Positions 1 to 64,000 of a DNA stretch of 64,000 nt are shown piece by piece; position 1 is the stretch's first letter; every line of letters begins with the position of its first letter. This DNA comes from Cellulomonas avistercoris (GTDB lineage: Bacteria > Actinomycetota > Actinomycetes > Actinomycetales > Cellulomonadaceae), in NCBI RefSeq assembly GCF_014836445.1, contig NZ_JACSQV010000009.1, positions 75,512-139,511 of the forward strand. Direction: 5' to 3'. The notes beneath the pieces were generated by a model. It was not told the origin of the DNA, searched no databases, and was given only the letters and a program-made list of their open reading frames with translations. Position numbers and translations under genes: made by a program.

Positions 1-2
1 GG

Positions 3-1118
3 GGGGCGCCCGCGGACGCCGCCGCGACGGCGTCCGCCCTGGCCTCCGCGAGCCCGTCGGCCACCCCCGACGTCGAGGAGGTCGAGCCGCCCGAGGAGCT
101 CGACCTCGACGCCGTCGTCAGCGCGCCGACGTTCCCGCTGGAGTCGACGAGCGCCGAGCTCCACGGGGCCGTGCGGACCGTCGAGTCCACCGAGCGGGTC
201 GAGGTCACGCTCGGGTCCGACGTGCTGTTCGCGTTCGACTCGGCCGACCTGACGCCGGAGTCCGCCCAGGCCGTCGCGCTGGTCGCGCAGCGCCTCGGCG
301 AGCGGGAGCCGGGCACGGTCGACGTCGTCGGCCACACCGACGACCAGGCCGACGACGCGTACAACCGCGACCTGTCACGACGACGCGCGCAGGCGGTCGC
401 GGACGCGCTCGCGGCGCAGGCCGGCGGTGCGGGGCACCGCATGCGGGTCGACGGGCGCGGGGAGTCCGAGCCGGTCGCGGCCAACACGTCCGACGAGGGG
501 CGGGCGCTCAACCGTCGCGTCACGGTCTCGCTCACGTCCAAGGTCGTCACGCGCACCGACGTCACGACGGAGGGGGAGCTGCCGCCCTTCGGCGCGCACG
601 TCGGCCCCGCGGGGACGCCGCTGCGCGTCGAGACGTACGCCCGCGTGTGGGAGGTCGACGCGTCGGCCCGCCGCGTGCACGGCCACGTGGTCGTCGACCT
701 GACCGTGCACGCCGCGGACGACGAGGACGGCCTGGGCTGGGCCGTCGGCTTCCTGCGCGGGTTCTCGTCCCACCGCGCCGGCGACACCGTCACGCCGCAC
801 GACATCACCGCCCGCGGCACGGTCCTGCAGGGCGCGTCCCGGCTGTTCCCGCTGGACTACCGCGTCGCGGTGGACGAGACGTGGCCCGACGGCGAGTGGT
901 TCACCGCGTCGGACCTCGACGCCGGCCACTGGATCGACGGCGGCCAGACCCGGACGTACTCGTTCGTGTACCCGCGGCTCGACGTGGACAGCGTGGTGTT
1001 CCAGGCCGGGACGGGCGTCGCGTTCGACGACGACTTCCGCCTCGTCGACGTCCCGGTCGCACCCGAGGTCGCCGCGACCGCGACCCCGGGCGCGCCCACG
1101 GACGACGCGACCCCCTGA
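3..1118 (+). CDS. OmpA-domain protein, 5' end outside the window
   Basis: The reading frame is open to the left edge, so the true start lies upstream; GTG at 171 is only an internal codon. The visible part begins with an Ala/Ser/Pro- and then Glu-rich stretch, followed by an OmpA/MotB peptidoglycan-associated domain: FAFDSADLTPES, VVGHTDDQ and an NRDLSRRRAQAV segment match its conserved strand, loop and helix. About 190 residues of unassigned sequence follow, containing a conserved-looking Trp/Tyr-rich region. OmpA domains bind diaminopimelate-type peptidoglycan, so a cell-wall-attached exported protein is likely. The signal peptide, if any, is not visible. It ends 22 bases before the two small membrane-protein genes on the other strand. 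Confidence 0.8.
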   Translation, partial: GAPADAAATASALASASPSATPDVEEVEPPEELDLDAVVSAPTFPLESTSAELHGAVRTVESTERVEVTLGSDVLFAFDSADLTPESAQAVALVAQRLGEREPGTVDVVGHTDDQADDAYNRDLSRRRAQAVADALAAQAGGAGHRMRVDGRGESEPVAANTSDEGRALNRRVTVSLTSKVVTRTDVTTEGELPPFGAHVGPAGTPLRVETYARVWEVDASARRVHGHVVVDLTVHAADDEDGLGWAVGFLRGFSSHRAGDTVTPHDITARGTVLQGASRLFPLDYRVAVDETWPDGEWFTASDLDAGHWIDGGQTRTYSFVYPRLDVDSVVFQAGTGVAFDDDFRLVDVPVAPEVAATATPGAPTDDATP

Positions 1119-1139
1119 GCGGCGGCCCGCGCGGCGGCC

Positions 1140-1253
1140 TCAGGTCAGCAGCGGGTGGACGGCGTAGACGAGCCCCACGAGGGCCGCGAGGCAGATGGCG
1201 AGGCCCGACCAGACCAGCAGCCGGGCGATCCGGCGCGTCCGGTCCTCGTCCAC
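1140..1253 (-). CDS. Small single-span membrane protein (37 aa)
   Basis: A 37-codon frame starting with GTG three bases after the stop of the neighbouring small gene. It has a charged N-terminus (MDEDRTRRIARLL) and one hydrophobic segment of about 20 residues (LVWSGLAICLAALVGLVYAV) ending in HPLLT. Nearly every codon ends in G or C, as in real genes here. No family is recognised. Tandem placement with the 44-residue protein upstream suggests co-expression, perhaps as a small membrane pair. It could be a chance frame. Confidence 0.5.
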   Translation of the reverse strand: MDEDRTRRIARLLVWSGLAICLAALVGLVYAVHPLLT

Positions 1254-1256
1254 GGC

Positions 1257-1391
1257 TCAGCCGACCAGCTGCACGAGGAGCACCACGACGGCCGCGACGA
1301 CGAGCACCACGGCCAGGCCGAGGACGACGCGACCCAGCTGCCGGCGACGTGACTCGTCGCCCCAGGGTTCGTGGTGACCGCTGCCCCGCAT
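1257..1391 (-). CDS. Small single-span membrane protein (44 aa)
   Basis: ATG-started frame with a polar, basic N-terminal half (MRGSGHHEPWGDESRRRQLG) and a Val/Leu-rich transmembrane segment at the C-terminus. Third codon positions are almost all G or C. The stop is followed three bases later by the GTG of a second small membrane protein, so the two probably form one unit. No known family recognised; function unknown. Confidence 0.5.
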   Translation of the reverse strand: MRGSGHHEPWGDESRRRQLGRVVLGLAVVLVVAAVVVLLVQLVG

Positions 1392-1519
1392 CGCGCACCT
1401 CGCCGGTCGTCGGGCTCGCTCTCCACTCTGCCCGTCGTCCGGCGGGAGCGCACCCGGGCGCGGCGGCCCGGGGCGCGGGCTGCCCGCCTGCGGCCTCGGG
1501 CGGCGCGTGCCATGATCCG

Positions 1520-2422
1520 ATGATGAGCGCAGGGGGACGGCGCACGATCATGGTGACCGGTGCTGCCGGTCCCGCCGGACGCGCGCTGGGCGCGCAGCTC
1601 GTCGGACGCACCGACGGCGACCTGCGGGCCGTCGGGGCGGACCTGAACCCGGTGCCCGTCACGGGGTTCGAGACGGTCGAGGCGGTCCCGGCCGCCGGTG
1701 ACCCGCGCTACGAGCCCGCGATGCTCGACCTGATCGCGCGCGTGGGACCGAACCTGGTGATCCCGACCGTGTCCGAGGAGCTGCCGCGCATCGCGGTCCT
1801 CGGGCGTGCCGCGGGGCTCGGCAGCACGCTCGTCGGGTCGACGGCCTCGGCGGCGGCGGTCGCGGGGGACAAGCTCCTGACGATGTGGACGCTCGCGCGC
1901 GCGGACGTCGCGGTCCCGGCGTTCGCCCCGGCCGACGCGTTCGCGTCCGCGGCGGACGCGCTCGCGTGGGCCGGCGGTCCGGTCGTCGTCAAGCCCCGCG
2001 TCGCCCGCGGTGGTCGCGGCGTCCACGTGGTCGACCGGCCGGACGACCCCGTGTGGGAGCAGGTCGACGCAGCCTGGGTGGTGCAGGTGTTCGCCCCCGC
2101 GGTGGAGTACAGCCCGCAGGTCTACCGGTCGCCCGACACGGGGCGGACCGTCGTCGTCGTGCTGCAGAAGGCGGCCCTCGAGCAGGGCCTGGTCGGCAAC
2201 GCCACGGCCGTCGAGCGCCTGCCCGAGGGGGCCGCCCCGGACGTCGCCGCCCTCGCGCTGCGCACGGTGGAGGCCCTGGACCTCGTCGGGCCGGTCGACA
2301 TGGACGTGCGCCGCCTCGCCGACGGCGTGCCCGTGGTGCTCGAGGTCAACGCCCGGTTCGGCGCCGTGTCGGCCTCCGCGCCGGAGATCCTCGACGCGCT
2401 CCTCGACGACTGGCCGGCCTGA
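1520..2422 (+). CDS. ATP-grasp ligase (CarB/PylC-like)
   Basis: A 300-residue protein (from the first of two adjacent ATGs) with an N-terminal Rossmann-like nucleotide segment (IMVTGAAGPAGRALG), a pre-ATP-grasp part, and an ATP-grasp core: GDKLLTMWTLARADVAVP, the strand GPVVVKPRVARGGRGV that carries the phosphate-binding loop, and the C-terminal Mg-binding strand VVLEVNARFG. ATP-grasp enzymes join a carboxylate to an amine or thiol through an acyl phosphate; the substrate cannot be read from sequence. The stop is four bases before the ATG of the glycosyltransferase, indicating an operon with it and the following exported protein, so a role in modifying or building a surface glycan is plausible. 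No strong ribosome binding site decides between 1520 and 1523. Confidence 0.82.
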   Translation: MMSAGGRRTIMVTGAAGPAGRALGAQLVGRTDGDLRAVGADLNPVPVTGFETVEAVPAAGDPRYEPAMLDLIARVGPNLVIPTVSEELPRIAVLGRAAGLGSTLVGSTASAAAVAGDKLLTMWTLARADVAVPAFAPADAFASAADALAWAGGPVVVKPRVARGGRGVHVVDRPDDPVWEQVDAAWVVQVFAPAVEYSPQVYRSPDTGRTVVVVLQKAALEQGLVGNATAVERLPEGAAPDVAALALRTVEALDLVGPVDMDVRRLADGVPVVLEVNARFGAVSASAPEILDALLDDWPA

Positions 2423-2426
2423 CGCG

Positions 2427-3710
2427 ATGTCGGTGCTCGTCGCGCTGCTGACGTCGCTCGTGGTCGTCGTCGGCGCGTCGCTGCTGGTCGTGGGGCTCAT
2501 CCGCCTGGCCTTCGTCCCCGCGGCCGTCGTCTTCGAGGTCCGGCAGCGGCGCGCGACGCCCGGGCCCGCCGGCTGCGGCCCGCTCTTCACCGAGCCGCCG
2601 TCGGTCAGCGTCGTCGTCCCGGCGTACGAGGAGGCGCTGCTCATCGGCAACTGCGTCGAGTCGATCCTGCGCAGCGACCACCCGCGCCTCGAGGTCGTGT
2701 GCGTCGACGACGGGTCGTCCGACGGCACGTACGCGCGGATGCGCGAGCTGGCCGCGGCCGATCCCCGGGTGCACGCGATCCACCAGGAGAACGCGGGCAA
2801 GGGCGCCGCGCTCAACACCGGGATCGCGGCGGCGCGGGGTGACGTGCTCGTGCTGGTGGACGCCGACGGCCTGTTCCGGCCCGACACCCTGACCCGGCTG
2901 CTCCGCGGCTTCCGCAGCGAGCGCGTCGGGGCCGTGTGCGGCAACGACCGGCCCGTGAACCTCGACCGGGTCCTGACGCGCCTGCTGTCGCTCATCAGCC
3001 ACGTCGGCACCGGCCTGATGCGGCGCGCCCTCGACGTGCTGGGGTGCATGCCCGTCGTGTCGGGCAACGTGGGGGCCTTCCGGCGCGACGTGCTCGAGGT
3101 CGTCGGACCGGTCCGCACGGACACCCTGGGCGAGGACCTCGAGCTGACGTGGCGCGTGCACCGCGCGGGGTACGGCGTGACGTTCGCGCCCGACGCGCTC
3201 GTGTTCGCCGAGTCGCCGTCGAGCGTGCGCGGTCTGTGGCGGCAGCGGGTGCGGTGGGCCCGCGGGCTGCTGCAGGCGACGGCGCTGCACCGCACGATGA
3301 TCGGCAACCCGCGCTACGGCCCGTTCGGCGTGTACCTGCTCTACAACACGCTGGCGCAGGTGGTCGCGCCCTTCCTGCAGGTGCTGGGCGCGGTGGTGCT
3401 GGTCGTGCTGGTGCTCGTCCAGGGCACGAGCTGGCTGCCGTCGTCCCTGTGGCAGTGGCTGCTGCTGGTCGGCCTGCCCCTGTCGTTCGTCCTGCTGGTC
3501 GTCGCCGTGCTCATGGACCGGTCGCCGCGCGACCTGCGCTACCTGTGGACCGTCGGCCTGTGGCCCGCGTACTCGGCGCTCATGACGTTCGTCGTGCTCG
3601 ACGCCGCGCGGCTCGAGATCGGGAGAGCGGAGAACAAGTGGAACAAGCTGGAGCGCAGCGGGACGGTGTCGGTGAGCGGCCTCGTCGAGGAGCAAGGTCC
3701 TGGGTCGTGA
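2427..3710 (+). CDS. GT2 processive glycosyltransferase, membrane-bound
   Basis: A 427-residue family 2 glycosyltransferase. It has an N-terminal membrane segment (residues about 3-30), the GT-A domain with SVSVVVPAYEE, the UDP-binding VCVDDGSSDGT, the DxD motif in LVLVDADG, the acceptor-site GEDLELTWR and the QxxRW-type RQRVRWARG that marks processive synthases, then three hydrophobic segments toward the C-terminus. This is the architecture of poly-N-acetylglucosamine (PgaC/IcaA), hyaluronan and cellulose-type synthases, which polymerise and export a beta-glycan from UDP-sugars. The GTGA at its end overlaps the start of the next gene. The sugar is not determinable here; the nearby PIG-L deacetylase makes a GlcNAc polymer attractive but unproven. 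Confidence 0.88.
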   Translation: MSVLVALLTSLVVVVGASLLVVGLIRLAFVPAAVVFEVRQRRATPGPAGCGPLFTEPPSVSVVVPAYEEALLIGNCVESILRSDHPRLEVVCVDDGSSDGTYARMRELAAADPRVHAIHQENAGKGAALNTGIAAARGDVLVLVDADGLFRPDTLTRLLRGFRSERVGAVCGNDRPVNLDRVLTRLLSLISHVGTGLMRRALDVLGCMPVVSGNVGAFRRDVLEVVGPVRTDTLGEDLELTWRVHRAGYGVTFAPDALVFAESPSSVRGLWRQRVRWARGLLQATALHRTMIGNPRYGPFGVYLLYNTLAQVVAPFLQVLGAVVLVVLVLVQGTSWLPSSLWQWLLLVGLPLSFVLLVVAVLMDRSPRDLRYLWTVGLWPAYSALMTFVVLDAARLEIGRAENKWNKLERSGTVSVSGLVEEQGPGS

Positions 3711-4852
3711 TCCTGCTGGGCTCGCTCCTCGCCGTGGTCGTGGTCGCGGTCGTCGTCGCACGGCCCTGGCAGGACGTGCCGCCCCCGCTGCGGTCGTCGT
3801 CGCCTCCTCAGTCGCTGCGCTCGGTCAGCGTGGACTTCGGCATCGTGACGGACCCGGCGACCGACTGGGCGGCCCTCGACGGACACCTCGACGAGGTCGG
3901 GGCCACGGGCGTCGAGCTCAACGCCGGTCGCGTCGAGTTCACGGCGTTCGACTGGGACGCGTACCCCGACGCGGCGGCCGAGCCGGGGAGCGACCACCTC
4001 GCGCGGGCCGCGCGGGCGCTGCGGCTGACGGCCGACGGCGAGCAGCGGCAGATCGGGCTCATCGTCGACGCGTTCGTCCCGGTGTGGATCACGCAGGACC
4101 CGTCGATCGCGGGGGTGGCCCCGGACGGCACGTCGGCGACCTCCACGGCGTCCGCGACGCAGCTGGCGCGGGGGGCCGTCGGCGACCGGCTGGTGCAGTA
4201 CGTGGCCGCGCTGGGCGCGCGCTACGAGCCGAGCCAGATCGCGATCACCGAGCTGTTCCTCGACCGCTACTCCTTCGGCGACGACGACCTCGAGCTGTTC
4301 CGGGAGATGACCGGGGCGATCGACTGGCCCCGCACCGCCGACGGGCTCCCGGACGACAGCGACGCGGCCGTGGGGGCGTGGCGCACCGAGGTGCTGGCGG
4401 GGCTGCTGACGCGCATGCGCTCCGCGCTGGACGCGGTGGACGGGGGGCGGGGCGCGCAGATCGAGCTCGCGATGGAGGTGCAGGTCGACTGGGACGACCC
4501 GGGGCGGGGCTCACCGGGCGTCGGGCAGGACTACGACGTCCTGCTGCGTGCGGCCGACCGGCTCGTCGTGTGGGCGTACCTGTTCGGTGTGCTGCCGGCC
4601 ACCGACGTCGGCCGCCTGACCGCCGCGCTCGCGGGCGAGGGCTACGACATGTCGCGCTTCACCATCTCGGTGGGGATGTGGGCGCCGGGCTCGGTCGACC
4701 CGCCGGACGCCATCTCCCCCGAGCTGATGGCGGAGGCGGTCGAGCAGGCCGCGACCAACGGCGTGACCGACGTCAACGTGACGCCGACGAGCCTGCTGAC
4801 GGACGAGGACTGGGCGGCCCTGGCCGCCGTGTGGAACCCCACGCCGGGCTGA
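3707..4852 (+). CDS. Membrane-anchored glycosidase-like (TIM-barrel type) protein
   Basis: A 381-residue protein starting at a GTG that overlaps the glycosyltransferase stop (GTGA). It opens with an uncleaved-looking signal anchor (VILLGSLLAVVVVAVVVARPW) and a Pro/Ser linker. The rest contains repeated strand-helix patterns with acidic ends (VDFGIVTDP, GVELNAGRVEF, QIGLIVDAFVPVW, QIAITELFLDRY, IELAMEVQVDWDDP, DRLVVWAYLFGV, RFTISVGMWAPG), which is how glycoside hydrolase TIM barrels look, and is reminiscent of the C-terminal glycosidase-like half of PgaB. No exact family is recognised. Operon position after a processive synthase suggests processing of the exported polymer at the cell surface. 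Confidence 0.6.
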   Translation: MILLGSLLAVVVVAVVVARPWQDVPPPLRSSSPPQSLRSVSVDFGIVTDPATDWAALDGHLDEVGATGVELNAGRVEFTAFDWDAYPDAAAEPGSDHLARAARALRLTADGEQRQIGLIVDAFVPVWITQDPSIAGVAPDGTSATSTASATQLARGAVGDRLVQYVAALGARYEPSQIAITELFLDRYSFGDDDLELFREMTGAIDWPRTADGLPDDSDAAVGAWRTEVLAGLLTRMRSALDAVDGGRGAQIELAMEVQVDWDDPGRGSPGVGQDYDVLLRAADRLVVWAYLFGVLPATDVGRLTAALAGEGYDMSRFTISVGMWAPGSVDPPDAISPELMAEAVEQAATNGVTDVNVTPTSLLTDEDWAALAAVWNPTPG

Positions 4853-4866
4853 GGGCCTGCGCCCGC

Positions 4867-6618
4867 TCAGGGCTCGCCGGTCGCCTGCTCCTCGAGGTCG
4901 GGCAGCACCACCTCGACCTGCGTGCCGCTGCCCAGCTCGCTGTCGATCGTGAGCGTGCCGCCGTGCTCGGCGACGATCGCCTGGACCAGCGAGAGCCCCA
5001 GGCCGACCCCGCGCACGCGACGTCGCTTCGTCTCGCGCGTGCGGTAGAACCGCTCGGTGAGGCGCGAGAGCTCGTCGGGCGCGATGCCGGCGCCCTGGTC
5101 CACCACGCGGATGCGGGCCGTGCGTGCCCCCTCCGGGGAGGCGCCGGCGTGCACCTCCACCACCACCCGGTCACCTGCGAGGCTGTGCTTGACGGCGTTG
5201 CTCACCAGGTTGTCCACGATCTGCGTCAGCCGCTGCGGGTCCGACAGCAGCGGCACGGGCCCGTCGGCGTCGACGTCGACCCGCACGCCCGCGGCGCGCG
5301 AGACGGGAGCCTGGCTGGTCACGGCGGCGCGGACGACCTCACCCACGTCGACCTCCTGCGCCGCCAGGGGCGCACCGACGACCACCTGGGCGCTCGCGAG
5401 CAGCTCGTCGACCAGCGAGCGCAGCCGGTTCGCGTTGCGCTCGACGACGTCGAGGTACCGGCTCTGCTCGTCGTCGAGCACGTGCTCGCCGGACCGGATC
5501 AGCTCGAGGTACCCCAGGATCGACGCGAGCGGCGTGCGCAGCTCGTGGCTGACCAGCCCGATGAACTCGTCCTGCTGCCGCTGCTCCTCGCGCCGGGGGG
5601 TGACGTCGGTGCCGACGAACAGGTAGCCGGCGGGCAGCGCGGGGCCCGTCCCGTCGAGCGCGGGCCGCAGGGTGGCGACGAGCTCGAGGTAGCGGGTGGT
5701 GCCGTCGGCCAGGACGACGCGCCACTCCTCGACGTGCGTCCCGCCGTCGGCCGCGCTCCCGACGAGCCGGCCGAGCGGGACCCCCGCGTGGTCCTGCGGG
5801 GCGGCCGGGCCCGGGTCGGCCACGAGGTCACCGACCTCGTGACCGACGAGCTCGTCCGCCGCCCGTCCGAGGATGCGCTCGGCACCCGAGTTGGCCGACA
5901 CGACGACGCCGTCGAGGTCCGTCGCGACGATGGCCTGCTCCGTGGCGGCCTCGATGATGCTGCTCAGCGTGTCGCGCGACGCCCGCAGCTGCTCGGCGCG
6001 CACGTCGAGCGCGTCCCGGGCGCGCTGGAGCTCGCGCGCCTGCACCCGCGAGGCCTGCACGATGCCGTAGGCACCGACCACGGTCGGGACGACGACGAGG
6101 AGCGTGACGACCGCGTGCAGCAGCGGCTGCCTGCGGTCGACGTCGACGACCGCGGGGGCCAGCAGCACGACCGTGCACATCGCGAGCGCGAGCGCCGGGC
6201 CCCAGCGCTCGGGCCGCAGCGCGAGCATGCCCATCGGCAGGATGAGCAGGATGTCGAACTCCGCCATCTGCAGGCCCGTGCCGATGTCCAGGAGACCGAT
6301 CGCGGCCATCTGCGTGAGCGGCAAGGTGGCGCGCCAGACGGGCCGCAGGTACTTCCACGGCACGAAGACGCCCGCGAGCTGGGCGAGCCCGACGAGGACG
6401 GCCGCGGCGGCCAGCAGCCCCGGACGCTCGGGCGTGACGGTGGACTCGACGACGACCAGGGAGACCAGGATGGAGACCGTCGCCGGTGCCTGCCGCAGCG
6501 CGACCGCGTCGGGCGCGAGCCAGCCGACCGCGACGCGCTCGAGCAGGGCGCGCGTCATGGGGTCCGTCTCGTCGGTGTCCGACCACGCCGGCCACGTGCG
6601 GCGCGCGGCGCCCGTCAC
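4867..6618 (-). CDS. PAS sensor histidine kinase
   Basis: A 583-residue kinase from a GTG at 6618 whose GTGA overlaps the stop of the upstream response-regulator gene; an ATG at 6558 is an alternative start. The first about 200 residues hold five or six hydrophobic segments, then a coiled linker (ARELQRARDALDVRAEQLRASRDTL), a PAS domain (IVATDLDGVVVSANSGAERILG), the HisKA box with FIGLVSHELRTPLASILGYL, and a complete HATPase domain (N box NLVSNAVKHS, G1 VVDQGAGIAPDEL, G2 GVGLGLSLVQAIV). It should autophosphorylate on the His of SHELR and pass the phosphate to the overlapping regulator. Periplasmic loops are short, so the signal is probably sensed in the membrane or by the PAS domain. Confidence 0.92.
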   Translation of the reverse strand: MTGAARRTWPAWSDTDETDPMTRALLERVAVGWLAPDAVALRQAPATVSILVSLVVVESTVTPERPGLLAAAAVLVGLAQLAGVFVPWKYLRPVWRATLPLTQMAAIGLLDIGTGLQMAEFDILLILPMGMLALRPERWGPALALAMCTVVLLAPAVVDVDRRQPLLHAVVTLLVVVPTVVGAYGIVQASRVQARELQRARDALDVRAEQLRASRDTLSSIIEAATEQAIVATDLDGVVVSANSGAERILGRAADELVGHEVGDLVADPGPAAPQDHAGVPLGRLVGSAADGGTHVEEWRVVLADGTTRYLELVATLRPALDGTGPALPAGYLFVGTDVTPRREEQRQQDEFIGLVSHELRTPLASILGYLELIRSGEHVLDDEQSRYLDVVERNANRLRSLVDELLASAQVVVGAPLAAQEVDVGEVVRAAVTSQAPVSRAAGVRVDVDADGPVPLLSDPQRLTQIVDNLVSNAVKHSLAGDRVVVEVHAGASPEGARTARIRVVDQGAGIAPDELSRLTERFYRTRETKRRRVRGVGLGLSLVQAIVAEHGGTLTIDSELGSGTQVEVVLPDLEEQATGEP

Positions 6619-7679
6619 TCGCCCGGGCCGTCCCCGGCGGTCTGCGTCCACTCGACGGCCGGGGCGCCGCGCACGTGCGACGCGACCGTCTCGGTGGCGC
6701 GGACGGTCTCGAGCGGCTCGACGTCGTCGGCCCTGCTGAACCGTGCCCAGTAGCGCGTCGTCGCGCGGACCATGTCGGGTCGCATGTAGTCGCGGTGGGA
6801 CTGCGACTCGTAGGCCGCGAGCATCTGGAGCTTGGTGTCGACGAACCCCTCGACGTCGACGAACCGGGTGGGAGCGAAGGCGACGGTGGACGACGGGCTC
6901 TGGAAGCACCACACGTTCGGCACCTGGCGCGCCGCGATCTCCACGGCCTCGTGCACCGCGCGGTGGTCCTGGTGGCGGTCGTGCGCGCCGTGCGTGTAGA
7001 TGCGGTCGGGCTGGACCTCGGCGATGACGCGCTCGATCGCGGTGATGATGCCCTCGGCGGGGACCAGGCGGGTGTCGGGGAAGTCGAGGTGGACCAGGCG
7101 GGCGCCCACGACCGCCGCGGCCGCCGCGGCCTCCGCCTGGCGGACGGTCGTGCTGCCGCCCACGGCCCCGCCCGACAGCGTGAGGATCACCAGGTCGTCA
7201 CCGGCTGCGCTGTGCGCGGCCAGGGTGGCCCCGACGCCGATCTCGACGTCGTCCGGGTGGGCCCCCACGGCGAGGATGCGCTGCCGGTGGCCGGCCCGGC
7301 GCTCGCGGGCGGCCTGCGCGAGCTCGGTGGCCCGCCGCACGACCTCCGTGGACGGCACGGGCTTGACGAGGAACTCGTCCGCGGCCTCCCGCAGCGCCTC
7401 GACGGCGTGGTCGAAGGTCGGGTAGGCCGTGACGACCATGACGGTGATCGCCGGGTCGAGCCGGCGCACCTCGGGCAGGATGTCCAGCCCCGAGCGCCCG
7501 GGCAGCTGGATGTCGGTCACGAGCACGTCGAAGGTGCTGCGGCTCAGGGCAGCCAGCGCGCCTTCCGCCGTGGCCGCGACGGCGACGACCATCCCCTCGC
7601 GCTCGAGCGCGATCCGCAGGAGCTCCGCCGCGTCGGGGTCGTCCTCGAGGACGAGTGCGCGGTACCGGTCGTCTGGCAT
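6615..7679 (-). CDS. Response regulator fused to PIG-L/LmbE deacetylase
   Basis: A 354-residue protein with two complete domains. Residues about 7-120 are a receiver: acidic pair D13/D14, phospho-acceptor D56 in LVTD56IQLPGRSG, T84 and K106 in FLVKPV. From about residue 134 follows a PIG-L/LmbE N-acetylglucosaminyl deacetylase fold with the zinc motif AHPDD at 140-144 (ILAVGAHPDDVEIG), TLSGGAVGG, LDFPDTRLV, the second metal motif HDRHQDHRAVH and FAPTRFVDV. There is no DNA-binding domain, so the output of this two-component system should be an enzyme. Family members remove acetyl from GlcNAc-type substrates (MshB, BshB, PIG-L). The kinase gene overlaps its stop. The first ATG (MPDDRYRAL) is well placed just before the receiver. 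Confidence 0.9.
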   Translation of the reverse strand: MPDDRYRALVLEDDPDAAELLRIALEREGMVVAVAATAEGALAALSRSTFDVLVTDIQLPGRSGLDILPEVRRLDPAITVMVVTAYPTFDHAVEALREAADEFLVKPVPSTEVVRRATELAQAARERRAGHRQRILAVGAHPDDVEIGVGATLAAHSAAGDDLVILTLSGGAVGGSTTVRQAEAAAAAAVVGARLVHLDFPDTRLVPAEGIITAIERVIAEVQPDRIYTHGAHDRHQDHRAVHEAVEIAARQVPNVWCFQSPSSTVAFAPTRFVDVEGFVDTKLQMLAAYESQSHRDYMRPDMVRATTRYWARFSRADDVEPLETVRATETVASHVRGAPAVEWTQTAGDGPGE

Positions 7680-7921
7680 GGTCCCCCCGGGCCTGGACGT
7701 GTACCGCCACTGTAGGAAGCCGGGGGCGGGACCGCCCGACGAGCGGTGCCCCGCGGCGGTGGTGCGTCCACGATCGGGGGACACCGGCCGGGTAAGTCGT
7801 GGGATGTCGTGACTTCTCGGGCGTGATCGTTCACCGTGGGGCGTGGCGTCGTCCGGCATCCCGCGGGCGGCGTCGCCCCACGGCCGACCAGCCGCGGGTC
7901 CCGCGACGAAGGGACACCACA

Positions 7922-9496
7922 GTGACAGCTCGACGCACCACCACGCTCGCCGGGGCGCTCGCCGTGCTCGTGCTCGGGACGAGCGCCCTGCTCGCACCGC
8001 CCGCCACGGCCCACGGGCCGGGCGGCAAGCCGGGACCCGGCCACGGGCCGGGGCACACGATCGACGCCGAGCGCTTCGCCCGCCAGGTCACGACGCGCGG
8101 TGTGTGGCGGCACCTGGAGGAGCTCCAGCGCATCGCGGACCGGCACGACGGCAACCGGGCCGCCCTCACCGAGGGCTACGAGGCGAGCGCCCGGTACGTC
8201 GAGCGCACCCTGCAGCGCGCCGGGTACACGACCACGCGCGACCCGTTCACGTTCGGCCTGGAGGTCGTCGACGCCGCGAGCCTGGCCCTCGGCACCGGCG
8301 AGACGTACGAGGTCGACCAGATGCAGTACGCACCGAGCTCGCCCGAGGGCGGCGTCACGGCGCCGGGCTCGACGCCGACCGACACCACCGGCTGCACGGC
8401 CGACTCGTGGGCGGGCGTCGAGGTGACCGGCACGATCGCCGTCGTCAGCCGCGGGGAGTGCGCGTTCGCGGACAAGGCCGTGGCCGCCGAGGCCGCCGGC
8501 GCCGTGGGCGTCGTCGTCTACAACAACGTCGAGGAGATGCTCTTCGGCACCCTCGGTGCGGAGGGCCTCGTGAGCGTGCCCGTCGCCGGCATGGGCCAGG
8601 CCGACGGGCTGGCCGTCGTCGAGGCCGTGGCCGCGGGCGTGGAGCTCACCCTGGACACCCGGTTCCACACCGAGGAGCGCGAGACCTTCAACGTCGTCGC
8701 CGAGACGCGCGCGGGCCGCGACGACAACGTCGTCATGCTCGGGGCGCACCTCGACGGCGTCGAGGAGGGCCCGGGGCTCAACGACAACGGCAGCGGCTCG
8801 GCCGTCCTGCTGGAGGTCGCCGTGCAGCTCGCGAAGCAGAAGAAGCTGAACAACACCGTCCGGTTCGCCTGGTGGGGCGCCGAGGAGCTGGGGCTCCTGG
8901 GCTCGACGGCGTACGTCGACGAGCTCGCGGGTCAGGAGGGTGAGCTCGACCGCATCGCCACGTACCTCAACTTCGACATGGTGGGTTCGCCGAACTACAT
9001 CATCGGCGTGTACGACGCCGACCAGTCCACGTACGAGGCGCCCGTCGAGGTCCCCGAGGGTTCGGCGCAGACGGAGGCCGTCCTCACGGGGTGGTTCGAC
9101 CGCACGGGTCAGCCGTGGGTCGACACGGAGTTCTCGGGCCGCTCGGACTACCAGGCGTTCATCCTCAACGGGGTCCCGGCGTCCGGCCTGTTCACCGGTG
9201 CGGACGACATCAAGACCGAGGAGGAGGTCGCGCTCTTCGGCGGCACGGCGGGGATCCGCCACGACCCGAACTACCACACGGTCGGTGACGACCTGGCGAA
9301 CGTGAGCCGGGAGGCGATCGGCATCATGGCGCCGGCCGTGGCCTTCGCGACCGCGAGCCTCGCGACGGACACGTCGGCGATCAACGGCGTGTCGGGTCCC
9401 GGCGACCAGGGGCACCACCACGGCCCGTGGAAGCCGGGCAAAGGGCACGGCCACGGCCGTGGCCACGAGCACGGCACGCTGCAGAAGGCGTCCTGA
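7922..9496 (+). CDS. Secreted M28 zinc aminopeptidase with PA domain
   Basis: A 524-residue exported peptidase. GTG start with GAAGGGA eight bases upstream. The signal peptide (RRTTTLAGALAVLVLGTSAL...ATA) is followed by a catalytic region split by a protease-associated domain at about residues 130-255 (GTIAVVSRGECAFADK, AVGVVVYNN). The M28 zinc sites are visible: VMLGAHLDGV, GLNDNGSGSA, WWGAEELGLLGS, LNFDMVGSPN and the late His in RHDPNYHTVGDD. These enzymes release N-terminal amino acids from peptides outside the cell. The C-terminus is His/Gly/Lys-rich (HHHGPWKPGKGHGHGRG), as is the start of the mature protein, perhaps aiding metal binding. A strong terminator follows. Confidence 0.93.
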   Translation: MTARRTTTLAGALAVLVLGTSALLAPPATAHGPGGKPGPGHGPGHTIDAERFARQVTTRGVWRHLEELQRIADRHDGNRAALTEGYEASARYVERTLQRAGYTTTRDPFTFGLEVVDAASLALGTGETYEVDQMQYAPSSPEGGVTAPGSTPTDTTGCTADSWAGVEVTGTIAVVSRGECAFADKAVAAEAAGAVGVVVYNNVEEMLFGTLGAEGLVSVPVAGMGQADGLAVVEAVAAGVELTLDTRFHTEERETFNVVAETRAGRDDNVVMLGAHLDGVEEGPGLNDNGSGSAVLLEVAVQLAKQKKLNNTVRFAWWGAEELGLLGSTAYVDELAGQEGELDRIATYLNFDMVGSPNYIIGVYDADQSTYEAPVEVPEGSAQTEAVLTGWFDRTGQPWVDTEFSGRSDYQAFILNGVPASGLFTGADDIKTEEEVALFGGTAGIRHDPNYHTVGDDLANVSREAIGIMAPAVAFATASLATDTSAINGVSGPGDQGHHHGPWKPGKGHGHGRGHEHGTLQKAS

Positions 9497-9529
9497 CGGC
9501 GCTCGTGACGCGCTGACGCGCGGGTGACC

Positions 9530-9564
9530 GGCGGCCCGGGCTCCTCCAGGGGGCTCGGGCCGCC
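9530..9564 (+). terminator. Rho-independent-type hairpin after M28 gene
   Basis: Arms 9530-9544 (GGCGGCCCGGGCTCC) and 9550-9564 pair over 15 positions with one G-T type mismatch and a five-base loop. It lies 33 bases past the peptidase stop. No T tract follows, which is usual in high-GC actinobacteria. Confidence 0.7.
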
Positions 9565-9881
9565 GCACGTCCGGGTCGTCGACCGGCATGCGGCGCTACG
9601 GGTGGAGGGGTGGTGCGTCGTCGTTGGCGTGGCCGCCCAGCCCCGCAGGAGACGGGCGACATCCTGCTCCTTCGAGCAGGCTCTTGCCAAGACCCTTCGT
9701 GACCTTTTCTTGACCTGCGGGCGCCGAAGCGTCAAGCCGAGGGGTGCGCGATGGTCGCAGATGGTCGATTTGTAACAAAGATGTGAAGATTCTCACCCCT
9801 GCGAGACACTGCAGCCGGTCAAGGAGGAGTATCCGAGGTGGCCGCCCAGCCTCGCGCCCAACCCGGCGCTCCCGCCTCGAC
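9565..9881 (+). promoter_or_regulatory. AT-richer orphan leader with strong ribosome binding site
   Basis: This 317-base gap holds no convincing gene. From about 9690 the base composition falls (CCTTTTCTTGACC, ATTTGTAACAAAGATGTGAAG), as in promoters here, with paired GTGACC/TTGACC and GTAACA/GTGAAG half-sites. A near-perfect AAGGAGG at 9821-9827 precedes a GTG at 9838, but the frame closes after about 59 codons, antisense to the Xre gene. It looks like the leader of a gene whose body is no longer here. Confidence 0.35.
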
Positions 9882-10136
9882 TCACGCGCCGATGCGCGGG
9901 AACGGGTCCAGGGAGAACGCGACCTCGACGGGCACGTCGAAGAACGCGGCGATCCGCAGCGCCAGGTGCAGGGACGGGCTGTACTCGCCCCGCTCGAGGT
10001 ACCCGACCGTCTGGTAGTGCACCCCGAGAGCGTCCGCGAGCTCGCGGCGGCTCACGCCGCGCTCGGCACGCAGCACCGCGATCCGGTTGTGGACGGACTC
10101 CCCGCCCGGCGGACGTCGACGTGCCTCCTCGGCCAC
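9882..10136 (-). CDS. Xre-family transcriptional regulator
   Basis: An 84-residue protein from GTG at 10136, two bases after the permease stop. After a basic N-terminal tail, residues about 16-72 form a Cro/C1-type helix-turn-helix: NRIAVLRAERGVSRRELADALGV, HYQTVGYLERGEYSPSL, LALRIAAFFDVPVEVAFSL. Such tiny Xre proteins commonly sit at the end of ABC-2 exporter operons and control them. Its target may be the perfect palindrome over the start of the operon's first gene. Confidence 0.85.
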   Translation of the reverse strand: MAEEARRRPPGGESVHNRIAVLRAERGVSRRELADALGVHYQTVGYLERGEYSPSLHLALRIAAFFDVPVEVAFSLDPFPRIGA

Positions 10137-10138
10137 CC

Positions 10139-11029
10139 TCAGCCCCGCACCAGCGTCTGGAGGCGGTCCGCGAGCGCGCTCGCGGTCTGCCGGGCGGTCG
10201 ACCGGCGCAGCACGACCGGCGCGGCGACGAGCCCGACGACGGCCCACGCGACGAGCACGAGGGCGGCGATCCCCGGGTGCCACGCGCCGCCGAGCTCGAG
10301 CGCCTCCGCGCCCGCCGGCAACGTCGTCGAGCGCAGCCCGTGGGCGAGCCAGTACAGCGGGAACGCCTGGACGGCGCCGGACGCCCAGGGCGGCACGGTC
10401 TGGGCACCGAAGACGCCGGAGAGGAACGCCAGGGCGACGACGGGAGTCATGACGAAGAGCATGACGCGTGTCGGGCGCGCCGCGAGGGCGCCGCCCACGA
10501 TGCCGATCGGCAGCGTCGCCAGCGTGCCGAGGAGCAGCCAGCCCACGACGGCGACCCATCCGCCCGGTCCCTGGTGCATCGGGTCGCCGAGCAGGAACGG
10601 CCACGGCACCAGCAGGATCACCAGCATGGGCAGGGCGCCCAGCGCCTGGCTGACGACGACGCCGACCGTGTACGTCGTCGTGCCCCGGGGAGTGGTGCGC
10701 ATGCGGAGCACGGTGCCCTCCTCGACCTCGGTGGCCAGGGCGAAGGCGGGGCCCATGACCATGCCGAACAGGATGGTGGCGGCCAGGATGCCGGGCAGCG
10801 CCACGTCGGGGAGCGTCAGGCCGCCGCTGCCGGGGACGGTCGTGCCGCGCTGCGTGACGAGGTACACCAGGATCCCGATCCCGATCACGACGTTCCATCC
10901 CACGTCCTCGGGGTTGCGCAGCATGTGCCGGAACTCCGTGACGCCGCGGCGCAGGCCGAGGCGCACGGCCCAGGCGCGGGGCGACGGCGCGGTGCGGGCG
11001 GGCGTCGCAGGGCGTGCGGGCGTGCTCAT
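10139..11029 (-). CDS. ABC-2 type exporter permease
   Basis: A 296-residue membrane protein with about six hydrophobic segments, starting ATG inside a four-base overlap with the ATPase stop. N-terminal cytoplasmic arm (RLGLRRGVTEFRHMLRNPEDVGW) precedes TM1 (NVVIGIGILVYLV). The motif-like ATEVEEGTVLRMRTTPRG between the second and third segments is typical of DrrB/NatB-like ABC-2 permeases, which export drugs, lipids or polysaccharides. It forms the membrane half of the transporter with the gene before it. Confidence 0.87.
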   Translation of the reverse strand: MSTPARPATPARTAPSPRAWAVRLGLRRGVTEFRHMLRNPEDVGWNVVIGIGILVYLVTQRGTTVPGSGGLTLPDVALPGILAATILFGMVMGPAFALATEVEEGTVLRMRTTPRGTTTYTVGVVVSQALGALPMLVILLVPWPFLLGDPMHQGPGGWVAVVGWLLLGTLATLPIGIVGGALAARPTRVMLFVMTPVVALAFLSGVFGAQTVPPWASGAVQAFPLYWLAHGLRSTTLPAGAEALELGGAWHPGIAALVLVAWAVVGLVAAPVVLRRSTARQTASALADRLQTLVRG

Positions 11030-11937
11030 CGCGTGACCGCCAGGTCCCGGTGCGCGGCGTCGGTCTCGTGCCGGCGGACGATGTCGAGGTACGCGTCCTC
11101 GAGGCTGGCGCGGACCACCTCGAGGTCCTCCACGCCGCCGGTCGCGAGGAGCTCGCGCGTGAAGGCGACGGGGTCGTGCGTGCTGTGCACGTGCCGGGCC
11201 CCGCCGGCGCTCCAGCGCACCTCGGACGGTCCGGCGACCTCCCGCGCGACCGCGGCCGGGCTGCCCGCGGCGACGATGCGGCCGCCGGCGAGCAGCAGGA
11301 TGCGGTCGGCGACCGTCTCGGCCTCCGCCAGGTCGTGCGTGGTGAGCAGGGCGACGGTGCCGTCACGGTCCACGACCTCGTGGACGAGCTCGTGGAACTC
11401 GCGGCGCGCGGCGGGGTCGAGACCGGCGGTGGGCTCGTCGAGGATCAGGAGGTCGGGTCGGCCGACGAGCCCGACGGCGACGTCGAGGCGGCGGCGCTGA
11501 CCACCGGAGAGGGTCGACATGCGCTGGTCGGCCGCGTCGGTGAGCCCGACGCGCGCGAGCAGGTCGTCGACGTCGCGCGGCCGGGCGGCCCCGTCGGTCG
11601 CGTAGGGCCGGTAGCTGTCGGCGAGGTGGCCGAGCAGCTCGCGGACCCGCCACCGCCGGTGGTCGCGCCACGACTGCAGGACGACGCCGATGCGTGCGCG
11701 CCAGGCGTCGTCACCGTCCTCGGGGTCGGTGCCGAGCACGGTGACGTCACCGGCGTCGCGCCGGCGGAACCCCTCGACGATCTCGACGGTGGTGGTCTTG
11801 CCGGCGCCGTTGGGCCCCAGGAGCGCGACGACCTCGCCCGGTGCGACGTCGAAGTCGACGCCGTCGAGGACGGTGCGCTCGCCGTACGCCATGCGCAGCC
11901 CTGCGACGTGCACGGCGGCACTCTCGACGGTGTCCAT
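11026..11937 (-). CDS. ABC exporter ATPase (DrrA-like)
   Basis: A 303-residue nucleotide-binding protein: Walker A GPNGAGKTTTVEIVEGF, Q loop VVLQSWRDHRRW, signature LSGGQRRRLDVAVGL, Walker B LLILDEPTAGLD, H loop LLTTHDLAEAETVAD, and a C-terminal regulatory extension that includes HVHSTHDPVAFTRELL. It is first in a three-gene operon with the permease and Xre regulator. Its ATG (11937-11935) lies inside a perfect inverted repeat, so both transcription and translation may be controlled there. No clear Shine-Dalgarno precedes it. Confidence 0.93.
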   Translation of the reverse strand: MDTVESAAVHVAGLRMAYGERTVLDGVDFDVAPGEVVALLGPNGAGKTTTVEIVEGFRRRDAGDVTVLGTDPEDGDDAWRARIGVVLQSWRDHRRWRVRELLGHLADSYRPYATDGAARPRDVDDLLARVGLTDAADQRMSTLSGGQRRRLDVAVGLVGRPDLLILDEPTAGLDPAARREFHELVHEVVDRDGTVALLTTHDLAEAETVADRILLLAGGRIVAAGSPAAVAREVAGPSEVRWSAGGARHVHSTHDPVAFTRELLATGGVEDLEVVRASLEDAYLDIVRRHETDAAHRDLAVTR

Positions 11938-11957
11938 GTAGTAGGTCTACTACATGG
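11934..11957 (-). promoter_or_regulatory. Perfect 11-bp inverted repeat over ATPase start codon
   Basis: CCATGTAGTAG at 11934-11944 and CTACTACATGG at 11947-11957 are exact reverse complements with a two-base centre. The ATPase start codon is inside the proximal arm. A TATAGC -10-like hexamer lies at 11975-11970 on the same strand, which would place the start of transcription near 11963 and the operator at about +6 to +30. It fits a repressor site for the operon's own Xre protein; as RNA it could also hide the start codon in a hairpin. Confidence 0.6.
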
Positions 11958-12017
11958 CATCGTAGGTGCGCTATAGCAGTCGGGCGGTTTCCTCCGGGTT
12001 CACCCGAGGTGAGCCGC

Positions 12018-12446
12018 TCACCCCCGGCCCGGCCCGGCGACGTTGACCATCCAGCCGACACCGAACCGGTCGGTGCACATCCCGAACTCGTCGCCCCACG
12101 GCGCGACCTCCATCGGCACCCCGGGGGTTCCGCCCTCCGAGAGGCGCGCGAACACCGCGCGCAGCGCCTCGGCGTCCTGCGGCCCGCCGAACAGCGCGAC
12201 CGATGCCGAGGTCTCGTCCGGGACCGGCATCCCCGCGGGTGCGTCCGACGCCATGAGGAGGCCACCGCCCGCGGGCAGCTCGAGCTGGGAGTGCATGATC
12301 TTGCCCGCGTCCGCGGGGTCCTGCGCCATGCCGTACTCGTCGAACGTGCTGAACGTCGGCTCGGCGCCGAAGACCTCGCCGTAGAACTCCATCGCGGCGC
12401 GGGCCTCGGTGCGGAAGTTCAGGTAGGGGCTGATGCGGGCGGTCAT
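12018..12446 (-). CDS. VOC/PhnB-like glyoxalase-fold protein
   Basis: A 142-residue protein beginning MTARISPYLNFRTEARAAMEFY with an excellent GGAGG upstream, which decides this ATG over the one at 12488. The layout (YLNF..AMEFYGEVFGAEPTF, MHSQLELPAGGGLLMASD, VALFGGPQDAEALRAVFARL, PWGDEFGMCTDRFGVGWMVNV) is that of PhnB/YjdN-type vicinal oxygen chelate proteins, often binding small molecules or metals. Substrate unknown. It stands alone on this strand. Confidence 0.85.
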   Translation of the reverse strand: MTARISPYLNFRTEARAAMEFYGEVFGAEPTFSTFDEYGMAQDPADAGKIMHSQLELPAGGGLLMASDAPAGMPVPDETSASVALFGGPQDAEALRAVFARLSEGGTPGVPMEVAPWGDEFGMCTDRFGVGWMVNVAGPGRG

Positions 12447-12568
12447 GTGGTCCTCCGGTTGCTCGTGCCGACGTGAGGTACCGACCACGTCGGCGGCCGT
12501 GACTCACCGGGTGCACCCCGCGCCGCTGCGGCGCGGTTAGGGTGATCGTGACCCCCCGGAGGACCCCC

Positions 12569-12715
12569 ATGTGCTACCCCACCCCCTGCCCGACGTGCGG
12601 CCTGACCACCTGGGCCGGCTGCGGCGAGCACGTCGACTCCGTGCGCGCCCAGGTGCCCGACGCGCAGTGGTGCACCTGCGACGCCGAGGCGGTGACGCCG
12701 ACACCCGTCGGCTGA
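12569..12715 (+). CDS. Small Cys-rich conserved protein (48 aa)
   Basis: A 48-residue protein with GGAGGA nine bases before the ATG. It starts MCYPTPCPTCGLTTWAGCGE and ends near QWCTCDAE, with seven cysteines in CxxC-like spacing plus a His. I recognise this as the widespread small protein beginning MCYPxxCxxCGKTTWxGCGxH found in many actinobacteria and some fungi; its function is not established to my knowledge. Zinc binding is likely from the cysteine pattern. It directly precedes the S9 peptidase gene by 18 bases and may be co-transcribed. Confidence 0.8.
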   Translation: MCYPTPCPTCGLTTWAGCGEHVDSVRAQVPDAQWCTCDAEAVTPTPVG

Positions 12716-12733
12716 GGGTGATAGGACGGGGGC

Positions 12734-14848
12734 ATGACGACACCCCCCGACGGCGACCTCCCGGCCGCCACGCCCTTCCACGACCTCGACGCGTACGTCG
12801 CGCTGCCGCGCCTGTCCGGCCTCGTGCTCTCGCCCGACGGCACACGCCTCGTCACGGGCGTCCAGACCCTCGACCGCAAGCGCACCGGGTACGTCACGGC
12901 GCTGTGGGAGGTCGACCCCGCCGGTGAGCGCCCTGCGCGACGCCTGACGCGCTCGGCCAAGAGCGAGTCGTCCGCGGCGTTCACCCCCGCCGGCGACCTG
13001 CTCTTCACCAGTGCGCGCCCGGACCCCGACGCGCAGGACCCCGACGCCGAGCCCACGGCCGCGCTGTGGCTGCTGCCCGCCGACGGCGCCGAGGCCCGCG
13101 TGGTCGCCGACCGTCGCGCCGGCGTCGGCGGCGTGCAGGTCGCGACGGACGCGCCCACGGTCCTCGTCGTGTCCGACGTGCTGCCGTCGGCGAGCGACCC
13201 GGCCGACGACGACCGCCGTCACCAGGAGCGCAAGGAGGCCAAGGTGGCCGCGATCCTGCACACGGGCTACCCGGTGCGCTACTGGGACCACGACCTCGGC
13301 CCCGGCTCGCCGCACGCGCTGGTCGCGACGGTCGGCAGCGACGTCGCCGCGCCGCGCGCCGGCGAGAGCGACCCCCGGCTCGACCTGCGGGACGTCACCC
13401 CGGACGCGCGCATCGAGCTGCTGGAGCAGTCGCCCGCGCTCAGCCCCGACGGTCGCACGGTCGTCACACCGTGGAACCGCGGGGGAGCGCGCGGCGAGCT
13501 GCGCACCCACCTGGTGGCCGTCGACGTCGCGACGCGCGAGCGTCGCGTGCTCGTCGAGGACGAGGCCGGGGACATCGGGCACCCCGTCGTGTCGCCCGAC
13601 GGGCAGTGGGTCGCCTACGCCCGCGAGACGCTCTCGACGCCCCACCGCGCACCGGCCGTCGAGCTGTGGGTCGTGCCGTTCGCGGGCGGTGAGCCCCGCC
13701 GCCTCGCCGCCGGCTGGGACCGCTGGCCGTCGAGCCCGGTCTGGCTGCCCTCGTCCGACGCGCTCCTGGTGGTCGCCGACGACGACGGCCGTGCGCCGGT
13801 GTTCCACGTGGAACTGAGCTCCGACACCGTGACGCGCGTGACCAGCGACGACGCGGCGTTCTCCGACGTGCGCGTGAGCCCCGACGGCCGGACCGCCTAC
13901 GCGCTGCGCACGTCCTACGAGGCGCCCGCGCACCCCGTGCGGATCGACCTCGCGGCCGCGCTCGCGGGCGCGCCCGTCGCGGCGGAGGCGCTGCTGTCGC
14001 CCGCCGCCGACGTCCCGCTCCCGGGACGCCTGGAGGAGGTCGTGACGACGGCCGCCGACGGCACGCGGGTGCGCTCCTGGCTCGCCCTGCCCGACGGCGC
14101 CGGCCCCGACGCGAAGGCGCCGCTGCTGCTGTGGATCCACGGCGGACCGCTCGGCTCGTGGAACGCGTGGTCGTGGCGGTGGAACCCGTGGCTGATGGTC
14201 GCGCGCGGCTACGCCGTGCTGCTGCCGGACCCCGCGCTGTCGACCGGCTACGGCCAGGACTTCGTGCAGCGCGGCTGGGGATCCTGGGGTGCGGCGCCGT
14301 ACACGGACCTGCTCGCCGCGACCGACGCCGCGCTCGAGCGCGACGACCTCGACCCCGAGCGCACGGCCGCGATGGGCGGGTCGTTCGGCGGGTACATGGC
14401 CAACTGGGTCGCGGGGCACACCGACCGCTTCCGCGCGATCGTCACGCACGCGAGCCTGTGGGCCCTCGACCAGTTCGGCCCCACGACGGACGCGGCGTAC
14501 TACTGGCAGCGCGAGATGACGCCCGAGATGGCGATGGAGAACTCGCCGCACCGGTTCGTCGGCGACATCGTCACGCCGATGCTGGTCGTCCACGGCGACA
14601 AGGACTACCGCGTGCCCATCGGCGAGGGCCTGCGCCTGTGGTACGAGCTGCTGTCGTCCTCCGGCCTGCCCGCCGACGAGCACGGCCGCAGCCCGCACCG
14701 GTTCCTCTACTACCCGGACGAGAACCACTGGATCCTGCAGCCGCAGCACGCCAAGGTCTGGTACGGCACGGTCGAGGCCTTCCTCGCCGAGCACGTCCTG
14801 GGCCGCACGGGCGACGACGCGGTCCGCTACCCGGACCTGCTGGGCTGA
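12734..14848 (+). CDS. S9 family prolyl oligopeptidase
   Basis: A 704-residue serine peptidase. The N-terminal half is a beta-propeller with repeated SPDG(T/R) blades (VLSPDGTRLV, LSPDGRTVV, VSPDGQWVAYA, VSPDGRTAYAL). The C-terminal alpha/beta hydrolase domain has the oxyanion region LLWIHGGPLGSWN, nucleophile S550 in MGGSFGGYMANW, Asp near 624 in HGDKDYRVP and His near 665 in PDENHWIL. There is no signal peptide, so it acts in the cytoplasm, where acylaminoacyl- and dipeptidyl-type members trim short peptides. It ends 15 bases before a long terminator hairpin. Confidence 0.92.
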   Translation: MTTPPDGDLPAATPFHDLDAYVALPRLSGLVLSPDGTRLVTGVQTLDRKRTGYVTALWEVDPAGERPARRLTRSAKSESSAAFTPAGDLLFTSARPDPDAQDPDAEPTAALWLLPADGAEARVVADRRAGVGGVQVATDAPTVLVVSDVLPSASDPADDDRRHQERKEAKVAAILHTGYPVRYWDHDLGPGSPHALVATVGSDVAAPRAGESDPRLDLRDVTPDARIELLEQSPALSPDGRTVVTPWNRGGARGELRTHLVAVDVATRERRVLVEDEAGDIGHPVVSPDGQWVAYARETLSTPHRAPAVELWVVPFAGGEPRRLAAGWDRWPSSPVWLPSSDALLVVADDDGRAPVFHVELSSDTVTRVTSDDAAFSDVRVSPDGRTAYALRTSYEAPAHPVRIDLAAALAGAPVAAEALLSPAADVPLPGRLEEVVTTAADGTRVRSWLALPDGAGPDAKAPLLLWIHGGPLGSWNAWSWRWNPWLMVARGYAVLLPDPALSTGYGQDFVQRGWGSWGAAPYTDLLAATDAALERDDLDPERTAAMGGSFGGYMANWVAGHTDRFRAIVTHASLWALDQFGPTTDAAYYWQREMTPEMAMENSPHRFVGDIVTPMLVVHGDKDYRVPIGEGLRLWYELLSSSGLPADEHGRSPHRFLYYPDENHWILQPQHAKVWYGTVEAFLAEHVLGRTGDDAVRYPDLLG

Positions 14849-14863
14849 CACCCGCGGCGCCGG

Positions 14864-14901
14864 CACCGGGAAGTGGTCGCCCAGGTGACCACTTCCCGGT
14901 G
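14864..14901 (+). terminator. 15-bp perfect-stem terminator between convergent genes
   Basis: CACCGGGAAGTGGTC (14864-14878) and its exact reverse complement (14887-14901) enclose an eight-base loop. It lies between the S9 peptidase and a convergent gene and so can serve both. It is part of a longer repeat also found near 59.5 kb. Confidence 0.8.
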
Positions 14902-14930
14902 CCCGCCGCGCAGATGCGACCACTCACGCG
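14864..14930 (+). repeat. Dispersed repeat element, copy A
   Basis: Three modules occur: GGGAAGTGGTC (14868-14878), GTGACCAC six bases later (14885-14892) and ATGCGACCAC ending 23 bases further on (octamer 14916-14923), followed by ACGCGG. The element at 59464-59530 has the same modules with the same 6- and 23-base spacings. The 5' part doubles as a terminator here. Confidence 0.6.
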
Positions 14931-14963
14931 GGGCGAGGGCCGCAGGGCCCGCCGGCACCGGGG

Positions 14964-16112
14964 TCAGAGGTCGGACGGGTCCACCAGGAAGTCGGCCTCG
15001 TCGGCGACCTCGCCGCCCGTCACCGCCTGCAGCGCCCTGGTCACCGTCGCGATGAGCGGTGCCGAGCGGCTGCGCGCGACGCGGTGCTCGAACGACGGCT
15101 TCTCGCGCTCGATCTGCTCGATCTCGAACGGCTCCCACCGCACGCGGTAGGCCACCACGCCGTCCTTGGTCCAGGGCAGGTTCTCCATGAGCGGCGGCAG
15201 CTGCTCGCACGCGGCGACCTCGACCGCGAGCATGCCGTCGACGCCGAGGTCGACGAGGACGCCGAACGCCTCGGCCGGAGGCGGGTCGGCGAGCATCAGC
15301 TGGTCGTACGCATCGGCCTCGGCCATGAGCCGGCGGCGGTCGTCGGCGTCCGCGATGCCGTGCTCCTCGAGCGCCGCCCGCAGGCCCGAGCCGCCGGACT
15401 CCGGCGCCCCGCCCACCTGTCCCTGCGACCCGCGTCCGGCCAGGACCGTCGGCCCGGACCACGAGCCGGGCGTCGCGACCGACAGGTACGCGCGCGGCTG
15501 CACGCCCTGCACAACCGCGAGCACGTGCTCCGGCTCGAGCCAGCGGTCGGTGAGCACGGTCAGGTCCGTGGCCGCGTCCGGGTCCGGCGTCAGTACGACG
15601 CCCGTCTGCGTGCGCACCGACCCGCCGAGGCGTCGCGCGGCGGCGACGAGCCACTGCAGCACGCGCTCCTCCTCGCGGATCGGCAGGCCGTCGGGGAACG
15701 CGCGCTTGAAGCCGTCCCGGTCGCCGCCGGGCCAGGGGCGCTCACCCCGCTCGCGCGGCGCGTCGAGCACCCACACCATGACGGTCGTCGCGGGCAGGCC
15801 GAGGCCGATCGCGTCGTGCGCGCCGATCGCGTAGGGCCCGGTGAGCGACGACAGGCGCGCGAGCCGCAGGACGCGGGACGGCCGCGCGCTCTGGCGGGCG
15901 ACCGAGCGCATGCCGAACGCCGCGGTCACGGCCGGCAGCACGCCCGTGCGGGCCGGTGCCTCCGCGGGGCGCGCGTCCTCCCAGCGGGCGTTGCGGAACC
16001 TGCTGGCGGCGAGGACCTCGATCTCCTCGGGCTCGACGCCGGCGGGCAGCGCGAGCAGGTGACGCTCGGCCAGGGTCGGGTCGGTCACGACGAGCGGCGG
16101 GTACGCGGTCAT
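14964..16112 (-). CDS. Conserved hypothetical protein, paralogue of 52743-53672
   Basis: A 382-residue protein starting ATG in a TGATG overlap with the dcd stop. No signal peptide or membrane segment. No known family recognised. Visible landmarks: SSLTGPYAIGAHDA, AARRLGGSVRT, LTPDPDAATDLTVLTD, a Gly/Ser-rich loop (GRGSQGQVGGAPESGGSG) and a C-terminal module ENLPWTKDGVVAYRVRW, PLIATVTRALQAVTGG, ADEADFLVDPSDL. The same blocks occur in the 309-residue protein at 52.7-53.7 kb, so this is a real family. Coupling to dcd hints at a house-keeping or nucleotide-related job but proves nothing. Confidence 0.75.
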   Translation of the reverse strand: MTAYPPLVVTDPTLAERHLLALPAGVEPEEIEVLAASRFRNARWEDARPAEAPARTGVLPAVTAAFGMRSVARQSARPSRVLRLARLSSLTGPYAIGAHDAIGLGLPATTVMVWVLDAPRERGERPWPGGDRDGFKRAFPDGLPIREEERVLQWLVAAARRLGGSVRTQTGVVLTPDPDAATDLTVLTDRWLEPEHVLAVVQGVQPRAYLSVATPGSWSGPTVLAGRGSQGQVGGAPESGGSGLRAALEEHGIADADDRRRLMAEADAYDQLMLADPPPAEAFGVLVDLGVDGMLAVEVAACEQLPPLMENLPWTKDGVVAYRVRWEPFEIEQIEREKPSFEHRVARSRSAPLIATVTRALQAVTGGEVADEADFLVDPSDL

Positions 16113-16687
16113 CAGACCTCCGTCCGGTGGAACCCCTGCCAGGACCGGGAGGCCGTCGGTCCGCGCTGCCCCTGGTAGCGCGAGCCGTAGGCCGCCGACC
16201 CGTACGGGTTCTCCGTGGGCGACGTCAGCCGGAAGAAGCAGAGCTGACCGATCTTCATGCCGGGCCACAGCAGGATCGGCAGGGTCGCGACGTTCGAGAG
16301 CTCGAGCGTGACGTGCCCGGTGAAGCCGGGGTCGATGAACCCCGCGGTCGAGTGGGTCAGGAGCCCCAGACGCCCGAGGGACGACTTGCCCTCGAGGCGC
16401 GCGGCGACGTCGTCGGGCAGCGTGACCTGCTCGTACGTCGAGCCGAGGACGAACTCGCCGGGGTGCAGGACGAACGGCTCGCTGCCGTCGACCTCGACGA
16501 GACGCGTGAGGTCGGGCTGCTCGGCAGCCGGGTCGATGAACGGGTACTTGTGGTTGTCGAACAGCCGGAAGTACCGGTCGAGGCGCACGTCGACGCTCGA
16601 CGGCTGGACCATCGCGGGCTCGTAGGGGTCGAGCGCGACCCTGCCCGTCTCGAGCTCGGCACGGATGTCGCGGTCGGAGAGCAGCAC
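16112..16687 (-). CDS. dcd: dCTP deaminase
   Basis: A 191-residue enzyme with the full Dcd/Dut trimer signature: [58 protein letters not shown] (catalytic Glu just before this block and substrate-binding Ser/Arg within it) and the C-terminal lid [10 protein letters not shown]. It deaminates dCTP; actinobacterial members such as the Mycobacterium enzyme are bifunctional and go on to dUMP, and the length and motifs fit that class. Supplies dUMP for thymidylate synthesis. The next gene overlaps its stop codon. Confidence 0.97.
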
Positions 16688-17050
16688 GGTGACACCGTAG
16701 TGCCGAACCGGTCCGAACCGACCCGCACGGGCGCGTCGGGTGCGCGCGGCTCACACGGACGGCGGGTACCGGGCTCCCTGGACGGCCGGGGACGTACCGG
16801 TGGATCGGTGCGGTGAAAGGTCACGGGCCGTTCCGGCCGGATCGGCCTTCGGGTTATGCTGTGCCCGCTTCACGTGTGGGAGCGCTCTCGCCCGTGCGGC
16901 GAGGCGCTTCGACGTCGAGCGCGCGCGGGGCTGCCCGCGATGTAGTTCCGTAGGACGACCAGGTACCTGAGCAGGGTCGCTGACACCTGGCGTGCACCTC
17001 CCGGTGGCGCCGCGGTCCTCGGCCGTGCGACGAGGCACGAGAGGCATGCC
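16688..17050 (+). promoter_or_regulatory. Control region and leader of cellobiose phosphorylase
   Basis: A 363-base gap between divergent dcd and cbp with no gene. A -10-like TTATGCT sits at 16854-16860 and a CebR-like box follows at 16877-16890. The remaining about 160-base leader up to the ATG has no obvious riboswitch fold; GAGAGGC lies just before the start codon. Confidence 0.5.
16877..16890 (+). promoter_or_regulatory. CebR/CelR-type operator
   Basis: TGGGAGCGCTCTCG matches the cellulose-utilisation operator TGGGAGCGCTCCCA (Streptomyces CebR, Thermobifida CelR) at 12 of 14 positions, with the GAGCGCTC core intact. It lies about 17 bases past the putative -10, where a LacI-family repressor would block transcription of cbp until cellobiose is present. 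Confidence 0.7.
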
Positions 17051-19519
17051 ATGCGGTTCGGCCACTTCGACGACGAGGCGCGCGAGTACGTCGTCACGAC
17101 GCCCCACACCCCCTACCCGTGGATCAACTACCTCGGGTCGGAGCGGTTCTTCTCGCTGCTCTCGCACCAGGCCGGTGGGTACTCGTTCTACCGCGACGCC
17201 AAGATGCGGCGCCTGACGCGGTACCGCTACAACAACATCCCCGCCGACACCGGCGGCCGCTACCTGTACGTGAACGACGGCGGCGACGTGTGGACCCCGT
17301 CGTGGCTGCCGGTCAAGGCGGACCTCGACCACTTCGAGGCGCGGCACGGGCTCGGCTACTCCCGCATCACGGGGGAGCGCGGCGGCCTGCGGGTCGCGAC
17401 GACGTTCTTCGTGCCGCTGGGCGAGGACGCCGAGGTGCAGCGCGTCGCCGTCACCAACACCTCCGACGCCGAGAAGACGGTCACCCTCTTCTCGTTCGTC
17501 GAGTTCTGCCTCTGGAACGCGCAGGACGACCAGACGAACTACCAGCGCAACCTCTCGATCGGCGAGGTCGAGGTCGAGCAGGACGGCCCGCACGGGTCGG
17601 CGATCTTCCACAAGACCGAGTACCGCGAGCGCCGTGACCACTACGCGGTGTTCGGTGTGAACACCCGCGCGGACGGCTTCGACACCGACCGCGACACGTT
17701 CGTCGGCGCGTACAACTCCCTGGGCGAGGCGGCCGTGCCGCGCGCCGGGGTGTCGAGCGACTCGGTCGCGTCGGGCTGGTACCCGATCGGCTCCCACTCG
17801 GTGCGCGTGACCCTCGCCCCGGGCGAGACGCGCGACCTCGTGTACGTCCTGGGCTACCTGGAGAACGCGCAGGACGAGAAGTGGGCCGACGACGCCCACC
17901 AGCTCGTCAACAAGGAGAAGGCGCACGCGCTGCTGGGCCGCTTCGCGACGGCCGAGCAGGCCGACGCCGCGGTCGAGGCGCTGCAGACGTACTGGACCGA
18001 GCTGCTCTCGACGTACTCGGTGCGCTCGGGCGACGAGAAGCTCGACCGGATGGTCAACATCTGGAACCAGTACCAGTGCATGGTCACGTTCAACATGTCG
18101 CGCTCGGCGTCGTACTTCGAGACCGGCATCGGCCGCGGCATGGGCTTCCGCGACTCGAACCAGGACCTGCTGGGCTTCGTGCACCTGGTCCCCGAGCGCG
18201 CGCGCGAGCGGATCATCGACATCGCGTCCACGCAGTTCGAGGACGGGTCGGCGTACCACCAGTACCAGCCGCTGACGAAGCGCGGGAACAACGACATCGG
18301 GTCCGGCTTCAACGACGACCCGCTGTGGCTCATCGCCGGTGTCGCCGGCTACGTCAAGGAGACCGGCGACTTCTCGATCCTCGACGAGCCCGTGCCGTTC
18401 GACAACGCGGCCGGCACCGAGGTCCCGCTGTTCGAGCACCTGACGCGCTCGTTCGACTTCACGGTCAACAACCGCGGCCCGCACGGCCTGCCGCTCATCG
18501 GCCGCGCCGACTGGAACGACTGCCTCAACCTCAACTGCTTCTCCACCGAGCCGGGCGAGTCGTTCCAGACCACCGAGAACAAGGCCGGCGGCCACGCCGA
18601 GTCCGTGTTCATCGCCGCGCAGTTCGTCCTCTACGGCGAGCAGTACGCCGAGCTCGCGGAGCGTCGTGGCCTCACCGAGGTCGCGTCGCAGGCCCGCAAG
18701 GTCGTCGACGAGGTCCGCGAGGCCGTGCTCGAGCACGCGTGGGACGGCCGCTGGTTCCTGCGCGCGTACGACTTCTACGGCAACCCCGTCGGCACCGACG
18801 CCAAGCCCGAGGGCAAGATCTGGATCGAGCCCCAGGGCTTCGCGGTCATGGCCGGCATCGGCGTGGGCGACGGTCCCGACGACGTCGAGGCGCCCGCGAT
18901 CCAGGCGCTCGACGCGGTCGACGAGATGCTCGGCACGCCGCACGGCCTGGTGCTGCAGTACCCGGCGTACACGACGTACCAGATCGAGCTCGGCGAGGTC
19001 TCGACGTACCCCCCGGGGTACAAGGAGAACGGTGGCATCTTCTGCCACAACAACCCGTGGGTGATCATCGCCGAGACGGTCGTCGGCCGCGGCGACAAGG
19101 CGTTCGACTACTACAAGCGGATCACCCCGGCGTACCGCGAGGAGATCAGCGACGTCCACAAGCTCGAGCCGTACGTGTACGCGCAGATGATCGCCGGCAA
19201 GCAGGCGTCGCGCGCCGGCGAGGCCAAGAACTCGTGGCTCACCGGTACCGCGGCGTGGAACTTCGTGGCGGTCTCGCAGTACCTGCTGGGTGTCCGGCCC
19301 GACTACGACGGCCTCGTCGTCGACCCGCAGATCGGCCCGGACGTCCCGTCGTTCACGGTCACGCGCGTCGCCCGCGGTGCGACGTACGAGATCACGGTGA
19401 CCAACTCCGGTGCCCGCGGCTCGCGCGGCACGCTGGTCGTCGACGGCTCGCCGGTCGAGGGCAACCACGTCCCGTACGCCCCCGCGGGCAGCACCGTCCG
19501 CGTCGAGGTCACGCTCTGA
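17051..19519 (+). CDS. cbp: Cellobiose phosphorylase (GH94)
   Basis: An 822-residue cytoplasmic enzyme that splits cellobiose with phosphate into glucose 1-phosphate and glucose, saving one ATP. It begins [18 protein letters not shown], carries the N-terminal beta-sandwich (about 1-290), helical linker, (alpha/alpha)6 barrel and C-terminal domain of GH94. The general acid Asp490 lies in GRADWNDC (487-490), and phosphate/substrate segments [29 protein letters not shown] and [11 protein letters not shown] are intact. Length and sequence match the Cellulomonas gilvus/uda enzyme. A CebR-like box precedes the gene; a sugar epimerase follows 46 bases downstream. Confidence 0.98.
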
Positions 19520-19565
19520 CCGGGGCCGCTGGGCGCCCGGCGCCGACAGCAGGGGGCTGCCGCCG

Positions 19566-20573
19566 ATGACGATCACCGCACAGATCACCGAGCCCGCGCC
19601 CGCCCCGGTCACCACGGCCGTGGCGGCGCCTCCGGGTGCCGTCACGCTGCGCAACGACCGCTGGGAGGTCGACGTGCTGCCCGGCACGGGGGCCGCGCTC
19701 GGCGCGGGGCGCATCCGCACGGCGGACGGGGTGTGGCGCGACCTGCTGCGCCCGACCCGTCGGGCGTCGTCGGGGGACCCCGAGAAGTGCGCGAGCTTCC
19801 CGATGGTGCCGTGGTCCAACCGCATCCGCGGCGGTGTGCTGCCGTTCGCCGGGCGGCGGTGGCAGCTGCAGCGCAACGCCGCCGACGGCACCGCGATCCA
19901 CGGTGCCGTGCGCTACGCGCACTGGGAGGTCGTCGAGCGCAGCGGCACGGCGGTGACGCTCGCCGTCGACACGGTCGAGCAGATCGGCATCAACTTCCCG
20001 TGGCAGTTCGGGGCCACGGTCCGCTACGCGCTCGACGGCGACGGCCTGGTCGTCACGACGTCGGTGCGCAACACCGACGTCGAGCCGTTCCCCGCCGGCT
20101 TCGGCCACCACCCGTACCTCAGCCGCGCGCTGCTGCCGGTCGGCGCGCCGGTCCGCGAGTACCCGCCGACCGCCGGGCCGCTGCTGCACGTGCCCGCCGA
20201 GGCCGGGTACCGGCTCTCGGGCGCCATCCCCGACGGCCCCGCCGGCCCCGTGCCGCCGCGCGCCGACTTCCGGTCCCGTCGCCCGCTGGGCTCGGGCTTC
20301 GTCGACGACGTGCTCACGGCGCTCGACCCGACGGAGCCGGTGCGCGTCGAGTACGCCGACGAGGGCGTCACCGTCGACCTCACCGTCGACCCGGTCTACC
20401 GGCACCTCGTCCTGTACGCGCCGCGTCGCCGCTGCTACTTCGCGCTCGAGCCCGCCACCAACGTCAACGACGGGTTCACGCTGCACGACCAGGGCGTGCC
20501 CGGCACGGGCGTGTTCGTGCTCGAGCCCGGCGAGGAGCGCTCGGGCAGCTTCCGGCTCTCCGTCACGGCCTGA
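19566..20573 (+). CDS. Aldose 1-epimerase
   Basis: A 335-residue mutarotase-fold protein. After a low-complexity Thr/Pro/Ala N-terminus it shows FPMVPWSNRIRGGVLPF, the substrate-binding IHGAVRYAHWEVVE (catalytic-type His), GFGHHPYLSRA with the paired His, GFVDDVLT and the C-terminal FALEPATNVNDGF carrying the catalytic-type Glu. It interconverts the alpha and beta anomers of glucose-like sugars. Placed directly after cellobiose phosphorylase, whose reaction is anomer-specific, it probably feeds or clears the right anomer. RBS is weak (GGGGGCTGCCGCCG). Confidence 0.93.
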   Translation: MTITAQITEPAPAPVTTAVAAPPGAVTLRNDRWEVDVLPGTGAALGAGRIRTADGVWRDLLRPTRRASSGDPEKCASFPMVPWSNRIRGGVLPFAGRRWQLQRNAADGTAIHGAVRYAHWEVVERSGTAVTLAVDTVEQIGINFPWQFGATVRYALDGDGLVVTTSVRNTDVEPFPAGFGHHPYLSRALLPVGAPVREYPPTAGPLLHVPAEAGYRLSGAIPDGPAGPVPPRADFRSRRPLGSGFVDDVLTALDPTEPVRVEYADEGVTVDLTVDPVYRHLVLYAPRRRCYFALEPATNVNDGFTLHDQGVPGTGVFVLEPGEERSGSFRLSVTA

Positions 20574-20638
20574 CACCCGCACCTGCCCGAGCCGTCCGCC
20601 CACCGCCCCCCGGGCGCGAGAGTGCGATCCGGTCGTGC

Positions 20639-21940
20639 TCAGTGGGCGTGGCCGCCGCGCGAGCGGTGCGGCGGCATGCCGACGGCCGCGACCGCCGCGA
20701 CCACCGTCGTCAGGGGGATCGCCAGGACCAGGCCCGTCGCCCCCGCGAGCGTCCGGACGATCTCCTCGGCGAACGCCCCGCTCGTCAGCGTGATGAGCAG
20801 CGGCTGCTGGTAGAGCTCGAGCAGCAGGAGCAGCGGCAGCGACGCCCCCGCGTACGCGAACGCGATCGTGTACACCGTCGAGGCGATGTGGTCGCGGCCG
20901 ATGCGCATGCCGCGCGCGGTCAGGGTCTGCCAGGACGCCGACGGGTCCGCCGCGCGGAGCTCCCACACGGCCGACGCCTGCGTGATGGTCACGTCGTTGA
21001 GCACACCGATGCCCGCGAGGACGACCCCGCACAGGAACACGCCGCGCAGCACGCCGACGCCGTCGGCGCCCAGCGCCCGTGCGAGCGCGAACGTGTCCTC
21101 CGACGTCACGGGCTGCAGCCGCGCGGCGTGCGCCCCGAGCAGTCCGAGCCCGGTCACCATGGCCAGGCCCAGCAGGGTCCCGACGAGGGCCGTCGTGGTC
21201 CGCAACGAGACCCCGTGCGCCAGGTACAGGACGACCACGACGATCGCGGTCGACCCGGCCAGCGCGACCGCGAGCCCGTCCTGCCCGGCGACGAGCGCAG
21301 GCAGGACGTAGGCGCCGAGGACGAGGAACGCCAGCGCCAGCCCGACGAGCGCGCGCAGGCCGCGCAGCCCCGCGACGAGGGTCGTGACCAGCGCGAACGC
21401 GAGCGCGAAGGTGCCGAGCGGCAGGGTCCGGTCGACGTCGTGCCACGCCCACACCTCGGGGTCGCCGGTCGCGGCGGGGTAGTGCTCGAGCAGCACGCGG
21501 GCGCCGGGCGGGACGTCGGACGCCGTGGTGCCGCCGGTCGCGTAGACCGCGACCTCGCGGCCGCCCGACGTGCGCGCGGTGACCTGGAGGCAGTCGACGC
21601 TCTGCGGCACGGTCCCGTCCTGCAGGACGTCCTCGATCGTGCCGTCGCACGACTGCATCCGGGAGTCGACCACCTGCGCGCCGACGTACGTGACGCCCGC
21701 GTCCACCAGGCCGGTCACCGGACCGCCGGCACCCGGCCACGTCAGGACCATGCCGAGCGCGGCGGCCACGGCGGCCAGGCCGACGACGGCCACGAGCGCC
21801 ACCCGCGTCGCCCGACCCGACCGCACGGCGACGTGGCCGTGCGGCGCGTCGGGGTCGACGGGCGCGGCGTCGACGGGCGCTGACGGCGTGGCGGCAGAGG
21901 GGGCGGCGGCGGAGGGTGCTGCGGGCTCGGTCGGGCTCAC
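20639..21940 (-). CDS. YibE/F family polytopic membrane protein (paralogue 1)
   Basis: A 433-residue protein from the GTG at 21940 (VSPTEP); an upstream ATG-type start at 21991 would add 17 residues. A Pro/Ala/Ser-rich cytoplasmic tail, one N-terminal span, an extracytoplasmic domain with two Cys (MQSCDGTIE, SVDCLQV), then six to seven spans. Family landmarks LNDVTITQASAVWELR, GMRIGRDHIASTVYTIAFAYAGA and FAEEIVRTLAGATGLVLAIPLTT are present. YibE/F proteins are of unknown function. The C-terminus is His-rich (HRSRGGHAH), and the AztD-like zinc protein lies next door, which may hint at metal handling. A closer copy exists at 44.4-45.7 kb. Confidence 0.88.
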   Translation of the reverse strand: MSPTEPAAPSAAAPSAATPSAPVDAAPVDPDAPHGHVAVRSGRATRVALVAVVGLAAVAAALGMVLTWPGAGGPVTGLVDAGVTYVGAQVVDSRMQSCDGTIEDVLQDGTVPQSVDCLQVTARTSGGREVAVYATGGTTASDVPPGARVLLEHYPAATGDPEVWAWHDVDRTLPLGTFALAFALVTTLVAGLRGLRALVGLALAFLVLGAYVLPALVAGQDGLAVALAGSTAIVVVVLYLAHGVSLRTTTALVGTLLGLAMVTGLGLLGAHAARLQPVTSEDTFALARALGADGVGVLRGVFLCGVVLAGIGVLNDVTITQASAVWELRAADPSASWQTLTARGMRIGRDHIASTVYTIAFAYAGASLPLLLLLELYQQPLLITLTSGAFAEEIVRTLAGATGLVLAIPLTTVVAAVAAVGMPPHRSRGGHAH

Positions 21941-21999
21941 GCGCAGATCCTGCCCTGCCGCACGCACCTCGCGCCGCCGGCGCACGAGCACGACCCGGA

Positions 22000-22191
22000 C
22001 CGGATCGCTCTCTCACGCTCCGGGGTGGACTGGATTGCTCTCTCACGCCCCTTCGGGGGGCCTCGGGGTGGACTGGATTGCTCTCTCACGCCCCTTGGGC
22101 TGGGGTGGGCTGGATCGCTCTCTCACGCCCTTGGGGGCGGGCCTGGAGGGGCTGGATTGCTCCCCCCCCCCGGTGAGAGAGCAATCCAGCC
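22000..22191. repeat. Tandem array of an 17-bp core with inverted terminal copy
   Basis: The core (T/C)GGAT(T/C)GCTCTCTCACGC starts at 22001, 22031, 22074 and 22111; a shortened copy starts at 22153. Spacers are GC-rich (CCCCTTCGGGGGG, CCCTTGGGGGCGGG) and partly self-complementary. The array ends with a ten-C tract and an inverted copy, GGTGAGAGAGCAATCCAGCC at 22172-22191, able to pair with any of the direct copies. It lies between aztD (ending at 22212) and the YibE/F start. Confidence 0.8.
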
Positions 22192-22211
22192 CGGCTGGTG
22201 GGCCTGTCGGG

Positions 22212-23498
22212 TCAGTGGGCGTGGGCGGCCTCGGCTGCCTCGCCCGTCGCGACGGCCAGCTCGTCGGGGACGACGTCGAGGGTCGCGGTGCGGAAGACCT
22301 CGCCGGTGGCGACGTCGACGGCGTGGATGCTGCGCGTGGCGGGGTCGGTCACGTACGCGGTGCCGGCGTGGACCTCGACCGCCGGGCGAGGGGTCTGCCA
22401 CGCGTCGGGCTCCTGCCACCCACCGATGACGGGCATCGAGCGGACGAGCGCGCCGGTCTCAGGGTCGACGACGTGCAGCGCGCCGTCGGTCCCCAGCACG
22501 AGCGCCTCGCCGTCGTCGCCGCGGGCCAGCGAGCGGAATGTGTACGACGCGGGCAGGTCGACGAGCCGCAGGGTCGCGGTGCGGGTGTCGACGAGCGAGA
22601 CGCGCGTGGGGCGCTCGAGGTCGGCGTCCGGGTCGCTCTTGTAGTCGCCGAGCACGACCGCGGACGCCTCGCTGCCCGCCTGGTTGCCGATGCGGCCGTA
22701 CGCGTCGGGGCTCTGGACCTTGGTGAACGCGCCGTCGCGGTAGAGCACGACACCGTCCTCACAGCCGATCGCGACGACGTCGTCGGCGGCGACGGACTCG
22801 CCGTGGACGCCCGGGCAGGCGTCGGTGGTGGCGATCTCGGCGTTATCGGCGTCGAGCGCCCGGACGCCGGTGCGCGCGTCCTCGGTCCCCTCGGACACCA
22901 CGAGCGAGCCGTCGTGCAGCTCGACCGCGACGCCGTGGTGCGCCGACGGGGTCGTGTAGGTGCGCGCCGCGTCCGTCGGGCCGTCCGCCACGTGCGGGGC
23001 GTCGACGACCGTCACGTCGCCGGTGCCGTCGTCGAAGAAGGCCGTGCGGCCGTCGTGCACGACGACGTGCCCCGGCTTGGCGGCCGGGTAGGTGACGTCG
23101 GTGAGCAGCGGGTCGACCGTGAAGTGGTGCGCGTGGTCGCCGTGGGCCTCGCCCCACGTGCCGGCGTCGAGCAGGCGGAAGCCGCCCGCGGTGGTGACGG
23201 CGACGTGGCGGCCGTCGCCGACCGGGTTCAGGCGCAGGTAGCCCTCGGCCGGCAGGTCGGCGACGACCTCGAGGGTGTCGGCGTCGAGGACCTGGATGCC
23301 GCCGTCGTAGGTGACGGCGAGGCGGGTGACGGCCGTGGCGCGCTCCTGCGCGGCGGGAGTGCCGGCCTCCGGGGTCGGTGGCGGGGCGGCGTCACCGGCG
23401 CCGGGGGTGCCGGCGCAGGCGGTCAGCAGCGCCGTCGCCAGGACGAGCGCGAGGGCGGGGATCGAGCGGTGGCGGAGGGTGTGGCTCGCAGTGGTCAT
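22212..23498 (-). CDS. aztD: AztD-like zinc metallochaperone lipoprotein
   Basis: A 428-residue lipoprotein: basic start, hydrophobic segment and lipobox LLTAC (Cys28), a Pro/Ala-rich linker and a beta-propeller made of repeated blades (GIQVLDADTLEVVADL, GGFRLLDAGTW, GALHVVDPETGALV, RSIHAVDVATGEVF). The His-rich loop AHGDHAHHF is the zinc-binding feature of AztD, the periplasmic chaperone that hands zinc to the AztABC importer in Paracoccus. C-terminus ends AEAAHAH. No aztABC genes are nearby, so it may serve a transporter elsewhere or only sequester zinc. It has its own promoter. Confidence 0.8.
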   Translation of the reverse strand: MTTASHTLRHRSIPALALVLATALLTACAGTPGAGDAAPPPTPEAGTPAAQERATAVTRLAVTYDGGIQVLDADTLEVVADLPAEGYLRLNPVGDGRHVAVTTAGGFRLLDAGTWGEAHGDHAHHFTVDPLLTDVTYPAAKPGHVVVHDGRTAFFDDGTGDVTVVDAPHVADGPTDAARTYTTPSAHHGVAVELHDGSLVVSEGTEDARTGVRALDADNAEIATTDACPGVHGESVAADDVVAIGCEDGVVLYRDGAFTKVQSPDAYGRIGNQAGSEASAVVLGDYKSDPDADLERPTRVSLVDTRTATLRLVDLPASYTFRSLARGDDGEALVLGTDGALHVVDPETGALVRSMPVIGGWQEPDAWQTPRPAVEVHAGTAYVTDPATRSIHAVDVATGEVFRTATLDVVPDELAVATGEAAEAAHAH

Positions 23499-23555
23499 GG
23501 TGGGGAGGGCGCGGGCGCGCCCGGTCCTCTCGGGTCGTCCGGGATGGGCGACGCG

Positions 23556-23585
23556 AACCTAACAGGTACTGAGAGGCGATATCAA
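23556..23585 (-). promoter_or_regulatory. Sigma70-type promoter of aztD
   Basis: On the minus strand TTGATA (23585-23580) and TAGGTT (23561-23556) are 18 bases apart, in an unusually AT-rich patch for this window. Transcription would begin about 50 bases before the aztD ATG. No clear Zur palindrome is visible around it. Confidence 0.55.
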
Positions 23586-23605
23586 TAAGCGGAGAGGTCC
23601 GCGTC

Positions 23606-24205
23606 TCACCGCAGGTCGAGCACCATCCGGTACCCCGCGTCGTACGTCTCGTCGCGGACGAAGCCGATGTGCTCGTAGAACGCGACAGCCCGTGCGTTGC
23701 GCGGGTCGACGTCCAGGTGCACGCCCGGCACGCCCCGGTCCCGCAGCGCGTCCGCCAGCGTCGCGACGAGCCGACGGCCCCAGCCGTGGCTCTGAGCCCG
23801 CGGCAGCAGGTCGATGTGCAGGTGTGCCGGTGCCGACGCCGGCACCGACGGCGTGCCCGGCTCGTGCACGTGGGCGCGCAGCACGTGGTCCTCGGTGCCG
23901 TCGCGCGGGTCGGCGAGCAGCGGGTAGCGGGCGCGCAGCACCGGCCACCACGCGCGCTCGCACCAGGCGGCGAACGCCACGGTGTCGGCCGTGGCCACGA
24001 CGTACCCGGCGATGCCCCGCCCGTCGACGACCACGAACGACAGGCCCGGGTCCGCGGTCGGGTACGGCCCGCAGTAGACGTGCCCCAGCAGCTCCGGATC
24101 GCGGTAGAGGGCCGTCGCGTCCTCGCCCGCGGCACCCGTCAGGAGGCACACGCGGTACATGCCGGGCAGGTCGGAGGCGTGGAACGGGCGCATCGACGCG
24201 GTCAC
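23606..24205 (-). CDS. GNAT family N-acetyltransferase
   Basis: A 199-residue protein starting GTG (VTASMRPFHASDLPGMYRVC). It has the GNAT layout: LSFVVVDGRGIAGYVVAT, HIDLLPRAQSHGWGRRLVATLADALRDRG (acetyl-CoA pyrophosphate loop, in the looser form QSHGWG), VHLDVDPRNARAVAFYEHIGF and the closing strand YRMVLDL. Resembles the Streptomyces/Cellulomonas GNATs related to O-GlcNAcase acetyltransferase-like domains. Substrate unknown. It reads toward aztD, whose promoter lies just past its stop. Confidence 0.9.
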   Translation of the reverse strand: MTASMRPFHASDLPGMYRVCLLTGAAGEDATALYRDPELLGHVYCGPYPTADPGLSFVVVDGRGIAGYVVATADTVAFAAWCERAWWPVLRARYPLLADPRDGTEDHVLRAHVHEPGTPSVPASAPAHLHIDLLPRAQSHGWGRRLVATLADALRDRGVPGVHLDVDPRNARAVAFYEHIGFVRDETYDAGYRMVLDLR

Positions 24206-24270
24206 CTGTCCGACCCTGCCACCCGCCGGGCGCCGGGACCAGGCGCGACCCGATCGCGACGCGGCCCGGG

Positions 24271-24301
24271 TTGAAGGACCACACCGGGTACCGGGTAGGA
24301 T
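24271..24301 (+). promoter_or_regulatory. Putative tRNA-Gly promoter
   Basis: TTGAAG (24271-24276) and TAGGAT (24296-24301) are separated by 19 bases, slightly long, and end 29 bases before the tRNA. The sequence between tRNA and GNAT gene otherwise holds nothing recognisable. Confidence 0.45.
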
Positions 24302-24330
24302 CGTTGCCGCAGCGTCCGTAAGGGCGCCGC

Positions 24331-24401
24331 GCGGGTGTAGTTCAGTGGCAGAACTTCAGCTTCCCAAGCTGATAGCGCGAGTTCGATTCTCGTCACCCGC
24401 T
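24331..24401 (+). tRNA. tRNA-Gly (anticodon CCC)
   Basis: A complete cloverleaf of 71 bases: acceptor GCGGGTG with CACCCGC, D arm GTTC/GAAC, anticodon stem TCAGC/GCTGA around the loop TTCCCAA (anticodon CCC, reading GGG), T arm GCGAG-TTCGATT-CTCGT, discriminator T. The 3' CCA is not encoded. The GGG codon is well used in this GC-rich genome. Confidence 0.95.
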
Positions 24402-24421
24402 CCCATCGTCCCGGTGCTCGT

Positions 24422-24440
24422 CCCGGGTCTTCGTCCCGGG
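24422..24440 (+). terminator. Weak hairpin after tRNA-Gly
   Basis: CCCGGG (24422-24427) and CCCGGG (24435-24440) can pair around TCTTCGT. Short stem without a T tract; the rest of the 270-base gap to the vWA gene shows nothing clear. Confidence 0.35.
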
Positions 24441-24675
24441 CCCTGTGCCCAGCCGCCGTAGCCGAGCGCGGCGCCCGCGTCACCACGAGCCGCCCCCCGA
24501 CCCGCGCGGCCGCATCTCGATCCGCACAAGGTGAGGTCACGGTCCGGCCACGCGGCGGGGGTCGCGGACACGGAAGCCCATCGTTCGGGTCACGAGCCCG
24601 CAACTCCCGTCCGGGGCAGCCCGCCCCCGCCCTAGCGTCTGGCCCCACGCCACGACCACGGAGACGGGGACAGCG

Positions 24676-26169
24676 ATGAGGACGAACCACGGCAGGCTCG
24701 CACGACTGGCCGGAGCCGCCCTCGTGGCGGCCGTCGCGCTGCTCGGCTGCTCGGCGGGCGACGGCTACTCGGACGCGACGGGGGCCGTCGAGCCCGGCCC
24801 GGAGGGCTGGGAGCTGCCCGGGCCGGACCCCGTCCCGACGGGCTCGGCCGCCACGTCGGCGATGACGGACCCTGCTCACGACGCCCTGTCCACGTTCGCG
24901 CTCGACATCGACACCGGCTCCTACACGCGGTTCCGGGACGCCGTCGCCCAGGGGACGGCGATCGACCCGCGGGAGGTCCGCACCGAGGAGTTCGTCAACT
25001 ACTTCGAGCAGGACTACACCGCCCCGCGGGACGGGCTCGGGGTGAGCATCGACGCCGTCGGGCTGCCCTTCCGGCCCGGCCACCGGCTCGTCCGCGTGGG
25101 CATCGCCGGCGCGCCCGCGTCGAGCGTGTCCCGCGACGACGCCGACCTCGTGCTCGTCGTCGACTGCTCGGGGTCGATGGACGAGGCCGGCAAGATGGTG
25201 ACGACGCAGGCCGCGCTGCGCACGCTGGTCTCGGCGCTGCGGCCGAGCGACCGGGTGGCCATGGTCTGCTACTCCGACGAGGCCGAGGTGGTGCTCGACC
25301 CGACGCCGGTGTCCGAGCGCCGGGGGATCCTGGCGGCGATCGACGCGCTCGCGCCGCAGGCGTCGACCAACGCCGCGGCCGGTCTCGCGCTCGGCTACGA
25401 CGTGGCCATGGACATGCGCACCGAGGGCCGGATGACGCGGGTCGTCCTCATCAGCGACGGCGTCGCGAACGTCGGCGAGACCGACCCCGACGGGATCCTG
25501 TCGCGCATCAGCACCGAGGCGAAGGCCGGGATCAACCTCGTCTCGGTCGGCGTCGGCATCACGACCTACGACGACCACCTGCTCGAGCAGCTCGCCGACC
25601 AGGGCGACGGCTGGCACGTCTACATCGACACCGCGGCCGAGGTCGAGCGCGTGTTCGGCACCGGGCTCACCGGGTCGCTCGTCGTCGCCGCGCGGGACGC
25701 GAAGGCGCAGGTGGAGTTCGACCCGGCCCAGGTCGCCGGCTACCGGCTGCTGGGCTACGAGAACCGGGCGGTCGCCGACGGCGACTTCCGCAACGACGCC
25801 GTCGACGGCGGCGAGGTCTTCGCCGGTCACGCCACCACGGCGCTCTACGAGGTCGCGCTGCGCGAGGGAACGTCCTTCGAGCCGTTCGTGACGGCGACGG
25901 TGCGCTACCTCGACGACGTGGGGGAGCCCGTCGAACGCTCCGGGAGCCTCGACGGGTCAGCCACCGCGACGTCACCGCGCGACGCCGCCCCGCGCCTGCG
26001 CCAGGACCTCGTCGTCGCGCTGCTGACCGACCGCCTCGTCGGCGGTCCGTGGTCCGCGGTCGTCGGCGCGGCCGACCTCCGTGCCGAGGCGGCGGCCCTG
26101 CCGGCGGTCCTCGACGGGGACCGCGACGTGGCGCAGCTCGTGGACCTCGTCGAGGTGGCGACGGGCTGA
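24676..26169 (+). CDS. vWA-domain lipoprotein (YfbK-like)
   Basis: A 497-residue lipoprotein with lipobox ALLGC (Cys25). After a Pro/Gly linker comes the vWA N-terminal module (DPAHDALSTFALDIDTGSYTRFRDAV, VRTEEFVNYFEQDY), a von Willebrand A domain with an intact MIDAS site (LVVDCSGSMDE, QASTNAA, LISDGVANVG) and the C-terminal DUF3520-type region (GYRLLGYENRAV, DGGEVFAGHATTALYEV). This is the architecture of E. coli YfbK. Metal-dependent protein-protein adhesion at the outer face of the membrane is expected; partner unknown. Confidence 0.92.
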   Translation: MRTNHGRLARLAGAALVAAVALLGCSAGDGYSDATGAVEPGPEGWELPGPDPVPTGSAATSAMTDPAHDALSTFALDIDTGSYTRFRDAVAQGTAIDPREVRTEEFVNYFEQDYTAPRDGLGVSIDAVGLPFRPGHRLVRVGIAGAPASSVSRDDADLVLVVDCSGSMDEAGKMVTTQAALRTLVSALRPSDRVAMVCYSDEAEVVLDPTPVSERRGILAAIDALAPQASTNAAAGLALGYDVAMDMRTEGRMTRVVLISDGVANVGETDPDGILSRISTEAKAGINLVSVGVGITTYDDHLLEQLADQGDGWHVYIDTAAEVERVFGTGLTGSLVVAARDAKAQVEFDPAQVAGYRLLGYENRAVADGDFRNDAVDGGEVFAGHATTALYEVALREGTSFEPFVTATVRYLDDVGEPVERSGSLDGSATATSPRDAAPRLRQDLVVALLTDRLVGGPWSAVVGAADLRAEAAALPAVLDGDRDVAQLVDLVEVATG

Positions 26170-26216
26170 CCGGCTGACCCCGGGCACGGCCCCCCGCCGG
26201 GCACTGCGCCACGGCG

Positions 26217-26237
26217 TTGCGCGGCGGGCAGCGCAAT
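26217..26237 (+). promoter_or_regulatory. GCGCAA inverted repeat upstream of MFS pair
   Basis: TTGCGC (26217-26222) and GCGCAA (26231-26236, followed by T) form a dyad with an eight-base spacer. The GCGCAA(T/C) half-site recurs at three other gaps of the island (30352, 34046 reverse, 40403), making it a candidate operator for the cluster's GntR regulator. Confidence 0.45.
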
Positions 26238-26417
26238 GCGCCCGTCATGCGCGCCGCGCGGGCACGAAATACGCCCCCTGCACGCTCGTCGGACAGCGCG
26301 GACGTCCCGGAGCCGCGCCCTCGCCGATGGGGTGTCGTGGTCGAGACCGTCACTGCCGCAGCACGCGACCGGCGCCCGCGCGTCCGCGCCGCCGGACCGC
26401 CAGGAGGCGTCGGTCCC

Positions 26418-27611
26418 GTGAGAGCGCTGCTCGTGCTGGGCCTGGTGACATGGCTCGGGCCGCTGTCCCTCGACGCCTACGGACCCGCGCTGCCGGCCAT
26501 CGCCGTCGACCTCGACGCGGGGCCTACGGCGGTCCAGCTGACGCTGTCCGCGCTGGTCGTGGGGCTCGCCGTCGGGCACCTGTTCGCGGGGTCGCTGAGC
26601 GACCGGTTCGGCCGCCGGCCGGTCCTGCTGACGGGGCTGGCGGCCTTCGTCGTCACCACGACGATGTGTGCGCTGGCACCCGGCATCGGGACGCTGGTGG
26701 TGGCGCGTCTGCTGCAAGGGCTGGCCGCCGCCACGGCGCTCGTCATCACCAAGGCCGCGGCGCGGGACCTGTACGACGGCGTCACGCTCGCGAGGTTCCT
26801 GTCGCACCTCGCGGCGATCATGCCGGTCGCCCCCGCGCTCGGGCCCCTCCTGGCGGCCGTGCTGCTCGAGGCGTTCTCGTGGCGGGCCATCTTTGTGCTG
26901 GTGGCCGCCGTGGGCGCGGCCGCGCTCGTCGTGGTGCACCGCAGCTGGCCGGAGACCTCGCCCGCGCACGTCCGGGCAGCGCCGGCAGGAGGACGCACGC
27001 TCGGGCCACCCGGTCGGCAGGTCGTCGTGGAGCTGCTGAGGGACCGCGGCTTCCTGACGTGCGTCATCACGTTCGCGCTGGGCAGCGCGGTCGGCCTGGT
27101 CCTCGTCGCCGGTGCCCCGTTCGTGCTGCAGGAGGGCTACGGCCTGAGTCCGCAGGCCTACAGCCTGCTGTTCGTGGCGAACGCGGTCGTGCTGGTCGGT
27201 GCGGCCCAGCTGAACGCGCGCCTGCTGCGGCGGCTGCGGCCCGGGCGGGTCGTGGCGCTCAGCCTGACGTGCCAGCTCGCCGTCGCCGGTGCGCTCACGG
27301 TGGCCCTGTCCACGTCGGTGCCGGTCGGGCCGATCCTGGTCGGTCTGGTCGTGATCGTGTTCTTCCACGGCTTCCTCATGCCCAACCTCGTGGCGATCGG
27401 CATGCACGGGGTGCCGCAGCAGCGCGCGGGCACGGCAGCGGCGCTCATCGGAGCCGGGCAGTTCCTCGTCGGCGGGCTCGCGGCGCCGGTGGTCGGGCTG
27501 CTCGGGGCACGGCCGGCAGCGCTGGGCGCCACCATGGTGGCGCTCGCGACGGCGGCCCTGGTCGTGCACCTGGGCGGGGAGCGCCGGCGTCGCGCACGGG
27601 GGGCGCTGTGA
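26418..27611 (+). CDS. MFS transporter, Bcr/CflA-like
   Basis: A 397-residue permease with twelve hydrophobic segments. The start is set by AGGAGG at 26402-26407 ten bases before GTG 26418; starts further upstream would add a basic tail not usual in the family. Motifs: LGPLSLDAYGPALPAIAVDL in TM1, the MFS motif A GSLSDRFGRRPV between TM2 and TM3, and ARLLQGLAAATALVITKAAARD like Bcr. Likely drug or metabolite exporter. Its stop overlaps the start of a second MFS gene (GTGA), so the two are co-expressed. It opens the island of LLM monooxygenases and may export a product or toxic substrate. Confidence 0.88.
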   Translation: MRALLVLGLVTWLGPLSLDAYGPALPAIAVDLDAGPTAVQLTLSALVVGLAVGHLFAGSLSDRFGRRPVLLTGLAAFVVTTTMCALAPGIGTLVVARLLQGLAAATALVITKAAARDLYDGVTLARFLSHLAAIMPVAPALGPLLAAVLLEAFSWRAIFVLVAAVGAAALVVVHRSWPETSPAHVRAAPAGGRTLGPPGRQVVVELLRDRGFLTCVITFALGSAVGLVLVAGAPFVLQEGYGLSPQAYSLLFVANAVVLVGAAQLNARLLRRLRPGRVVALSLTCQLAVAGALTVALSTSVPVGPILVGLVVIVFFHGFLMPNLVAIGMHGVPQQRAGTAAALIGAGQFLVGGLAAPVVGLLGARPAALGATMVALATAALVVHLGGERRRRARGAL

Positions 27612-29119
27612 GGCCCCGGCCGGGTGAGGTGACCACGAGGGCGCTGCTGCCGGCGCTTGCGGTCTGCGTGCTGCCGTTCTCGATCATGCAGTCGGCGGTG
27701 TCACCGCTGCTCGGCACCTTCGGCGAGCGCCTGGGCGTCGACCAGGCGGGCACGATGTGGATCTTCACCGCGTTCCTGCTCAGCGCCACGGTGACGACCC
27801 CCGTCCTCGGACGGCTCGGTGACCTGCACGGCAAGCGGCGGTGGATGCTGATCGTCGTCGTCGTCCAGGTCGTCGGCACGGTGGCGTGCGCCGTGGCGGG
27901 CGACCTCGCCACGATGCTCCTGGGACGTGCGCTGCAGGGCACCGGTGGCGCCCTCTTCCCGCTCGCCTACGGACTGCTCCGCGACCACCTCCCACCGTCC
28001 CGGGTGGCGCTGGGCATCGGCGTGCTGAGCTCGGTGCTGGGTGCCGGCGGCTCCATCGGCGTGGTCACGGCCGGGCCGGTCGAGCGCCTGCTGGGACCGG
28101 CGTGGGTGTTCGGGCTGCCCGGTGTGCTGATGGCGGGTTCCCTGCTGCTCATCGTCGGCCTCGTCCCCGAGAGCCCGCAGCGCGGCGTCGGGGGTCTGTC
28201 GTGGCCCTCCGCGGTCCTCCTGGGCGCGGGCCTGCTGGCGTCGATGCTCGTGCTCAGCACCCTCGGGGTCTGGCCGGTCGCGGTGGTCGGGACGATCGCC
28301 GTCCTCGGGGTGGTGACGATGCTGGCGTGGGCGAGGGTCGAGGCCCGTGCGACGTGGCCCCTGGTCGACGTCCGGCTGCTCCGGGCGCGCGGCATGTGGA
28401 CGACGAACCTCTGCTCGATGTTGGTCGGGTTCGCGCTGATCCAGAGCTTCCTGGTCGTCCCGCAGCTGCTGCTGCTGCCCGCCGACAGCGGCTTCGGCTT
28501 CGGCGTCGACGTCATGCACGTCGGCCTCTACGTGCTGCCGTCCAGCCTGGCCATGCTGGCGTTCAGCCCCGTCTCGGGCTGGCTCGGCGGACGCGCCGGC
28601 GCCCGCGCCCCGCTCATCGTGGGGGCCCTGCTGTGCGCGACCGCTTACGCGGCCCTCGCCTTCGGCCACCGTGAGATCTGGGCCGTGGTCGGCGCGAACG
28701 CTCTCAACGGGATCGGCGCCGCCCTGGCCTTCTCCGCGCTGCCCAACCTCACCGTGCGGGCGGCACCCGTGGACCGCACCGGGGTCGCCACCGCGATCAC
28801 CACGGTCGCGCGCACGGCGGGCGGCGCGCTGGGGACCCAGGTCGCGGCGGTCGTGCTCGCGACCGCGACGCCCGTCGGGGCGAGCCGCCCCGACGAGATC
28901 GGGTTCACCGCGGTCTTCGCCGTCATGGTCGTCGCGATGGTCGGGTGCCTGGCCGTCGCGATGGCCGTTCCGCGGAACCCCCGCCCCCCCTGCCCTCCTC
29001 GTCCGCCCCTCGTCGTCACCCAGAGAAGGAGCACCACATGCACATGGCCTGGTTCCTCAGCTATGCCGTCCAGGCGTGGGGTCAGCCCTGGGCCGGCCGC
29101 CCCGGCACCGAATGGGTGA
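27608..29119 (+). CDS. MFS transporter, EmrB/QacA-like, with 3' extension
   Basis: A 503-residue permease starting GTG within GTGA overlap. Many hydrophobic segments, motif A GRLGDLHGKRRWML, ALQGTGGALFPLAYGLLRD and a DHA2-like C-terminal half (RTAGGALGTQVAAVVLATATP). Hydrophobic sequence ends near 28965 (AVAMAVPRNP); the frame then runs through a Pro/Arg tail for about 50 codons and stops only at 29119, 82 bases inside the next gene. Either the real protein has this odd tail or a base was lost or gained in the C-rich tract at 28978-29000. Probably exports a substrate or product of the monooxygenase cluster. Confidence 0.8.
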   Translation: MRPRPGEVTTRALLPALAVCVLPFSIMQSAVSPLLGTFGERLGVDQAGTMWIFTAFLLSATVTTPVLGRLGDLHGKRRWMLIVVVVQVVGTVACAVAGDLATMLLGRALQGTGGALFPLAYGLLRDHLPPSRVALGIGVLSSVLGAGGSIGVVTAGPVERLLGPAWVFGLPGVLMAGSLLLIVGLVPESPQRGVGGLSWPSAVLLGAGLLASMLVLSTLGVWPVAVVGTIAVLGVVTMLAWARVEARATWPLVDVRLLRARGMWTTNLCSMLVGFALIQSFLVVPQLLLLPADSGFGFGVDVMHVGLYVLPSSLAMLAFSPVSGWLGGRAGARAPLIVGALLCATAYAALAFGHREIWAVVGANALNGIGAALAFSALPNLTVRAAPVDRTGVATAITTVARTAGGALGTQVAAVVLATATPVGASRPDEIGFTAVFAVMVVAMVGCLAVAMAVPRNPRPPCPPRPPLVVTQRRSTTCTWPGSSAMPSRRGVSPGPAAPAPNG

Positions 29120-30324
29120 CACCCGACCTGTACGTCGACGCCGCGCGGTCCCTGGAGCGCGCCGGGTTCGACTACCTGATGTTCGAGGACGGCTCGTTCG
29201 TCCCGGACGCCTACGGCTCCAGCATGGAGTGGTCGCTCGCCCACGCCGCCGCGGCCCCGAAGCACGACCCGCTGCCGCTGGTCTCGTTGATTGCGCAGGA
29301 GACCGAGCGCATCGGCCTGATCGCCACGATCACCACGTCGTTCTACCCGCCGTACCTCGCGGCGCGGCTGCTGGCCACGCTGGACCACCTGAGCAGAGGA
29401 CGGATCGGCCTGAACGTCGTGACCTCGCACAACGACCGCACGGCCCAGAACTATGGGCAGCCCGCGCAGCTCGACCACGACCTGCGCTACGAGATCGCCG
29501 CCGACTGGCTGGAGGCGGTCCGGGCGCTGTGGGACACCTGGGAGCCGGGCGCGCTGACGCTCGACGAGACGACCGGCACGTTCGCGGACCCGCAGAAGGT
29601 GCACTACGCGGACTACGTCGGCACCCACCACCGCACCCGCGGACCGCTCAACACGCCACCCGGGCCCCAGCACCACCCGGTGGTCTGCCAGGCCGGCGGC
29701 TCCCCGGCCGGGCGCGACCTGGCTGCGCGGTACGCCGACACGGTGGTCGCGCAGGCACGGGACGTCGCGGAGATGACCGAGTACAAGGCCGACCTCGCGG
29801 CACGTGCGGCGGCAGCCGGGCGCGACCCGGACGACGTCAAGGTCCTGTTCCTGGCCGGTTTCACGTTCGGGGACACCGACGACGAGGCGCGCACCGCACT
29901 GCGGCGCAAGCAGGCGTACGCCGCCGCCCACCCGGAGGTCGCGCTGGCGTCGTTGTCCTTCGCGAGCGGGATCGACTTCGCGCGGTTCGACCTGGACGCG
30001 CCGCTGCCGCCCGTCGAGACGAACGCCGCGCAGAGCGTCGTCGGGCTGCACCTCAGGGACACCGAGGGGATGACGCTCCGCGAGATCGCCGCACGTCGCA
30101 GCACCGGTGCCGTCGAGTTCACCGGGACTCCCGCGAGCATCGCCGACGCCATGGCCGAGGCGGCGGCGGCGTCCGGCGCAGACGGGTTCATGGTGCAGGC
30201 GCCCATCACGCGTCGCAACGTCACGATGATCGCCGACGGCCTGGCCCCTGAGCTGCGCCGTCGCGGCCTGATCCGCGACGGGTACGACTACCCGACGCTG
30301 CGCGAGAACCTGCTCGCCGGGTGA
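29038..30324 (+). CDS. LLM flavin-dependent monooxygenase 1 (NtaA/SnaA/DszA family)
   Basis: A 428-residue FMNH2-dependent oxygenase with AGAAGGAG just before the ATG. Luciferase-like TIM-barrel landmarks: MAWFLSYAVQAWGQPWAG, ERAGFDYLMFEDGS, IGLIATITTSFYPPYLAARLLATLDHLSRGRIGLNVVT, HDLRYEIAADWLEAVRALWDTWEPGAL, and the family block GPLNTPPGPQHHPVVCQAGGSPAGRD that binds FMN phosphate. The NtaA/SnaA/DszA/EmoA group cleaves C-N or C-S bonds of aminopolycarboxylates, sulfones or similar compounds using reduced FMN from a partner reductase. It is the most divergent of the three copies here (TSHND in place of TASPH). Confidence 0.92.
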   Translation: MHMAWFLSYAVQAWGQPWAGRPGTEWVTPDLYVDAARSLERAGFDYLMFEDGSFVPDAYGSSMEWSLAHAAAAPKHDPLPLVSLIAQETERIGLIATITTSFYPPYLAARLLATLDHLSRGRIGLNVVTSHNDRTAQNYGQPAQLDHDLRYEIAADWLEAVRALWDTWEPGALTLDETTGTFADPQKVHYADYVGTHHRTRGPLNTPPGPQHHPVVCQAGGSPAGRDLAARYADTVVAQARDVAEMTEYKADLAARAAAAGRDPDDVKVLFLAGFTFGDTDDEARTALRRKQAYAAAHPEVALASLSFASGIDFARFDLDAPLPPVETNAAQSVVGLHLRDTEGMTLREIAARRSTGAVEFTGTPASIADAMAEAAAASGADGFMVQAPITRRNVTMIADGLAPELRRRGLIRDGYDYPTLRENLLAG

Positions 30325-30351
30325 GCGCGCGACAGGCCCCCCGCCGCACCC

Positions 30352-30369
30352 GCGCAATACCGGTGGAAC
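30352..30369 (+). promoter_or_regulatory. GCGCAAT...GAAC motif before LLM 2
   Basis: GCGCAATACCGGTGGAAC lies 68 bases before the LLM 2 ATG. It agrees with the reverse-strand sequence GCGCAACACTGCGCGAAC at 34063-34046 at 13 of 18 positions and shares GCGCAAT and AAC at the same distance with the sequence at 40403. Candidate operator for the island regulator. Confidence 0.45.
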
Positions 30370-30436
30370 GTCGCCGTCGCGGCGATGTCACGTCCGCAGG
30401 GTGCACTTGGCCACGACCCCACGACAGGAGGCACTG

Positions 30437-31735
30437 ATGTTCCACCTCGGTTGGTTCCTCGGCACCGGCTTCGGTGTGTACGGCTGGAACACCCCGTGGG
30501 CGGGGAACGTCGCCCAGGACGTCGGCAACCCGGGGCTCTTCGCGGACATGGCCGCCGCGCTCGAGCGAGCGGGCTTCGACTACATGATGCTCGAGGACTC
30601 CTCGGTGCTCCCCGACATCTACGAGGGCAGCTTCCGGCACTCGCTGAAGGTCGCCACCGTACGGTTCGACCCGCTGCCGCTGGTGCCGCACCTGACCCGC
30701 CGGACGCGGCACATCGGCATCATCGCCACGGCCGCGACGACGTTCTACCCACCCTTCCTGGCTGCGCGGCTCTACCAGTCGCTCGACCACCTGACCGGTG
30801 GTCGGGTCGGGCTGAACCTCGTCACCGCCAGTCCTCACGCGGCCGCGCAGAACTACGGCCTCGAGCAGCACGTCGAGCACGACCTGCGGTACGAGATGGC
30901 GGACGAGTGGACGCGCACGGTCACGGCGCTGTGGGAGTCGTGGGAGCCCGACGCCGTCGTGCTCGACGAGAGCACGGGCGTCTTCGCCGACCACACGAAG
31001 GTGCACGCGGTCCACCAGCAGGGACGCTGGCACTCCTCCCGGGGGCCGCTCAACACGATCCCGGGGCCGCAGCGGCGCCCGGTCCTGTGCCAGGCCGGCG
31101 GGTCCCCGGCGGGGCGGGACCTTGCGGCCGCGCACGCCGACACCATCGTCTCGGCCGTCGTCGGGGTGGAGGCGATGAGGGAGTTTCGGGAGGACATCTC
31201 CCGCCGTCTCGTCGCGCACGGCCGCCGGCCGGAGGACGCCAAGGTGCTGTTCCTGGTGGACCCGGTGCTCGGCGACACCGACCGGGCGGCGCAGGACCGC
31301 GCGGAGCGCAAGACCGCGGCCATGGCCGCGAGCCTGGAGAACGCCCTGGCCGGCCTGTCGTACGTCAGTGGCATCGACTTCTCCCGCTTCGACCCGGACG
31401 AGCCGTTCCCCGACGTCGCGTCGAGGACCAACGGCCATCAGAGCACCGTGGCCGACTACCAGAAGGCCGGCGCCGGCAAGACGTTGCGCGAGGTGGCCCT
31501 GACGCGGCGGGTGGCCGAGTCGATCCCGCTGGTGGGCAGCCCGGACACCGTCGCCGACCAGATGGCCGAGGCCATGGACCACGCCGGCGGGGACGGCTTC
31601 TTGATCGCCTCACCCGTGACGCGGCGCGGCATCTCCGAGGTCGCGGACGGACTCGCGCCCGTCCTGCGCCGGCGCGGGCTGATCCGTGACGGCTACGAGC
31701 ACGCCACGTTCCGCGAGAACCTCCTCGCCTTCTGA
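30437..31735 (+). CDS. LLM flavin-dependent monooxygenase 2
   Basis: A 432-residue protein. CAGGAGG seven bases before ATG 30437 fixes the start (MFHLGWFLGTGFGVYGWN). It has the same family blocks as its neighbours: ERAGFDYMMLEDSS, HIGIIATAATTFYPPFLAARLYQSLDHLTGGRVGLN, TASPHAAAQNYG, HDLRYEMADEW and GPLNTIPGPQRRPVLCQAGGSPAGRD. It is much closer to LLM 3 than to LLM 1, pointing to a local duplication. Expected to use FMNH2 from the reductases at 40.5-41.5 kb and O2; the substrate is unknown. Confidence 0.92.
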   Translation: MFHLGWFLGTGFGVYGWNTPWAGNVAQDVGNPGLFADMAAALERAGFDYMMLEDSSVLPDIYEGSFRHSLKVATVRFDPLPLVPHLTRRTRHIGIIATAATTFYPPFLAARLYQSLDHLTGGRVGLNLVTASPHAAAQNYGLEQHVEHDLRYEMADEWTRTVTALWESWEPDAVVLDESTGVFADHTKVHAVHQQGRWHSSRGPLNTIPGPQRRPVLCQAGGSPAGRDLAAAHADTIVSAVVGVEAMREFREDISRRLVAHGRRPEDAKVLFLVDPVLGDTDRAAQDRAERKTAAMAASLENALAGLSYVSGIDFSRFDPDEPFPDVASRTNGHQSTVADYQKAGAGKTLREVALTRRVAESIPLVGSPDTVADQMAEAMDHAGGDGFLIASPVTRRGISEVADGLAPVLRRRGLIRDGYEHATFRENLLAF

Positions 31736-31790
31736 CGCCCTGGTGGCGCCCCCGTGACGCCCCGCCCCCACCTCCAAGGAGATCGCAGAC

Positions 31791-33083
31791 ATGTTCCACA
31801 TGGGTTGGTTTCTCACCACCGGTTTCGGCGTGTACGGCTGGAACCAGCCGTGGTCGGGCAACGTCCGGTCGGACGTCGGTCGACCCGACCTGTTCGTCGA
31901 CACCGCGACCTCGCTCGAGCGGGCCGGATTCGACTACCTGATGTTCGAGGACTCCTCGGTGCTGCCCGACGTCTTCCGGGGCTCGTTCGAGAGCTCGGTG
32001 CGGGGCGGGCAGGCCGTGCGGTTCGACCCCATGCCGCTGATGCCCCTGGTCGCGCAGGCCACGTCACGTATCGGCATCGTCGCCACGGCCGCGACCACCT
32101 TCTACCCGCCGTTCCTCGCGGCGCGGCTCTACCAGACCCTCGACCACCTGACGGACGGGCGCATCGGCATCAACCTGGTCACGGCCAGCCCGCACGCCGC
32201 CGCGCAGAACTACGGCCTCGAGAAGCACGTGGAGCACGACCTGCGGTACGAGATGGCCGACGAGTGGATGCAGGCGGTCGACGCGCTGTGGGGCAGCTGG
32301 GAGACCGGTGCGCTGCAGATGGACGAGTCGACCGGCGTGTTCGCCGATCACACGAAGATCCACCACGTCGACTTCGAGGGGCGCTTCTACCGGACGCGCG
32401 GCCCCCTCAACACTCCGCCCGGCCCCCAGGGGCGTCCCGTGATCTGCCAGGCAGGCGGGTCACCCGCGGGCCGCAACCTCGGGGCCACGCACGCCGACAC
32501 CATCATCTCGGCCGTGGTCGGGGTGGACGCGATGAAGGCCTACCGGGACGACATCAGCGAGCGCCTGCTGGCCGTGGGTCGCAAGCCGTCGGACGTCAAG
32601 GTGCTGTTCCTCGTCGCGCCCATCCTGGCCGACACCGACGCGGAGGCGCAGGAGAAGCGCGACCGGATGCGCGCGGCGCAGGCGGCGAACATCGAGGGCA
32701 ACCTTGCCGCGATGTCGTACTTCACCAGCATGGACTTCTCGAAGTTCGACCTTGACGCACCCCTGCCGGACCTGAGCGAGAACAACGGCCACCAGTCCAC
32801 GATGGCGGACTTCGCGAGGTCCGGGAAGACACTGCGGGAGATCGCGGCCAACCACCGGACCATCGAGTCGATCGAGCTGTGCGGCACCACTGAGACGGTG
32901 GCCGGCCAGATGGCCGAGGCGATGGAGCACGCCGGTGGTGACGGCTTCCTCATCGCGTCCCCCGTCACCAGGAAGAACGTGGCCGAGATCGCGGACGGCC
33001 TCGCGCCGGTCCTGCGGCGCAAGGGCCTGATCCGCTCGGGGTACGACTACGCGCACTTCCGGGACAACCTCCTGGCCTTCTGA
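31791..33083 (+). CDS. LLM flavin-dependent monooxygenase 3
   Basis: A 430-residue near-twin of LLM 2, with CAAGGAG before the ATG. Blocks MFHMGWFLTTGFGVYGWN, RIGIVATAATTFYPPFLAARLY, NLVTASPHAAAQNYGLE and GPLNTPPGPQGRPVICQAGG are conserved. A perfect nine-base hairpin follows at 33097-33117. With two almost parallel enzymes retained intact, each probably acts on a different substrate or successive step, or they form a mixed oligomer. Confidence 0.92.
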   Translation: MFHMGWFLTTGFGVYGWNQPWSGNVRSDVGRPDLFVDTATSLERAGFDYLMFEDSSVLPDVFRGSFESSVRGGQAVRFDPMPLMPLVAQATSRIGIVATAATTFYPPFLAARLYQTLDHLTDGRIGINLVTASPHAAAQNYGLEKHVEHDLRYEMADEWMQAVDALWGSWETGALQMDESTGVFADHTKIHHVDFEGRFYRTRGPLNTPPGPQGRPVICQAGGSPAGRNLGATHADTIISAVVGVDAMKAYRDDISERLLAVGRKPSDVKVLFLVAPILADTDAEAQEKRDRMRAAQAANIEGNLAAMSYFTSMDFSKFDLDAPLPDLSENNGHQSTMADFARSGKTLREIAANHRTIESIELCGTTETVAGQMAEAMEHAGGDGFLIASPVTRKNVAEIADGLAPVLRRKGLIRSGYDYAHFRDNLLAF

Positions 33084-33096
33084 GGCCGGGTGTGCG

Positions 33097-33117
33097 GGAG
33101 CGGGTGGGACCCGCTCC
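33097..33117 (+). terminator. Hairpin after LLM 3
   Basis: GGAGCGGGT (33097-33105) and ACCCGCTCC (33109-33117) are exact complements around a three-base loop, 14 bases past the LLM 3 stop. It separates the monooxygenases from the GntR gene. Confidence 0.65.
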
Positions 33118-33194
33118 GGGACCGTCGCGTCGATGGGGATGCACCTCGCTCGGGGACCGGGCGAACCTGCACCGACGCATCCTGGGAGGTCGCC

Positions 33195-34040
33195 GTGCCA
33201 CCACGCAGCTTCGAAGAGCTCGAGCGCGAACGTCTCGTCCACAGCCGCGCACGACGACGGACGGTCGCCGACCGGCACACGTCGCCGCGCCGCGCCTACG
33301 AGCAGCTCCGGTCCGCCATCAGGTCGGGGCGGCTGATCGACGGGCGGGCGTTCGACGAGCAGCGGCTGGTGGACGAGCTGGGCGCGAGCCGCAACTCGGT
33401 CCGCTCGGCGCTGCAGCACCTGACCCGTGAGGGTCTGCTGGAGCGGCGCACCAAGACGGGGACGCAGGTCCGCCACCCGTTCATGCGGATCCCGATCGGT
33501 GAGCTGCTGCCGAGCGACGTCACCGTGCCGGGCCGTTACCCGCAGGTCGTGGTGCACGACCTCGGCAGCCGCGTCTCCACCCCGGACCCCGAGGTGGAGA
33601 CCGAGCTGGAGACGGGGCGCGACGTCCTCGTCATGGAGCACGTCGGGCTGTTCGGGGGCACGCCCGCGTACCACCGCATCGCCTACCTGCCGCTGCACGA
33701 CCCGCCCGAGGTGGTGCTCGCGCGCGTGGCCGCGCTGCACGAGCAGCTGTTGTGCTTCGCCGCGTCGTTCCGGAGCATCTTCGGCTGCCCCGCGGGGGAG
33801 TGGAAGGCGTCGGTCGAGGCTGTCGCGGCCGACGCCGTCCTGGCGGCGCACCTCACGGTGCCGGAGCGCTCACCGGTGCTGCTCCGGGAGCTGGTGCTGC
33901 ACGACTCCGCGGGACGGGTGCGCGACCTGAGCTTCACCCACTTCCGGGGCGACATGGTCGCGATCGGCTCGACCTCGCACGCCCGCCCGGTGGCCCGTCG
34001 GCGCAATCTGGACGTCACAAGCAGAGCCACCGGTTCGTAA
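33195..34040 (+). CDS. GntR-family regulator with UTRA ligand domain
   Basis: A 281-residue regulator from GTG 33195 with GGGAGG six bases upstream. The winged helix is at about residues 30-95 (YEQLRSAIRSGRLIDGRAFDEQRLVDELGASRNSVRSALQHLTREGLLERRTKTG). The C-terminal UTRA domain (about 115-265: VMEHVGLFGGTPAYHRIAYL, SFRSIFGC, ERSPVLLRELVLHDSAGRVRDLSFTHFRGD) senses a small effector in the HutC subfamily. It lies between monooxygenase and transporter genes and is the likely controller of the island; candidate operators with GCGCAA half-sites flank its targets, one starting six bases after its own stop. Confidence 0.9.
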   Translation: MPPRSFEELERERLVHSRARRRTVADRHTSPRRAYEQLRSAIRSGRLIDGRAFDEQRLVDELGASRNSVRSALQHLTREGLLERRTKTGTQVRHPFMRIPIGELLPSDVTVPGRYPQVVVHDLGSRVSTPDPEVETELETGRDVLVMEHVGLFGGTPAYHRIAYLPLHDPPEVVLARVAALHEQLLCFAASFRSIFGCPAGEWKASVEAVAADAVLAAHLTVPERSPVLLRELVLHDSAGRVRDLSFTHFRGDMVAIGSTSHARPVARRRNLDVTSRATGS

Positions 34041-34045
34041 CACGG

Positions 34046-34063
34046 TTCGCGCAGTGTTGCGCC
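34046..34063 (-). promoter_or_regulatory. GCGCAA...GAAC motif before ABC transporter operon
   Basis: Read on the minus strand the site is GCGCAACACTGCGCGAAC; on either strand it also contains a near-palindrome, GCGCAGTGTTGCGC (34050-34063). It lies 172 bases before the first transporter gene. The rest of the 194-base gap shows no clear promoter. Confidence 0.45.
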
Positions 34064-34234
34064 ACGACAGGACGAAGCCCCGCACCCCTGGTGCAGGCCC
34101 TGATCAGCACGAGGATCGCCGGCCGACACCGGGATCGCCTCCACCGTCACGACGCCGTGGGCTCCGCTCCGGAGTCGCGCGCGCCGCCCCCGTTCCAGAC
34201 CCGATCTCGTCCGCGACATCCATGAGGTGGTGCC

Positions 34235-35215
34235 ATGTTCAGCACGACGCTTCGCGATCGAAGCCCGGCCGGCTCCCCGGCGCAACGACCCCGGCTGCGT
34301 GCGGAGGAGCCCGCACCGGGCGCGGACCTCCTGCGGGTGCAGGACCTGACCGTGCGGTACGGCGGACCCAGCGGTGCGACCGCGGTGCGCGACGTCTCCT
34401 TCGACATCGGGCGGGGCGAGCGCATCGCCCTGGTCGGCGAGTCCGGGTCCGGCAAGACGACCCTGGCGATGGCCGTCGCCGGCTTCCTGCCCCCCGAGGC
34501 GCACGTCACCACGACCGCCATGGAGTTCGCCGGCCGCTCCATCTCCGACCGTCGACCGGGCCGCCTCCCGCGGCGCACGCCCGGCATGGCGATGGTCTTC
34601 CAGGACGCGATGACGTCGCTCGACCCGGTGTGGTCGGTGGGCAGCCAGCTGCTCGCCGTCCTGCGGGCGGACGGGCGGACGTCCCGCTCGGACGACGACG
34701 CGCGCGCTCGTGGCTGGCTGCGACGTGTGGGTCTGACGGACACGGATCGCGTGATGCGGGCCCGGCCGTACGAGCTGTCCGGGGGCATGCGCCAGCGCGT
34801 CATGATGGCGCTCGCGCTGTGCGGGCAGCCCCGGCTGCTGATCGCCGACGAGCCGACGAGCGCGCTGGACGCGTCGTTGGCGCGCGCCACCATGGACCTG
34901 CTGCTGGAGCTCACCAGCACCACCCAGACGTCGCTGCTCATCGTCAGCCACGACATCCACCTCTGCCTGGACTACTCCGACCGGACCTTCGTCATGTACC
35001 AGGGAGACCTGGTGGAGCAGGCGGCGTCGGCGGACCTCGCATCACGGGCACGCCACCCCTACACGCGGGGCCTGCTGCGGTGCATCCCGACGCTCGCCGA
35101 CGTGGGACGCGACTACCTCCCGACCCTGGACGCGGTGATGGCCGAGAGCCGGCTCGCCGTGGCCGCGGGGGGCGAGCTCGACGACGGCGCGGAGCTCGCT
35201 CGGGGTGCGGCATGA
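34235..35215 (+). CDS. Peptide-type ABC importer ATPase (DppD-like)
   Basis: A 326-residue ATPase: Walker A GESGSGKTTLAMAVAGF, Q loop MAMVFQDAMTSLDPV, signature ELSGGMRQRVMMALAL, Walker B LLIADEPTSALD and H loop LLIVSHDIHLCLDYS, ending with the oligopeptide/dipeptide C-terminal segment RARHPYTRGLLRCIP. It pairs with the second ATPase overlapping its stop (ATGA). Together with two permeases and a lipoprotein they form an importer of the Dpp/Opp/Epp class, which includes uptake systems for EDTA and opines. Confidence 0.93.
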   Translation: MFSTTLRDRSPAGSPAQRPRLRAEEPAPGADLLRVQDLTVRYGGPSGATAVRDVSFDIGRGERIALVGESGSGKTTLAMAVAGFLPPEAHVTTTAMEFAGRSISDRRPGRLPRRTPGMAMVFQDAMTSLDPVWSVGSQLLAVLRADGRTSRSDDDARARGWLRRVGLTDTDRVMRARPYELSGGMRQRVMMALALCGQPRLLIADEPTSALDASLARATMDLLLELTSTTQTSLLIVSHDIHLCLDYSDRTFVMYQGDLVEQAASADLASRARHPYTRGLLRCIPTLADVGRDYLPTLDAVMAESRLAVAAGGELDDGAELARGAA

Positions 35216-36021
35216 GAGCGTCCGTGACCCTGACGGCCGACAAGGTCACCAAGTTCTTCGGCTCCCGCGCCCACCGGCACGCGGCCGTCAGCGAGGTCGA
35301 CCTGACCGTGACCGACGTCAGCCGGATCGGTCTGGTCGGTGAGTCCGGGTCCGGCAAGTCCACGCTGGGCAGGATGCTCGTCGGGCTGGAAGTGCCGAGC
35401 GAGGGGGCGGTGTACCTCGACGGTCAGCGCCTCGACGTCCTCCTGCGGTTCCGCGGGCAGCGCGCCGAGGTCCGCCGAACCGTCCAGTACATCGCGCAGG
35501 ACACCACGTCGTCCTTCGACCCGCGGCGCACCCTGCTGGACTCGGTGATGCAGCCCTTGCTGCACCTGTTCGGACTGCCGCGGACCACCGCGCGCGCACG
35601 GGCCCTCGAGACGATCGAGTCGCTCGGCCTGCCGCCGGCGATGGCCGAGCGCTACCCCCGGTACGTCTCCGGAGGTCAGCGCCAGCGGTTCGCGATCGCC
35701 CGTGCCCTGGTCGTCGAGCCGAAGATCCTCGTCTGCGACGAGGTCGTCTCCGCGCTCGACGTCTCCGTCCAGGGCGCGATCCTCAACCTGCTCAAGCGGG
35801 CGTGCCTCGAGCGCGGGGCAGGGCTCGTGTTCGTGTCGCACGGCCTGCCGGCGACGGGGTTCGTCTGCGACGAGCTCGCGGTGATGCACCGCGGGCAGAT
35901 CGTCGAGCGGGGCGGCTCCGCGGACGTGCTGACGGACCCCCGGCACGAGTACACGCGGGGCCTGGTCCGGGCCCACGAGACCCGCCGCCCCGTCGGGGCC
36001 GGCACCGCGGTGCTGCCGTGA
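35212..36021 (+). CDS. Peptide-type ABC importer ATPase (DppF-like)
   Basis: A 269-residue ATPase beginning in an ATGA overlap. Walker A GESGSGKSTLGRMLVGL, Q loop QYIAQDTTSSFDPRRTL, signature YVSGGQRQRFAIARAL, Walker B ILVCDEVVSALD, then GLVFVSHGLPATGFVCDELAVMHRG and HEYTRGLVRAHE. In the switch region HGL replaces the usual HD-L arrangement (H retained). Second motor subunit of the importer. Its stop overlaps the next start (GTGA). Confidence 0.92.
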   Translation: MRASVTLTADKVTKFFGSRAHRHAAVSEVDLTVTDVSRIGLVGESGSGKSTLGRMLVGLEVPSEGAVYLDGQRLDVLLRFRGQRAEVRRTVQYIAQDTTSSFDPRRTLLDSVMQPLLHLFGLPRTTARARALETIESLGLPPAMAERYPRYVSGGQRQRFAIARALVVEPKILVCDEVVSALDVSVQGAILNLLKRACLERGAGLVFVSHGLPATGFVCDELAVMHRGQIVERGGSADVLTDPRHEYTRGLVRAHETRRPVGAGTAVLP

Positions 36022-37061
36022 GGGCCTGGGTGGTCCGTCAGCGCTGGTGGGCCACGCGCGTGGCGATGCTGCCCGCGCACCTGCTGGTCTTCGTGGTCCT
36101 CACGTTCATCCTGGTGCGTGCCATGCCGGGGGACCCGGTGCTGGTGCTGCTGGGTCAGAACTACACGCCCCAGGCGTACGCGGCCCTGCAGGCGGACCTC
36201 GGTCTGGCCGGGAGCCTGCCGGAGCAGCTGGTGGGCTACGTGGTGAACCTCGTGCAGCTGGACCTGGGGCAGTCGCTCATGACGGGACGTGAGGTGGTCG
36301 CGGAGTTCGCGCAGCGCCTGCCCGGCACCCTCGAGCTGGCGATGTGCGCCCTGGCGATCTCGGCGCTCGTCAGCTGCCTCGTCGCCTACGTCGTGGTGCT
36401 CCACCCGCGCAACCCGGTGTCCGCGACGGTCCGTGCCTACGCCCGGGCCGCCGGGGCGATCCCGGAGTACGTCCTGGCGGTCGCCGGGCTGATCGTCTTC
36501 TACGCGGCCCTCGGGTGGGCTCCGGCGCCCGTCGGACGCCTCGACATCCAGATCCTGCCGCCGCCGCGCGTGACCGGGTTCCCGCTGCTGGACGCCGTGC
36601 TGGCCGGCAACGTCGAGGCGGCAGGGTCGATCGTGTCCCACCTCGTGCTCCCCGTCGGCGTGATGGTCCTCGCGCAGTCAGCGCTGCTCATCAAGCTGTG
36701 GGTGGCCGGGCTCGAGGACGCGATCGACGACCCCGTGACCCGGTTCCGAGTCGCCTCCGGGGCGTCCCGCGCCGCGGTGGTGCTCAGCGTGTACCGCCGT
36801 GCGGCACCGCCGGTGATCACGATGACCGGCACGCTGTTCGGCTACCTGGTTGGCGGCGCCGTGGTGATGGAGGGCCTCTTCGGGTTCAACGGCATGGGCC
36901 AGTACGCGGTGGACGCCGTGAACTCGGGCGACTTCATCGCCTTGCAGGGGTTCCTGCTGGTCGTCGCCGCGATGTCCCTGGTCGTCTTCCTCGTCGTCGA
37001 CATCGTCAACATGCTGGTGGACCCCCGGCGGCGTCCCGGAGTCCGGGTGGAGGAGTCATGA
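36018..37061 (+). CDS. Peptide-type ABC importer permease (DppB-like)
   Basis: A 347-residue membrane protein, GTG start in GTGA overlap. Six spans; starts with LPAHLLVFVVLTFILVRAMPGDPV, the standard DppB N-terminus, and carries the ATPase-contact EAA-type loop DDPVTRFRVASGASRAAVVLSVYRR, followed by GTLFGYLVGGAVVMEGLFGFNGMGQYAVDA. The next permease overlaps its stop (ATGA). Confidence 0.93.
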   Translation: MRAWVVRQRWWATRVAMLPAHLLVFVVLTFILVRAMPGDPVLVLLGQNYTPQAYAALQADLGLAGSLPEQLVGYVVNLVQLDLGQSLMTGREVVAEFAQRLPGTLELAMCALAISALVSCLVAYVVVLHPRNPVSATVRAYARAAGAIPEYVLAVAGLIVFYAALGWAPAPVGRLDIQILPPPRVTGFPLLDAVLAGNVEAAGSIVSHLVLPVGVMVLAQSALLIKLWVAGLEDAIDDPVTRFRVASGASRAAVVLSVYRRAAPPVITMTGTLFGYLVGGAVVMEGLFGFNGMGQYAVDAVNSGDFIALQGFLLVVAAMSLVVFLVVDIVNMLVDPRRRPGVRVEES

Positions 37062-37921
37062 GCGCGTCGACCGTCACCGTTCCCGCCGTCGGGGCCCCCG
37101 CGCGCGACCGCACCGACCGGACGGGCTGGTGGAAGGTCGTGCCGTTCGTCGTGATCGCGCTGGTCGCGGTCGTCGGGCCGTTCCTGCTGCCCTACGACCC
37201 GACGCGTGTGGTCGCGTCGGCATCGGTCCCCCCGGGTGGCGACCACTGGTTCGGCACGGACTCCGCCGGCCTGGACGTGTTCTCCCGCGTCGTGGCCGCC
37301 ACGCGCCTGAACCTCCTGATCGCGGGACTCGTCACCGTGCTCGCCACGTTGATCGGGGCGCTGGTCGGCATCCTGATCGGCATGAACGAGTCCCGTCGGG
37401 GGCCACTCGGGCTGGCGGCGCGTGGTCTGAGCCGCCTCGTCGACCTGGCCGACGCCGTCCCGGCCATCGTCCTGGGCCTCGTGGTCATCAGCTTCTTCGG
37501 GGCCACCGCACCCACCATCGTGGTCTGCCTGGCGGTGATCCTCTCGCCGATCCAGATTCGCCTGATCCGCACCGAGGTGCTGCGCGTGCGAGCCGAGGCG
37601 TACCTCGACGCCGCCCGGATCGCGGGCGTCGGTGAGGCGCGGCTGACGTTCCGGCACGTCATGCCGAACTCGGTGAGCGCCGCGTGGGAGAACACGTCCG
37701 TCGTGTTCGCGGTCTCCATCATCGTCACGGCTGCCCTCGGCTTCGTCGGCGTGGGGATGCCGCCACCGACGCCGGAGTGGGGAGCGATGCTGAGCCGCGG
37801 CGCGCCCGACGCCGTCGCCGGCCGGTGGTGGTCCGCGACCTTCCCGGCCGCAGCCCTGGCCCTCGCGGTCGGCGCGTTCGCCCTGGCCGCGAGCGAGGTC
37901 CTGCGCCGCAGGCGCCGCTGA
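37058..37921 (+). CDS. Peptide-type ABC importer permease (DppC-like)
   Basis: A 287-residue membrane protein with GGAGG before its ATG. N-terminal DppC signature FLLPYDPTRV...HWFGTDSAGLDVFSRVVAATRLNL, then the transport domain with EAA loop AYLDAARIAGVGEARLTFRHVMPN and GFVGVGMPPPTPEWGAMLS. It completes the transmembrane channel. The substrate-binding lipoprotein follows after 91 bases. Confidence 0.93.
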   Translation: MSASTVTVPAVGAPARDRTDRTGWWKVVPFVVIALVAVVGPFLLPYDPTRVVASASVPPGGDHWFGTDSAGLDVFSRVVAATRLNLLIAGLVTVLATLIGALVGILIGMNESRRGPLGLAARGLSRLVDLADAVPAIVLGLVVISFFGATAPTIVVCLAVILSPIQIRLIRTEVLRVRAEAYLDAARIAGVGEARLTFRHVMPNSVSAAWENTSVVFAVSIIVTAALGFVGVGMPPPTPEWGAMLSRGAPDAVAGRWWSATFPAAALALAVGAFALAASEVLRRRRR

Positions 37922-38012
37922 CCCTCCCCCGGCCGACGCCTCGTGCTCGGCCACCCCGACGCCCCCGCCTCCCGCGGTGGCCGATACCCGCTCCGACCCC
38001 GAGGAGTCCCCC

Positions 38013-39704
38013 ATGCCCCTGCCCTCCCGACCTGATCGCAGACCACCCTCCGGACCGGCCGCGTACCGCAGCGGGACGGTCGTCCTGCTGGGCGTCCTGC
38101 CCCTGCTCCTGGTCGCGTGCGCCGGCTCCGACGGGTCCGGCGGCAGCGCCGGCAGCCCGTCGTCCACCGGGGACGTCCTGGTCGAGGCCGTCGCGGCCGT
38201 GCCCGGCGGCCTCGCGTTCGACAGCAAGCCCGGCGGGTACGAGGCGTTCGAGTACACGCTGCTCACGGGGGCGACGCTGATCCGCAACCCCTATGTCCAG
38301 GCGGAGGACGACCCGAACGCCCTGACCCAGGACCTGTACGACTTCGAGGGCGTGCTCGCGGAGTCCTACGACGTCAGCGAGGACGGGCTGACCTACACCT
38401 TCCACCTGCGGGAGGGTGTCCTGAGCCAGGCCGGCAACCCGTTCGACGCCGACGACGTCCTGTACAGCTATGAGCGCAAGTGGAACTCGACGAGCATCGC
38501 GCCGGCGATCTCGCTGCCGGCGATCACCGACCCGGCGACCCAGCTGCGCAAGATCGACGACCACACGGTGTCGTGGACGGTGGCGGAGGCCGGTCACGGC
38601 TTCCCCCTGCTGGCGGTCATCTCGAAGATCTCCGGTGAGATATACGACAAGGAGCTGCTCGAGGAGCACGCCACGGCGGCGGACCCGTACGCGGTCGAGT
38701 GGTCGAACACGAACGGCAACTTCGGCTTCGGGCCCTACGTCATGACCGACTACCAGGACGGTCAGCAGATCTCGTTCGAGGCGAACCCGGAGTACCCGCT
38801 GGGGGAGCCGGCCATCAAGCGCATCATCCAGCGTGTGGTGCCCGACGCGGCGAACCGTGCGCAGCTGCTGCGGGCCGGGGACGTCGACGTGGCGGTCCAG
38901 CTGCGCGCCGCGGACGTGGCCGCGATGACCGGGACCGAGGGCCTGCAGACGTTCTCGGTCGACACGAACAACTTCGCCTGGGCCTTCATGCAGACCCGGA
39001 CGCCGCCCTTCGACGACCCGCTGGTGCGCCAGGCCGTCTTCTACGCCATCCCGTACGAGCAGATCATCGAGCAGGTCTACGGGGGCCGGGCGAACCCGGT
39101 GGTGGGCCTGCTGAACCCCGAGGCGCCCCACCACGTGGCGGACGGTCTGCTCGAGCAGGAGTACGACCCGCAGCGCTCGCTCGGGTTGCTCGAGCAGGCC
39201 GGGGTCCCGACCCCGGTGCCGTACACGATCACCGTCAGCAACGCCGTCCCCGACATGGAGGCCATCGCGGTGCAGATCCAGTCGTTCGCGGGCGACGCGG
39301 GGTTCGACGTCGACATCGAGGTGCTGCCGCCGGCCGCGTTCCAGGAGCAGGCCCTCACCAAGACATTCCAGATGCGGCTCTACCGCGACATGTCGGTGTC
39401 CTACGAGTCCCCGCCCTACAGCTTGCTGCTCGCCTTCCCCGAGGACAACGAGGAGCGCAACTCCACCAGCTGGGAGGACCCGCGGTTCTACGAGGCCGTC
39501 GCGGCCGGTGTCGCCGCCGGGGACGCGCTGTCGCCCGAAGCGGCGGTGCACTGGAACCGGGCGGAGCTGGTGTGGCAGGAGGGTCGCGCGCAGATCCAGA
39601 TGGCGAAGGTGCAGCCGCTCATGGTCTTCCGTGAGGGACTGAAGGGGTTCGCCCACCGCACCGACAACGTCATCGACTTCAGCATCGTCGAGCCGGGCTC
39701 CTGA
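38013..39704 (+). CDS. ABC substrate-binding lipoprotein (SBP_bac_5)
   Basis: A 563-residue lipoprotein with GAGGAG before the ATG and lipobox LLVAC (Cys36). The SBP_bac_5 fold is clear: QDLYDFEGVLAESYDVSEDGLTYTFHLREGV, FDADDVLYSYERKW, NFGFGPYVMTDYQDGQQISFEANPEY, DDPLVRQAVFYAIPYEQI. These proteins capture peptides, nickel chelates, opines or metal-chelators. The ligand is unknown, but position between three monooxygenases and flavin reductases implies it delivers their substrate. A strong terminator follows. Confidence 0.93.
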   Translation: MPLPSRPDRRPPSGPAAYRSGTVVLLGVLPLLLVACAGSDGSGGSAGSPSSTGDVLVEAVAAVPGGLAFDSKPGGYEAFEYTLLTGATLIRNPYVQAEDDPNALTQDLYDFEGVLAESYDVSEDGLTYTFHLREGVLSQAGNPFDADDVLYSYERKWNSTSIAPAISLPAITDPATQLRKIDDHTVSWTVAEAGHGFPLLAVISKISGEIYDKELLEEHATAADPYAVEWSNTNGNFGFGPYVMTDYQDGQQISFEANPEYPLGEPAIKRIIQRVVPDAANRAQLLRAGDVDVAVQLRAADVAAMTGTEGLQTFSVDTNNFAWAFMQTRTPPFDDPLVRQAVFYAIPYEQIIEQVYGGRANPVVGLLNPEAPHHVADGLLEQEYDPQRSLGLLEQAGVPTPVPYTITVSNAVPDMEAIAVQIQSFAGDAGFDVDIEVLPPAAFQEQALTKTFQMRLYRDMSVSYESPPYSLLLAFPEDNEERNSTSWEDPRFYEAVAAGVAAGDALSPEAAVHWNRAELVWQEGRAQIQMAKVQPLMVFREGLKGFAHRTDNVIDFSIVEPGS

Positions 39705-39726
39705 CGTCCTGCGCCCCCACGGCACC

Positions 39727-39762
39727 CGGCTGCCGCCCCGCTCACGAGCAGGGCGGCAGCCG
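39727..39762 (+). terminator. 12-bp perfect-stem terminator after SBP gene
   Basis: CGGCTGCCGCCC (39727-39738) and GGGCGGCAGCCG (39751-39762) pair exactly around a 12-base loop; flanking CACGGCAC/GTGCCG can extend the stem. Confidence 0.78.
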
Positions 39763-39796
39763 TGTGCCGGCCACCCGTTCCTACCTCGGAGGACCG

Positions 39797-39838
39797 ATGC
39801 GCCCCTTGCCCCGACCCACCACCGGAGCCGACACGTGA
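39797..39838 (+). CDS. 13-codon leader peptide
   Basis: GGAGGA at 39788-39793 precedes an ATG at 39797 by three bases beyond it; the frame reads MRPLPRPTTGADT and stops at 39836-39838, overlapping the GTG of the UTRA gene (GTGA). The strong ribosome site belongs to this mini-gene, and the UTRA gene has none of its own, so translation of the latter is probably coupled to it. Proline-rich content could also slow ribosomes. Confidence 0.4.
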   Translation: MRPLPRPTTGADT

Positions 39839-40395
39839 TCCCCCGCCGGCACGACCACCGCCCCACCGGTGTCGAGCTCATCCAGTGCCTGCCCAGTGAG
39901 CTGCGGGGTGCCCCCTCCGGCGCCGTGACGATCCACGAGCTGGAGCACCGGGTGGTCGCGTCCACGGCGTACGTCCGAGAGCGGCTGCGACGCGACGACG
40001 AGACCGTGATCCTCATCGAGCAGGAGGTGCGAGCCGCCGGGAGGCCGCTGTACGTGCGCGTCGGCTACCACCCGGTGGAGCTCGGGCTGGAGCGCCTGAG
40101 CGCGGCGGTCCGGGACGTCGACACCCGTGCCTCGATCCCCGACGCCCGGGCCGCGTTCCGCCTCCTGTTCGGGCGTGAGCTCGGCTCCAGCGACACCGTG
40201 CTCGAGGCCGCCGCGGCGGACGTCGCGACGGCGCGTGTGCTGGGACTGGAGCCAGGGGACCCGGTGCTGCTCCGCGAGCAGCTGCTGTGCGACGTCGACG
40301 GGGTGCCGTGGTCGCTGAGCTGGGTGCACTACCGGTCCGACGTGGTCATGGCGACCACCGCACGCGGGAGCCTCACGGCGCTGTCGTCGTCCTGA
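39835..40395 (+). CDS. UTRA ligand-binding domain protein lacking the DNA-binding half
   Basis: A 186-residue protein that aligns only with the C-terminal UTRA domain of GntR/HutC regulators: VTIHELEHRVVASTAYVRERL, VILIEQEVRAAGRPLYVRVGYH, AAFRLLFGRELGSSDTVLEAAAADVATARVLGLEPGDPVLLREQLLCDVDGVPWSLSWVHYRSD. The same blocks occur in the complete regulator at 33195. No winged helix precedes it in any frame; the upstream 130 bases hold a terminator and a leader peptide. It may bind the same effector as the GntR protein or pair with it. A degenerate regulator is the alternative, but the frame is intact and GC3-biased. Confidence 0.8.
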   Translation: MIPRRHDHRPTGVELIQCLPSELRGAPSGAVTIHELEHRVVASTAYVRERLRRDDETVILIEQEVRAAGRPLYVRVGYHPVELGLERLSAAVRDVDTRASIPDARAAFRLLFGRELGSSDTVLEAAAADVATARVLGLEPGDPVLLREQLLCDVDGVPWSLSWVHYRSDVVMATTARGSLTALSSS

Positions 40396-40402
40396 CGCAT
40401 CG

Positions 40403-40420
40403 GCGCAATGGTCGGGTAAC
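40403..40420 (+). promoter_or_regulatory. GCGCAAT...AAC motif before flavin reductase operon
   Basis: GCGCAATGGTCGGGTAAC lies 79 bases before the FMN reductase start. Compared with the site at 30352 it keeps GCGCAAT at the left and AAC at positions 16-18. Confidence 0.42.
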
Positions 40421-40498
40421 AGCGGCAGGCCGCGGCGGAAACAGGCTGCGCCCACGATGGACGACGTCAGCCCGTCCGACGCCCGCTCAGGAGGACCC

Positions 40499-41008
40499 GT
40501 GACCGTCGCGATCGTCGTCGGCAACCCGAAGCCGGCCTCCCGGACCGCCGGCGCCGCCCACGCCCTCGTGCGGCGGCTGACCGGCTCCCCGTCGGACGTC
40601 GTCGTCGACGTCGTCGACCTGGGGCCGGGGGTCCTCGGCTGGGGCGACGCGGGCGTCGAGGCCGCCGTCAAGGCGGTCGCCGGTGCCGACCTCGTGGTGG
40701 TCGCCAGCCCCACGTACAAGGCCAGCTACACCGGTCTGCTCAAGTGCTTCCTCGACCAGTTCGCCACAGGGGACGGCCTGCGCGGCGTCACCGCCGTGCC
40801 GCTCATGCTGGGCGCCGGACCGGCCCACGCGATGGCCCCCGACCTGCTGCTCAAGCCGGTTCTCGTCGAACTCGGTGCCACCTGCCCGGCGCCCGGTCTG
40901 TACGCCCGCGACGCGACCGCCGCCGAGCTGCCCGAGGCTGAGGCCTGGGTGCAGGTCTGGGGTCACGTCCTGCTCACCACCGCACACCTTCGCAAGGAGC
41001 CGTCATGA
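40499..41008 (+). CDS. NADPH-dependent FMN reductase (SsuE-like)
   Basis: A 169-residue flavodoxin-fold reductase. AGGAGGA immediately before GTG 40499 fixes the start. Landmarks: VAIVVGNPKPASRTAGAAH (FMN phosphate loop), DLVVVASPTYKASYTGLLKCFLDQF, which is the hallmark of SsuE/MsuE, and AVPLMLGAGPAHAMAPD. It reduces FMN with NADPH and hands FMNH2 to LLM monooxygenases such as SsuD. SsuE-type partners usually accompany sulfonate or sulfone monooxygenases. It is first in a four-gene run with overlapping starts and stops. Confidence 0.92.
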   Translation: MTVAIVVGNPKPASRTAGAAHALVRRLTGSPSDVVVDVVDLGPGVLGWGDAGVEAAVKAVAGADLVVVASPTYKASYTGLLKCFLDQFATGDGLRGVTAVPLMLGAGPAHAMAPDLLLKPVLVELGATCPAPGLYARDATAAELPEAEAWVQVWGHVLLTTAHLRKEPS

Positions 41009-41547
41009 CCGTGCCCACGACCACAGCCGACGTCTCGGTGCCGCCGCCGGCGCAGCCCGGCGAACCCGTCGATCCGGCGGTGCTGCGCAGGACGTTCGGC
41101 AGCTTCCCCAGCGGCGTCGTGGCGGTGTGCGCCACGATCGACGGTGCGCCCGTCGGGATGGCCGCGAGCAGCTTCGTCACCGTCTCGCTCGACCCGCCCC
41201 TCGTCGCGTTCTGCGTGCAGTGGACGTCGACCACGTGGCCCCGCCTCCAGGGGGCGGCGCGGCTGGGCATCTCCGTGCTGGGCGCCGGGCACAACGGTGC
41301 GGCCCGCCAGCTCGCGTCGAGGTCCCGCGACCGCTTCGCGGGGCTGGAGACGACCACGACGCCGGACGGCGCCCTGTTCGTCCACGAGGCCTCGGCCTGG
41401 TTCGACTGCTCGCTGCGCGAGGTGGTGCCGGCAGGTGACCACGGCATCGTCCTGCTCGACGTGCGGCACAGCACCGTCTCGCCCGACGTCGAGCCGCTGG
41501 TCTACCACGCGAGCACCTTCCGCGCGCTGCAGCGGCACGTCGCATGA
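41005..41547 (+). CDS. Flavin reductase domain protein (HpaC/RutF-like)
   Basis: A 180-residue protein whose ATG overlaps the previous stop (ATGA). The flavin-reductase fold is recognised by LRRTFGSFPSGVVAVCATIDGAPVGMAASSFVTVSLDPPLVAFCVQ, RLGISVLGAGHNGAARQLASR and FDCSLREVVPAGDHGIVLLDV. These enzymes supply free reduced flavin to two-component monooxygenases (for example DszD, RutF). Having both this and an SsuE-type enzyme suggests separate partners among the three LLM proteins. Confidence 0.9.
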   Translation: MTVPTTTADVSVPPPAQPGEPVDPAVLRRTFGSFPSGVVAVCATIDGAPVGMAASSFVTVSLDPPLVAFCVQWTSTTWPRLQGAARLGISVLGAGHNGAARQLASRSRDRFAGLETTTTPDGALFVHEASAWFDCSLREVVPAGDHGIVLLDVRHSTVSPDVEPLVYHASTFRALQRHVA

Positions 41548-41999
41548 GCGCGACGACCGTGCGCGTGCCGCGCGGTGTCGCCCCGGCGGCGTGGCCGTCC
41601 CCGCCGGTGGTGCGAGGCGTCGTCGCGCGGGGGGACCAGCGCGGCCGTCTGCTGGGTTTCCCCACGGCGAACCTTGCCGTCCCCGGCCTGGACGTCCCCG
41701 ACAGCGTGTGGTCGGGGACGGTGCGGGTCGTCCGCGAGGGGGTGAGCGGCCGGTATGTGGCCGCCGTCTCGATCGGGCGCCGCCCGACGTACTACGGCCG
41801 GCACGGCGTGCGCCTCCTGGAGGCGCACCTGCTCGACTTCTCCGGGGACCTGTACGGAGAGGTGATCGAGGTACGCCTCCTGCACCTCCTGCGCCTGCAG
41901 CGGCGGTTCCCCACGTCGGAGGCGCTGCAGGAGCAGCTGCACCTCGACGTCCATGGCGTCCGTGAGCACGCCGCGGATCGCGCGCGGCAGGCGGGCTGA
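41544..41999 (+). CDS. Stand-alone riboflavin kinase
   Basis: A 151-residue protein, ATG in an ATGA overlap. It corresponds only to the C-terminal flavokinase domain of bifunctional RibF: RGVVARGDQRGRLLGFPTANL (ATP/Mg loop with PTAN at 40-43), VAAVSIGRRPTYYG, and RLLEAHLLDFSGDLYGEVIEVRLL with the catalytic-type Glu. It would turn riboflavin into FMN. The FAD synthetase domain is absent. Inside a cluster with flavin reductases and FMNH2-dependent oxygenases it probably raises the FMN supply, or, alternatively, processes riboflavin itself as in the rca riboflavin catabolic cluster of Microbacterium. Confidence 0.87.
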   Translation: MSATTVRVPRGVAPAAWPSPPVVRGVVARGDQRGRLLGFPTANLAVPGLDVPDSVWSGTVRVVREGVSGRYVAAVSIGRRPTYYGRHGVRLLEAHLLDFSGDLYGEVIEVRLLHLLRLQRRFPTSEALQEQLHLDVHGVREHAADRARQAG

Positions 42000-42006
42000 G
42001 CGACCC

Positions 42007-42309
42007 GTGCACTGGAGACAGCGGCGCACCGGTGGCAGGCCGGCGACCCGGTCGGCGCAGGAGCGGGTCGAGGAGCGTCGGCGGCGTCGTGCGCTCGCGG
42101 TCAGCGCGACGGTCGGGGAGCTGTTGGTGACCGGCGTCCACGTCACCCACGAGCGCGTGTCAGGGCGCACAGGGCTGCCCGTGGGCTACCTGCGCTGGGC
42201 GTACCCCATGCGGACGGACCTGCTCGCGGCCGCAGGTGGGGGGCCGCCGCCCTGGACGGGGGCCGGCCAGTCGTCCCACCATGCGGAAGATCGCGAGAAC
42301 ATCCTGTGA
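42007..42309 (+). CDS. Small HTH protein with TetR-like helix-turn-helix
   Basis: A 100-residue protein starting GTG seven bases after the kinase stop. A very basic N-terminus (RQRRTGGRPATRSAQERVEERRRRRALA) leads into VGELLVTGVHVTHERVSGRTGLPVGYLRWAYPMRTDLL, which has the spacing of the TetR N-terminal HTH (G..VT...V..R.G...G.L...YP....L). The long effector domain of TetR proteins is missing. It ends with a Pro/Gly-rich tail. It may be a mini-regulator of the operon or a remnant. Confidence 0.6.
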   Translation: MHWRQRRTGGRPATRSAQERVEERRRRRALAVSATVGELLVTGVHVTHERVSGRTGLPVGYLRWAYPMRTDLLAAAGGGPPPWTGAGQSSHHAEDRENIL

Positions 42310-42472
42310 CGACGACCACACCGGCCGTCACCCGCGCGGCCCACCGACGAGGGTTCCTGGGGGTGGTGCATACGTGTCGACGCAGGTCAGGGGCGTGCTG
42401 GCGGTGAGCCGAAGGGCCCACGGCGCACGCGGCGCCGATGCTACGTTGGCCGCGGCCCAGGGGGAGAACGAC

Positions 42473-42604
42473 GTGAGTTCGTGTCGTGCCCCCCGCACCG
42501 CCGCGCCGGGTCGTGGTCGCGTCACGCATCGCGTGGCGTCCGTGCGCGGGTTCGCGTGTCGGTGCCGGCTGCGTCCGGTGCGCCGACCCGAGGAGCACCC
42601 GTGA
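42473..42604 (+). CDS. Possible small basic Cys-containing peptide (43 aa)
   Basis: GGGGGAGAA precedes GTG 42473, and the frame ends in a GTGA overlap with the lipoprotein gene. The product is Arg-rich with a CRCRLR stretch. The ribosome site and coupling argue for translation, the odd composition against a folded protein. The rest of the gap 42310-42472 shows only a weak TACGTT -10-like sequence at about 42442. Confidence 0.25.
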   Translation: MSSCRAPRTAAPGRGRVTHRVASVRGFACRCRLRPVRRPEEHP

Positions 42605-43131
42605 CCCGCTCGACCGCCACCCGCCGCCGCACGATCGTCGTGTCCGCGGCCGCCGCCGCCCTGCTCGTCGCCGCGGGCTGCACGTCCACCGCCAGCGCGG
42701 GAGGCTCCGCGACGCCCGCCGAGATCGCGACCTACGCGGGCACGCAGACCGCGTTCGGCCAGTCCTTCACGTACGCCAACGGCCTGGTCGTCGAGGTCAA
42801 GAAGCCGGCGGTGTTCGCACCGTCGGCGTACGCCGATGGCGTCGAGGGCGAGGGCGAGCCCGTGCGGGTGCGCGTCAACATCATCAACGGGACGAGCGGC
42901 GAGTTCGTCCCCGACACCGTCGGCGTGAGCGTCGTGTCCGGCGGTGAGGAGGCCATGCAGATCCTCGACCCCGGGACGGGCGTCGACCTCACCGGTCCCG
43001 CTCAGCCGCTGGACCGCTCGGGCGTCGTGGCCTTCGACCTCGCGTTCGTCGTGCTGGACCCGCAGGACGTCACGCTGACGCTCACGCCGTCGCTGGTCGG
43101 CTACGACCCGCTGGTGTTCACGACCGCCTGA
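42601..43131 (+). CDS. DUF4352-like lipoprotein
   Basis: A 176-residue lipoprotein: GAGGAG before GTG 42601, basic N-terminus, hydrophobic segment and lipobox VAAGC (Cys27), then an Ig-like domain (FGQSFTYANGLVVEVKKPAVFAPS, VRVRVNIINGTSGEFVPDTVGVSVVSGG, VVAFDLAFVVLDPQDVTLTLTPSL). The same domain occurs in the membrane protein at 46024. Such domains are common in actinobacterial surface proteins with no known activity. Its 3' end overlaps the convergent transporter gene by 31 bases. Confidence 0.82.
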   Translation: MTRSTATRRRTIVVSAAAAALLVAAGCTSTASAGGSATPAEIATYAGTQTAFGQSFTYANGLVVEVKKPAVFAPSAYADGVEGEGEPVRVRVNIINGTSGEFVPDTVGVSVVSGGEEAMQILDPGTGVDLTGPAQPLDRSGVVAFDLAFVVLDPQDVTLTLTPSLVGYDPLVFTTA

Positions 43132-44192
43132 GGCACCGCGACGCGCGTGGCCCCGCCGGCCGCGACGGCCGCCCGCGCCCGCTGCGCCCGCCGTTCCCGC
43201 CCGACTCTCGGGCGGGGCAGCGGGCGCGGCAGCAGGGGGAGGACCGCGGCCGCGACGACGAGCAGGACGCCGGCCGCGGCGGGTGCCGAGACCGTCTCGC
43301 CGAAGACGGCGGCGCCCACGAGGACCGCGACGACGACCTCGAGGTACGACAGCGACGAGAGCTCGACGGCGCGCAGGTGCTTGCCCGCGACCACCAGCAG
43401 ACTGAGCGCGAGCACGCCGCACACGACGAAGAACGCCGCGGCCCACGCCCAGTGCGTCGCGGTCATGCCGGACACGTCGGGGCGGGTGACGGCGACCATG
43501 GCGCCCGTGCCGACGGCCCCGAACACGAAGTTCCAGAAGCTGCGCACGTCCGACGGCATGTCCGTGCGGTAGCGGTAGCACAGCAGCGCGCCGCCGTAGA
43601 GGACGCCCGACGCGATGCCCAGCCCGACGCCCAGCGCGTGCCCGTCGGACACCGGCCGCGACGGACCGCCGACCAGGCCCGCGGCGAGCAGCATGCCGGC
43701 GAACGCCGCGACGAGCGACACGACGTCGGTGGCACCGACCCGCTCCTTGAGCACGGCCGCCGCGAGGACCGTCGCGACCACGGGCCCGAGGTAGTGCAGC
43801 ACGACGGCGAGCGTGAGGTCGATGAGCACGGTCGACGACAGGTAGGTCGCCAGGGACAGGCCCAGCAGGACGCCGCCGAGCACGACCGACGGCGTGATGC
43901 GCGTGCGGCGCAGCCGCCCCAGGTGCCGGGTGGCGGCCAGCACGACGAGCATCCCGAGCGCGCCGACGAGCATGCGGCCCAGCGTCAGCGCCTCACCGAC
44001 GACCGCGCCGGCGGGTGCCGCCATGCGGCCGAAGAGGCCGGCGGTGCCCATCGCGGCCGCGGACACGACGATCGCGACCAGGCCGAGGCGGCGGCGCGGC
44101 CGGGCCGGCGTGGCGCGCGGCTCCGGGACGGCCGGCAAGGGGACGTCGCGCACGACGGGCGCGGGCGGGCGTGAGGCGGTGACGACGGCCAC
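43101..44192 (-). CDS. DMT/EamA family transporter under glycine riboswitch
   Basis: A 363-residue membrane protein, GTG start with AGGAG nine bases before. After a 35-residue cytoplasmic tail it has ten hydrophobic segments in two EamA repeats (IVVSAAAMGTAGLFGRMA..., LTLGRMLVGALGMLVVLAA; GVLYGGALLCYRYRTD, LSYLEVVVAVLVGAAVFGE). EamA proteins are typically exporters of amino acids or metabolites. The upstream tandem glycine aptamers imply that this one exports glycine or a related amino acid when the pool is high. A basic C-terminal tail overlaps the convergent lipoprotein gene. Confidence 0.9.
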   Translation of the reverse strand: MAVVTASRPPAPVVRDVPLPAVPEPRATPARPRRRLGLVAIVVSAAAMGTAGLFGRMAAPAGAVVGEALTLGRMLVGALGMLVVLAATRHLGRLRRTRITPSVVLGGVLLGLSLATYLSSTVLIDLTLAVVLHYLGPVVATVLAAAVLKERVGATDVVSLVAAFAGMLLAAGLVGGPSRPVSDGHALGVGLGIASGVLYGGALLCYRYRTDMPSDVRSFWNFVFGAVGTGAMVAVTRPDVSGMTATHWAWAAAFFVVCGVLALSLLVVAGKHLRAVELSSLSYLEVVVAVLVGAAVFGETVSAPAAAGVLLVVAAAVLPLLPRPLPRPRVGRERRAQRARAAVAAGGATRVAVPQAVVNTSGS

Positions 44193-44244
44193 GGGCAGGC
44201 TCCTGGAGGACAGCGCGAAGGGTCGCGCGAGCGGGCGGTGTTCC

Positions 44245-44415
44245 CCGCTCTGTCATGGGACCTGAGAGCTTTCGCGGGACGCGCCCGCTTGCACCGTCGG
44301 TGGACCCCGTCGGGGGCCGCTTTCCAGAGTTGCCTCGCTGCGGCGGTTCGGATGCCTGAGAGATTCCCGGGGAGGTTGCTCCTTCGGCGCCCGCTCCGGC
44401 GGGCTCTCCCGCCGC
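44245..44415 (-). ncRNA. Tandem glycine riboswitch
   Basis: On the minus strand two adjacent glycine aptamers are readable. First: GCGGGAGAG, CGCCGAAGGAGCAA, CTCTCAGGCA. Second: AACTCTGGAAAG, CCACCGACGGTGCAAG, GCTCTCAGGTCCCATGACAG. These are the conserved cores of the gcvT-type glycine element, in the classic cooperative tandem order. About 50 bases separate the second aptamer from the transporter's ribosome site; the GAGCGGG/CCCGCTC segment there could form the switching hairpin. Confidence 0.9.
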
Positions 44416-44430
44416 AGATCGGTGGCGTCT

Positions 44431-45699
44431 TCAGTTGTCCCGACGACTATAGCCGTCGGCTGCGGGCACCGGTTCCCGGCCGCCGGCCGCCGGGACCACG
44501 GCGCTGAGCCGCACGAACGTCGCGGCCAGCGCGGTCGTCACCGGGATCGCGAGCACCAGGCCGATCGACCCGACGAGCGTGCGCGCGACCTCCTCCGCGA
44601 TCTCGCCGCTGGTCAGCAGGCCCAGCAGGTCCCGGTCGGAGAGGCTCACGAGCAGCACGAGGGGCAGGGCCGCCCCGACGTACGCGAAGACGATCGTGTA
44701 GACGGTGGAGGCGATGTGGTCGCGGCCGATCCGCATGCCCTGGGAGTACAGCGAGCGCCAGGACCGGCCCGGGCGGGCGGCGTGCAGCTCCCACACGGCG
44801 GACGCCTGCGTGATCGTCACGTCGTTGAGCACGCCGAGGCCGGCCAGCACCATGCCGCACACCAGCACGGACCGCAGCCGCACGTCGGGGGCCACCGACA
44901 TGAGGTCCAGCGCGTACTCGCCCGACAGGCCCGTCAGGTGCGCGGCGCCGCCCGCCCAGGCGGCGATCCCCGCGGTCGCGACGAGCCCGACGAGCGTGCC
45001 GGCGAGCGCCGTCGACGTGCGCACGGACACCCCGTGCGCGAGGTACAGGACGGCGAACATGACGGCCACGGCCGTGACGAGGGCGACCGGCACCGCGGGC
45101 CGGCCCTGCAGCAGCGCGGGCAGCGTGAACACCGCGACGACCCCGAGGCCGACGGCCATGCCGACGAGCGCGGCCAGCCCCCGCCACCGTGCGACGAGGA
45201 CCACGAGCAGGACGAACGACGCCCCGAGCAGCGCGAGCGGCGGTCCGCGGACGAAGTCGACGAAGACGTGCTGGGTCGTCATGAGGTCGGGGTCGGCGGT
45301 CGGGTCGAACGCGATCGCGGCGACCTCCATGCGGGCGGCGCGCACGGTGACGCCCGGGGCCAGCTCGGGCACGTACTCACCCGGCACCTGCAGCCCGACC
45401 TCCTCGCCGCCCGCCAGCCGGACGGTGGCCTGGTCCGCGTCGGTCGGGCCGGGGTGGACGTCGACGACCTCGGCCCGGACGTAGGACACCCCGGGGCCGT
45501 CGGTCGCGAACTGCGGTGGGCGCGCGGCGTCGTCCGGCCACAGCCACCACGCGCCCAGGGCGGTGAGGAGGGCGGTCGGTACGAGCACGGCCGCGAGGAG
45601 GGCGCGGGCGCGCCGTGCGGACGACGGCGGGAGGTCGGTGTGCGCGTGGGTGTGCGCGTGCGCAGGTCCCTCGCCGTCGGTCGCAGTCGTGTCCAGCAC
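44431..45699 (-). CDS. YibE/F family polytopic membrane protein (paralogue 2)
   Basis: A 422-residue protein from GTG 45699 (VLDTTATDG). A His-rich cytoplasmic start (AHAHTHAHTDLPPSS), one span, an outer domain (YVRAEVVDVHPGP, MEVAAIAFDPTADPDL), then about seven spans with the family blocks LNDVTITQASAVWELH, SQGMRIGRDHIASTVYTIVFAYVGAA and IAEEVARTLVGSIGLVLAIPVTT. It is the closest relative in the window of the protein at 20639. The His run near the membrane suggests metal binding. Function unknown. Confidence 0.88.
   Translation of the reverse strand: MLDTTATDGEGPAHAHTHAHTDLPPSSARRARALLAAVLVPTALLTALGAWWLWPDDAARPPQFATDGPGVSYVRAEVVDVHPGPTDADQATVRLAGGEEVGLQVPGEYVPELAPGVTVRAARMEVAAIAFDPTADPDLMTTQHVFVDFVRGPPLALLGASFVLLVVLVARWRGLAALVGMAVGLGVVAVFTLPALLQGRPAVPVALVTAVAVMFAVLYLAHGVSVRTSTALAGTLVGLVATAGIAAWAGGAAHLTGLSGEYALDLMSVAPDVRLRSVLVCGMVLAGLGVLNDVTITQASAVWELHAARPGRSWRSLYSQGMRIGRDHIASTVYTIVFAYVGAALPLVLLVSLSDRDLLGLLTSGEIAEEVARTLVGSIGLVLAIPVTTALAATFVRLSAVVPAAGGREPVPAADGYSRRDN
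44446..44451 (-). promoter_or_regulatory. -10 hexamer of the riboswitch transcript
   Basis: TATAGT on the minus strand, about 30 bases ahead of the first aptamer. The -35 region (CCGGTG or AACCGG) is poor. It lies inside the last codons of the upstream YibE/F gene. Confidence 0.5.
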
Positions 45700-46023
45700 C
45701 GCCCTACCTTGACCGACGGGCCGACGGACCGGGGCCTGCGCCACGCCGCGCAAGCCGTCCTTGCGGCGGTGGCGAACGCTTGTCACGGTCGCGCGTCACA
45801 CGGTGAGAGCCTGATGTGAATCCGCCCGAACGAACCGTTTAAGCGCAAGGTATCGGACAAAACGGACGCTACTTTCGGTCCGCCGACGACGCACGCGGAA
45901 GCGTCCCGGCCCCCTCCGTCCGGTGATCGCGCAGCCATGCCCGCGCCCACCCCGGCAGGGGTCCGTCATGGCGGGCGCCGGGGGACCGGTGCGTGCCGGC
46001 CGCCGATCCCAGGGAGACCACGC
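45700..46023 (+). promoter_or_regulatory. AT-richer divergent control region
   Basis: A 324-base gap between divergent genes. It contains a comparatively AT-rich patch (ACCGTTTAAGCGCAAGG, ATCGGACAAAACGGACG, GCTACTTTCGG) at about 45833-45877 and a TCACACGGTGA dyad near 45796. These look like promoter and operator sequences for one or both genes, but no exact -35/-10 pair is convincing. No gene seen. Confidence 0.35.
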
Positions 46024-46776
46024 GTGACCACCGAACGCCCCGATGCCCGACGAGGGACCTCACCCGCCCTGCGCTCCGTGCCCACCCCACGGTCCGGCGT
46101 CCCGACGGCCGGCTTCGGCGTCTCGGGGATCTCGTCACGCGAGCTGGTCGACGACACGCCCGTCGTCGAGCCCGAGCGGCGCAGCCGTGCCGTGACGCTC
46201 GCCGGCGCGCTGCTCGCCGTCGTCGCCGTCGTCGCGGCGGTCGTCGCCTTCCGCATCATGGTCCCGACCGTCCCCTCCGCCGAGGCCGGTGCGCAGACCT
46301 CGACCCGGTCGAGCGAGGGCACCCGCGAGCAGCCGGGCAGCATCGTCGGGTTCGGCAACCCGCACACCTACGGCGACGGGCTCGAGGTCGCCGTGAACCC
46401 CCCGCAGCGCTACGAGCCCAGCGCCAACGCGACGGGCGTGGACGAGGGGATCGCCGTCAAGATGCAGGTCGTCGTGACGAACCGCACGGACCAGCCGTTC
46501 CGGCCCAACACGCTCCAGATCCGGGCGACCTCGGCCGGCCAGCCGGGCGTGGCCGTGTGGGACCCCGACCAGGGCATCGCGCTGACGGGACCCGACGTCA
46601 GCATCCCGTCGGGCTCGACGTTCACGTTCTACCTCGCGTTCGCCGTGGCCGACCCGGGCGACCTGGTGCTCGAGGTCACCCCCGCGCTGTACGGCTACGG
46701 CGCCAGGGTGGTGCTGGGCGGACGCGCGCCGGCGGGTGCCGGGCCCCGGGCCCGGCTCCCGCCGTCTCTTCGACGC
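46024..46776 (+). CDS. DUF4352-like membrane protein without visible stop codon
   Basis: GTG 46024 follows GGGAGA by nine bases. The product has a cytoplasmic tail, one membrane anchor (AVTLAGALLAVVAVVAAVVAF), a Ser/Thr linker and the same Ig-like domain as the lipoprotein at 42601 (SIVGFGNPHTYGDGLEVAVNPPQRYEPS, VKMQVVVTNRTDQPFRPNTLQI, FYLAFAVADPGDLVLEVTPALYGYG). The domain ends at about 46722, and a strong hairpin follows, yet this frame has no stop until 49228, far inside the opposite gene. The end given here is arbitrary (edge of the convergent gene). A lost stop or a sequencing error in the hairpin is likely. Confidence 0.65.
46730..46764. terminator. Long bidirectional terminator hairpin
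   Basis: CGGCGGGTGCCGGGCC (46730-46745) pairs with GGCCCGGCTCCCGCCG (46749-46764) with one T-T mismatch and a three-base loop. It lies between convergent genes and could end both transcripts. Confidence 0.75.
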
Positions 46777-49032
46777 TCAGGCCGTCGCGCGGCGACGCCA
46801 CACGACGAGCGCGGCGCCGAGCAGGAGCCACAGCCCGGCCAGGGCACCGACGGCGAGGGGGCCGTCCGCGCCCGTCACGGCGCGCGCCGTGGCCGCGGGC
46901 GCGGCGGCCGGTGCGGCAGCCGCGGCGGGCACCCGCGTGAGCACGCTGTCGCCGATCCGCACGAGCACGCCGTCCGCGGCGATCGTGAAGCGGACCTCGG
47001 CCGCGACGGCGACGCCGTCGAGACCGACGGCGTCCACCACGAGGCGGTGCTCACCGGCGTCCAGGTCGGCCGGCAGGACGCCGGTGACCAGGGCGGTGCC
47101 GTCGGCCCCGACGGCCGTGCGAGCGAGCTCGCGCGGCGTCGAGTGGACCGTCACCACCACGTCGGAGCCGGGCAGCACGCCCGACGCGCGCACCGTGAAC
47201 GGTGCGCCGGCCGCGAGATCGCCGAGCTCGGCGTCGAGCCGCACGGTGGCGGAGGTGCCGGTGCCCACCACGCGGATCGTGGTGGTGGCGTCGGCGGGCA
47301 GGGTGTGCGCGTCACCGGCCTGCGTCGCGGTGATCGTGCAGTCGCCCGACGCGACCGTGCGCAGCTCGTCGCCGACGACGACGCACGCACCCGTGGCCGT
47401 GAGCGTCACGGGCAGGCCGAGCGACGACGACGCGACGACCCGCACCGGCTCGACCGCGAAGAGCAGGTCACCGATCGGGTCGATCGTGACGGTCTGCGCG
47501 CGGCGCTCGACGTCGACCTCGACGCTCACGGGCGGCGCGGGCTGGACGTCGGCGTTGCCGTCCTGCGTCGCGGTGACGGTGCAGGTGCCGACGTCGGTCG
47601 CCGTGACCTGGCCGTCGGTGACGGTGCAGGCGCCCGCGGCCGTGAGGGTCACGGGCAGGCCCGCGGAGGACGACGCGACGACGTCCGCCGTCTGGCCGTG
47701 GACCAGGCCGGGGACGGCGAGCGTCAGCGTCTGGCCGAGCTGCCCCACCGTGACGGTGGTCGAGGCCACGGCCGGCAGGTGCTCGGTCGTCCCGGCCTGC
47801 GAGGCCGTGACCGCGCAGTCGCCCGCGGCGTCGACCTGCAGCGTCGCGCCCACCACGGTGCACGCACCGGTCGCGTCGAACGTCACCGGGCCGCCGGAGG
47901 TGGCCGTCGCGGTGAGCGTGACGGGCGCGTCGCCGTACGTCAGGGGGCCGACGGCGTCGAGCGTGACCGTCTGCGTGGCCCTGCCGACGGCGACCTCCGT
48001 CGTGGCCGACCCGCCGGTCTGGTCGGCCGTGGCCGCGTACGTCACCGTGACAGGGACCGTCCCGGCGAGCGAGACGACGTCCGTGAGGGTCGCCTCGCCG
48101 TCCACCAGCGCGACCGAGGAGGTGGCGCCGCCGACGTCGAACGTCACGTCGCCCGTCGCGGGCGCGCTGTCGGACCGCTCCACGGACGCCACGACCGCGT
48201 ACGGCGCCCCGCTGACGACGACCGCGGGGACGATCGTGACCATGACCGTGGTCGTGGCCCGCGGGGTCACGGGCGACGCCTCGACCGGTGCGCTGGTGCC
48301 GTTCGAGTTGTGCGCCGTGAGCTCGACCGTGACCGGCTCGCCGTTGACGAGCCCGGTGAGCGTCGCGGAGGTCGCCGACCCCGACGGCGTGCCGCATGTC
48401 CAGGTGACGTCGCCGCTCGAGCACGTGAGCGTGTAGGACACGACGACCGAGGCGGGAGCCGACCAGGTCACCGACGCCGACCGGTCACCCGGGGTCACCG
48501 TGATGCTGCCCGGGGCCACGGGGAGCGCCGTCGGCCTGATCGTGACGGTCCCGGGACCCGGGCCCGCCCCGGTGTGGAGGCTCGCGTACGCGAAGCGGTA
48601 CGTCGTGCCCGCCACGACGTTCACGACGACGCGGGCGTTGGGGTAGCCGGCGCCGTCGTCGTCCGCCGCGATCCGGACGCCGGCCGCCGTCCACATCTCG
48701 AGCGCGTTGTCGAACGCCGCGTTCAGGGTGATCGAGATCTGCGCGTCCGCCGTCGCGGTGAACTCGTACCAGGTGGCGCGCGCGTAGAGCTGCGCCACCG
48801 AGGACGACGCGTACTCGGGCCGGCCGACGTTGGTGGTCGTGAACTGGCCGTCGAGCGACGTCAGGGGAAGCGCGAGAGGGCTGTCGAACGAGCTGCCGTC
48901 GCCGTCGGCGGCGGCATGCGCGGGCGTCAGCCCCACGAGCAGCAGGACCGCCGCGAGCAGCACGCCGAGGAGGCGTGGGGCGGGCGAGGCTGCCGGGGCG
49001 GACCGGCGGGTGCGATGAGGAGACGGGCGCAC
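46777..49032 (-). CDS. Ig-like repeat surface protein with C-terminal anchor
   Basis: A 751-residue exported protein, GTG start, signal peptide (LLGVLLAAVLLLVGLTPAHA). An N-terminal domain (about 45-165: YEFTATADAQISITLNAAFDNALEMWT, VAGTTYRFAYASL) resembles bacterial pre-peptidase-like sandwich domains, then a fibronectin III module (GSITVTPGDRSASVTWSAP) and several Ig-like repeats with the recurring pattern TGACTV...GDCTVTATQ (for example GACTVVGATLQV, GTCTVTATQDG, GDCTITATQAG). A Pro/Ala linker, one span (LAVGALAGLWLLLGAALVVW) and RRR close it. No LPXTG is seen, so membrane anchoring is likely. Probable adhesin or S-layer-like protein, with a DosR-type box upstream. Confidence 0.87.
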   Translation of the reverse strand: MRPSPHRTRRSAPAASPAPRLLGVLLAAVLLLVGLTPAHAAADGDGSSFDSPLALPLTSLDGQFTTTNVGRPEYASSSVAQLYARATWYEFTATADAQISITLNAAFDNALEMWTAAGVRIAADDDGAGYPNARVVVNVVAGTTYRFAYASLHTGAGPGPGTVTIRPTALPVAPGSITVTPGDRSASVTWSAPASVVVSYTLTCSSGDVTWTCGTPSGSATSATLTGLVNGEPVTVELTAHNSNGTSAPVEASPVTPRATTTVMVTIVPAVVVSGAPYAVVASVERSDSAPATGDVTFDVGGATSSVALVDGEATLTDVVSLAGTVPVTVTYAATADQTGGSATTEVAVGRATQTVTLDAVGPLTYGDAPVTLTATATSGGPVTFDATGACTVVGATLQVDAAGDCAVTASQAGTTEHLPAVASTTVTVGQLGQTLTLAVPGLVHGQTADVVASSSAGLPVTLTAAGACTVTDGQVTATDVGTCTVTATQDGNADVQPAPPVSVEVDVERRAQTVTIDPIGDLLFAVEPVRVVASSSLGLPVTLTATGACVVVGDELRTVASGDCTITATQAGDAHTLPADATTTIRVVGTGTSATVRLDAELGDLAAGAPFTVRASGVLPGSDVVVTVHSTPRELARTAVGADGTALVTGVLPADLDAGEHRLVVDAVGLDGVAVAAEVRFTIAADGVLVRIGDSVLTRVPAAAAAPAAAPAATARAVTGADGPLAVGALAGLWLLLGAALVVWRRRATA

Positions 49033-49098
49033 GAGGGCTCCAGTGCTGGGGTGCGGTCGACGGACTGCCCCCGGCCCCTACGTCGGTCCCACCGGCAG

Positions 49099-49112
49099 GG
49101 GACTGAAGTCCC
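49099..49112. promoter_or_regulatory. DosR/DevR-type box
   Basis: GGGACTGAAGTCCC fits the mycobacterial dormancy-regulator consensus GGGACT-NN-AGTCCC exactly in both half-sites. It sits 66 bases before the surface-protein start (minus) and 114 bases before the ATP-grasp start (plus), so it could act on either. The 194-base divergent gap holds no other recognisable signal. Confidence 0.6.
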
Positions 49113-49226
49113 TGGCGGTGATGACGTGCGCTGCACACCCGGACGTCCGGGCGCGTCGGGCTCGCCGGGCCCCCGACACCCCGGGCACGTGCGCCGCACC
49201 TGCGCGCCGTGCGTCAGACTGCCGGG

Positions 49227-51803
49227 ATGACCGACCTGCTCTCGTCACCGCGCCCGCTGGGCGACGGGACGATCGCGCACCGGCCGGACTGGACCTGGCT
49301 GCCGCCGGGCGCCGCCCCCACCGACGCGGACCTGACCCGCGCCGCGCGCCAGGCCGAGCAGCTGCTCGCCGGGCACGGCGTCACGTACGGCGCCGAGGCG
49401 GTCGACGGCGACCGGCACTGGCGTCTCGACCCGCTGCCCGTGGTGGTCGACGAGCCCGAGTGGGCGCGGCTCGAGGCCGCGCTCGTGCAGCGCGCCGAGC
49501 TGCTCGACGCGGTCCTGCACGACCTGTACGGGCCGCGGCGCCTGCTCGACGACCGCATCCTGCCGCCGTCGACCGTGCTCGCCCACCCCGGGTTCCTGCG
49601 GGCCGTCGACGGGCTGCGCCTCCCGGGAGGGCGCGAGCTCGTCCTCACCGCGACGGACCTGGTCCGCGACGCGTCGGGCGGCTGGTGCGTCGTCGCGGAC
49701 CGTACGCAGGCGCCGTCCGGTGCGGGCTACGCGATGGAGGACCGGCGCGTGACCGCGCAGGTCCTGGCGCCGGTGTACCGCCAGGCGTCCATCGCGCGGC
49801 TCGGGCCGTTCTTCCACGCGCTGCGCAAGGCGCTGCGCGAGGTCGCGCCGCCCACCGCGGGCGACGAACCGCGCGCCGTCCTGCTGTCGCCGGGACCGGC
49901 GAGCGAGACCGCGTTCGACCAGGCCTACCTCGCGTCGATGCTGGGGCTGCCGCTGGTCGAGGGCAGCGACCTCGTGGTGCGCGCCGGGCGCCTGTACCTG
50001 CAGGGCATCGACGGGCTCGAGCCCGTCGACGTCGTCCTGCGGCGCGTCGACGGCGAGTGGTGCGACCCGCTCGACCTGCGCGCCGGCTCGCGGCTCGGGG
50101 TTCCCGGGCTCGTGCACGCCGTCCGCCAGGGCACCGTGAGCGTCGTCAACCCCCTGGGGACGTCCGTGCTGGAGAACCCGGCGCTGCTCGGCTACCTGCC
50201 GCGCCTGGCGCGGGCGGTCCTCGACCAGGACCTCACCCTCCCGTCGGCGCCCACGTGGTGGTGCGGCGAGGAGCGCGCGCTGCGGCACGTCCTGGCGCGG
50301 CTGGACCGGCTCGTGGTCAAGCCGGTCGTGCACGGGCCGAGCACCACCACGGTGCTCGGGTGGCGGCTGACGACGGCCGAGCGCGAGCAGCTCGCGGCGC
50401 GGATCACGGCCGAGCCGTGGCGGTGGGTCGGGCAGGAGCTCGTGGGCCCGGACGTCGAGCCCGCGGACGCCGGACCGCGCGCGGCCGTCATGCGCGCGTT
50501 CGCGGTCGCGCACGCCGGCTCGTACACGGTGATGTCCGGTGGTCTGGCGCGCGTCGCCGACGACCACGTCGTGTCGTCGTCGGCCGTCGGCGCGCTCGCC
50601 AAGGACGTGTGGGTGCTCGCGTCCCAGCCGACCGCGCCCGTGGGTGCGCTGCGCGAGGACGCCGACGCGGGCGTCGGTCGCGCGGGCGCCTACGGCATCT
50701 CGCCGCGCGCCGCCGAGAACCTCTACTGGATGGGCCGGTACGCCGAGCGCGCCGAGGACGGGGTCCGGGTGCTGCGGGCCGTCGCCGACCGCTGGGACGA
50801 CTACCACCGCACGCCGGACAGCGCGGGCGGGCAGGCGCTCGCGGTGCTGCTCGAGGCGCTGACCCCCGCGGCGCTGCCCGACGGCGGTGAGCCCGTCTCG
50901 GTCCACCCGGACACCGAGCACATCGGCCCGCGGGTGCCCGCGCTGCGCGACCTGCTGCTCGACCAGCGCACGCCGGGGTCGGTCGCCCGGGCCGTGCGAC
51001 GGCTCGCCGCGGCGGCCGCGACCGTGCGGGACCAGCTCTCGACCGACACGTTCGGCCCGCTCGCGCGCATCGAGCGGACCCTGCGCGACGAGCGCGCGCG
51101 GGTCCGCGTCCGTCAGCAGGCCGGCGACGTGCTCGACGTCGGGCCCGTGCCGCCGGGCTCGGTGACCGCGGGCCTGCGGCCCACGCTGGACCGCGTGCTG
51201 GAGAGCCTGCTCGCGATCTCCGGCATCGCGGCCGAGGGCCTCACGCGTGACGTGGGCTGGCACCTGCTCGACGCGGGCCGTCGGCTCGAGCGCGCGCAGC
51301 GCCTGGTGGCCGTGCTCCGGGCCGCGCTGGTCGAGCACCGGCCCGCCGACGTCGAGGAGCTGCTGCTGGAGTCCGTCCTGCTGGCCAGCGAGTCGGCGAT
51401 CACCTACCGCCGTCGCCACCAGTCCCGCACCGACGTCGCACGCGTGCTCGACCTGCTGGTGCACGACCGCACCAACCCGCGCTCGCTCGCGTTCACGCTG
51501 GACCGCCTGCACGCGGACCTGGAGTCGGTGCCCGCGCCGCGGTCCGCCGCGCAGCGCGACCACCTGCTGCAGGGCGTCGCCGAGCTCGTCGCCGAGCTCG
51601 ACACGGTCGTCGTCGGCAACGAGGTGTCCGACGACGGGCGACGCGTGCGGCTCGCCGACGCGCTCGAGTCGATCCTGTGGCGGCTGCGTGAGGCGTCGGA
51701 CGAGATCGAGCGCGTGCACTTCGTGCGGCCCACGCCGAGCCGGGCCCTGGACGACCTGTGGGGCTCGACCTACGGCGAGCCGAGCGAGGGGGGCGCGCTG
51801 TGA
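49227..51803 (+). CDS. Circularly permuted ATP-grasp / alpha-E fusion protein
   Basis: An 858-residue protein from ATG 49227. Residues about 1-490 form a circularly permuted ATP-grasp domain (EWARLEAALVQRAELLDAVLHDLYGPRRLL, HPGFLRAVDG, VADRTQAPSGAGYAMEDRR, VVLRRVDGEWCDPLDLR, LDRLVVKPVVHG, EPWRWVGQELV, GGLARVA). Residues about 515-850 form the helical alpha-E domain (SPRAAENLYWMGRYAERAEDGVRVL, DVGWHLLDAGRRLERAQRLVAVLRA, LALTLDRLHADLE). In many bacteria these are two genes. The pair with a transglutaminase-like protein is a conserved set proposed to make and hydrolyse peptide bonds or tags; the substrate is unknown. Confidence 0.9.
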   Translation: MTDLLSSPRPLGDGTIAHRPDWTWLPPGAAPTDADLTRAARQAEQLLAGHGVTYGAEAVDGDRHWRLDPLPVVVDEPEWARLEAALVQRAELLDAVLHDLYGPRRLLDDRILPPSTVLAHPGFLRAVDGLRLPGGRELVLTATDLVRDASGGWCVVADRTQAPSGAGYAMEDRRVTAQVLAPVYRQASIARLGPFFHALRKALREVAPPTAGDEPRAVLLSPGPASETAFDQAYLASMLGLPLVEGSDLVVRAGRLYLQGIDGLEPVDVVLRRVDGEWCDPLDLRAGSRLGVPGLVHAVRQGTVSVVNPLGTSVLENPALLGYLPRLARAVLDQDLTLPSAPTWWCGEERALRHVLARLDRLVVKPVVHGPSTTTVLGWRLTTAEREQLAARITAEPWRWVGQELVGPDVEPADAGPRAAVMRAFAVAHAGSYTVMSGGLARVADDHVVSSSAVGALAKDVWVLASQPTAPVGALREDADAGVGRAGAYGISPRAAENLYWMGRYAERAEDGVRVLRAVADRWDDYHRTPDSAGGQALAVLLEALTPAALPDGGEPVSVHPDTEHIGPRVPALRDLLLDQRTPGSVARAVRRLAAAAATVRDQLSTDTFGPLARIERTLRDERARVRVRQQAGDVLDVGPVPPGSVTAGLRPTLDRVLESLLAISGIAAEGLTRDVGWHLLDAGRRLERAQRLVAVLRAALVEHRPADVEELLLESVLLASESAITYRRRHQSRTDVARVLDLLVHDRTNPRSLAFTLDRLHADLESVPAPRSAAQRDHLLQGVAELVAELDTVVVGNEVSDDGRRVRLADALESILWRLREASDEIERVHFVRPTPSRALDDLWGSTYGEPSEGGAL

Positions 51804-52726
51804 GCGGCCGGGCCTACGACCTGGTGCACCGCACCACCTACGAGTACGCGCAGCCGGTCACCGACTCCTACGGCCGCACGACGCTGACCCCGCGGGACCT
51901 GCCCGACCAGCGCCTGCTGGCGACGTCCCTGACGATCGACCCGGAGCCCGCCGACACGGGCCGGCACGTCGACTGGTTCGGCAACACGACGACGTACTTC
52001 GGTGTCACGCGCCCGCACACGCGGCTCGTCGTGACGGCGCGCTCGACGCTCGAGGTCAGCCGTGCGGCCCCCGCGCGCGCGGACCTGCCGGACACGGGCT
52101 GGCGGGCCGTCGCGCGCGGCGTCACGGGGGCGGACCTCGGGGTCCTGCACACCGACGCCGCCGGTGTCGTCGCGCTGCGGGAGGCCGTGCTGCCCTCCGC
52201 GCACGTCACGTTCGTCGACGAGGTCCGCGACTGGGCCGCGCCGTCGTTCGCCGACGAGCGCCCGCTCGCCGACGTCGTCACCGACCTGCTGCACCGCATC
52301 CGCACCGAGCTGACGTACCGGTCGGGGTCCACCACGGTGTCCACGACGCAGGCGCAGCTGCTCGCGCAGGGCGCGGGCGTCTGCCAGGACTTCGCGCACC
52401 TCATGATCGCGGCGCTGCGCGTGCACGGCGTGCCCGCGCGCTACGCGTCGGGGTACATCGAGACCCGGCCGCGCCCCGGTCGCCCCAAGCTGCGCGGCGC
52501 CGACGCGTCGCACGCCTGGGTGTCGGTGTGGCTGCCCGGGCACGGGTGGCTCGAGGCGGACCCCACCAACGACCAGCTCGTCGACGACCGGTACGTCGTG
52601 CTCGGCTGGGGCCGGGACTACCACGACGTGCCGCCGCTGCGCGGGGTCATCTTCACGGAGGGCGGCGGTGCGACCCCGCGCGTCGAGGTCGACCTGGTGC
52701 CGGCGGGGTCCGAGCCGTTCGCCTGA
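51800..52726 (+). CDS. Transglutaminase-like protein
   Basis: A 308-residue protein whose GTG overlaps the previous stop. The N-terminal bacterial transglutaminase domain (YDLVHRTTYEYAQPVTDSYGRTTLTPRD) is followed by the papain-like core: Cys in GAGVCQDFAHLMIAALRVHGVPARYASGY, His in GADASHAWVSVWLPGHGW and Asp in LEADPTND form the expected triad. It most likely acts as a peptidase or amide hydrolase paired with the ATP-grasp ligase, not as a cross-linker. No signal peptide. Confidence 0.92.
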   Translation: MSGRAYDLVHRTTYEYAQPVTDSYGRTTLTPRDLPDQRLLATSLTIDPEPADTGRHVDWFGNTTTYFGVTRPHTRLVVTARSTLEVSRAAPARADLPDTGWRAVARGVTGADLGVLHTDAAGVVALREAVLPSAHVTFVDEVRDWAAPSFADERPLADVVTDLLHRIRTELTYRSGSTTVSTTQAQLLAQGAGVCQDFAHLMIAALRVHGVPARYASGYIETRPRPGRPKLRGADASHAWVSVWLPGHGWLEADPTNDQLVDDRYVVLGWGRDYHDVPPLRGVIFTEGGGATPRVEVDLVPAGSEPFA

Positions 52727-52742
52727 CGGGGGCGCAGAGGTC

Positions 52743-53672
52743 TCAGCGCGCCCGCGCCCGCGCGTCGATCTCCTCGTGCGGCACGACGAACCCGCCGGCG
52801 TCGACGACCGTCCCGCCGACCGTCCGCCACAGCGTCGCCACGACGCGCGCGATGCTCGGCGTGACGCGCTGACGTGCGATGACGTGCAGCTGGGAGGGGT
52901 GCGGCACGTCGAGCTCGAGCGGGTCCGGCGGGCGCCACGTCACCTGGTAGCCCCAGGGCCCGTGCTCGCGCCAGTCCAGCGTCGAGAGCACGACCGGCAC
53001 CTCGCGCGAGCGGGAGCAGCGGACCTCGACCTCGCCGTCGTACTCGTACCTGGCGACGAGCGTGAACCCCTCGGGTGCGCCGCCGGCGGGCGACGGGGGT
53101 GGCGCGAGCCGGCTGCCGGACAGCGCGGGACGCACGAGCGGGAGGGCGTCGACGGGGCTCAGCGGCACGGCCGACCAGAGCGTGAGGTCGACGGCCGCCG
53201 CAGGGTCGGGGACGATCGCGCGGTCCCGTGCGGCGGGCAGGATCCCGCCGCCGGTGCGCCGCGCGACGGCGGTCGCCCACCCGGTGACGAGGTCGGGCGC
53301 CAGCGTCGCCCCGGCGACGGGCGCGGCGGGCAGGCCGTAGAGGTCGCTGTCCTGCGGTGGCAGCGCGAGCGAGCGGGCGCCGGCCGCGTCGACGGGGTAC
53401 GGCCCCGCGACCTCCACGGCCCCGTCGAGGCTGAGCACGCCCGCCGGGTCCGGGGGAGCGACGGCGATGCCGCGGAACCGGGCACCGGTCATGGGCCGCG
53501 CGGCCGCCGCCTGCGCAGCCGTCGCCGGCTCGCGCGACCAGTCGGCCGCAGGGAACCAGGCGCGTGCCAGCGGGAGCAGGGGGGTACCGCGCGGAACGGC
53601 GAGCACGTGGCTGCCGTCGAGGACGGCGGGGGCCGCCGACGGTCCGGTCATGGCGGGAACGTACACAGTCAT
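52743..53672 (-). CDS. Conserved hypothetical protein, paralogue of 14964-16112
   Basis: A 309-residue protein starting MTVYVPAMTG; a second ATG at 53651 is possible. No signal peptide or membrane segment. It shares blocks with the protein beside dcd: VARRTGGGILP, VPDPAAAVDLTLWS against LTPDPDAATDLTVLTD, STLDWREHGPWGYQVTW against ENLPWTKDGVVAYRVRW, and ARVVATLWRTVGGTVVDAGG against ATVTRALQAVTGGEVADEAD, in the same order. The family is not known to me. It converges on the transglutaminase gene with 16 bases between stops. Confidence 0.75.
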   Translation of the reverse strand: MTVYVPAMTGPSAAPAVLDGSHVLAVPRGTPLLPLARAWFPAADWSREPATAAQAAAARPMTGARFRGIAVAPPDPAGVLSLDGAVEVAGPYPVDAAGARSLALPPQDSDLYGLPAAPVAGATLAPDLVTGWATAVARRTGGGILPAARDRAIVPDPAAAVDLTLWSAVPLSPVDALPLVRPALSGSRLAPPPSPAGGAPEGFTLVARYEYDGEVEVRCSRSREVPVVLSTLDWREHGPWGYQVTWRPPDPLELDVPHPSQLHVIARQRVTPSIARVVATLWRTVGGTVVDAGGFVVPHEEIDARARAR

Positions 53673-53781
53673 TGCTGCGGTTGTGTTTCGCAACCGGACA
53701 TCGCGGCGGCCCGGCGCGGCGCGTCGCCCCCGGCGCGCCGGGGAGCGTCCGCGGGCTGGACGTGGCGGCGCCGGCGGGAGG

Positions 53782-54345
53782 TCAGGCGCGCACGTCGTGC
53801 AGGTGGTGGACGACGTCGTGCAGGAAGTACTGCCCGAGCGTGCGGACCGTGAACAGCGAGCCGTTGCTGCGCCGTCCCGTGCGCTCCCACGCGTCCGGGG
53901 CGACGGCGTCGAAGCGGTCGGCCGTGAGGTCGGCCGCGCGGACGAGCTCGTCGGCGACGACAGCGGGGTCCTGCAGGTCGTACCGCTCCGCGACGGCCGT
54001 GGCGTCCTGGTCCCAGTTGGCGAACAGGGGGTCGTCCTGCTCGACCATGAGCCGGACGCGCTCGTCGAACACGCGCATGACGTCGCGCACGTGGGCGCCG
54101 TACTCCAGCGGCGACCACACGTGGGGCTCGGGGCGCTCGCGCGCGTCGGCGCGGTGCAGCACCGCGACCCACCGCGGGACGAGGTCGCGCACCGTGCCAC
54201 CGATGCCGTGGGGGTCGACGTCCGACGCGGCGAAACCGCACTGCGGGCAGCGGGCCTCGACGACCCAGGTCCAGTCCTTGCCGTCCGGCTCGATCACGGG
54301 CGGGCGTGCGGCGGCGGTGGGCTCGGGCTGCTCGTCGGTGTCCAC
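53782..54345 (-). CDS. DinB-like / mycothiol-dependent-type helical protein
   Basis: A 187-residue protein starting GTG. After DWTWVVEARCPQCGFAASDVDPHG (a CxxC pair) it shows the four-helix DinB/DUF664 pattern: LVPRWVAVLHRAD, HVWSPLEYGAHVRDVMRVFDERVRLMVEQDDPLF, LVRAADLTADRFDAVAPDAWERTGRR, TVRTLGQYFLHDVVHHLHDV. The three metal-site His fall in EYGAHVRDV and FLHDVVHHLHD. Members include thiol-dependent S-transferases and maleylpyruvate isomerase. Substrate unknown. Confidence 0.85.
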   Translation of the reverse strand: MDTDEQPEPTAAARPPVIEPDGKDWTWVVEARCPQCGFAASDVDPHGIGGTVRDLVPRWVAVLHRADARERPEPHVWSPLEYGAHVRDVMRVFDERVRLMVEQDDPLFANWDQDATAVAERYDLQDPAVVADELVRAADLTADRFDAVAPDAWERTGRRSNGSLFTVRTLGQYFLHDVVHHLHDVRA

Positions 54346-54712
54346 GGCGCCACGCTAGCGGCCACGTCCGGGCCCGGGAACCGGGCCGCGTGGGTGCCGT
54401 GCACAGGTGATGGCCGGGCGACGCGCCCCCTCCCGCGCGCCGCCCGACCGGGCACCAGGGCGACGGACTCCCACGAGAGGCGTCGCCGTCGATGCCACCG
54501 GCACTCACGGTAGTGCGCGGACCGTTGCACGACCGTTGCACGACGGGATCCGTCACGGCCGGGTCCTCCGAAGGGTCGCGCGGTGCCCCCGCGCCGGTCA
54601 GCGCCGCTTCCCGGGCGCGCGCGCCGACGTCCGCGCCAACCGCTTCGACGACGCCGCGAGCGGCCCGCCACGCCCGGGGCGCGACGAAATCCGTCGCCGC
54701 GGCGTGCGGGGG
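54346..54712. other. Gap with 11-bp tandem direct repeat
   Basis: A 367-base stretch upstream of the DinB-like gene with no gene. GACCGTTGCAC occurs twice in tandem (54520-54530, 54531-54541), the only ordered feature. A regulator binding site is possible. The remainder is ordinary GC-rich sequence. Confidence 0.4.
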
Positions 54713-56035
54713 TCAGCGCAGCGCGCGGTCGAGCTGCGCGAGCCGGGTGTGGGCGCGCAGGTGGGCGGCCGACCCGATGGGGGCGACGCGCGCGAGGGTC
54801 TGCCACGCCTGCCAGTCGTCGGCCCCCTGCTCGCTCGCCGTCCAGCGCGCGACGAGGTCGGGGTCGCCGGACGCGAGCGCCGCGGCCCGCACCTCGTCCT
54901 GCACCGTCTCGCGCAGGCGGGCGACGCCGGGTGCGGCGGAGCGCGGCAGCACCGAGCCGGCGTAGGCGCTCAGCGCACCCGCGACGTCCCCGACCGCGAG
55001 CGACCCGCGCACGACGTCGACGTCGGTCTCCAGCGGGGCGGTCAGCCGGTACGGGCGGGACTCGGACAGCAGCGGGCCGACCAGCCGGCGCAGGCGGGAG
55101 ATCTCCGCGCGCACGGTGACCTCCGACAGCTCGGACTCGGACAGCAGCACCGCGAGCTCGTCGCCGCGCAGTCCGGCCGGGTGCTCGGCGAGCAGCAGCA
55201 GGATCTCGGCGTGGCGGCACGTCAGGCGCCGCCGGCCCGTCGGCAGGTGGAGCGTGCCGCCGTGCGCGCCGAGCACCGCGAGCCGCGCGCCGGGTGCGGT
55301 GGCGGAGGTGGACGTGAGGGTCGCCTCGATCGCGGCGACGGTGGCGCGGACCAGGGCGAGTGCCATCCAGGACGCGGCGTCGTCACGGCCCGTGACGTCG
55401 AGGACGCCGAGCATGCGCCCCTGCGGGTCGTGGACGGGGACGGCGGCGCAGTTCCACGGGTGCACGACCCGGGCCCAGTGCTCGGCGCCCATCACCTGGA
55501 GCGGGCGGCGCGTGGCGAGGGCCGTGCCGAGCGCGTTGGTGCCCACGGCGTCCTCGCGCCACGCGGCGCCCTCGACGAAGCCGACGTCGTCGAGAGGGCG
55601 TCGCAGGTCGTGGTCGCCGTCGACCCACAGCAGCCGGCCGGCCTCGTCGCTGAGCGCCGCGACCCAGCCCGCCTGGGGCTCGACGAGCAGGCGCCGCACG
55701 ATCGGCACGGCGCCGGACAGCGGGTGCGAGCTGCGCAGCTCCGCCAGGTCGGAGCCGCCGATGTCGACCGGAGGAGTGGGCAGCTCGGGGTCCACGCCGA
55801 CGCGCCGGCTGCGGCGCCAGGAGTCGGCCACGATCGGCCGGACCTGGCGGTCGGGGTCGCCCCCGGACGTGACGAAGCGCTCGTGGGCCGCGCGCACGAG
55901 CGCCGTGGGCCGGTCGCTCGGCTCCGTCGCGTGCCAGTCACCGGGGCGCGCGGCGGGGATGGGCGCGGGCACGGTGCCGACGCGCGCGGGGCCCTGGAGG
56001 CCCCCCGCGTGCGCGGGGTGGGCGTGTCGGCTCAT
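54713..56035 (-). CDS. GAF-domain transcriptional regulator (AcoR N-terminal type)
   Basis: A 440-residue protein from ATG 56035 (MSRHAHPAHAGG); an upstream ATG at 56083 would overlap the putative promoter. The N-terminal half is the AcoR-like sensor: VRAAHERFVTSGGDPDRQVRPIVADSWRRSRRVGVDPE, then a GAF domain (GRLLWVDGD, GFVEGAAWREDAVGTNALGTAL, HWARVVHPWNCAAVPVHDPQGRMLGVLDVTG). The AAA+ and Fis parts of AcoR are replaced by a winged-helix-like segment (RRLTCRHAEILLLLAEHPAGLRGDELAVLL, SEVTVRAEISRLRRLVG). Relatives often control alcohol or aldehyde dehydrogenases; no such target is nearby. Divergent from a TetR gene. Confidence 0.86.
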   Translation of the reverse strand: MSRHAHPAHAGGLQGPARVGTVPAPIPAARPGDWHATEPSDRPTALVRAAHERFVTSGGDPDRQVRPIVADSWRRSRRVGVDPELPTPPVDIGGSDLAELRSSHPLSGAVPIVRRLLVEPQAGWVAALSDEAGRLLWVDGDHDLRRPLDDVGFVEGAAWREDAVGTNALGTALATRRPLQVMGAEHWARVVHPWNCAAVPVHDPQGRMLGVLDVTGRDDAASWMALALVRATVAAIEATLTSTSATAPGARLAVLGAHGGTLHLPTGRRRLTCRHAEILLLLAEHPAGLRGDELAVLLSESELSEVTVRAEISRLRRLVGPLLSESRPYRLTAPLETDVDVVRGSLAVGDVAGALSAYAGSVLPRSAAPGVARLRETVQDEVRAAALASGDPDLVARWTASEQGADDWQAWQTLARVAPIGSAAHLRAHTRLAQLDRALR

Positions 56036-56081
56036 GCGTTCGGTGCTTCCGTCTGAGGGCGTGCAAGGTGACGTTGAAGGC

Positions 56082-56087
56082 ATTGTA
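56082..56087 (-). promoter_or_regulatory. -10 hexamer of GAF regulator
   Basis: TACAAT on the minus strand, about 47 bases before the ATG, is a good -10 match. The -35 at 17 bases is poor (CACGGC), suggesting activator dependence. A perfect AATGT-C-ACATT dyad lies upstream at 56114-56124. Confidence 0.5.
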
Positions 56088-56158
56088 GGCGAAAGCGACG
56101 AACCGCCGTGATGAATGTCACATTTCTCATGACGGGGTCATGGGGGGCCGCGAGTTTC

Positions 56159-56183
56159 CTGACATTGCGTGCGATGATGTCAG
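56159..56183 (+). promoter_or_regulatory. TetR-type operator
   Basis: CTGACAT (56159-56165) and ATGTCAG (56177-56183) are exact complements spaced by 11 bases, ending one base before the TetR ATG. A TetR repressor normally binds such a dyad in its own control region. It would also reach the divergent GAF regulator promoter. Confidence 0.6.
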
Positions 56184-56184
56184 C

Positions 56185-56790
56185 ATGCCGAAGATCATCG
56201 GGGCGTCGCTGCACGAGCACCGCGAGCAGACACGTCGTCGTCTGTTCGACGCCCTGTCCACGCTGATGAACGAGCGGGGCTTCGACGTCATCACGCTCGC
56301 GGACATCGCCGCCGCCGCGGGCGTCGGGCGCACCGCCGTCTACAACCACTTCCCGGACAAGGAGTCGCTGCTCCTCGGGTTCATCACCCACGAGACCGAG
56401 CAGTACGCCGCCGGGCTGCAGGCCTCGCTCGACGACATCGACGACCCGGTCGAGCAGCTGCGCGCCTACGTCCGCGCCCAGGCCTCGCTGACGCGGGTCT
56501 ACCACGTCGCCCCCGGCCCGGAGCTGCGGTCGGTGCTCTCGCGCGGCGCCCAGCAGCGCGTCCGCGAGCACGTCGGCGTGGTCGAGCAGATCCTGCGCCG
56601 CATCCTCGACGCCGGCATCGCCTCGGGTGCGTTCCCGGACCAGGACCTCGCCACGACCGTCCCGCTGGTCAACGCCTGCCTCACGGGGCGCGGCCTGCCC
56701 GAGGGCGGGGAGGAGCGCGAGCACGCGATCGCGCAGACCGAGGCGTTCGTGCTGCGCGCCGTCGGCGCACGCGTGCCGGTGGCGGCCTGA
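56185..56790 (+). CDS. TetR-family regulator
   Basis: A 201-residue repressor starting MPKIIGASLHEHREQTRRRLFDALSTLMNERGF. The HTH follows as DVITLADIAAAAGVGRTAVYNHFPDKESLLLGFI. The C-terminal domain has LRAYVRAQASLTRVYHVAPGP and QRVREHVGVVEQILRRILDAGIASGAFP, as in regulators of efflux or oxidative functions. It is divergent from the GAF regulator; a neat inverted repeat covers the region before its ATG, pointing to autoregulation. Confidence 0.92.
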   Translation: MPKIIGASLHEHREQTRRRLFDALSTLMNERGFDVITLADIAAAAGVGRTAVYNHFPDKESLLLGFITHETEQYAAGLQASLDDIDDPVEQLRAYVRAQASLTRVYHVAPGPELRSVLSRGAQQRVREHVGVVEQILRRILDAGIASGAFPDQDLATTVPLVNACLTGRGLPEGGEEREHAIAQTEAFVLRAVGARVPVAA

Positions 56791-57002
56791 CCACGCGGCG
56801 CGGCGGGCGCCCCGGTCCCACCCGCGGTGGTGACCGGCCCGCCGCCGCGAGCCGCGCGTGGCGCGACCGGCAGACCGACCGCCGCACCTCCGGACCCCGC
56901 ACCGCCGGCCGCCCGGCAGCGCCCCGGCCGCCCGCCTCGACGCCGGTCGAGCTGACGTACCTGCCCGGGCTGCGCGACGTCCTCGCCGACGAGGTCGCCG
57001 AC

Positions 57003-58052
57003 GTGCTGCCCGGCGTCCGGGGCGTGCGCGACGTCCCCGGCCGCGACGACGCCCTCGCGCTGACGCTGCCGGGCCCGCTCGCCGCCGTCACCGGGCTGCG
57101 GACGGCCGTGGCCGCGTGGGTCGTGGTGCACCTCGACGTCCCGCGGCCCAAGTCGTTCACCAGCCCCGAGCACATGGGCCGGATCGTCGACGCGGTGTAC
57201 GCGTCGCTGCGCGTCGCGGGCTCCTCGACGTTCCGTTTCGAGGCCGCCGGTGCCGACTCCGCGGTGTTCACCCGGCTCGCGGGCATGCTGCACGAGGCGA
57301 CGGGCCTGCAGCACGACCCGGACGAGGGCGACCTGGTCGTCCGCGTGCGGCGCGGTGCGCGGCCCGCCGCCGGACGAGCGGGAACGGCGGGACGCCCGGG
57401 CGGGCGCACGGCCGAGGTCGACCCCGGCTGGGACGTGCTCGTGCGCGTCGGCCCGCGGCCCCTGTCCGCGCGCACGTGGCGCGTCGCCGACTTCCCCGGT
57501 GCGGCCAACGCGACGATCGCCGCGGCCGTCGCACGCCTGGCGGGCGTGCGCGCCGAGGACCGGGTGCTCAACCTCATGGCCGGGTCCGGCACGCTGCTCG
57601 TCGAGCGGCTGCTCGCGGGGCCGGCCGCCGGGGCCGTGGGCGTCGACCTGGACGCCACCGCGCTCGACGCCGCCCGCGCCAACCTCGAGGCCGCCCGGCT
57701 GCTCGCGCGCCCGCCCCGACCGGTCCTGCTGCGCGCCGACGCCACCGACGCGGACGCGCTGGCCGCGGCCGTCCTCGGCCCGCTGGGCGGACCCGCCGAC
57801 GTGGTGCTCGCCGACCCGCCGTGGGGCACGCTGCACGGCTCGCACGCCGACGCGCCGCGGCTGCACGCCGGCCTGCTGCGCGCGGCGCACGCCGTGAGCG
57901 CACCGGGAGCCCGGCTCGTCGTGCTGACGCACGAGGTCAAGGTCATGGAGCGCGTCGTGCGTGACGCGTCGGACCTGTGGCTGCCGCGGTCCGCGACGCG
58001 GGTGTTCGCCAAGGGGCACCACCCGCGCATCCACGTGCTCGACCGGCGCTGA
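57003..58052 (+). CDS. THUMP/SAM-dependent RNA methyltransferase, start uncertain
   Basis: At least 349 residues. The C-terminal Rossmann domain has SAM motif I VLNLMAGSGTLLVERLL, VGVDLDATALDAARANLEAA, and catalytic VVLADPPWGT. The N-terminal part (TFRFEAAGADSAVFTRLAGMLHEATG) and the SARTWRVADFPGAANATIAAA block before motif I are as in RlmL/Trm14-type enzymes that methylate guanosine in RNA. The frame continues upstream of the GTG at 57003 through LTYLPGLRDVLADEVADV (56952-57002), a typical THUMP beginning, but contains no ATG, GTG or TTG back to the TetR gene. A CTG start (56952, or 56787 overlapping the TetR stop) is possible. Confidence 0.8.
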   Translation: MLPGVRGVRDVPGRDDALALTLPGPLAAVTGLRTAVAAWVVVHLDVPRPKSFTSPEHMGRIVDAVYASLRVAGSSTFRFEAAGADSAVFTRLAGMLHEATGLQHDPDEGDLVVRVRRGARPAAGRAGTAGRPGGRTAEVDPGWDVLVRVGPRPLSARTWRVADFPGAANATIAAAVARLAGVRAEDRVLNLMAGSGTLLVERLLAGPAAGAVGVDLDATALDAARANLEAARLLARPPRPVLLRADATDADALAAAVLGPLGGPADVVLADPPWGTLHGSHADAPRLHAGLLRAAHAVSAPGARLVVLTHEVKVMERVVRDASDLWLPRSATRVFAKGHHPRIHVLDRR

Positions 58053-58070
58053 GCCCGGGACCCAGGTCCT

Positions 58071-58085
58071 GCTGAAACGGTTAGC
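58071..58085 (+). promoter_or_regulatory. LacI-type operator before LPMO 1
   Basis: GCTGAAACGGTTAGC is an imperfect inverted repeat around GAAACGGTTA, close to the GAAACGTTTC centre of LacI-family sites. A perfect version stands before LPMO 2. It is 135 bases ahead of the ATG. Confidence 0.5.
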
Positions 58086-58148
58086 ACCCTCGCGTCGGGG
58101 CAGTGCAGGCCGCACGGTGGTCGAGCCCTCGCGCTCACCGTCGCCGGT

Positions 58149-58168
58149 CGGTCGCATCGATGCGACCG
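58149..58168 (+). promoter_or_regulatory. 20-bp perfect palindrome in LPMO 1 leader
   Basis: CGGTCGCATCGATGCGACCG is fully self-complementary and ends 51 bases before the LPMO 1 ATG. It could be an operator or, as RNA, a hairpin with a four-base loop. Its GATGCGACC half also occurs in dispersed repeat copy A. Confidence 0.5.
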
Positions 58169-58219
58169 GCGGGCGTCCGCGGACGGTAGCCGTTCGTCAC
58201 CGACCCCCAGGAGACATGC

Positions 58220-59302
58220 ATGTCCATCCGCACCAGCAGCCGGCTGGGCCGCCTCGCCAGGCTCGCCCTCGCCATACCGCTTGCGCTCGCGGCCACCGGC
58301 CTCGTCGCCACGTCGGCGTCCGCCCACGGGTCCGTCACCGACCCGCCGTCCCGCAACTACGGCTGCTGGGACCGCGAGGGCGGCACGCACATGGACCCTG
58401 CGATGGCGCAGCGCGACCCCATGTGCTGGCAGGCCTTCCAGGCCAACCCCAACACGATGTGGAACTGGAACGGCCTGTTCCGTGAGGGTGTCGGCGGCCG
58501 CCACGAGGCCGTGATCCCCAACGGTCAGCTCTGCTCCGGCGGCAAGACGCAGAACGGCCTGTACGCGTCGCTCGACACCCCCGGCCCGTGGATCATGAAG
58601 ACGGTCCCGACCTCGTTCAAGCTGACGCTCACCGACGGCGCCAAGCACGGTGCGGACTACATGCGGATCTACGTCTCGAAGGCCGGCTTCGACCCGACCA
58701 CCGAGGCGCTCGGGTGGGACGACCTCGACCTCGTCAAGGAGACCGGCCGCTACGGCACGACGGGCCTGTACGAGACCGACCTGAACCTCGCGGGCCGCTC
58801 GGGCCGCGCCGTCCTGTTCACCATCTGGCAGGCCAGCCACCTCGACCAGCCGTACTACATCTGCTCGGACATCAACATCGGTGGCACGGCGAGCACTCCC
58901 ACGCCGGCCCCGACGACGCCCGCGCCCACGACGCCGGCGCCCACGACGCCTGCGCCGACCACCCCCGCACCCACGACGCCGGCGCCCACGACGCCCGCGC
59001 CGACCACCCCGGGCCCCCAGCCGGGCAACGGTGCCTGCACCGCGACGGTGAAGGCCTCGAGCTCGTGGGGCAACGGCTGGCAGGGTGAGGTCACCGTGAC
59101 GGCCGGCTCGTCGGCCATCAGCGGCTGGAAGGTCACCATCGGTGGCGCGACCATCACGCAGGCGTGGAGCGGCTCGTACAGCGGAGGAACGCTGACGAAC
59201 GCCGCGTGGAACGGGTCGCTCGCGGCCGGTGCCTCCACCACGGCCGGCTTCATCGCCTCGGGCACGCCCGGCACGCTGACGGCCACCTGCGCGACGGCCT
59301 GA
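58220..59302 (+). CDS. AA10 lytic polysaccharide monooxygenase with CBM2
   Basis: A 360-residue secreted copper enzyme. The signal peptide ends SASA-HGSV, so mature His36 is the first histidine-brace ligand; the second is in GVGGRHEAVIPNGQLCSGG. The AA10 core (PPSRNYGCWDREGG, MCWQAFQANPNTMWNWNGLF, YYICSDINIGG) has paired cysteines. A linker of repeated TPAPT units (about 225-265; near-identical DNA repeats at 58897-59015) joins a C-terminal CBM2-type cellulose-binding domain (CTATVKASSSWGNGWQGEVTV, AISGWKVTI, NAAWNGSLAAGASTTAGFIASG). It oxidatively breaks crystalline cellulose and supports the cellobiose phosphorylase pathway. Confidence 0.96.
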   Translation: MSIRTSSRLGRLARLALAIPLALAATGLVATSASAHGSVTDPPSRNYGCWDREGGTHMDPAMAQRDPMCWQAFQANPNTMWNWNGLFREGVGGRHEAVIPNGQLCSGGKTQNGLYASLDTPGPWIMKTVPTSFKLTLTDGAKHGADYMRIYVSKAGFDPTTEALGWDDLDLVKETGRYGTTGLYETDLNLAGRSGRAVLFTIWQASHLDQPYYICSDINIGGTASTPTPAPTTPAPTTPAPTTPAPTTPAPTTPAPTTPAPTTPGPQPGNGACTATVKASSSWGNGWQGEVTVTAGSSAISGWKVTIGGATITQAWSGSYSGGTLTNAAWNGSLAAGASTTAGFIASGTPGTLTATCATA

Positions 59303-59379
59303 CGCACCCCCTGACCCGTCGGTTCGCACCGACGGCAGCACCACCCCGCGGGGGCACGACCCACGGGTAGCACGGCCCT

Positions 59380-59421
59380 GACGGCCGGGCACAGCCACCC
59401 CTCCGGCTGCGCCCGGCCGTC
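59380..59421 (+). terminator. Terminator after LPMO 1
   Basis: GACGGCCGGGC (59380-59390) and GCCCGGCCGTC (59411-59421) pair exactly; inside, CAGCC and GGCTG add a second short stem around a seven-base loop. Confidence 0.75.
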
Positions 59422-59463
59422 GCACGTCTGCCCCCCTCGCGTCCGCCGCGGGCACGTCCGCCA

Positions 59464-59530
59464 CGGGAAGTGGTCACATGTGCGACCACGTCCGCGCGGC
59501 GGGCCGTGAGATGTGACCACATTCGTGCGG
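59464..59530 (+). repeat. Dispersed repeat element, copy B
   Basis: GGGAAGTGGTC (59465-59475), GCGACCAC six bases later (59482-59489) and GTGACCAC 23 bases after that (59513-59520), preceded by GAGAT and followed by TTCGTGCGG. Module order and spacings equal those of copy A at 14864-14930. It stands just upstream of the NHL/thioredoxin gene and downstream of the LPMO terminator. Confidence 0.6.
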
Positions 59531-59571
59531 TGCGACGTGGGCACGCGAGCACGTCGGGGAGAATGTCGCGC

Positions 59572-61485
59572 GTGACGTCGACCTCCGCACCGCGACTGCC
59601 CCGTGTCCGCGCGTCCGAGCTGGTGGGACGCGGCTGGCTCAACACCGGCGGCAAGGACGTGACCCTCGCCGACCTGCGCGGCAAGGTCGTCGTCCTGGAC
59701 TTCTGGACCTTCTGCTGCATCAACTGCCTGCACGTCCTGGACGAGCTGCGGGAGATCGAGGAGCGGCACCGCGACGTCCTGGTCATCGTCGGCGTGCACT
59801 CGCCCAAGTTCGTCCACGAGGCGGACCCGGTCGCGCTCGCGGCCGCCGTCGAGCGGTACGAGGTGCACCACCCGGTGCTCGATGACCCGGACCTGGTGAC
59901 GTGGCAGGCGTTCACCGCGCGCGCCTGGCCGACGCTCGTCGTCATCGACCCCGAGGGGTACGTCGTCGCGCAGATGGCGGGCGAGGGGCACGCGCACGCG
60001 GTCGAGACGCTGGTGAACGAGCTCGTCGCCGAGCACGAGGCCAAGGGCACGCTGCACCGTGGCGACGGCCCGTACGTCGCCCCGACGCCGCAGCCGACGA
60101 CCCTGCGGTTCCCCGCCAAGGCCGTCGAGCTGCCGGGCGGGTCGTTCCTCGTCGCCGACGCCGGTCACCACGCGCTCACCGAGGTCGCGGCCGACGGCGA
60201 GACGCTCGTGCGGCGCATCGGGTCGGGCGAGCGCGGGCTGGTCGACGGGGGCCCGGACGTCGCCCGGTTCAGCGAGCCCAACGGCCTGTGCCTCGTGCCG
60301 GACGAGCTGCGGGAGCGGCTGGGCTACGACGTGCTCGTGGCCGACACCGTCAACCACGCGCTGCGTGGCGTGCGCCTGGCCGACGGGCACGTCACGACGG
60401 TCGCCGGGACCGGTGAGCAGTACATGGTCGGTGCGGTCGACAACGTCACGCCGCTCGACGGCGGCACCGCGCACCCGGTCGAGGGCGGCGTCGGCGACCG
60501 GTGGCCGGCGCGGCAGGTCAAGCTGTCCTCGCCCTGGGACGTCGTGTGGTCGCCGCAGCTCGCCGCGTTCGTCGTCGCCATGGCGGGCAACCACACGCTG
60601 TGGACGTTCGACGCCGAGCAGGGCTCGGTCACCCACCTCGCGGGGACCATGAACGAGGGCCTCGTGGACGGTGGGCCGGAGCAGTCGTGGTTCGCGCAGC
60701 CGTCGGGGCTGTCGGTCGACGCCGCCGGGCAGGTCTGGCTGGCCGACGCCGAGACGTCCGCGCTGCGTCGGCTCGACCCGGCCGACGCGCACGTGCACAG
60801 CGTCGCCGGGACCGGGCTGTTCGACTTCGGCCACCGCGACGGCGCCGCGGAGCAGGCCCTGTTCCAGCACCCGCTGGGCGTCGCGGCGCTGCCCGACGGG
60901 TCGGTGCTGGTCGCCGACACCTACAACGGCGCGCTGCGGCGCTGGGTCCCGGGGCAGGACGGCGGCACGGTCTCGACGCTCGCGACGGACCTCGCCGAGC
61001 CCAGCGGGCTCGTGCTCCCCGCGGGCGACCCGGACCACGTCCTGGTCGTCGAGTCCGCCGCGCACCGGCTCACGCGGATCGCGCTGCCCGCGGGCGCCGG
61101 CACCCAGGTCGACGGCGGCGCGCACCGCACGCAGCGGCCCGTCACCGAGATCGGGACCGACGTCGCGCTCGAGGTCGTGTTCCACCCGGCGGCCGGGCAG
61201 AAGCTCGACGACCGGTGGGGCCCGTCGACGTCCCTGCAGGTCTCGGCCACCCCGCCGGGGCTGCTGCTCGACGGCGCCGGCGACGACGTCGCGCTCACGC
61301 GCACGCTGCGGCTCGACCCGAGCGTGGGCGAGGGCGTCCTGCACGTGACCGCGCGCGCCGCGAGCTGCGACGCCGACCCCGCCATCGAGCACCCGGCCTG
61401 CCACCTGGCGGCGCAGGACTGGGGCGTGCCGGTGCGCGTCGTCGAGGGCGCGGACGCGACGCTCGTCCTGCCGCTGCACGGCTGA
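59572..61485 (+). CDS. NHL-repeat protein with thioredoxin-like domain (NHLRC2-like)
   Basis: A 637-residue cytoplasmic protein. GGGGAGA at 59555-59561 is ten bases before GTG 59572 and too close to the ATG at 59563, so the GTG is preferred. Thioredoxin-like domain at about 25-145 (LRGKVVVLDFWTFCCINCLHVLDEL with CxxC-type Cys-Cys-Ile-Asn-Cys, ARAWPTLVVIDPEGYVV), then an NHL six-blade propeller (FLVADAGHHALTEV, RFSEPNGLCLVP, VKLSSPWDVVW, WFAQPSGLSVD, LFQHPLGVAALPDGSVLVADTYNGALRRW) and a C-terminal beta domain with two further Cys. Same plan as animal NHLRC2; molecular role in bacteria unknown. Confidence 0.92.
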   Translation: MTSTSAPRLPRVRASELVGRGWLNTGGKDVTLADLRGKVVVLDFWTFCCINCLHVLDELREIEERHRDVLVIVGVHSPKFVHEADPVALAAAVERYEVHHPVLDDPDLVTWQAFTARAWPTLVVIDPEGYVVAQMAGEGHAHAVETLVNELVAEHEAKGTLHRGDGPYVAPTPQPTTLRFPAKAVELPGGSFLVADAGHHALTEVAADGETLVRRIGSGERGLVDGGPDVARFSEPNGLCLVPDELRERLGYDVLVADTVNHALRGVRLADGHVTTVAGTGEQYMVGAVDNVTPLDGGTAHPVEGGVGDRWPARQVKLSSPWDVVWSPQLAAFVVAMAGNHTLWTFDAEQGSVTHLAGTMNEGLVDGGPEQSWFAQPSGLSVDAAGQVWLADAETSALRRLDPADAHVHSVAGTGLFDFGHRDGAAEQALFQHPLGVAALPDGSVLVADTYNGALRRWVPGQDGGTVSTLATDLAEPSGLVLPAGDPDHVLVVESAAHRLTRIALPAGAGTQVDGGAHRTQRPVTEIGTDVALEVVFHPAAGQKLDDRWGPSTSLQVSATPPGLLLDGAGDDVALTRTLRLDPSVGEGVLHVTARAASCDADPAIEHPACHLAAQDWGVPVRVVEGADATLVLPLHG

Positions 61486-61501
61486 CGCCGGCGCCCAGTG
61501 C

Positions 61502-62944
61502 TCAGGGCGCCCCGACGTCCAGGATCGCGATCGCGACGAGCGCGCGCAGCGCGGTCTGCACCTGGCGTCCCGTCGACGCGGCCGCGGCGACGGCGATCTC
61601 GACGACCCACTCGTCCCGGTCGAGCGTGATCAGCCGGGTCTCGGAGGAGTCGGCGGAGCTGCCGCCGCGCGCGACGGTCGTGAACGTGTCCGACCCGGGC
61701 ATGCGCTCGCGCACCGCCCACGAGTCGCCGCCGAGCGTCTCGGTCGCGGCCGCGGCGAACGCGCACAGCCGCGGCACGACCGCGGGCGCAGCGGCGCCGA
61801 TGGCCACCGCACCGCTGGCGGTGAGCCGCTCGACGGCCTGCACGGGGTCGGAGATGGGCGGGGTCGTGCGGGCGCGGGCGCGGGCCCGGCGACGCTTGGC
61901 CTGGTACTGCGCCTGGTCGGCGCGGCGGAACAGGTGGCGTGCCTCGACGGACCCCATGACGGCGGTCGACGCGATGCCGTAGGAGATGGCGGCGCCGTGC
62001 GGCAGCGGGAACTTCGCGACCGTCGTCGCCATGGTCGTCGCGACGACCTCCCGCGGCTGGTCGACCGTCACGAGGCAGAACTCGTCGCCGCCGATGCGTG
62101 CCGCCGTCGCCCCCGCGATCGCGTCGGCCGCGCGGCGCAGGACGTCCGCGACGGCACGCAGCAGGTCGTCGCCCGCGTCGTGCCCGAGCTCGTCGTTCAC
62201 GCGCTTGAGGCCGTCCACGTCGCACATGACGACGCAGGTCTCGCGTCCGGACGCGAGCGCGACCTCCGCGGCCTGGTCGGCGGTGCGCCGGTTCGCCAGC
62301 CCGGTGAGCGGGTCGTCGGCGATGATGTGCCGCATCTGCTGCTCGAGGTCCACGCGCGCGATCGCGCCGGCGGCGAGCGCCGCGAGCACCTCGGCGGTCG
62401 CAACGTCGTCGGTGTGGAACAGCGGCACGTCGAAGTCGCGCACCACCGAGATCTGGCCCCACACGACGTCGTTGACGACGACGGGCGACGTGAGCGCCGA
62501 CGCGGCGCCGACCTCGCGCAGCAGCTCCACCTCGACCCGGTCGCCGGCCGACGTGTCGCCCGGGTGCACCGAGCGGCCCTGCGCGTCGAACGCGTGCGCG
62601 AGCCAGCTCTCGCGGTTGCGCAGCAGCGCGCGCAGCGCGGGGCGCTCGTCGGCGCGGTACGTGGTGCTGAGGAACTGGTGCCAGCGGGGGTCGTTGCTGG
62701 GCGGCTCGAGGTGCACGACCCGGCAGGTCTCCTGGGTGATCCGGGCCACCGCGCAGGCGTCCGCACCGAGGACGTCGACCGCGGCCTGCGCGGCCGCCGC
62801 GACGACCTCCTCGACGTCCCGGCAGGCGTCGAAACGGTGTGCGGCGACGGCGAGTCCGCGCACGCCACCGAGGTCCGCAGCCGAGAGACCACCTCGGTGC
62901 GCACCCTTGGCGGTCGAGCCCCTGCGCGTCACGCTGCCCATCAT
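61502..62944 (-). CDS. GAF-GGDEF diguanylate cyclase
   Basis: A 480-residue protein with tandem ATG. GAF domain at about 25-185 (DVLGADACAVARITQETCRVVHLE, SALTSPVVVNDVVWGQISVVRDF), linker helix, then a GGDEF domain (DPLTGLANRRTADQAAEVALASGRETCVVMCDVDGLKRVNDELGHDAGDDLLRAVADVL, RIGGDEFCLV intact, AISYGIAS). It should make cyclic di-GMP. The RxxD inhibitory site is not at its usual five-residue distance from GGDEF. A further C-terminal domain of about 130 residues, possibly a degenerate GAF, has no clear name. Divergent from LPMO 2. Confidence 0.92.
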   Translation of the reverse strand: MMGSVTRRGSTAKGAHRGGLSAADLGGVRGLAVAAHRFDACRDVEEVVAAAAQAAVDVLGADACAVARITQETCRVVHLEPPSNDPRWHQFLSTTYRADERPALRALLRNRESWLAHAFDAQGRSVHPGDTSAGDRVEVELLREVGAASALTSPVVVNDVVWGQISVVRDFDVPLFHTDDVATAEVLAALAAGAIARVDLEQQMRHIIADDPLTGLANRRTADQAAEVALASGRETCVVMCDVDGLKRVNDELGHDAGDDLLRAVADVLRRAADAIAGATAARIGGDEFCLVTVDQPREVVATTMATTVAKFPLPHGAAISYGIASTAVMGSVEARHLFRRADQAQYQAKRRRARARARTTPPISDPVQAVERLTASGAVAIGAAAPAVVPRLCAFAAAATETLGGDSWAVRERMPGSDTFTTVARGGSSADSSETRLITLDRDEWVVEIAVAAAASTGRQVQTALRALVAIAILDVGAP

Positions 62945-63051
62945 CGGGCCTCGACCCCCGATCCGCCGAGTGCCGTTCGTGAGAGGTCGGTGAGATCACT
63001 CGTCCGCGTGGTGCCCAGGCACGCCCCGCGGAGGGGGTATCGCACGTGCTG

Positions 63052-63061
63052 GAAACGTTTC
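63052..63061 (+). promoter_or_regulatory. LacI-type operator before LPMO 2
   Basis: GAAACGTTTC, a perfect 10-base palindrome within CTGGAAACGTTTCGGAG, 110 bases before the LPMO 2 ATG and about ten bases past a TATCGC -10-like hexamer (63038-63043). It is the classic LacI/CcpA-family centre. Confidence 0.62.
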
Positions 63062-63170
63062 GGAGCCTTGTCCGACCGCACGGCGGTCCGCACGCTGGGC
63101 GCGAGACTGCACCAGCAGTGCCCGCCCCCTGCGGCAACGACCGCCGCTCGTGCGAGAGGGAACCCCCCAC

Positions 63171-64000
63171 ATGCCCCGACACCGCTCGACCCGTCGCACC
63201 CTCGCCGGCCTCGCCGCCACCGCGGTCGTCGCGACCGCTCTCGTCGCCATCCCCACCGCCGCCCAGGCGCACGGCGGGCTCACCAACCCCCCGACGCGCA
63301 CGTGGGTCTGCTACCAGGACGGGCTCGCGGGCGGCCAGGCCGCGGGCGAGGCCGGCAACATGCGGCCGACCAACGCGGCCTGCAAGAACGCGTTCGCCGA
63401 CAACAGCTACGGCTTCTACAACTGGTTCGGCGACCTGCTCGGCACCATCAACGGCCGCCACGAGACCATCGCCGACGGCCAGCTCTGCGGCCCGGACTCG
63501 AAGTTCGCCGCCTTCAACACGCCGTCGTCCGCCTGGCCGACCACGCGCGTCACCCCGGGTCAGACGATGACCTTCCAGTACGCCGCGGTCGCGCGTCACC
63601 CCGGGTACTTCACGACGTGGATCACCAAGGACGGCTGGAACCAGAACGAGGCCATCGGCTGGGACGACCTCGAGGCCGCGCCGTTCGACCGCGTCCTCAA
63701 CCCGCCGCTGCGCGAGGGCGGCGTCGCCGGGCCCGAGTACTGGTGGAACGTGAAGCTGCCCTCGAACAAGAGCGGCAAGCACGTCCTGTTCAACATCTGG
63801 GAGCGCACGGACAGCCCGGAGTCGTTCTACAACTGCGTGGACGTCGACTTCGGTGGTGGTGGCGGTGTGACGCCGACGCCCACGCCGACCCCGACCCGCA
63901 CCGCGACGCCGACTCCCACGCCGACCCCGACGCGCACCGCGACCCCCACGCCGACCCCGTCGGTCACGCCGACGCCGTCGGTCACCCCGTCGTCCACGCC
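63171..64000 (+). CDS. AA10 lytic polysaccharide monooxygenase 2, 3' end outside window
   Basis: The first 276 codons are visible; the frame runs off the right edge. GAGAGGGA precedes the ATG. Signal peptide ends AAQA-HGGL, making His34 the N-terminal copper ligand; the second is in INGRHETIADGQLCGP. Core blocks: TNPPTRTWVCYQDGLAGGQAAGE, NMRPTNAACKNAFADNSYGFYNW, FTTWITKDGWNQNEAIGWDDLE, KHVLFNIWERTDSPESFYNCVDVDFG. A Gly run and a long (Thr-Pro)n/Arg linker follow, so a binding domain probably lies beyond the edge. Compared with LPMO 1 it is a different AA10 subfamily (no NYGCWDREGG), perhaps with other regioselectivity. Confidence 0.95.
   Translation, partial: MPRHRSTRRTLAGLAATAVVATALVAIPTAAQAHGGLTNPPTRTWVCYQDGLAGGQAAGEAGNMRPTNAACKNAFADNSYGFYNWFGDLLGTINGRHETIADGQLCGPDSKFAAFNTPSSAWPTTRVTPGQTMTFQYAAVARHPGYFTTWITKDGWNQNEAIGWDDLEAAPFDRVLNPPLREGGVAGPEYWWNVKLPSNKSGKHVLFNIWERTDSPESFYNCVDVDFGGGGGVTPTPTPTPTRTATPTPTPTPTRTATPTPTPSVTPTPSVTPSST

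Follow-up and report, generated by a model that had tools for sequence, protein, structure and literature searches.

Organization of the locus

The window analysed here is a 64,000-nucleotide stretch of Cellulomonas avistercoris DNA, and toward its left end lie two convergent groups of genes (Table 1). On the plus strand, genes for an ATP-grasp ligase, a membrane GT2 glycosyltransferase and an anchored protein form a compact set; on the minus strand, a response regulator gene, in which a receiver domain is joined in frame to a PIG-L/LmbE domain, is followed by a sensor histidine kinase gene. The latter two overlap by exactly four bases (GTGA), as the first-pass annotation had stated. The start of the anchored protein gene overlaps the GT2 stop by GTGA, and this gene stops 14 bases short of the end of the convergent kinase gene. 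The start codon of the ATP-grasp gene is uncertain (1520, 1523 or 1550). A plus-strand reading frame at the coordinates of the fusion gene, for which the first-pass annotation named no strand, is open as well, but was judged to be a shadow ORF.

Table 1. Coordinates of the fusion gene, its domains, its neighbours in the window and the paralogous locus.
Feature	Coordinates	Strand	Remarks
Receiver-PIG-L fusion response regulator	7679..6615	minus	ATG start, TGA stop, 354 aa
Receiver domain	7335..7655	minus	Pfam PF00072 Response_reg, residues 9-115, E 2.9e-24
PIG-L/LmbE domain, part matched by Pfam	6933..7274	minus	PF02585, residues 136-249, E 1e-26
Sensor histidine kinase, 583 aa	6618..4867	minus	GTG start; PAS, HisKA, HATPase_c; five hydrophobic segments
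ATP-grasp ligase	1523..2422	plus	PF02655, PRK12767-like
Membrane GT2 glycosyltransferase	2427..3710	plus	QxxRW; best NCBIfam model PgaC_IcaA, below cut-off
Anchored protein with predicted glycosidase-type barrel	3707..4852	plus	N-terminal hydrophobic segment; predicted fold nearest the PgaB C-terminal hydrolase
Paralogous locus L122, same genome	G000:C24:167000-184000, about 6441-12663		Complete: fusion, ATP-grasp, PHP, GT2, kinase

The kinase has all of its H, N, G1 and G2 boxes. The GT2 protein contains QRVRW, DAD and hydrophobic segments, and scores 191.2 bits against PgaC_IcaA (TIGR03937), far below the cut-off of 422.3; the GT2 proteins of loci L080 and L112 likewise fall below it (120.4 and 140.2 bits). 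The anchored protein matches no Pfam or NCBIfam family at E 0.001, and its structural model is mediocre (pLDDT 67.2). Using this model, VIA-align places the PgaB C-terminal hydrolase first (Z 23.7 to 22.7 for five entries, with the next family at 20.8), as does Foldseek (E 6.8e-8, the first unrelated barrel being beta-amylase at 7.6e-7). Since sequence searches give no support for kinship with PgaB, the likeness stays a lead from the predicted fold.

An OmpA-family domain protein, by which the nearest relatives of the genome are Cellulomonas, is encoded upstream of the ATP-grasp gene (171-1118). No Rfam family matched window positions 1-20000 at the gathering threshold. A role as a defence system was considered and rejected; with PADLOC, neither proteins P0002-P0006 nor the one PHP protein examined matched anything, bar a weak match of the receiver to SduA (21.1 bits) judged not meaningful.

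Domain architecture of the fusion protein

Both domains of the fusion protein match above the Pfam curated cut-offs, the PIG-L domain with 94.3 bits against a cut-off of 28.2, and its fold reaches to about residue 330, beyond the part matched by Pfam. The first-pass annotation described a complete receiver, and all of the residues it named are present: the acidic pair D13 and D14, the phosphoacceptor Asp D56, T84 and K106. It was equally correct in reporting no DNA-binding domain, with receiver and PIG-L being the sole Pfam matches at E 0.001. Its description of two intact zinc motifs stands for the first, AHPDD at residues 140-144, whereas the second was written one residue too long, as HxxDHxxVH; the actual motif is HQDHRAVH at residues 236-243 (HxDHxxVH), with HQDH at residues 236-239. 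We take H141, D144 and H239 to be the zinc triad and D143 the catalytic Asp, with D143 and H236 presumably matching the catalytic base and acid.

An AlphaFold2 model of the fusion, built on an alignment of 47 sequences (itself counted), has a mean pLDDT of 92.3 and a pTM of 0.77, from which the relative placement of the two domains is uncertain. In the model the two domains are linked by a single helix (residues 110-131), with the first deacetylase strand at 134-139. The best solved fold for the PIG-L domain is BshB (Z 27.7, 202 residues, rmsd 2.7, over 133-337), and the nearest folds include both BshB and diacetylchitobiose deacetylases; those for the receiver domain are receivers (3crn, Z 22.2). 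The deacetylase has no hydrophobic segment and therefore should act in the cytoplasm.

Distribution of the fusion family

Within the genus, 20 of 25 genomes (own genome counted) have the full-length fusion. It was found in none of 14 genomes representing the order's other families; three of these genomes have receiver-less relatives. Outside the genus it is rare. Evenly drawn, 296 genomes of the class included six with the fusion and 396 from the phylum included three, own genome counted in each. In the class to which Marinicella belongs, 274 genomes gave the fusion in the centre genome only, plus, in a second genome, a PIG-L match whose reading frame (210 aa) is too short to hold it. Among named records there are at least 80 fusion loci in six phyla, these being the best 80 of 539 confirmed relatives. 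By label, the best 80 comprise 59 Actinomycetota, 13 Pseudomonadota, 3 Myxococcota, and one each from Gemmatimonadota, Rhodothermota and Bacteroidota; two are unlabelled, one of which carries a (misspelt) Cellulomonas title. The family is thus wide but patchy. None of 697 matching plasmid records has one place covering 80% of the fusion.

The first-pass annotation had named, as grounds for doubt, a frameshift separating the two domains and the lack of a conserved fusion in related genomes. There is no sign of the former; the in-frame fusion recurs across relatives, including a 94%-identical gene in another Cellulomonas genome, so a frameshift artefact is untenable and a chimera is likewise ruled out. 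As to the latter, the genus and named-record counts above show that the fusion is conserved.

A second fusion, 361 aa and 60% identical to the first, is encoded in the same genome outside the window, and two paralogous fusion systems hence coexist in one genome. None of the four other PIG-L loci of this genome has an ATP-grasp, kinase, GT2 or PHP gene nearby, and genes of these four kinds are absent from the other three 16-kb quarters of the window.

For the comparisons below we assembled 95 fusions, consisting of the best 80 of the 539 relatives, the window fusion, its paralog, and 13 from genome searches, six of which were hand-picked from the 19 other genus genomes with the fusion. The set contains at least two duplicates that entered from two collections (L039 equals L133, and L078 equals L135, in the deacetylase domain), and L108, L113 and L114 are counted as fusions though the receiver profile fell short of threshold. 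D56 is kept in all 95, as is the zinc triad, and D143 and H236 are invariant in the 82 aligned. The seed patterns used to find relatives of the window protein include AHPDD, so that H141, D143 and D144 are conserved in part through the way the set was chosen, whereas D56 and H236-H239 are in no seed pattern.

Gene linkage

Linkage was scored with profiles built from the loci and run over six frames, the kinase profile being built from three sequences. An ATP-grasp gene lies near the fusion in 75 of the 95 loci, a GT2 gene in 69 and a PHP phosphoesterase gene in 57; the kinase, ATP-grasp and GT2 genes occur all together in 57, and neither ATP-grasp nor GT2 is found in 17. The first-pass annotation of the fusion made no mention of its ATP-grasp, GT2, PHP or PgaB-like neighbours. 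Control stretches gave ATP-grasp in 2/20, kinase in 2/20, GT2 in 1/20 and PHP in 0/20, the controls being hand-set stretches of 16.6 kb each from eight genomes of the set, 15 of them from three genomes. In 67/95 loci the gene immediately following the fusion, in the same orientation, is that of the ATP-grasp enzyme. The first-pass annotation had proposed counting the genomes in which a kinase is adjacent; a histidine kinase is nearby in 75 of the 95 loci, and directly downstream in only 12. Twenty fusions have no kinase in the examined stretch, several due to contig ends, at which the flanks of many loci stop (including those of the receiver-less L124, L149 and L150); six with canonical receivers lack one despite at least 6 kb on both sides.

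A single-domain receiver often lies beside the kinase. Four gammaproteobacterial loci (L086, L087, L111 and L112) have, beside the fusion, a hybrid kinase gene with an H-NOX gene next to it. These were identified by Pfam in L112 and by profile or cluster membership in the other three, and the arrangement suggests a nitric oxide or oxygen input to these loci. A GlmS-like glutamine amidotransferase/SIS protein is encoded near the fusion at L111:11897-13729 and hints at amino-sugar supply.

Receiver integrity and kinase presence

Across 104 loci, including the nine receiver-less relatives described below, a kinase is nearby in 72 of 86 with a canonical receiver and in 3 of 18 in which the receiver is absent or altered (Fisher p 8e-8, a value that takes the loci as independent though they are related). 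The 24 genome-search loci (the window, the paralog, the six chosen genus loci, and the matches of the relatives, class and phylum searches) give 13/14 and 0/10 when taken alone, and the best 80 of the 539 relatives alone give 59/72 canonical against 3/8 altered (p 0.012). Where both flanks reach roughly 6 kb or longer, the numbers are 58/64 and 2/13.

Fusions with altered receiver residues lack a kinase in six of nine cases and fall in at least four separate places in the tree: an alphaproteobacterial clade of five, L137, L114, and L096/L098. No kinase was found for the clade of five or L137. The kinase of L114 lies at a distance of 7.7 kb and was counted as present, while L096/L098 are non-canonical by D13N alone, with a kinase 1.1 kb away. 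In the L137 fusion (about 8014-8994) D13 and K106 are changed, D56 is kept, and no kinase lies in the stretch. L106, L108, L110, L113 and L115 similarly show altered receiver residues, no kinase in the stretch, and D56 kept. Kinase linkage could be inherited, related loci being non-independent. Nonetheless, the co-variation of receiver and kinase supports the phosphorylation control of the deacetylase predicted in the first-pass annotation, which we infer from this co-occurrence in the sequences.

Phylogeny and receiver-less relatives

The 95 fusions form one group in the tree (support 94/93, just below the program's mark of 95/80), and seven receiver-less relatives form one group outside them (81/88). 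The root depends on long-branched outgroup rows, one of which joins L150, and the placement of L150 and L151 is unsure. Six of nine receiver-less relatives have both ATP-grasp and GT2 genes, one of these with PHP as well, and none of the nine has a kinase. The simplest history, though not a proved one, is that an ancestral sugar-pathway PIG-L protein gained a receiver once, with the kinase alongside.

The window fusion belongs to a subgroup of six (with L132, L037, L038, L154 and L061; support 100/99) whose loci have the PgaB-like protein and yielded no PHP gene. Compared with their counterparts in loci beyond the subgroup, the ATP-grasp and GT2 proteins of the window show approximately 23 to 38% identity, and it would appear that the same enzyme classes stayed paired while the individual partner enzymes diverged or were replaced by others.

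Proposed function and alternatives

Judged from the sequences, the fusion is probably a kinase-controlled cytoplasmic deacetylase, a non-transcriptional response regulator output acting in a glycan or glycolipid pathway. D56 would be phosphorylated by the membrane kinase whose gene overlaps that of the fusion, and the phosphorylated receiver, tied by the long helix to the PIG-L domain, would switch the zinc deacetylase either on or off. On the inner side of the membrane the PgaC-like GT2 may make a lipid-linked sugar or a chain of GlcNAc type. The PIG-L domain would act in the cytoplasm to free an amine, whether of a precursor, of a lipid-linked sugar or of the nascent chain. A GlcNAc-type substrate, as put forward in the first-pass annotation, is plausible, with folds near those of BshB and the diacetylchitobiose deacetylases and a PgaC-like neighbour. 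The freed amine may be acylated by the ATP-grasp enzyme, a step proposed by analogy with MshB and MshC, likewise a deacetylase and an amide-forming ligase, and the least certain of the series. The set would be completed by the PHP phosphoesterase or, in the window, by the membrane-anchored PgaB-like protein. A broader proposal, which we offer only tentatively, is that these loci belong to a general class of signalling systems. In such systems a two-component kinase would control directly whether a cytoplasmic glycan precursor is N-acetylated, with the deacetylase as output, the ATP-grasp enzyme capping the amine and the PgaC-like synthase using or supplying the sugar.

That the pathway makes instead a soluble small metabolite, nucleoside-like or an amino-sugar conjugate, and not an envelope glycan, seems unlikely. 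BshB is the closest fold to the window PIG-L domain, PIG-L enzymes act in bacillithiol and mycothiol synthesis, and the PHP-type ATP-grasp of L080, the only one of its type scanned with Pfam, matches PF15632, a family named for a pathway associated with Ter operons. The ATP-grasp of the window does not match PF15632, however, its GT2 has hydrophobic segments, and GT2 genes are linked to the fusion in 69/95 loci, with QxxRW present in all 75 long GT2 matches; the window type moreover has an anchored, predicted glycosidase-type protein. We consider it quite unlikely that the receiver serves chiefly for structure or docking on an always active deacetylase, the nearby kinase serving other receivers such as a single-domain receiver. 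A further receiver, counting those within hybrid kinases, does occur in 50 of 81 loci, and fusions with altered receivers persist in the alphaproteobacterial clade of five, where none of the five stretches has a kinase. Against this, D56 is retained throughout the 95 fusions and the canonical residues co-vary with the kinase; in the window itself the kinase gene overlaps the fusion gene, and no further receiver was found within the first 16 kb. Finally, the PIG-L fold could here be another hydrolase, a hydratase or a binding module, and GalB, a hydratase, has the same fold (Z 26.4), but the complete conservation of the zinc triad, of D143 and of H236, together with a deacetylase as the best fold match, makes this very improbable.

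Relationship to known systems

Response regulators with enzymatic output are known, for example CheB and PleD, and they likewise have a complete receiver, a catalytic domain and a kinase gene nearby. The output of the fusion differs in being a PIG-L/LmbE zinc amidohydrolase in a putative sugar pathway, and not a methylesterase or an enzyme of cyclic-di-GMP turnover. The PIG-L domain shares its fold, AHPDD and HxDH with BshB, BC1534 and TT1542 (Z 27.7 to 27.0, 28% identity), but the fusion differs by its N-terminal receiver and its links to ATP-grasp, GT2 and kinase genes, and it scores 84.5 bits against BshB1 (TIGR04001), below the equivalog cut-off of 182.5. There are also parallels to the pga/ica systems for PNAG, in that PgaC_IcaA is the best match of the GT2, a deacetylase is encoded in the locus, and the window has the protein with a predicted fold like the PgaB C-terminus. 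The PgaB deacetylase, however, is an exported CE4 domain that acts after export, whereas that of the fusion is a PIG-L domain predicted to be cytoplasmic, and the GT2 scores below the PgaC cut-off. In mycothiol synthesis MshB and then MshC act in sequence, again a PIG-L deacetylase with an amide-forming ligase as its pathway partner; in the fusion loci the ligase is an ATP-grasp enzyme, the GT2 is a membrane protein, and control would be by a two-component system. No description of a receiver with PIG-L output was found in the titles and abstract openings of papers retrieved from an open-access library, and mention inside papers or surveys is possible; domain databases may well already contain the architecture.

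The receiver-less relatives, which keep the sugar genes in 6/9 cases and lack the kinase in 9/9, mean that the effect of adding a receiver can be tested by comparison. The PIG-L, ATP-grasp, PHP and GT2 enzymes together point to what may be a novel GlcN-type product. If phosphorylation does switch the deacetylase, sugar chemistry would come under the direct control of two-component signalling, and the fusions would be a new output class in several phyla. Under the broader, tentative proposal above, the charge and chemistry of surface glycans or glycolipids would be set fast and without transcription, with nitric oxide or oxygen, sensed through H-NOX, as the input in some gammaproteobacteria.
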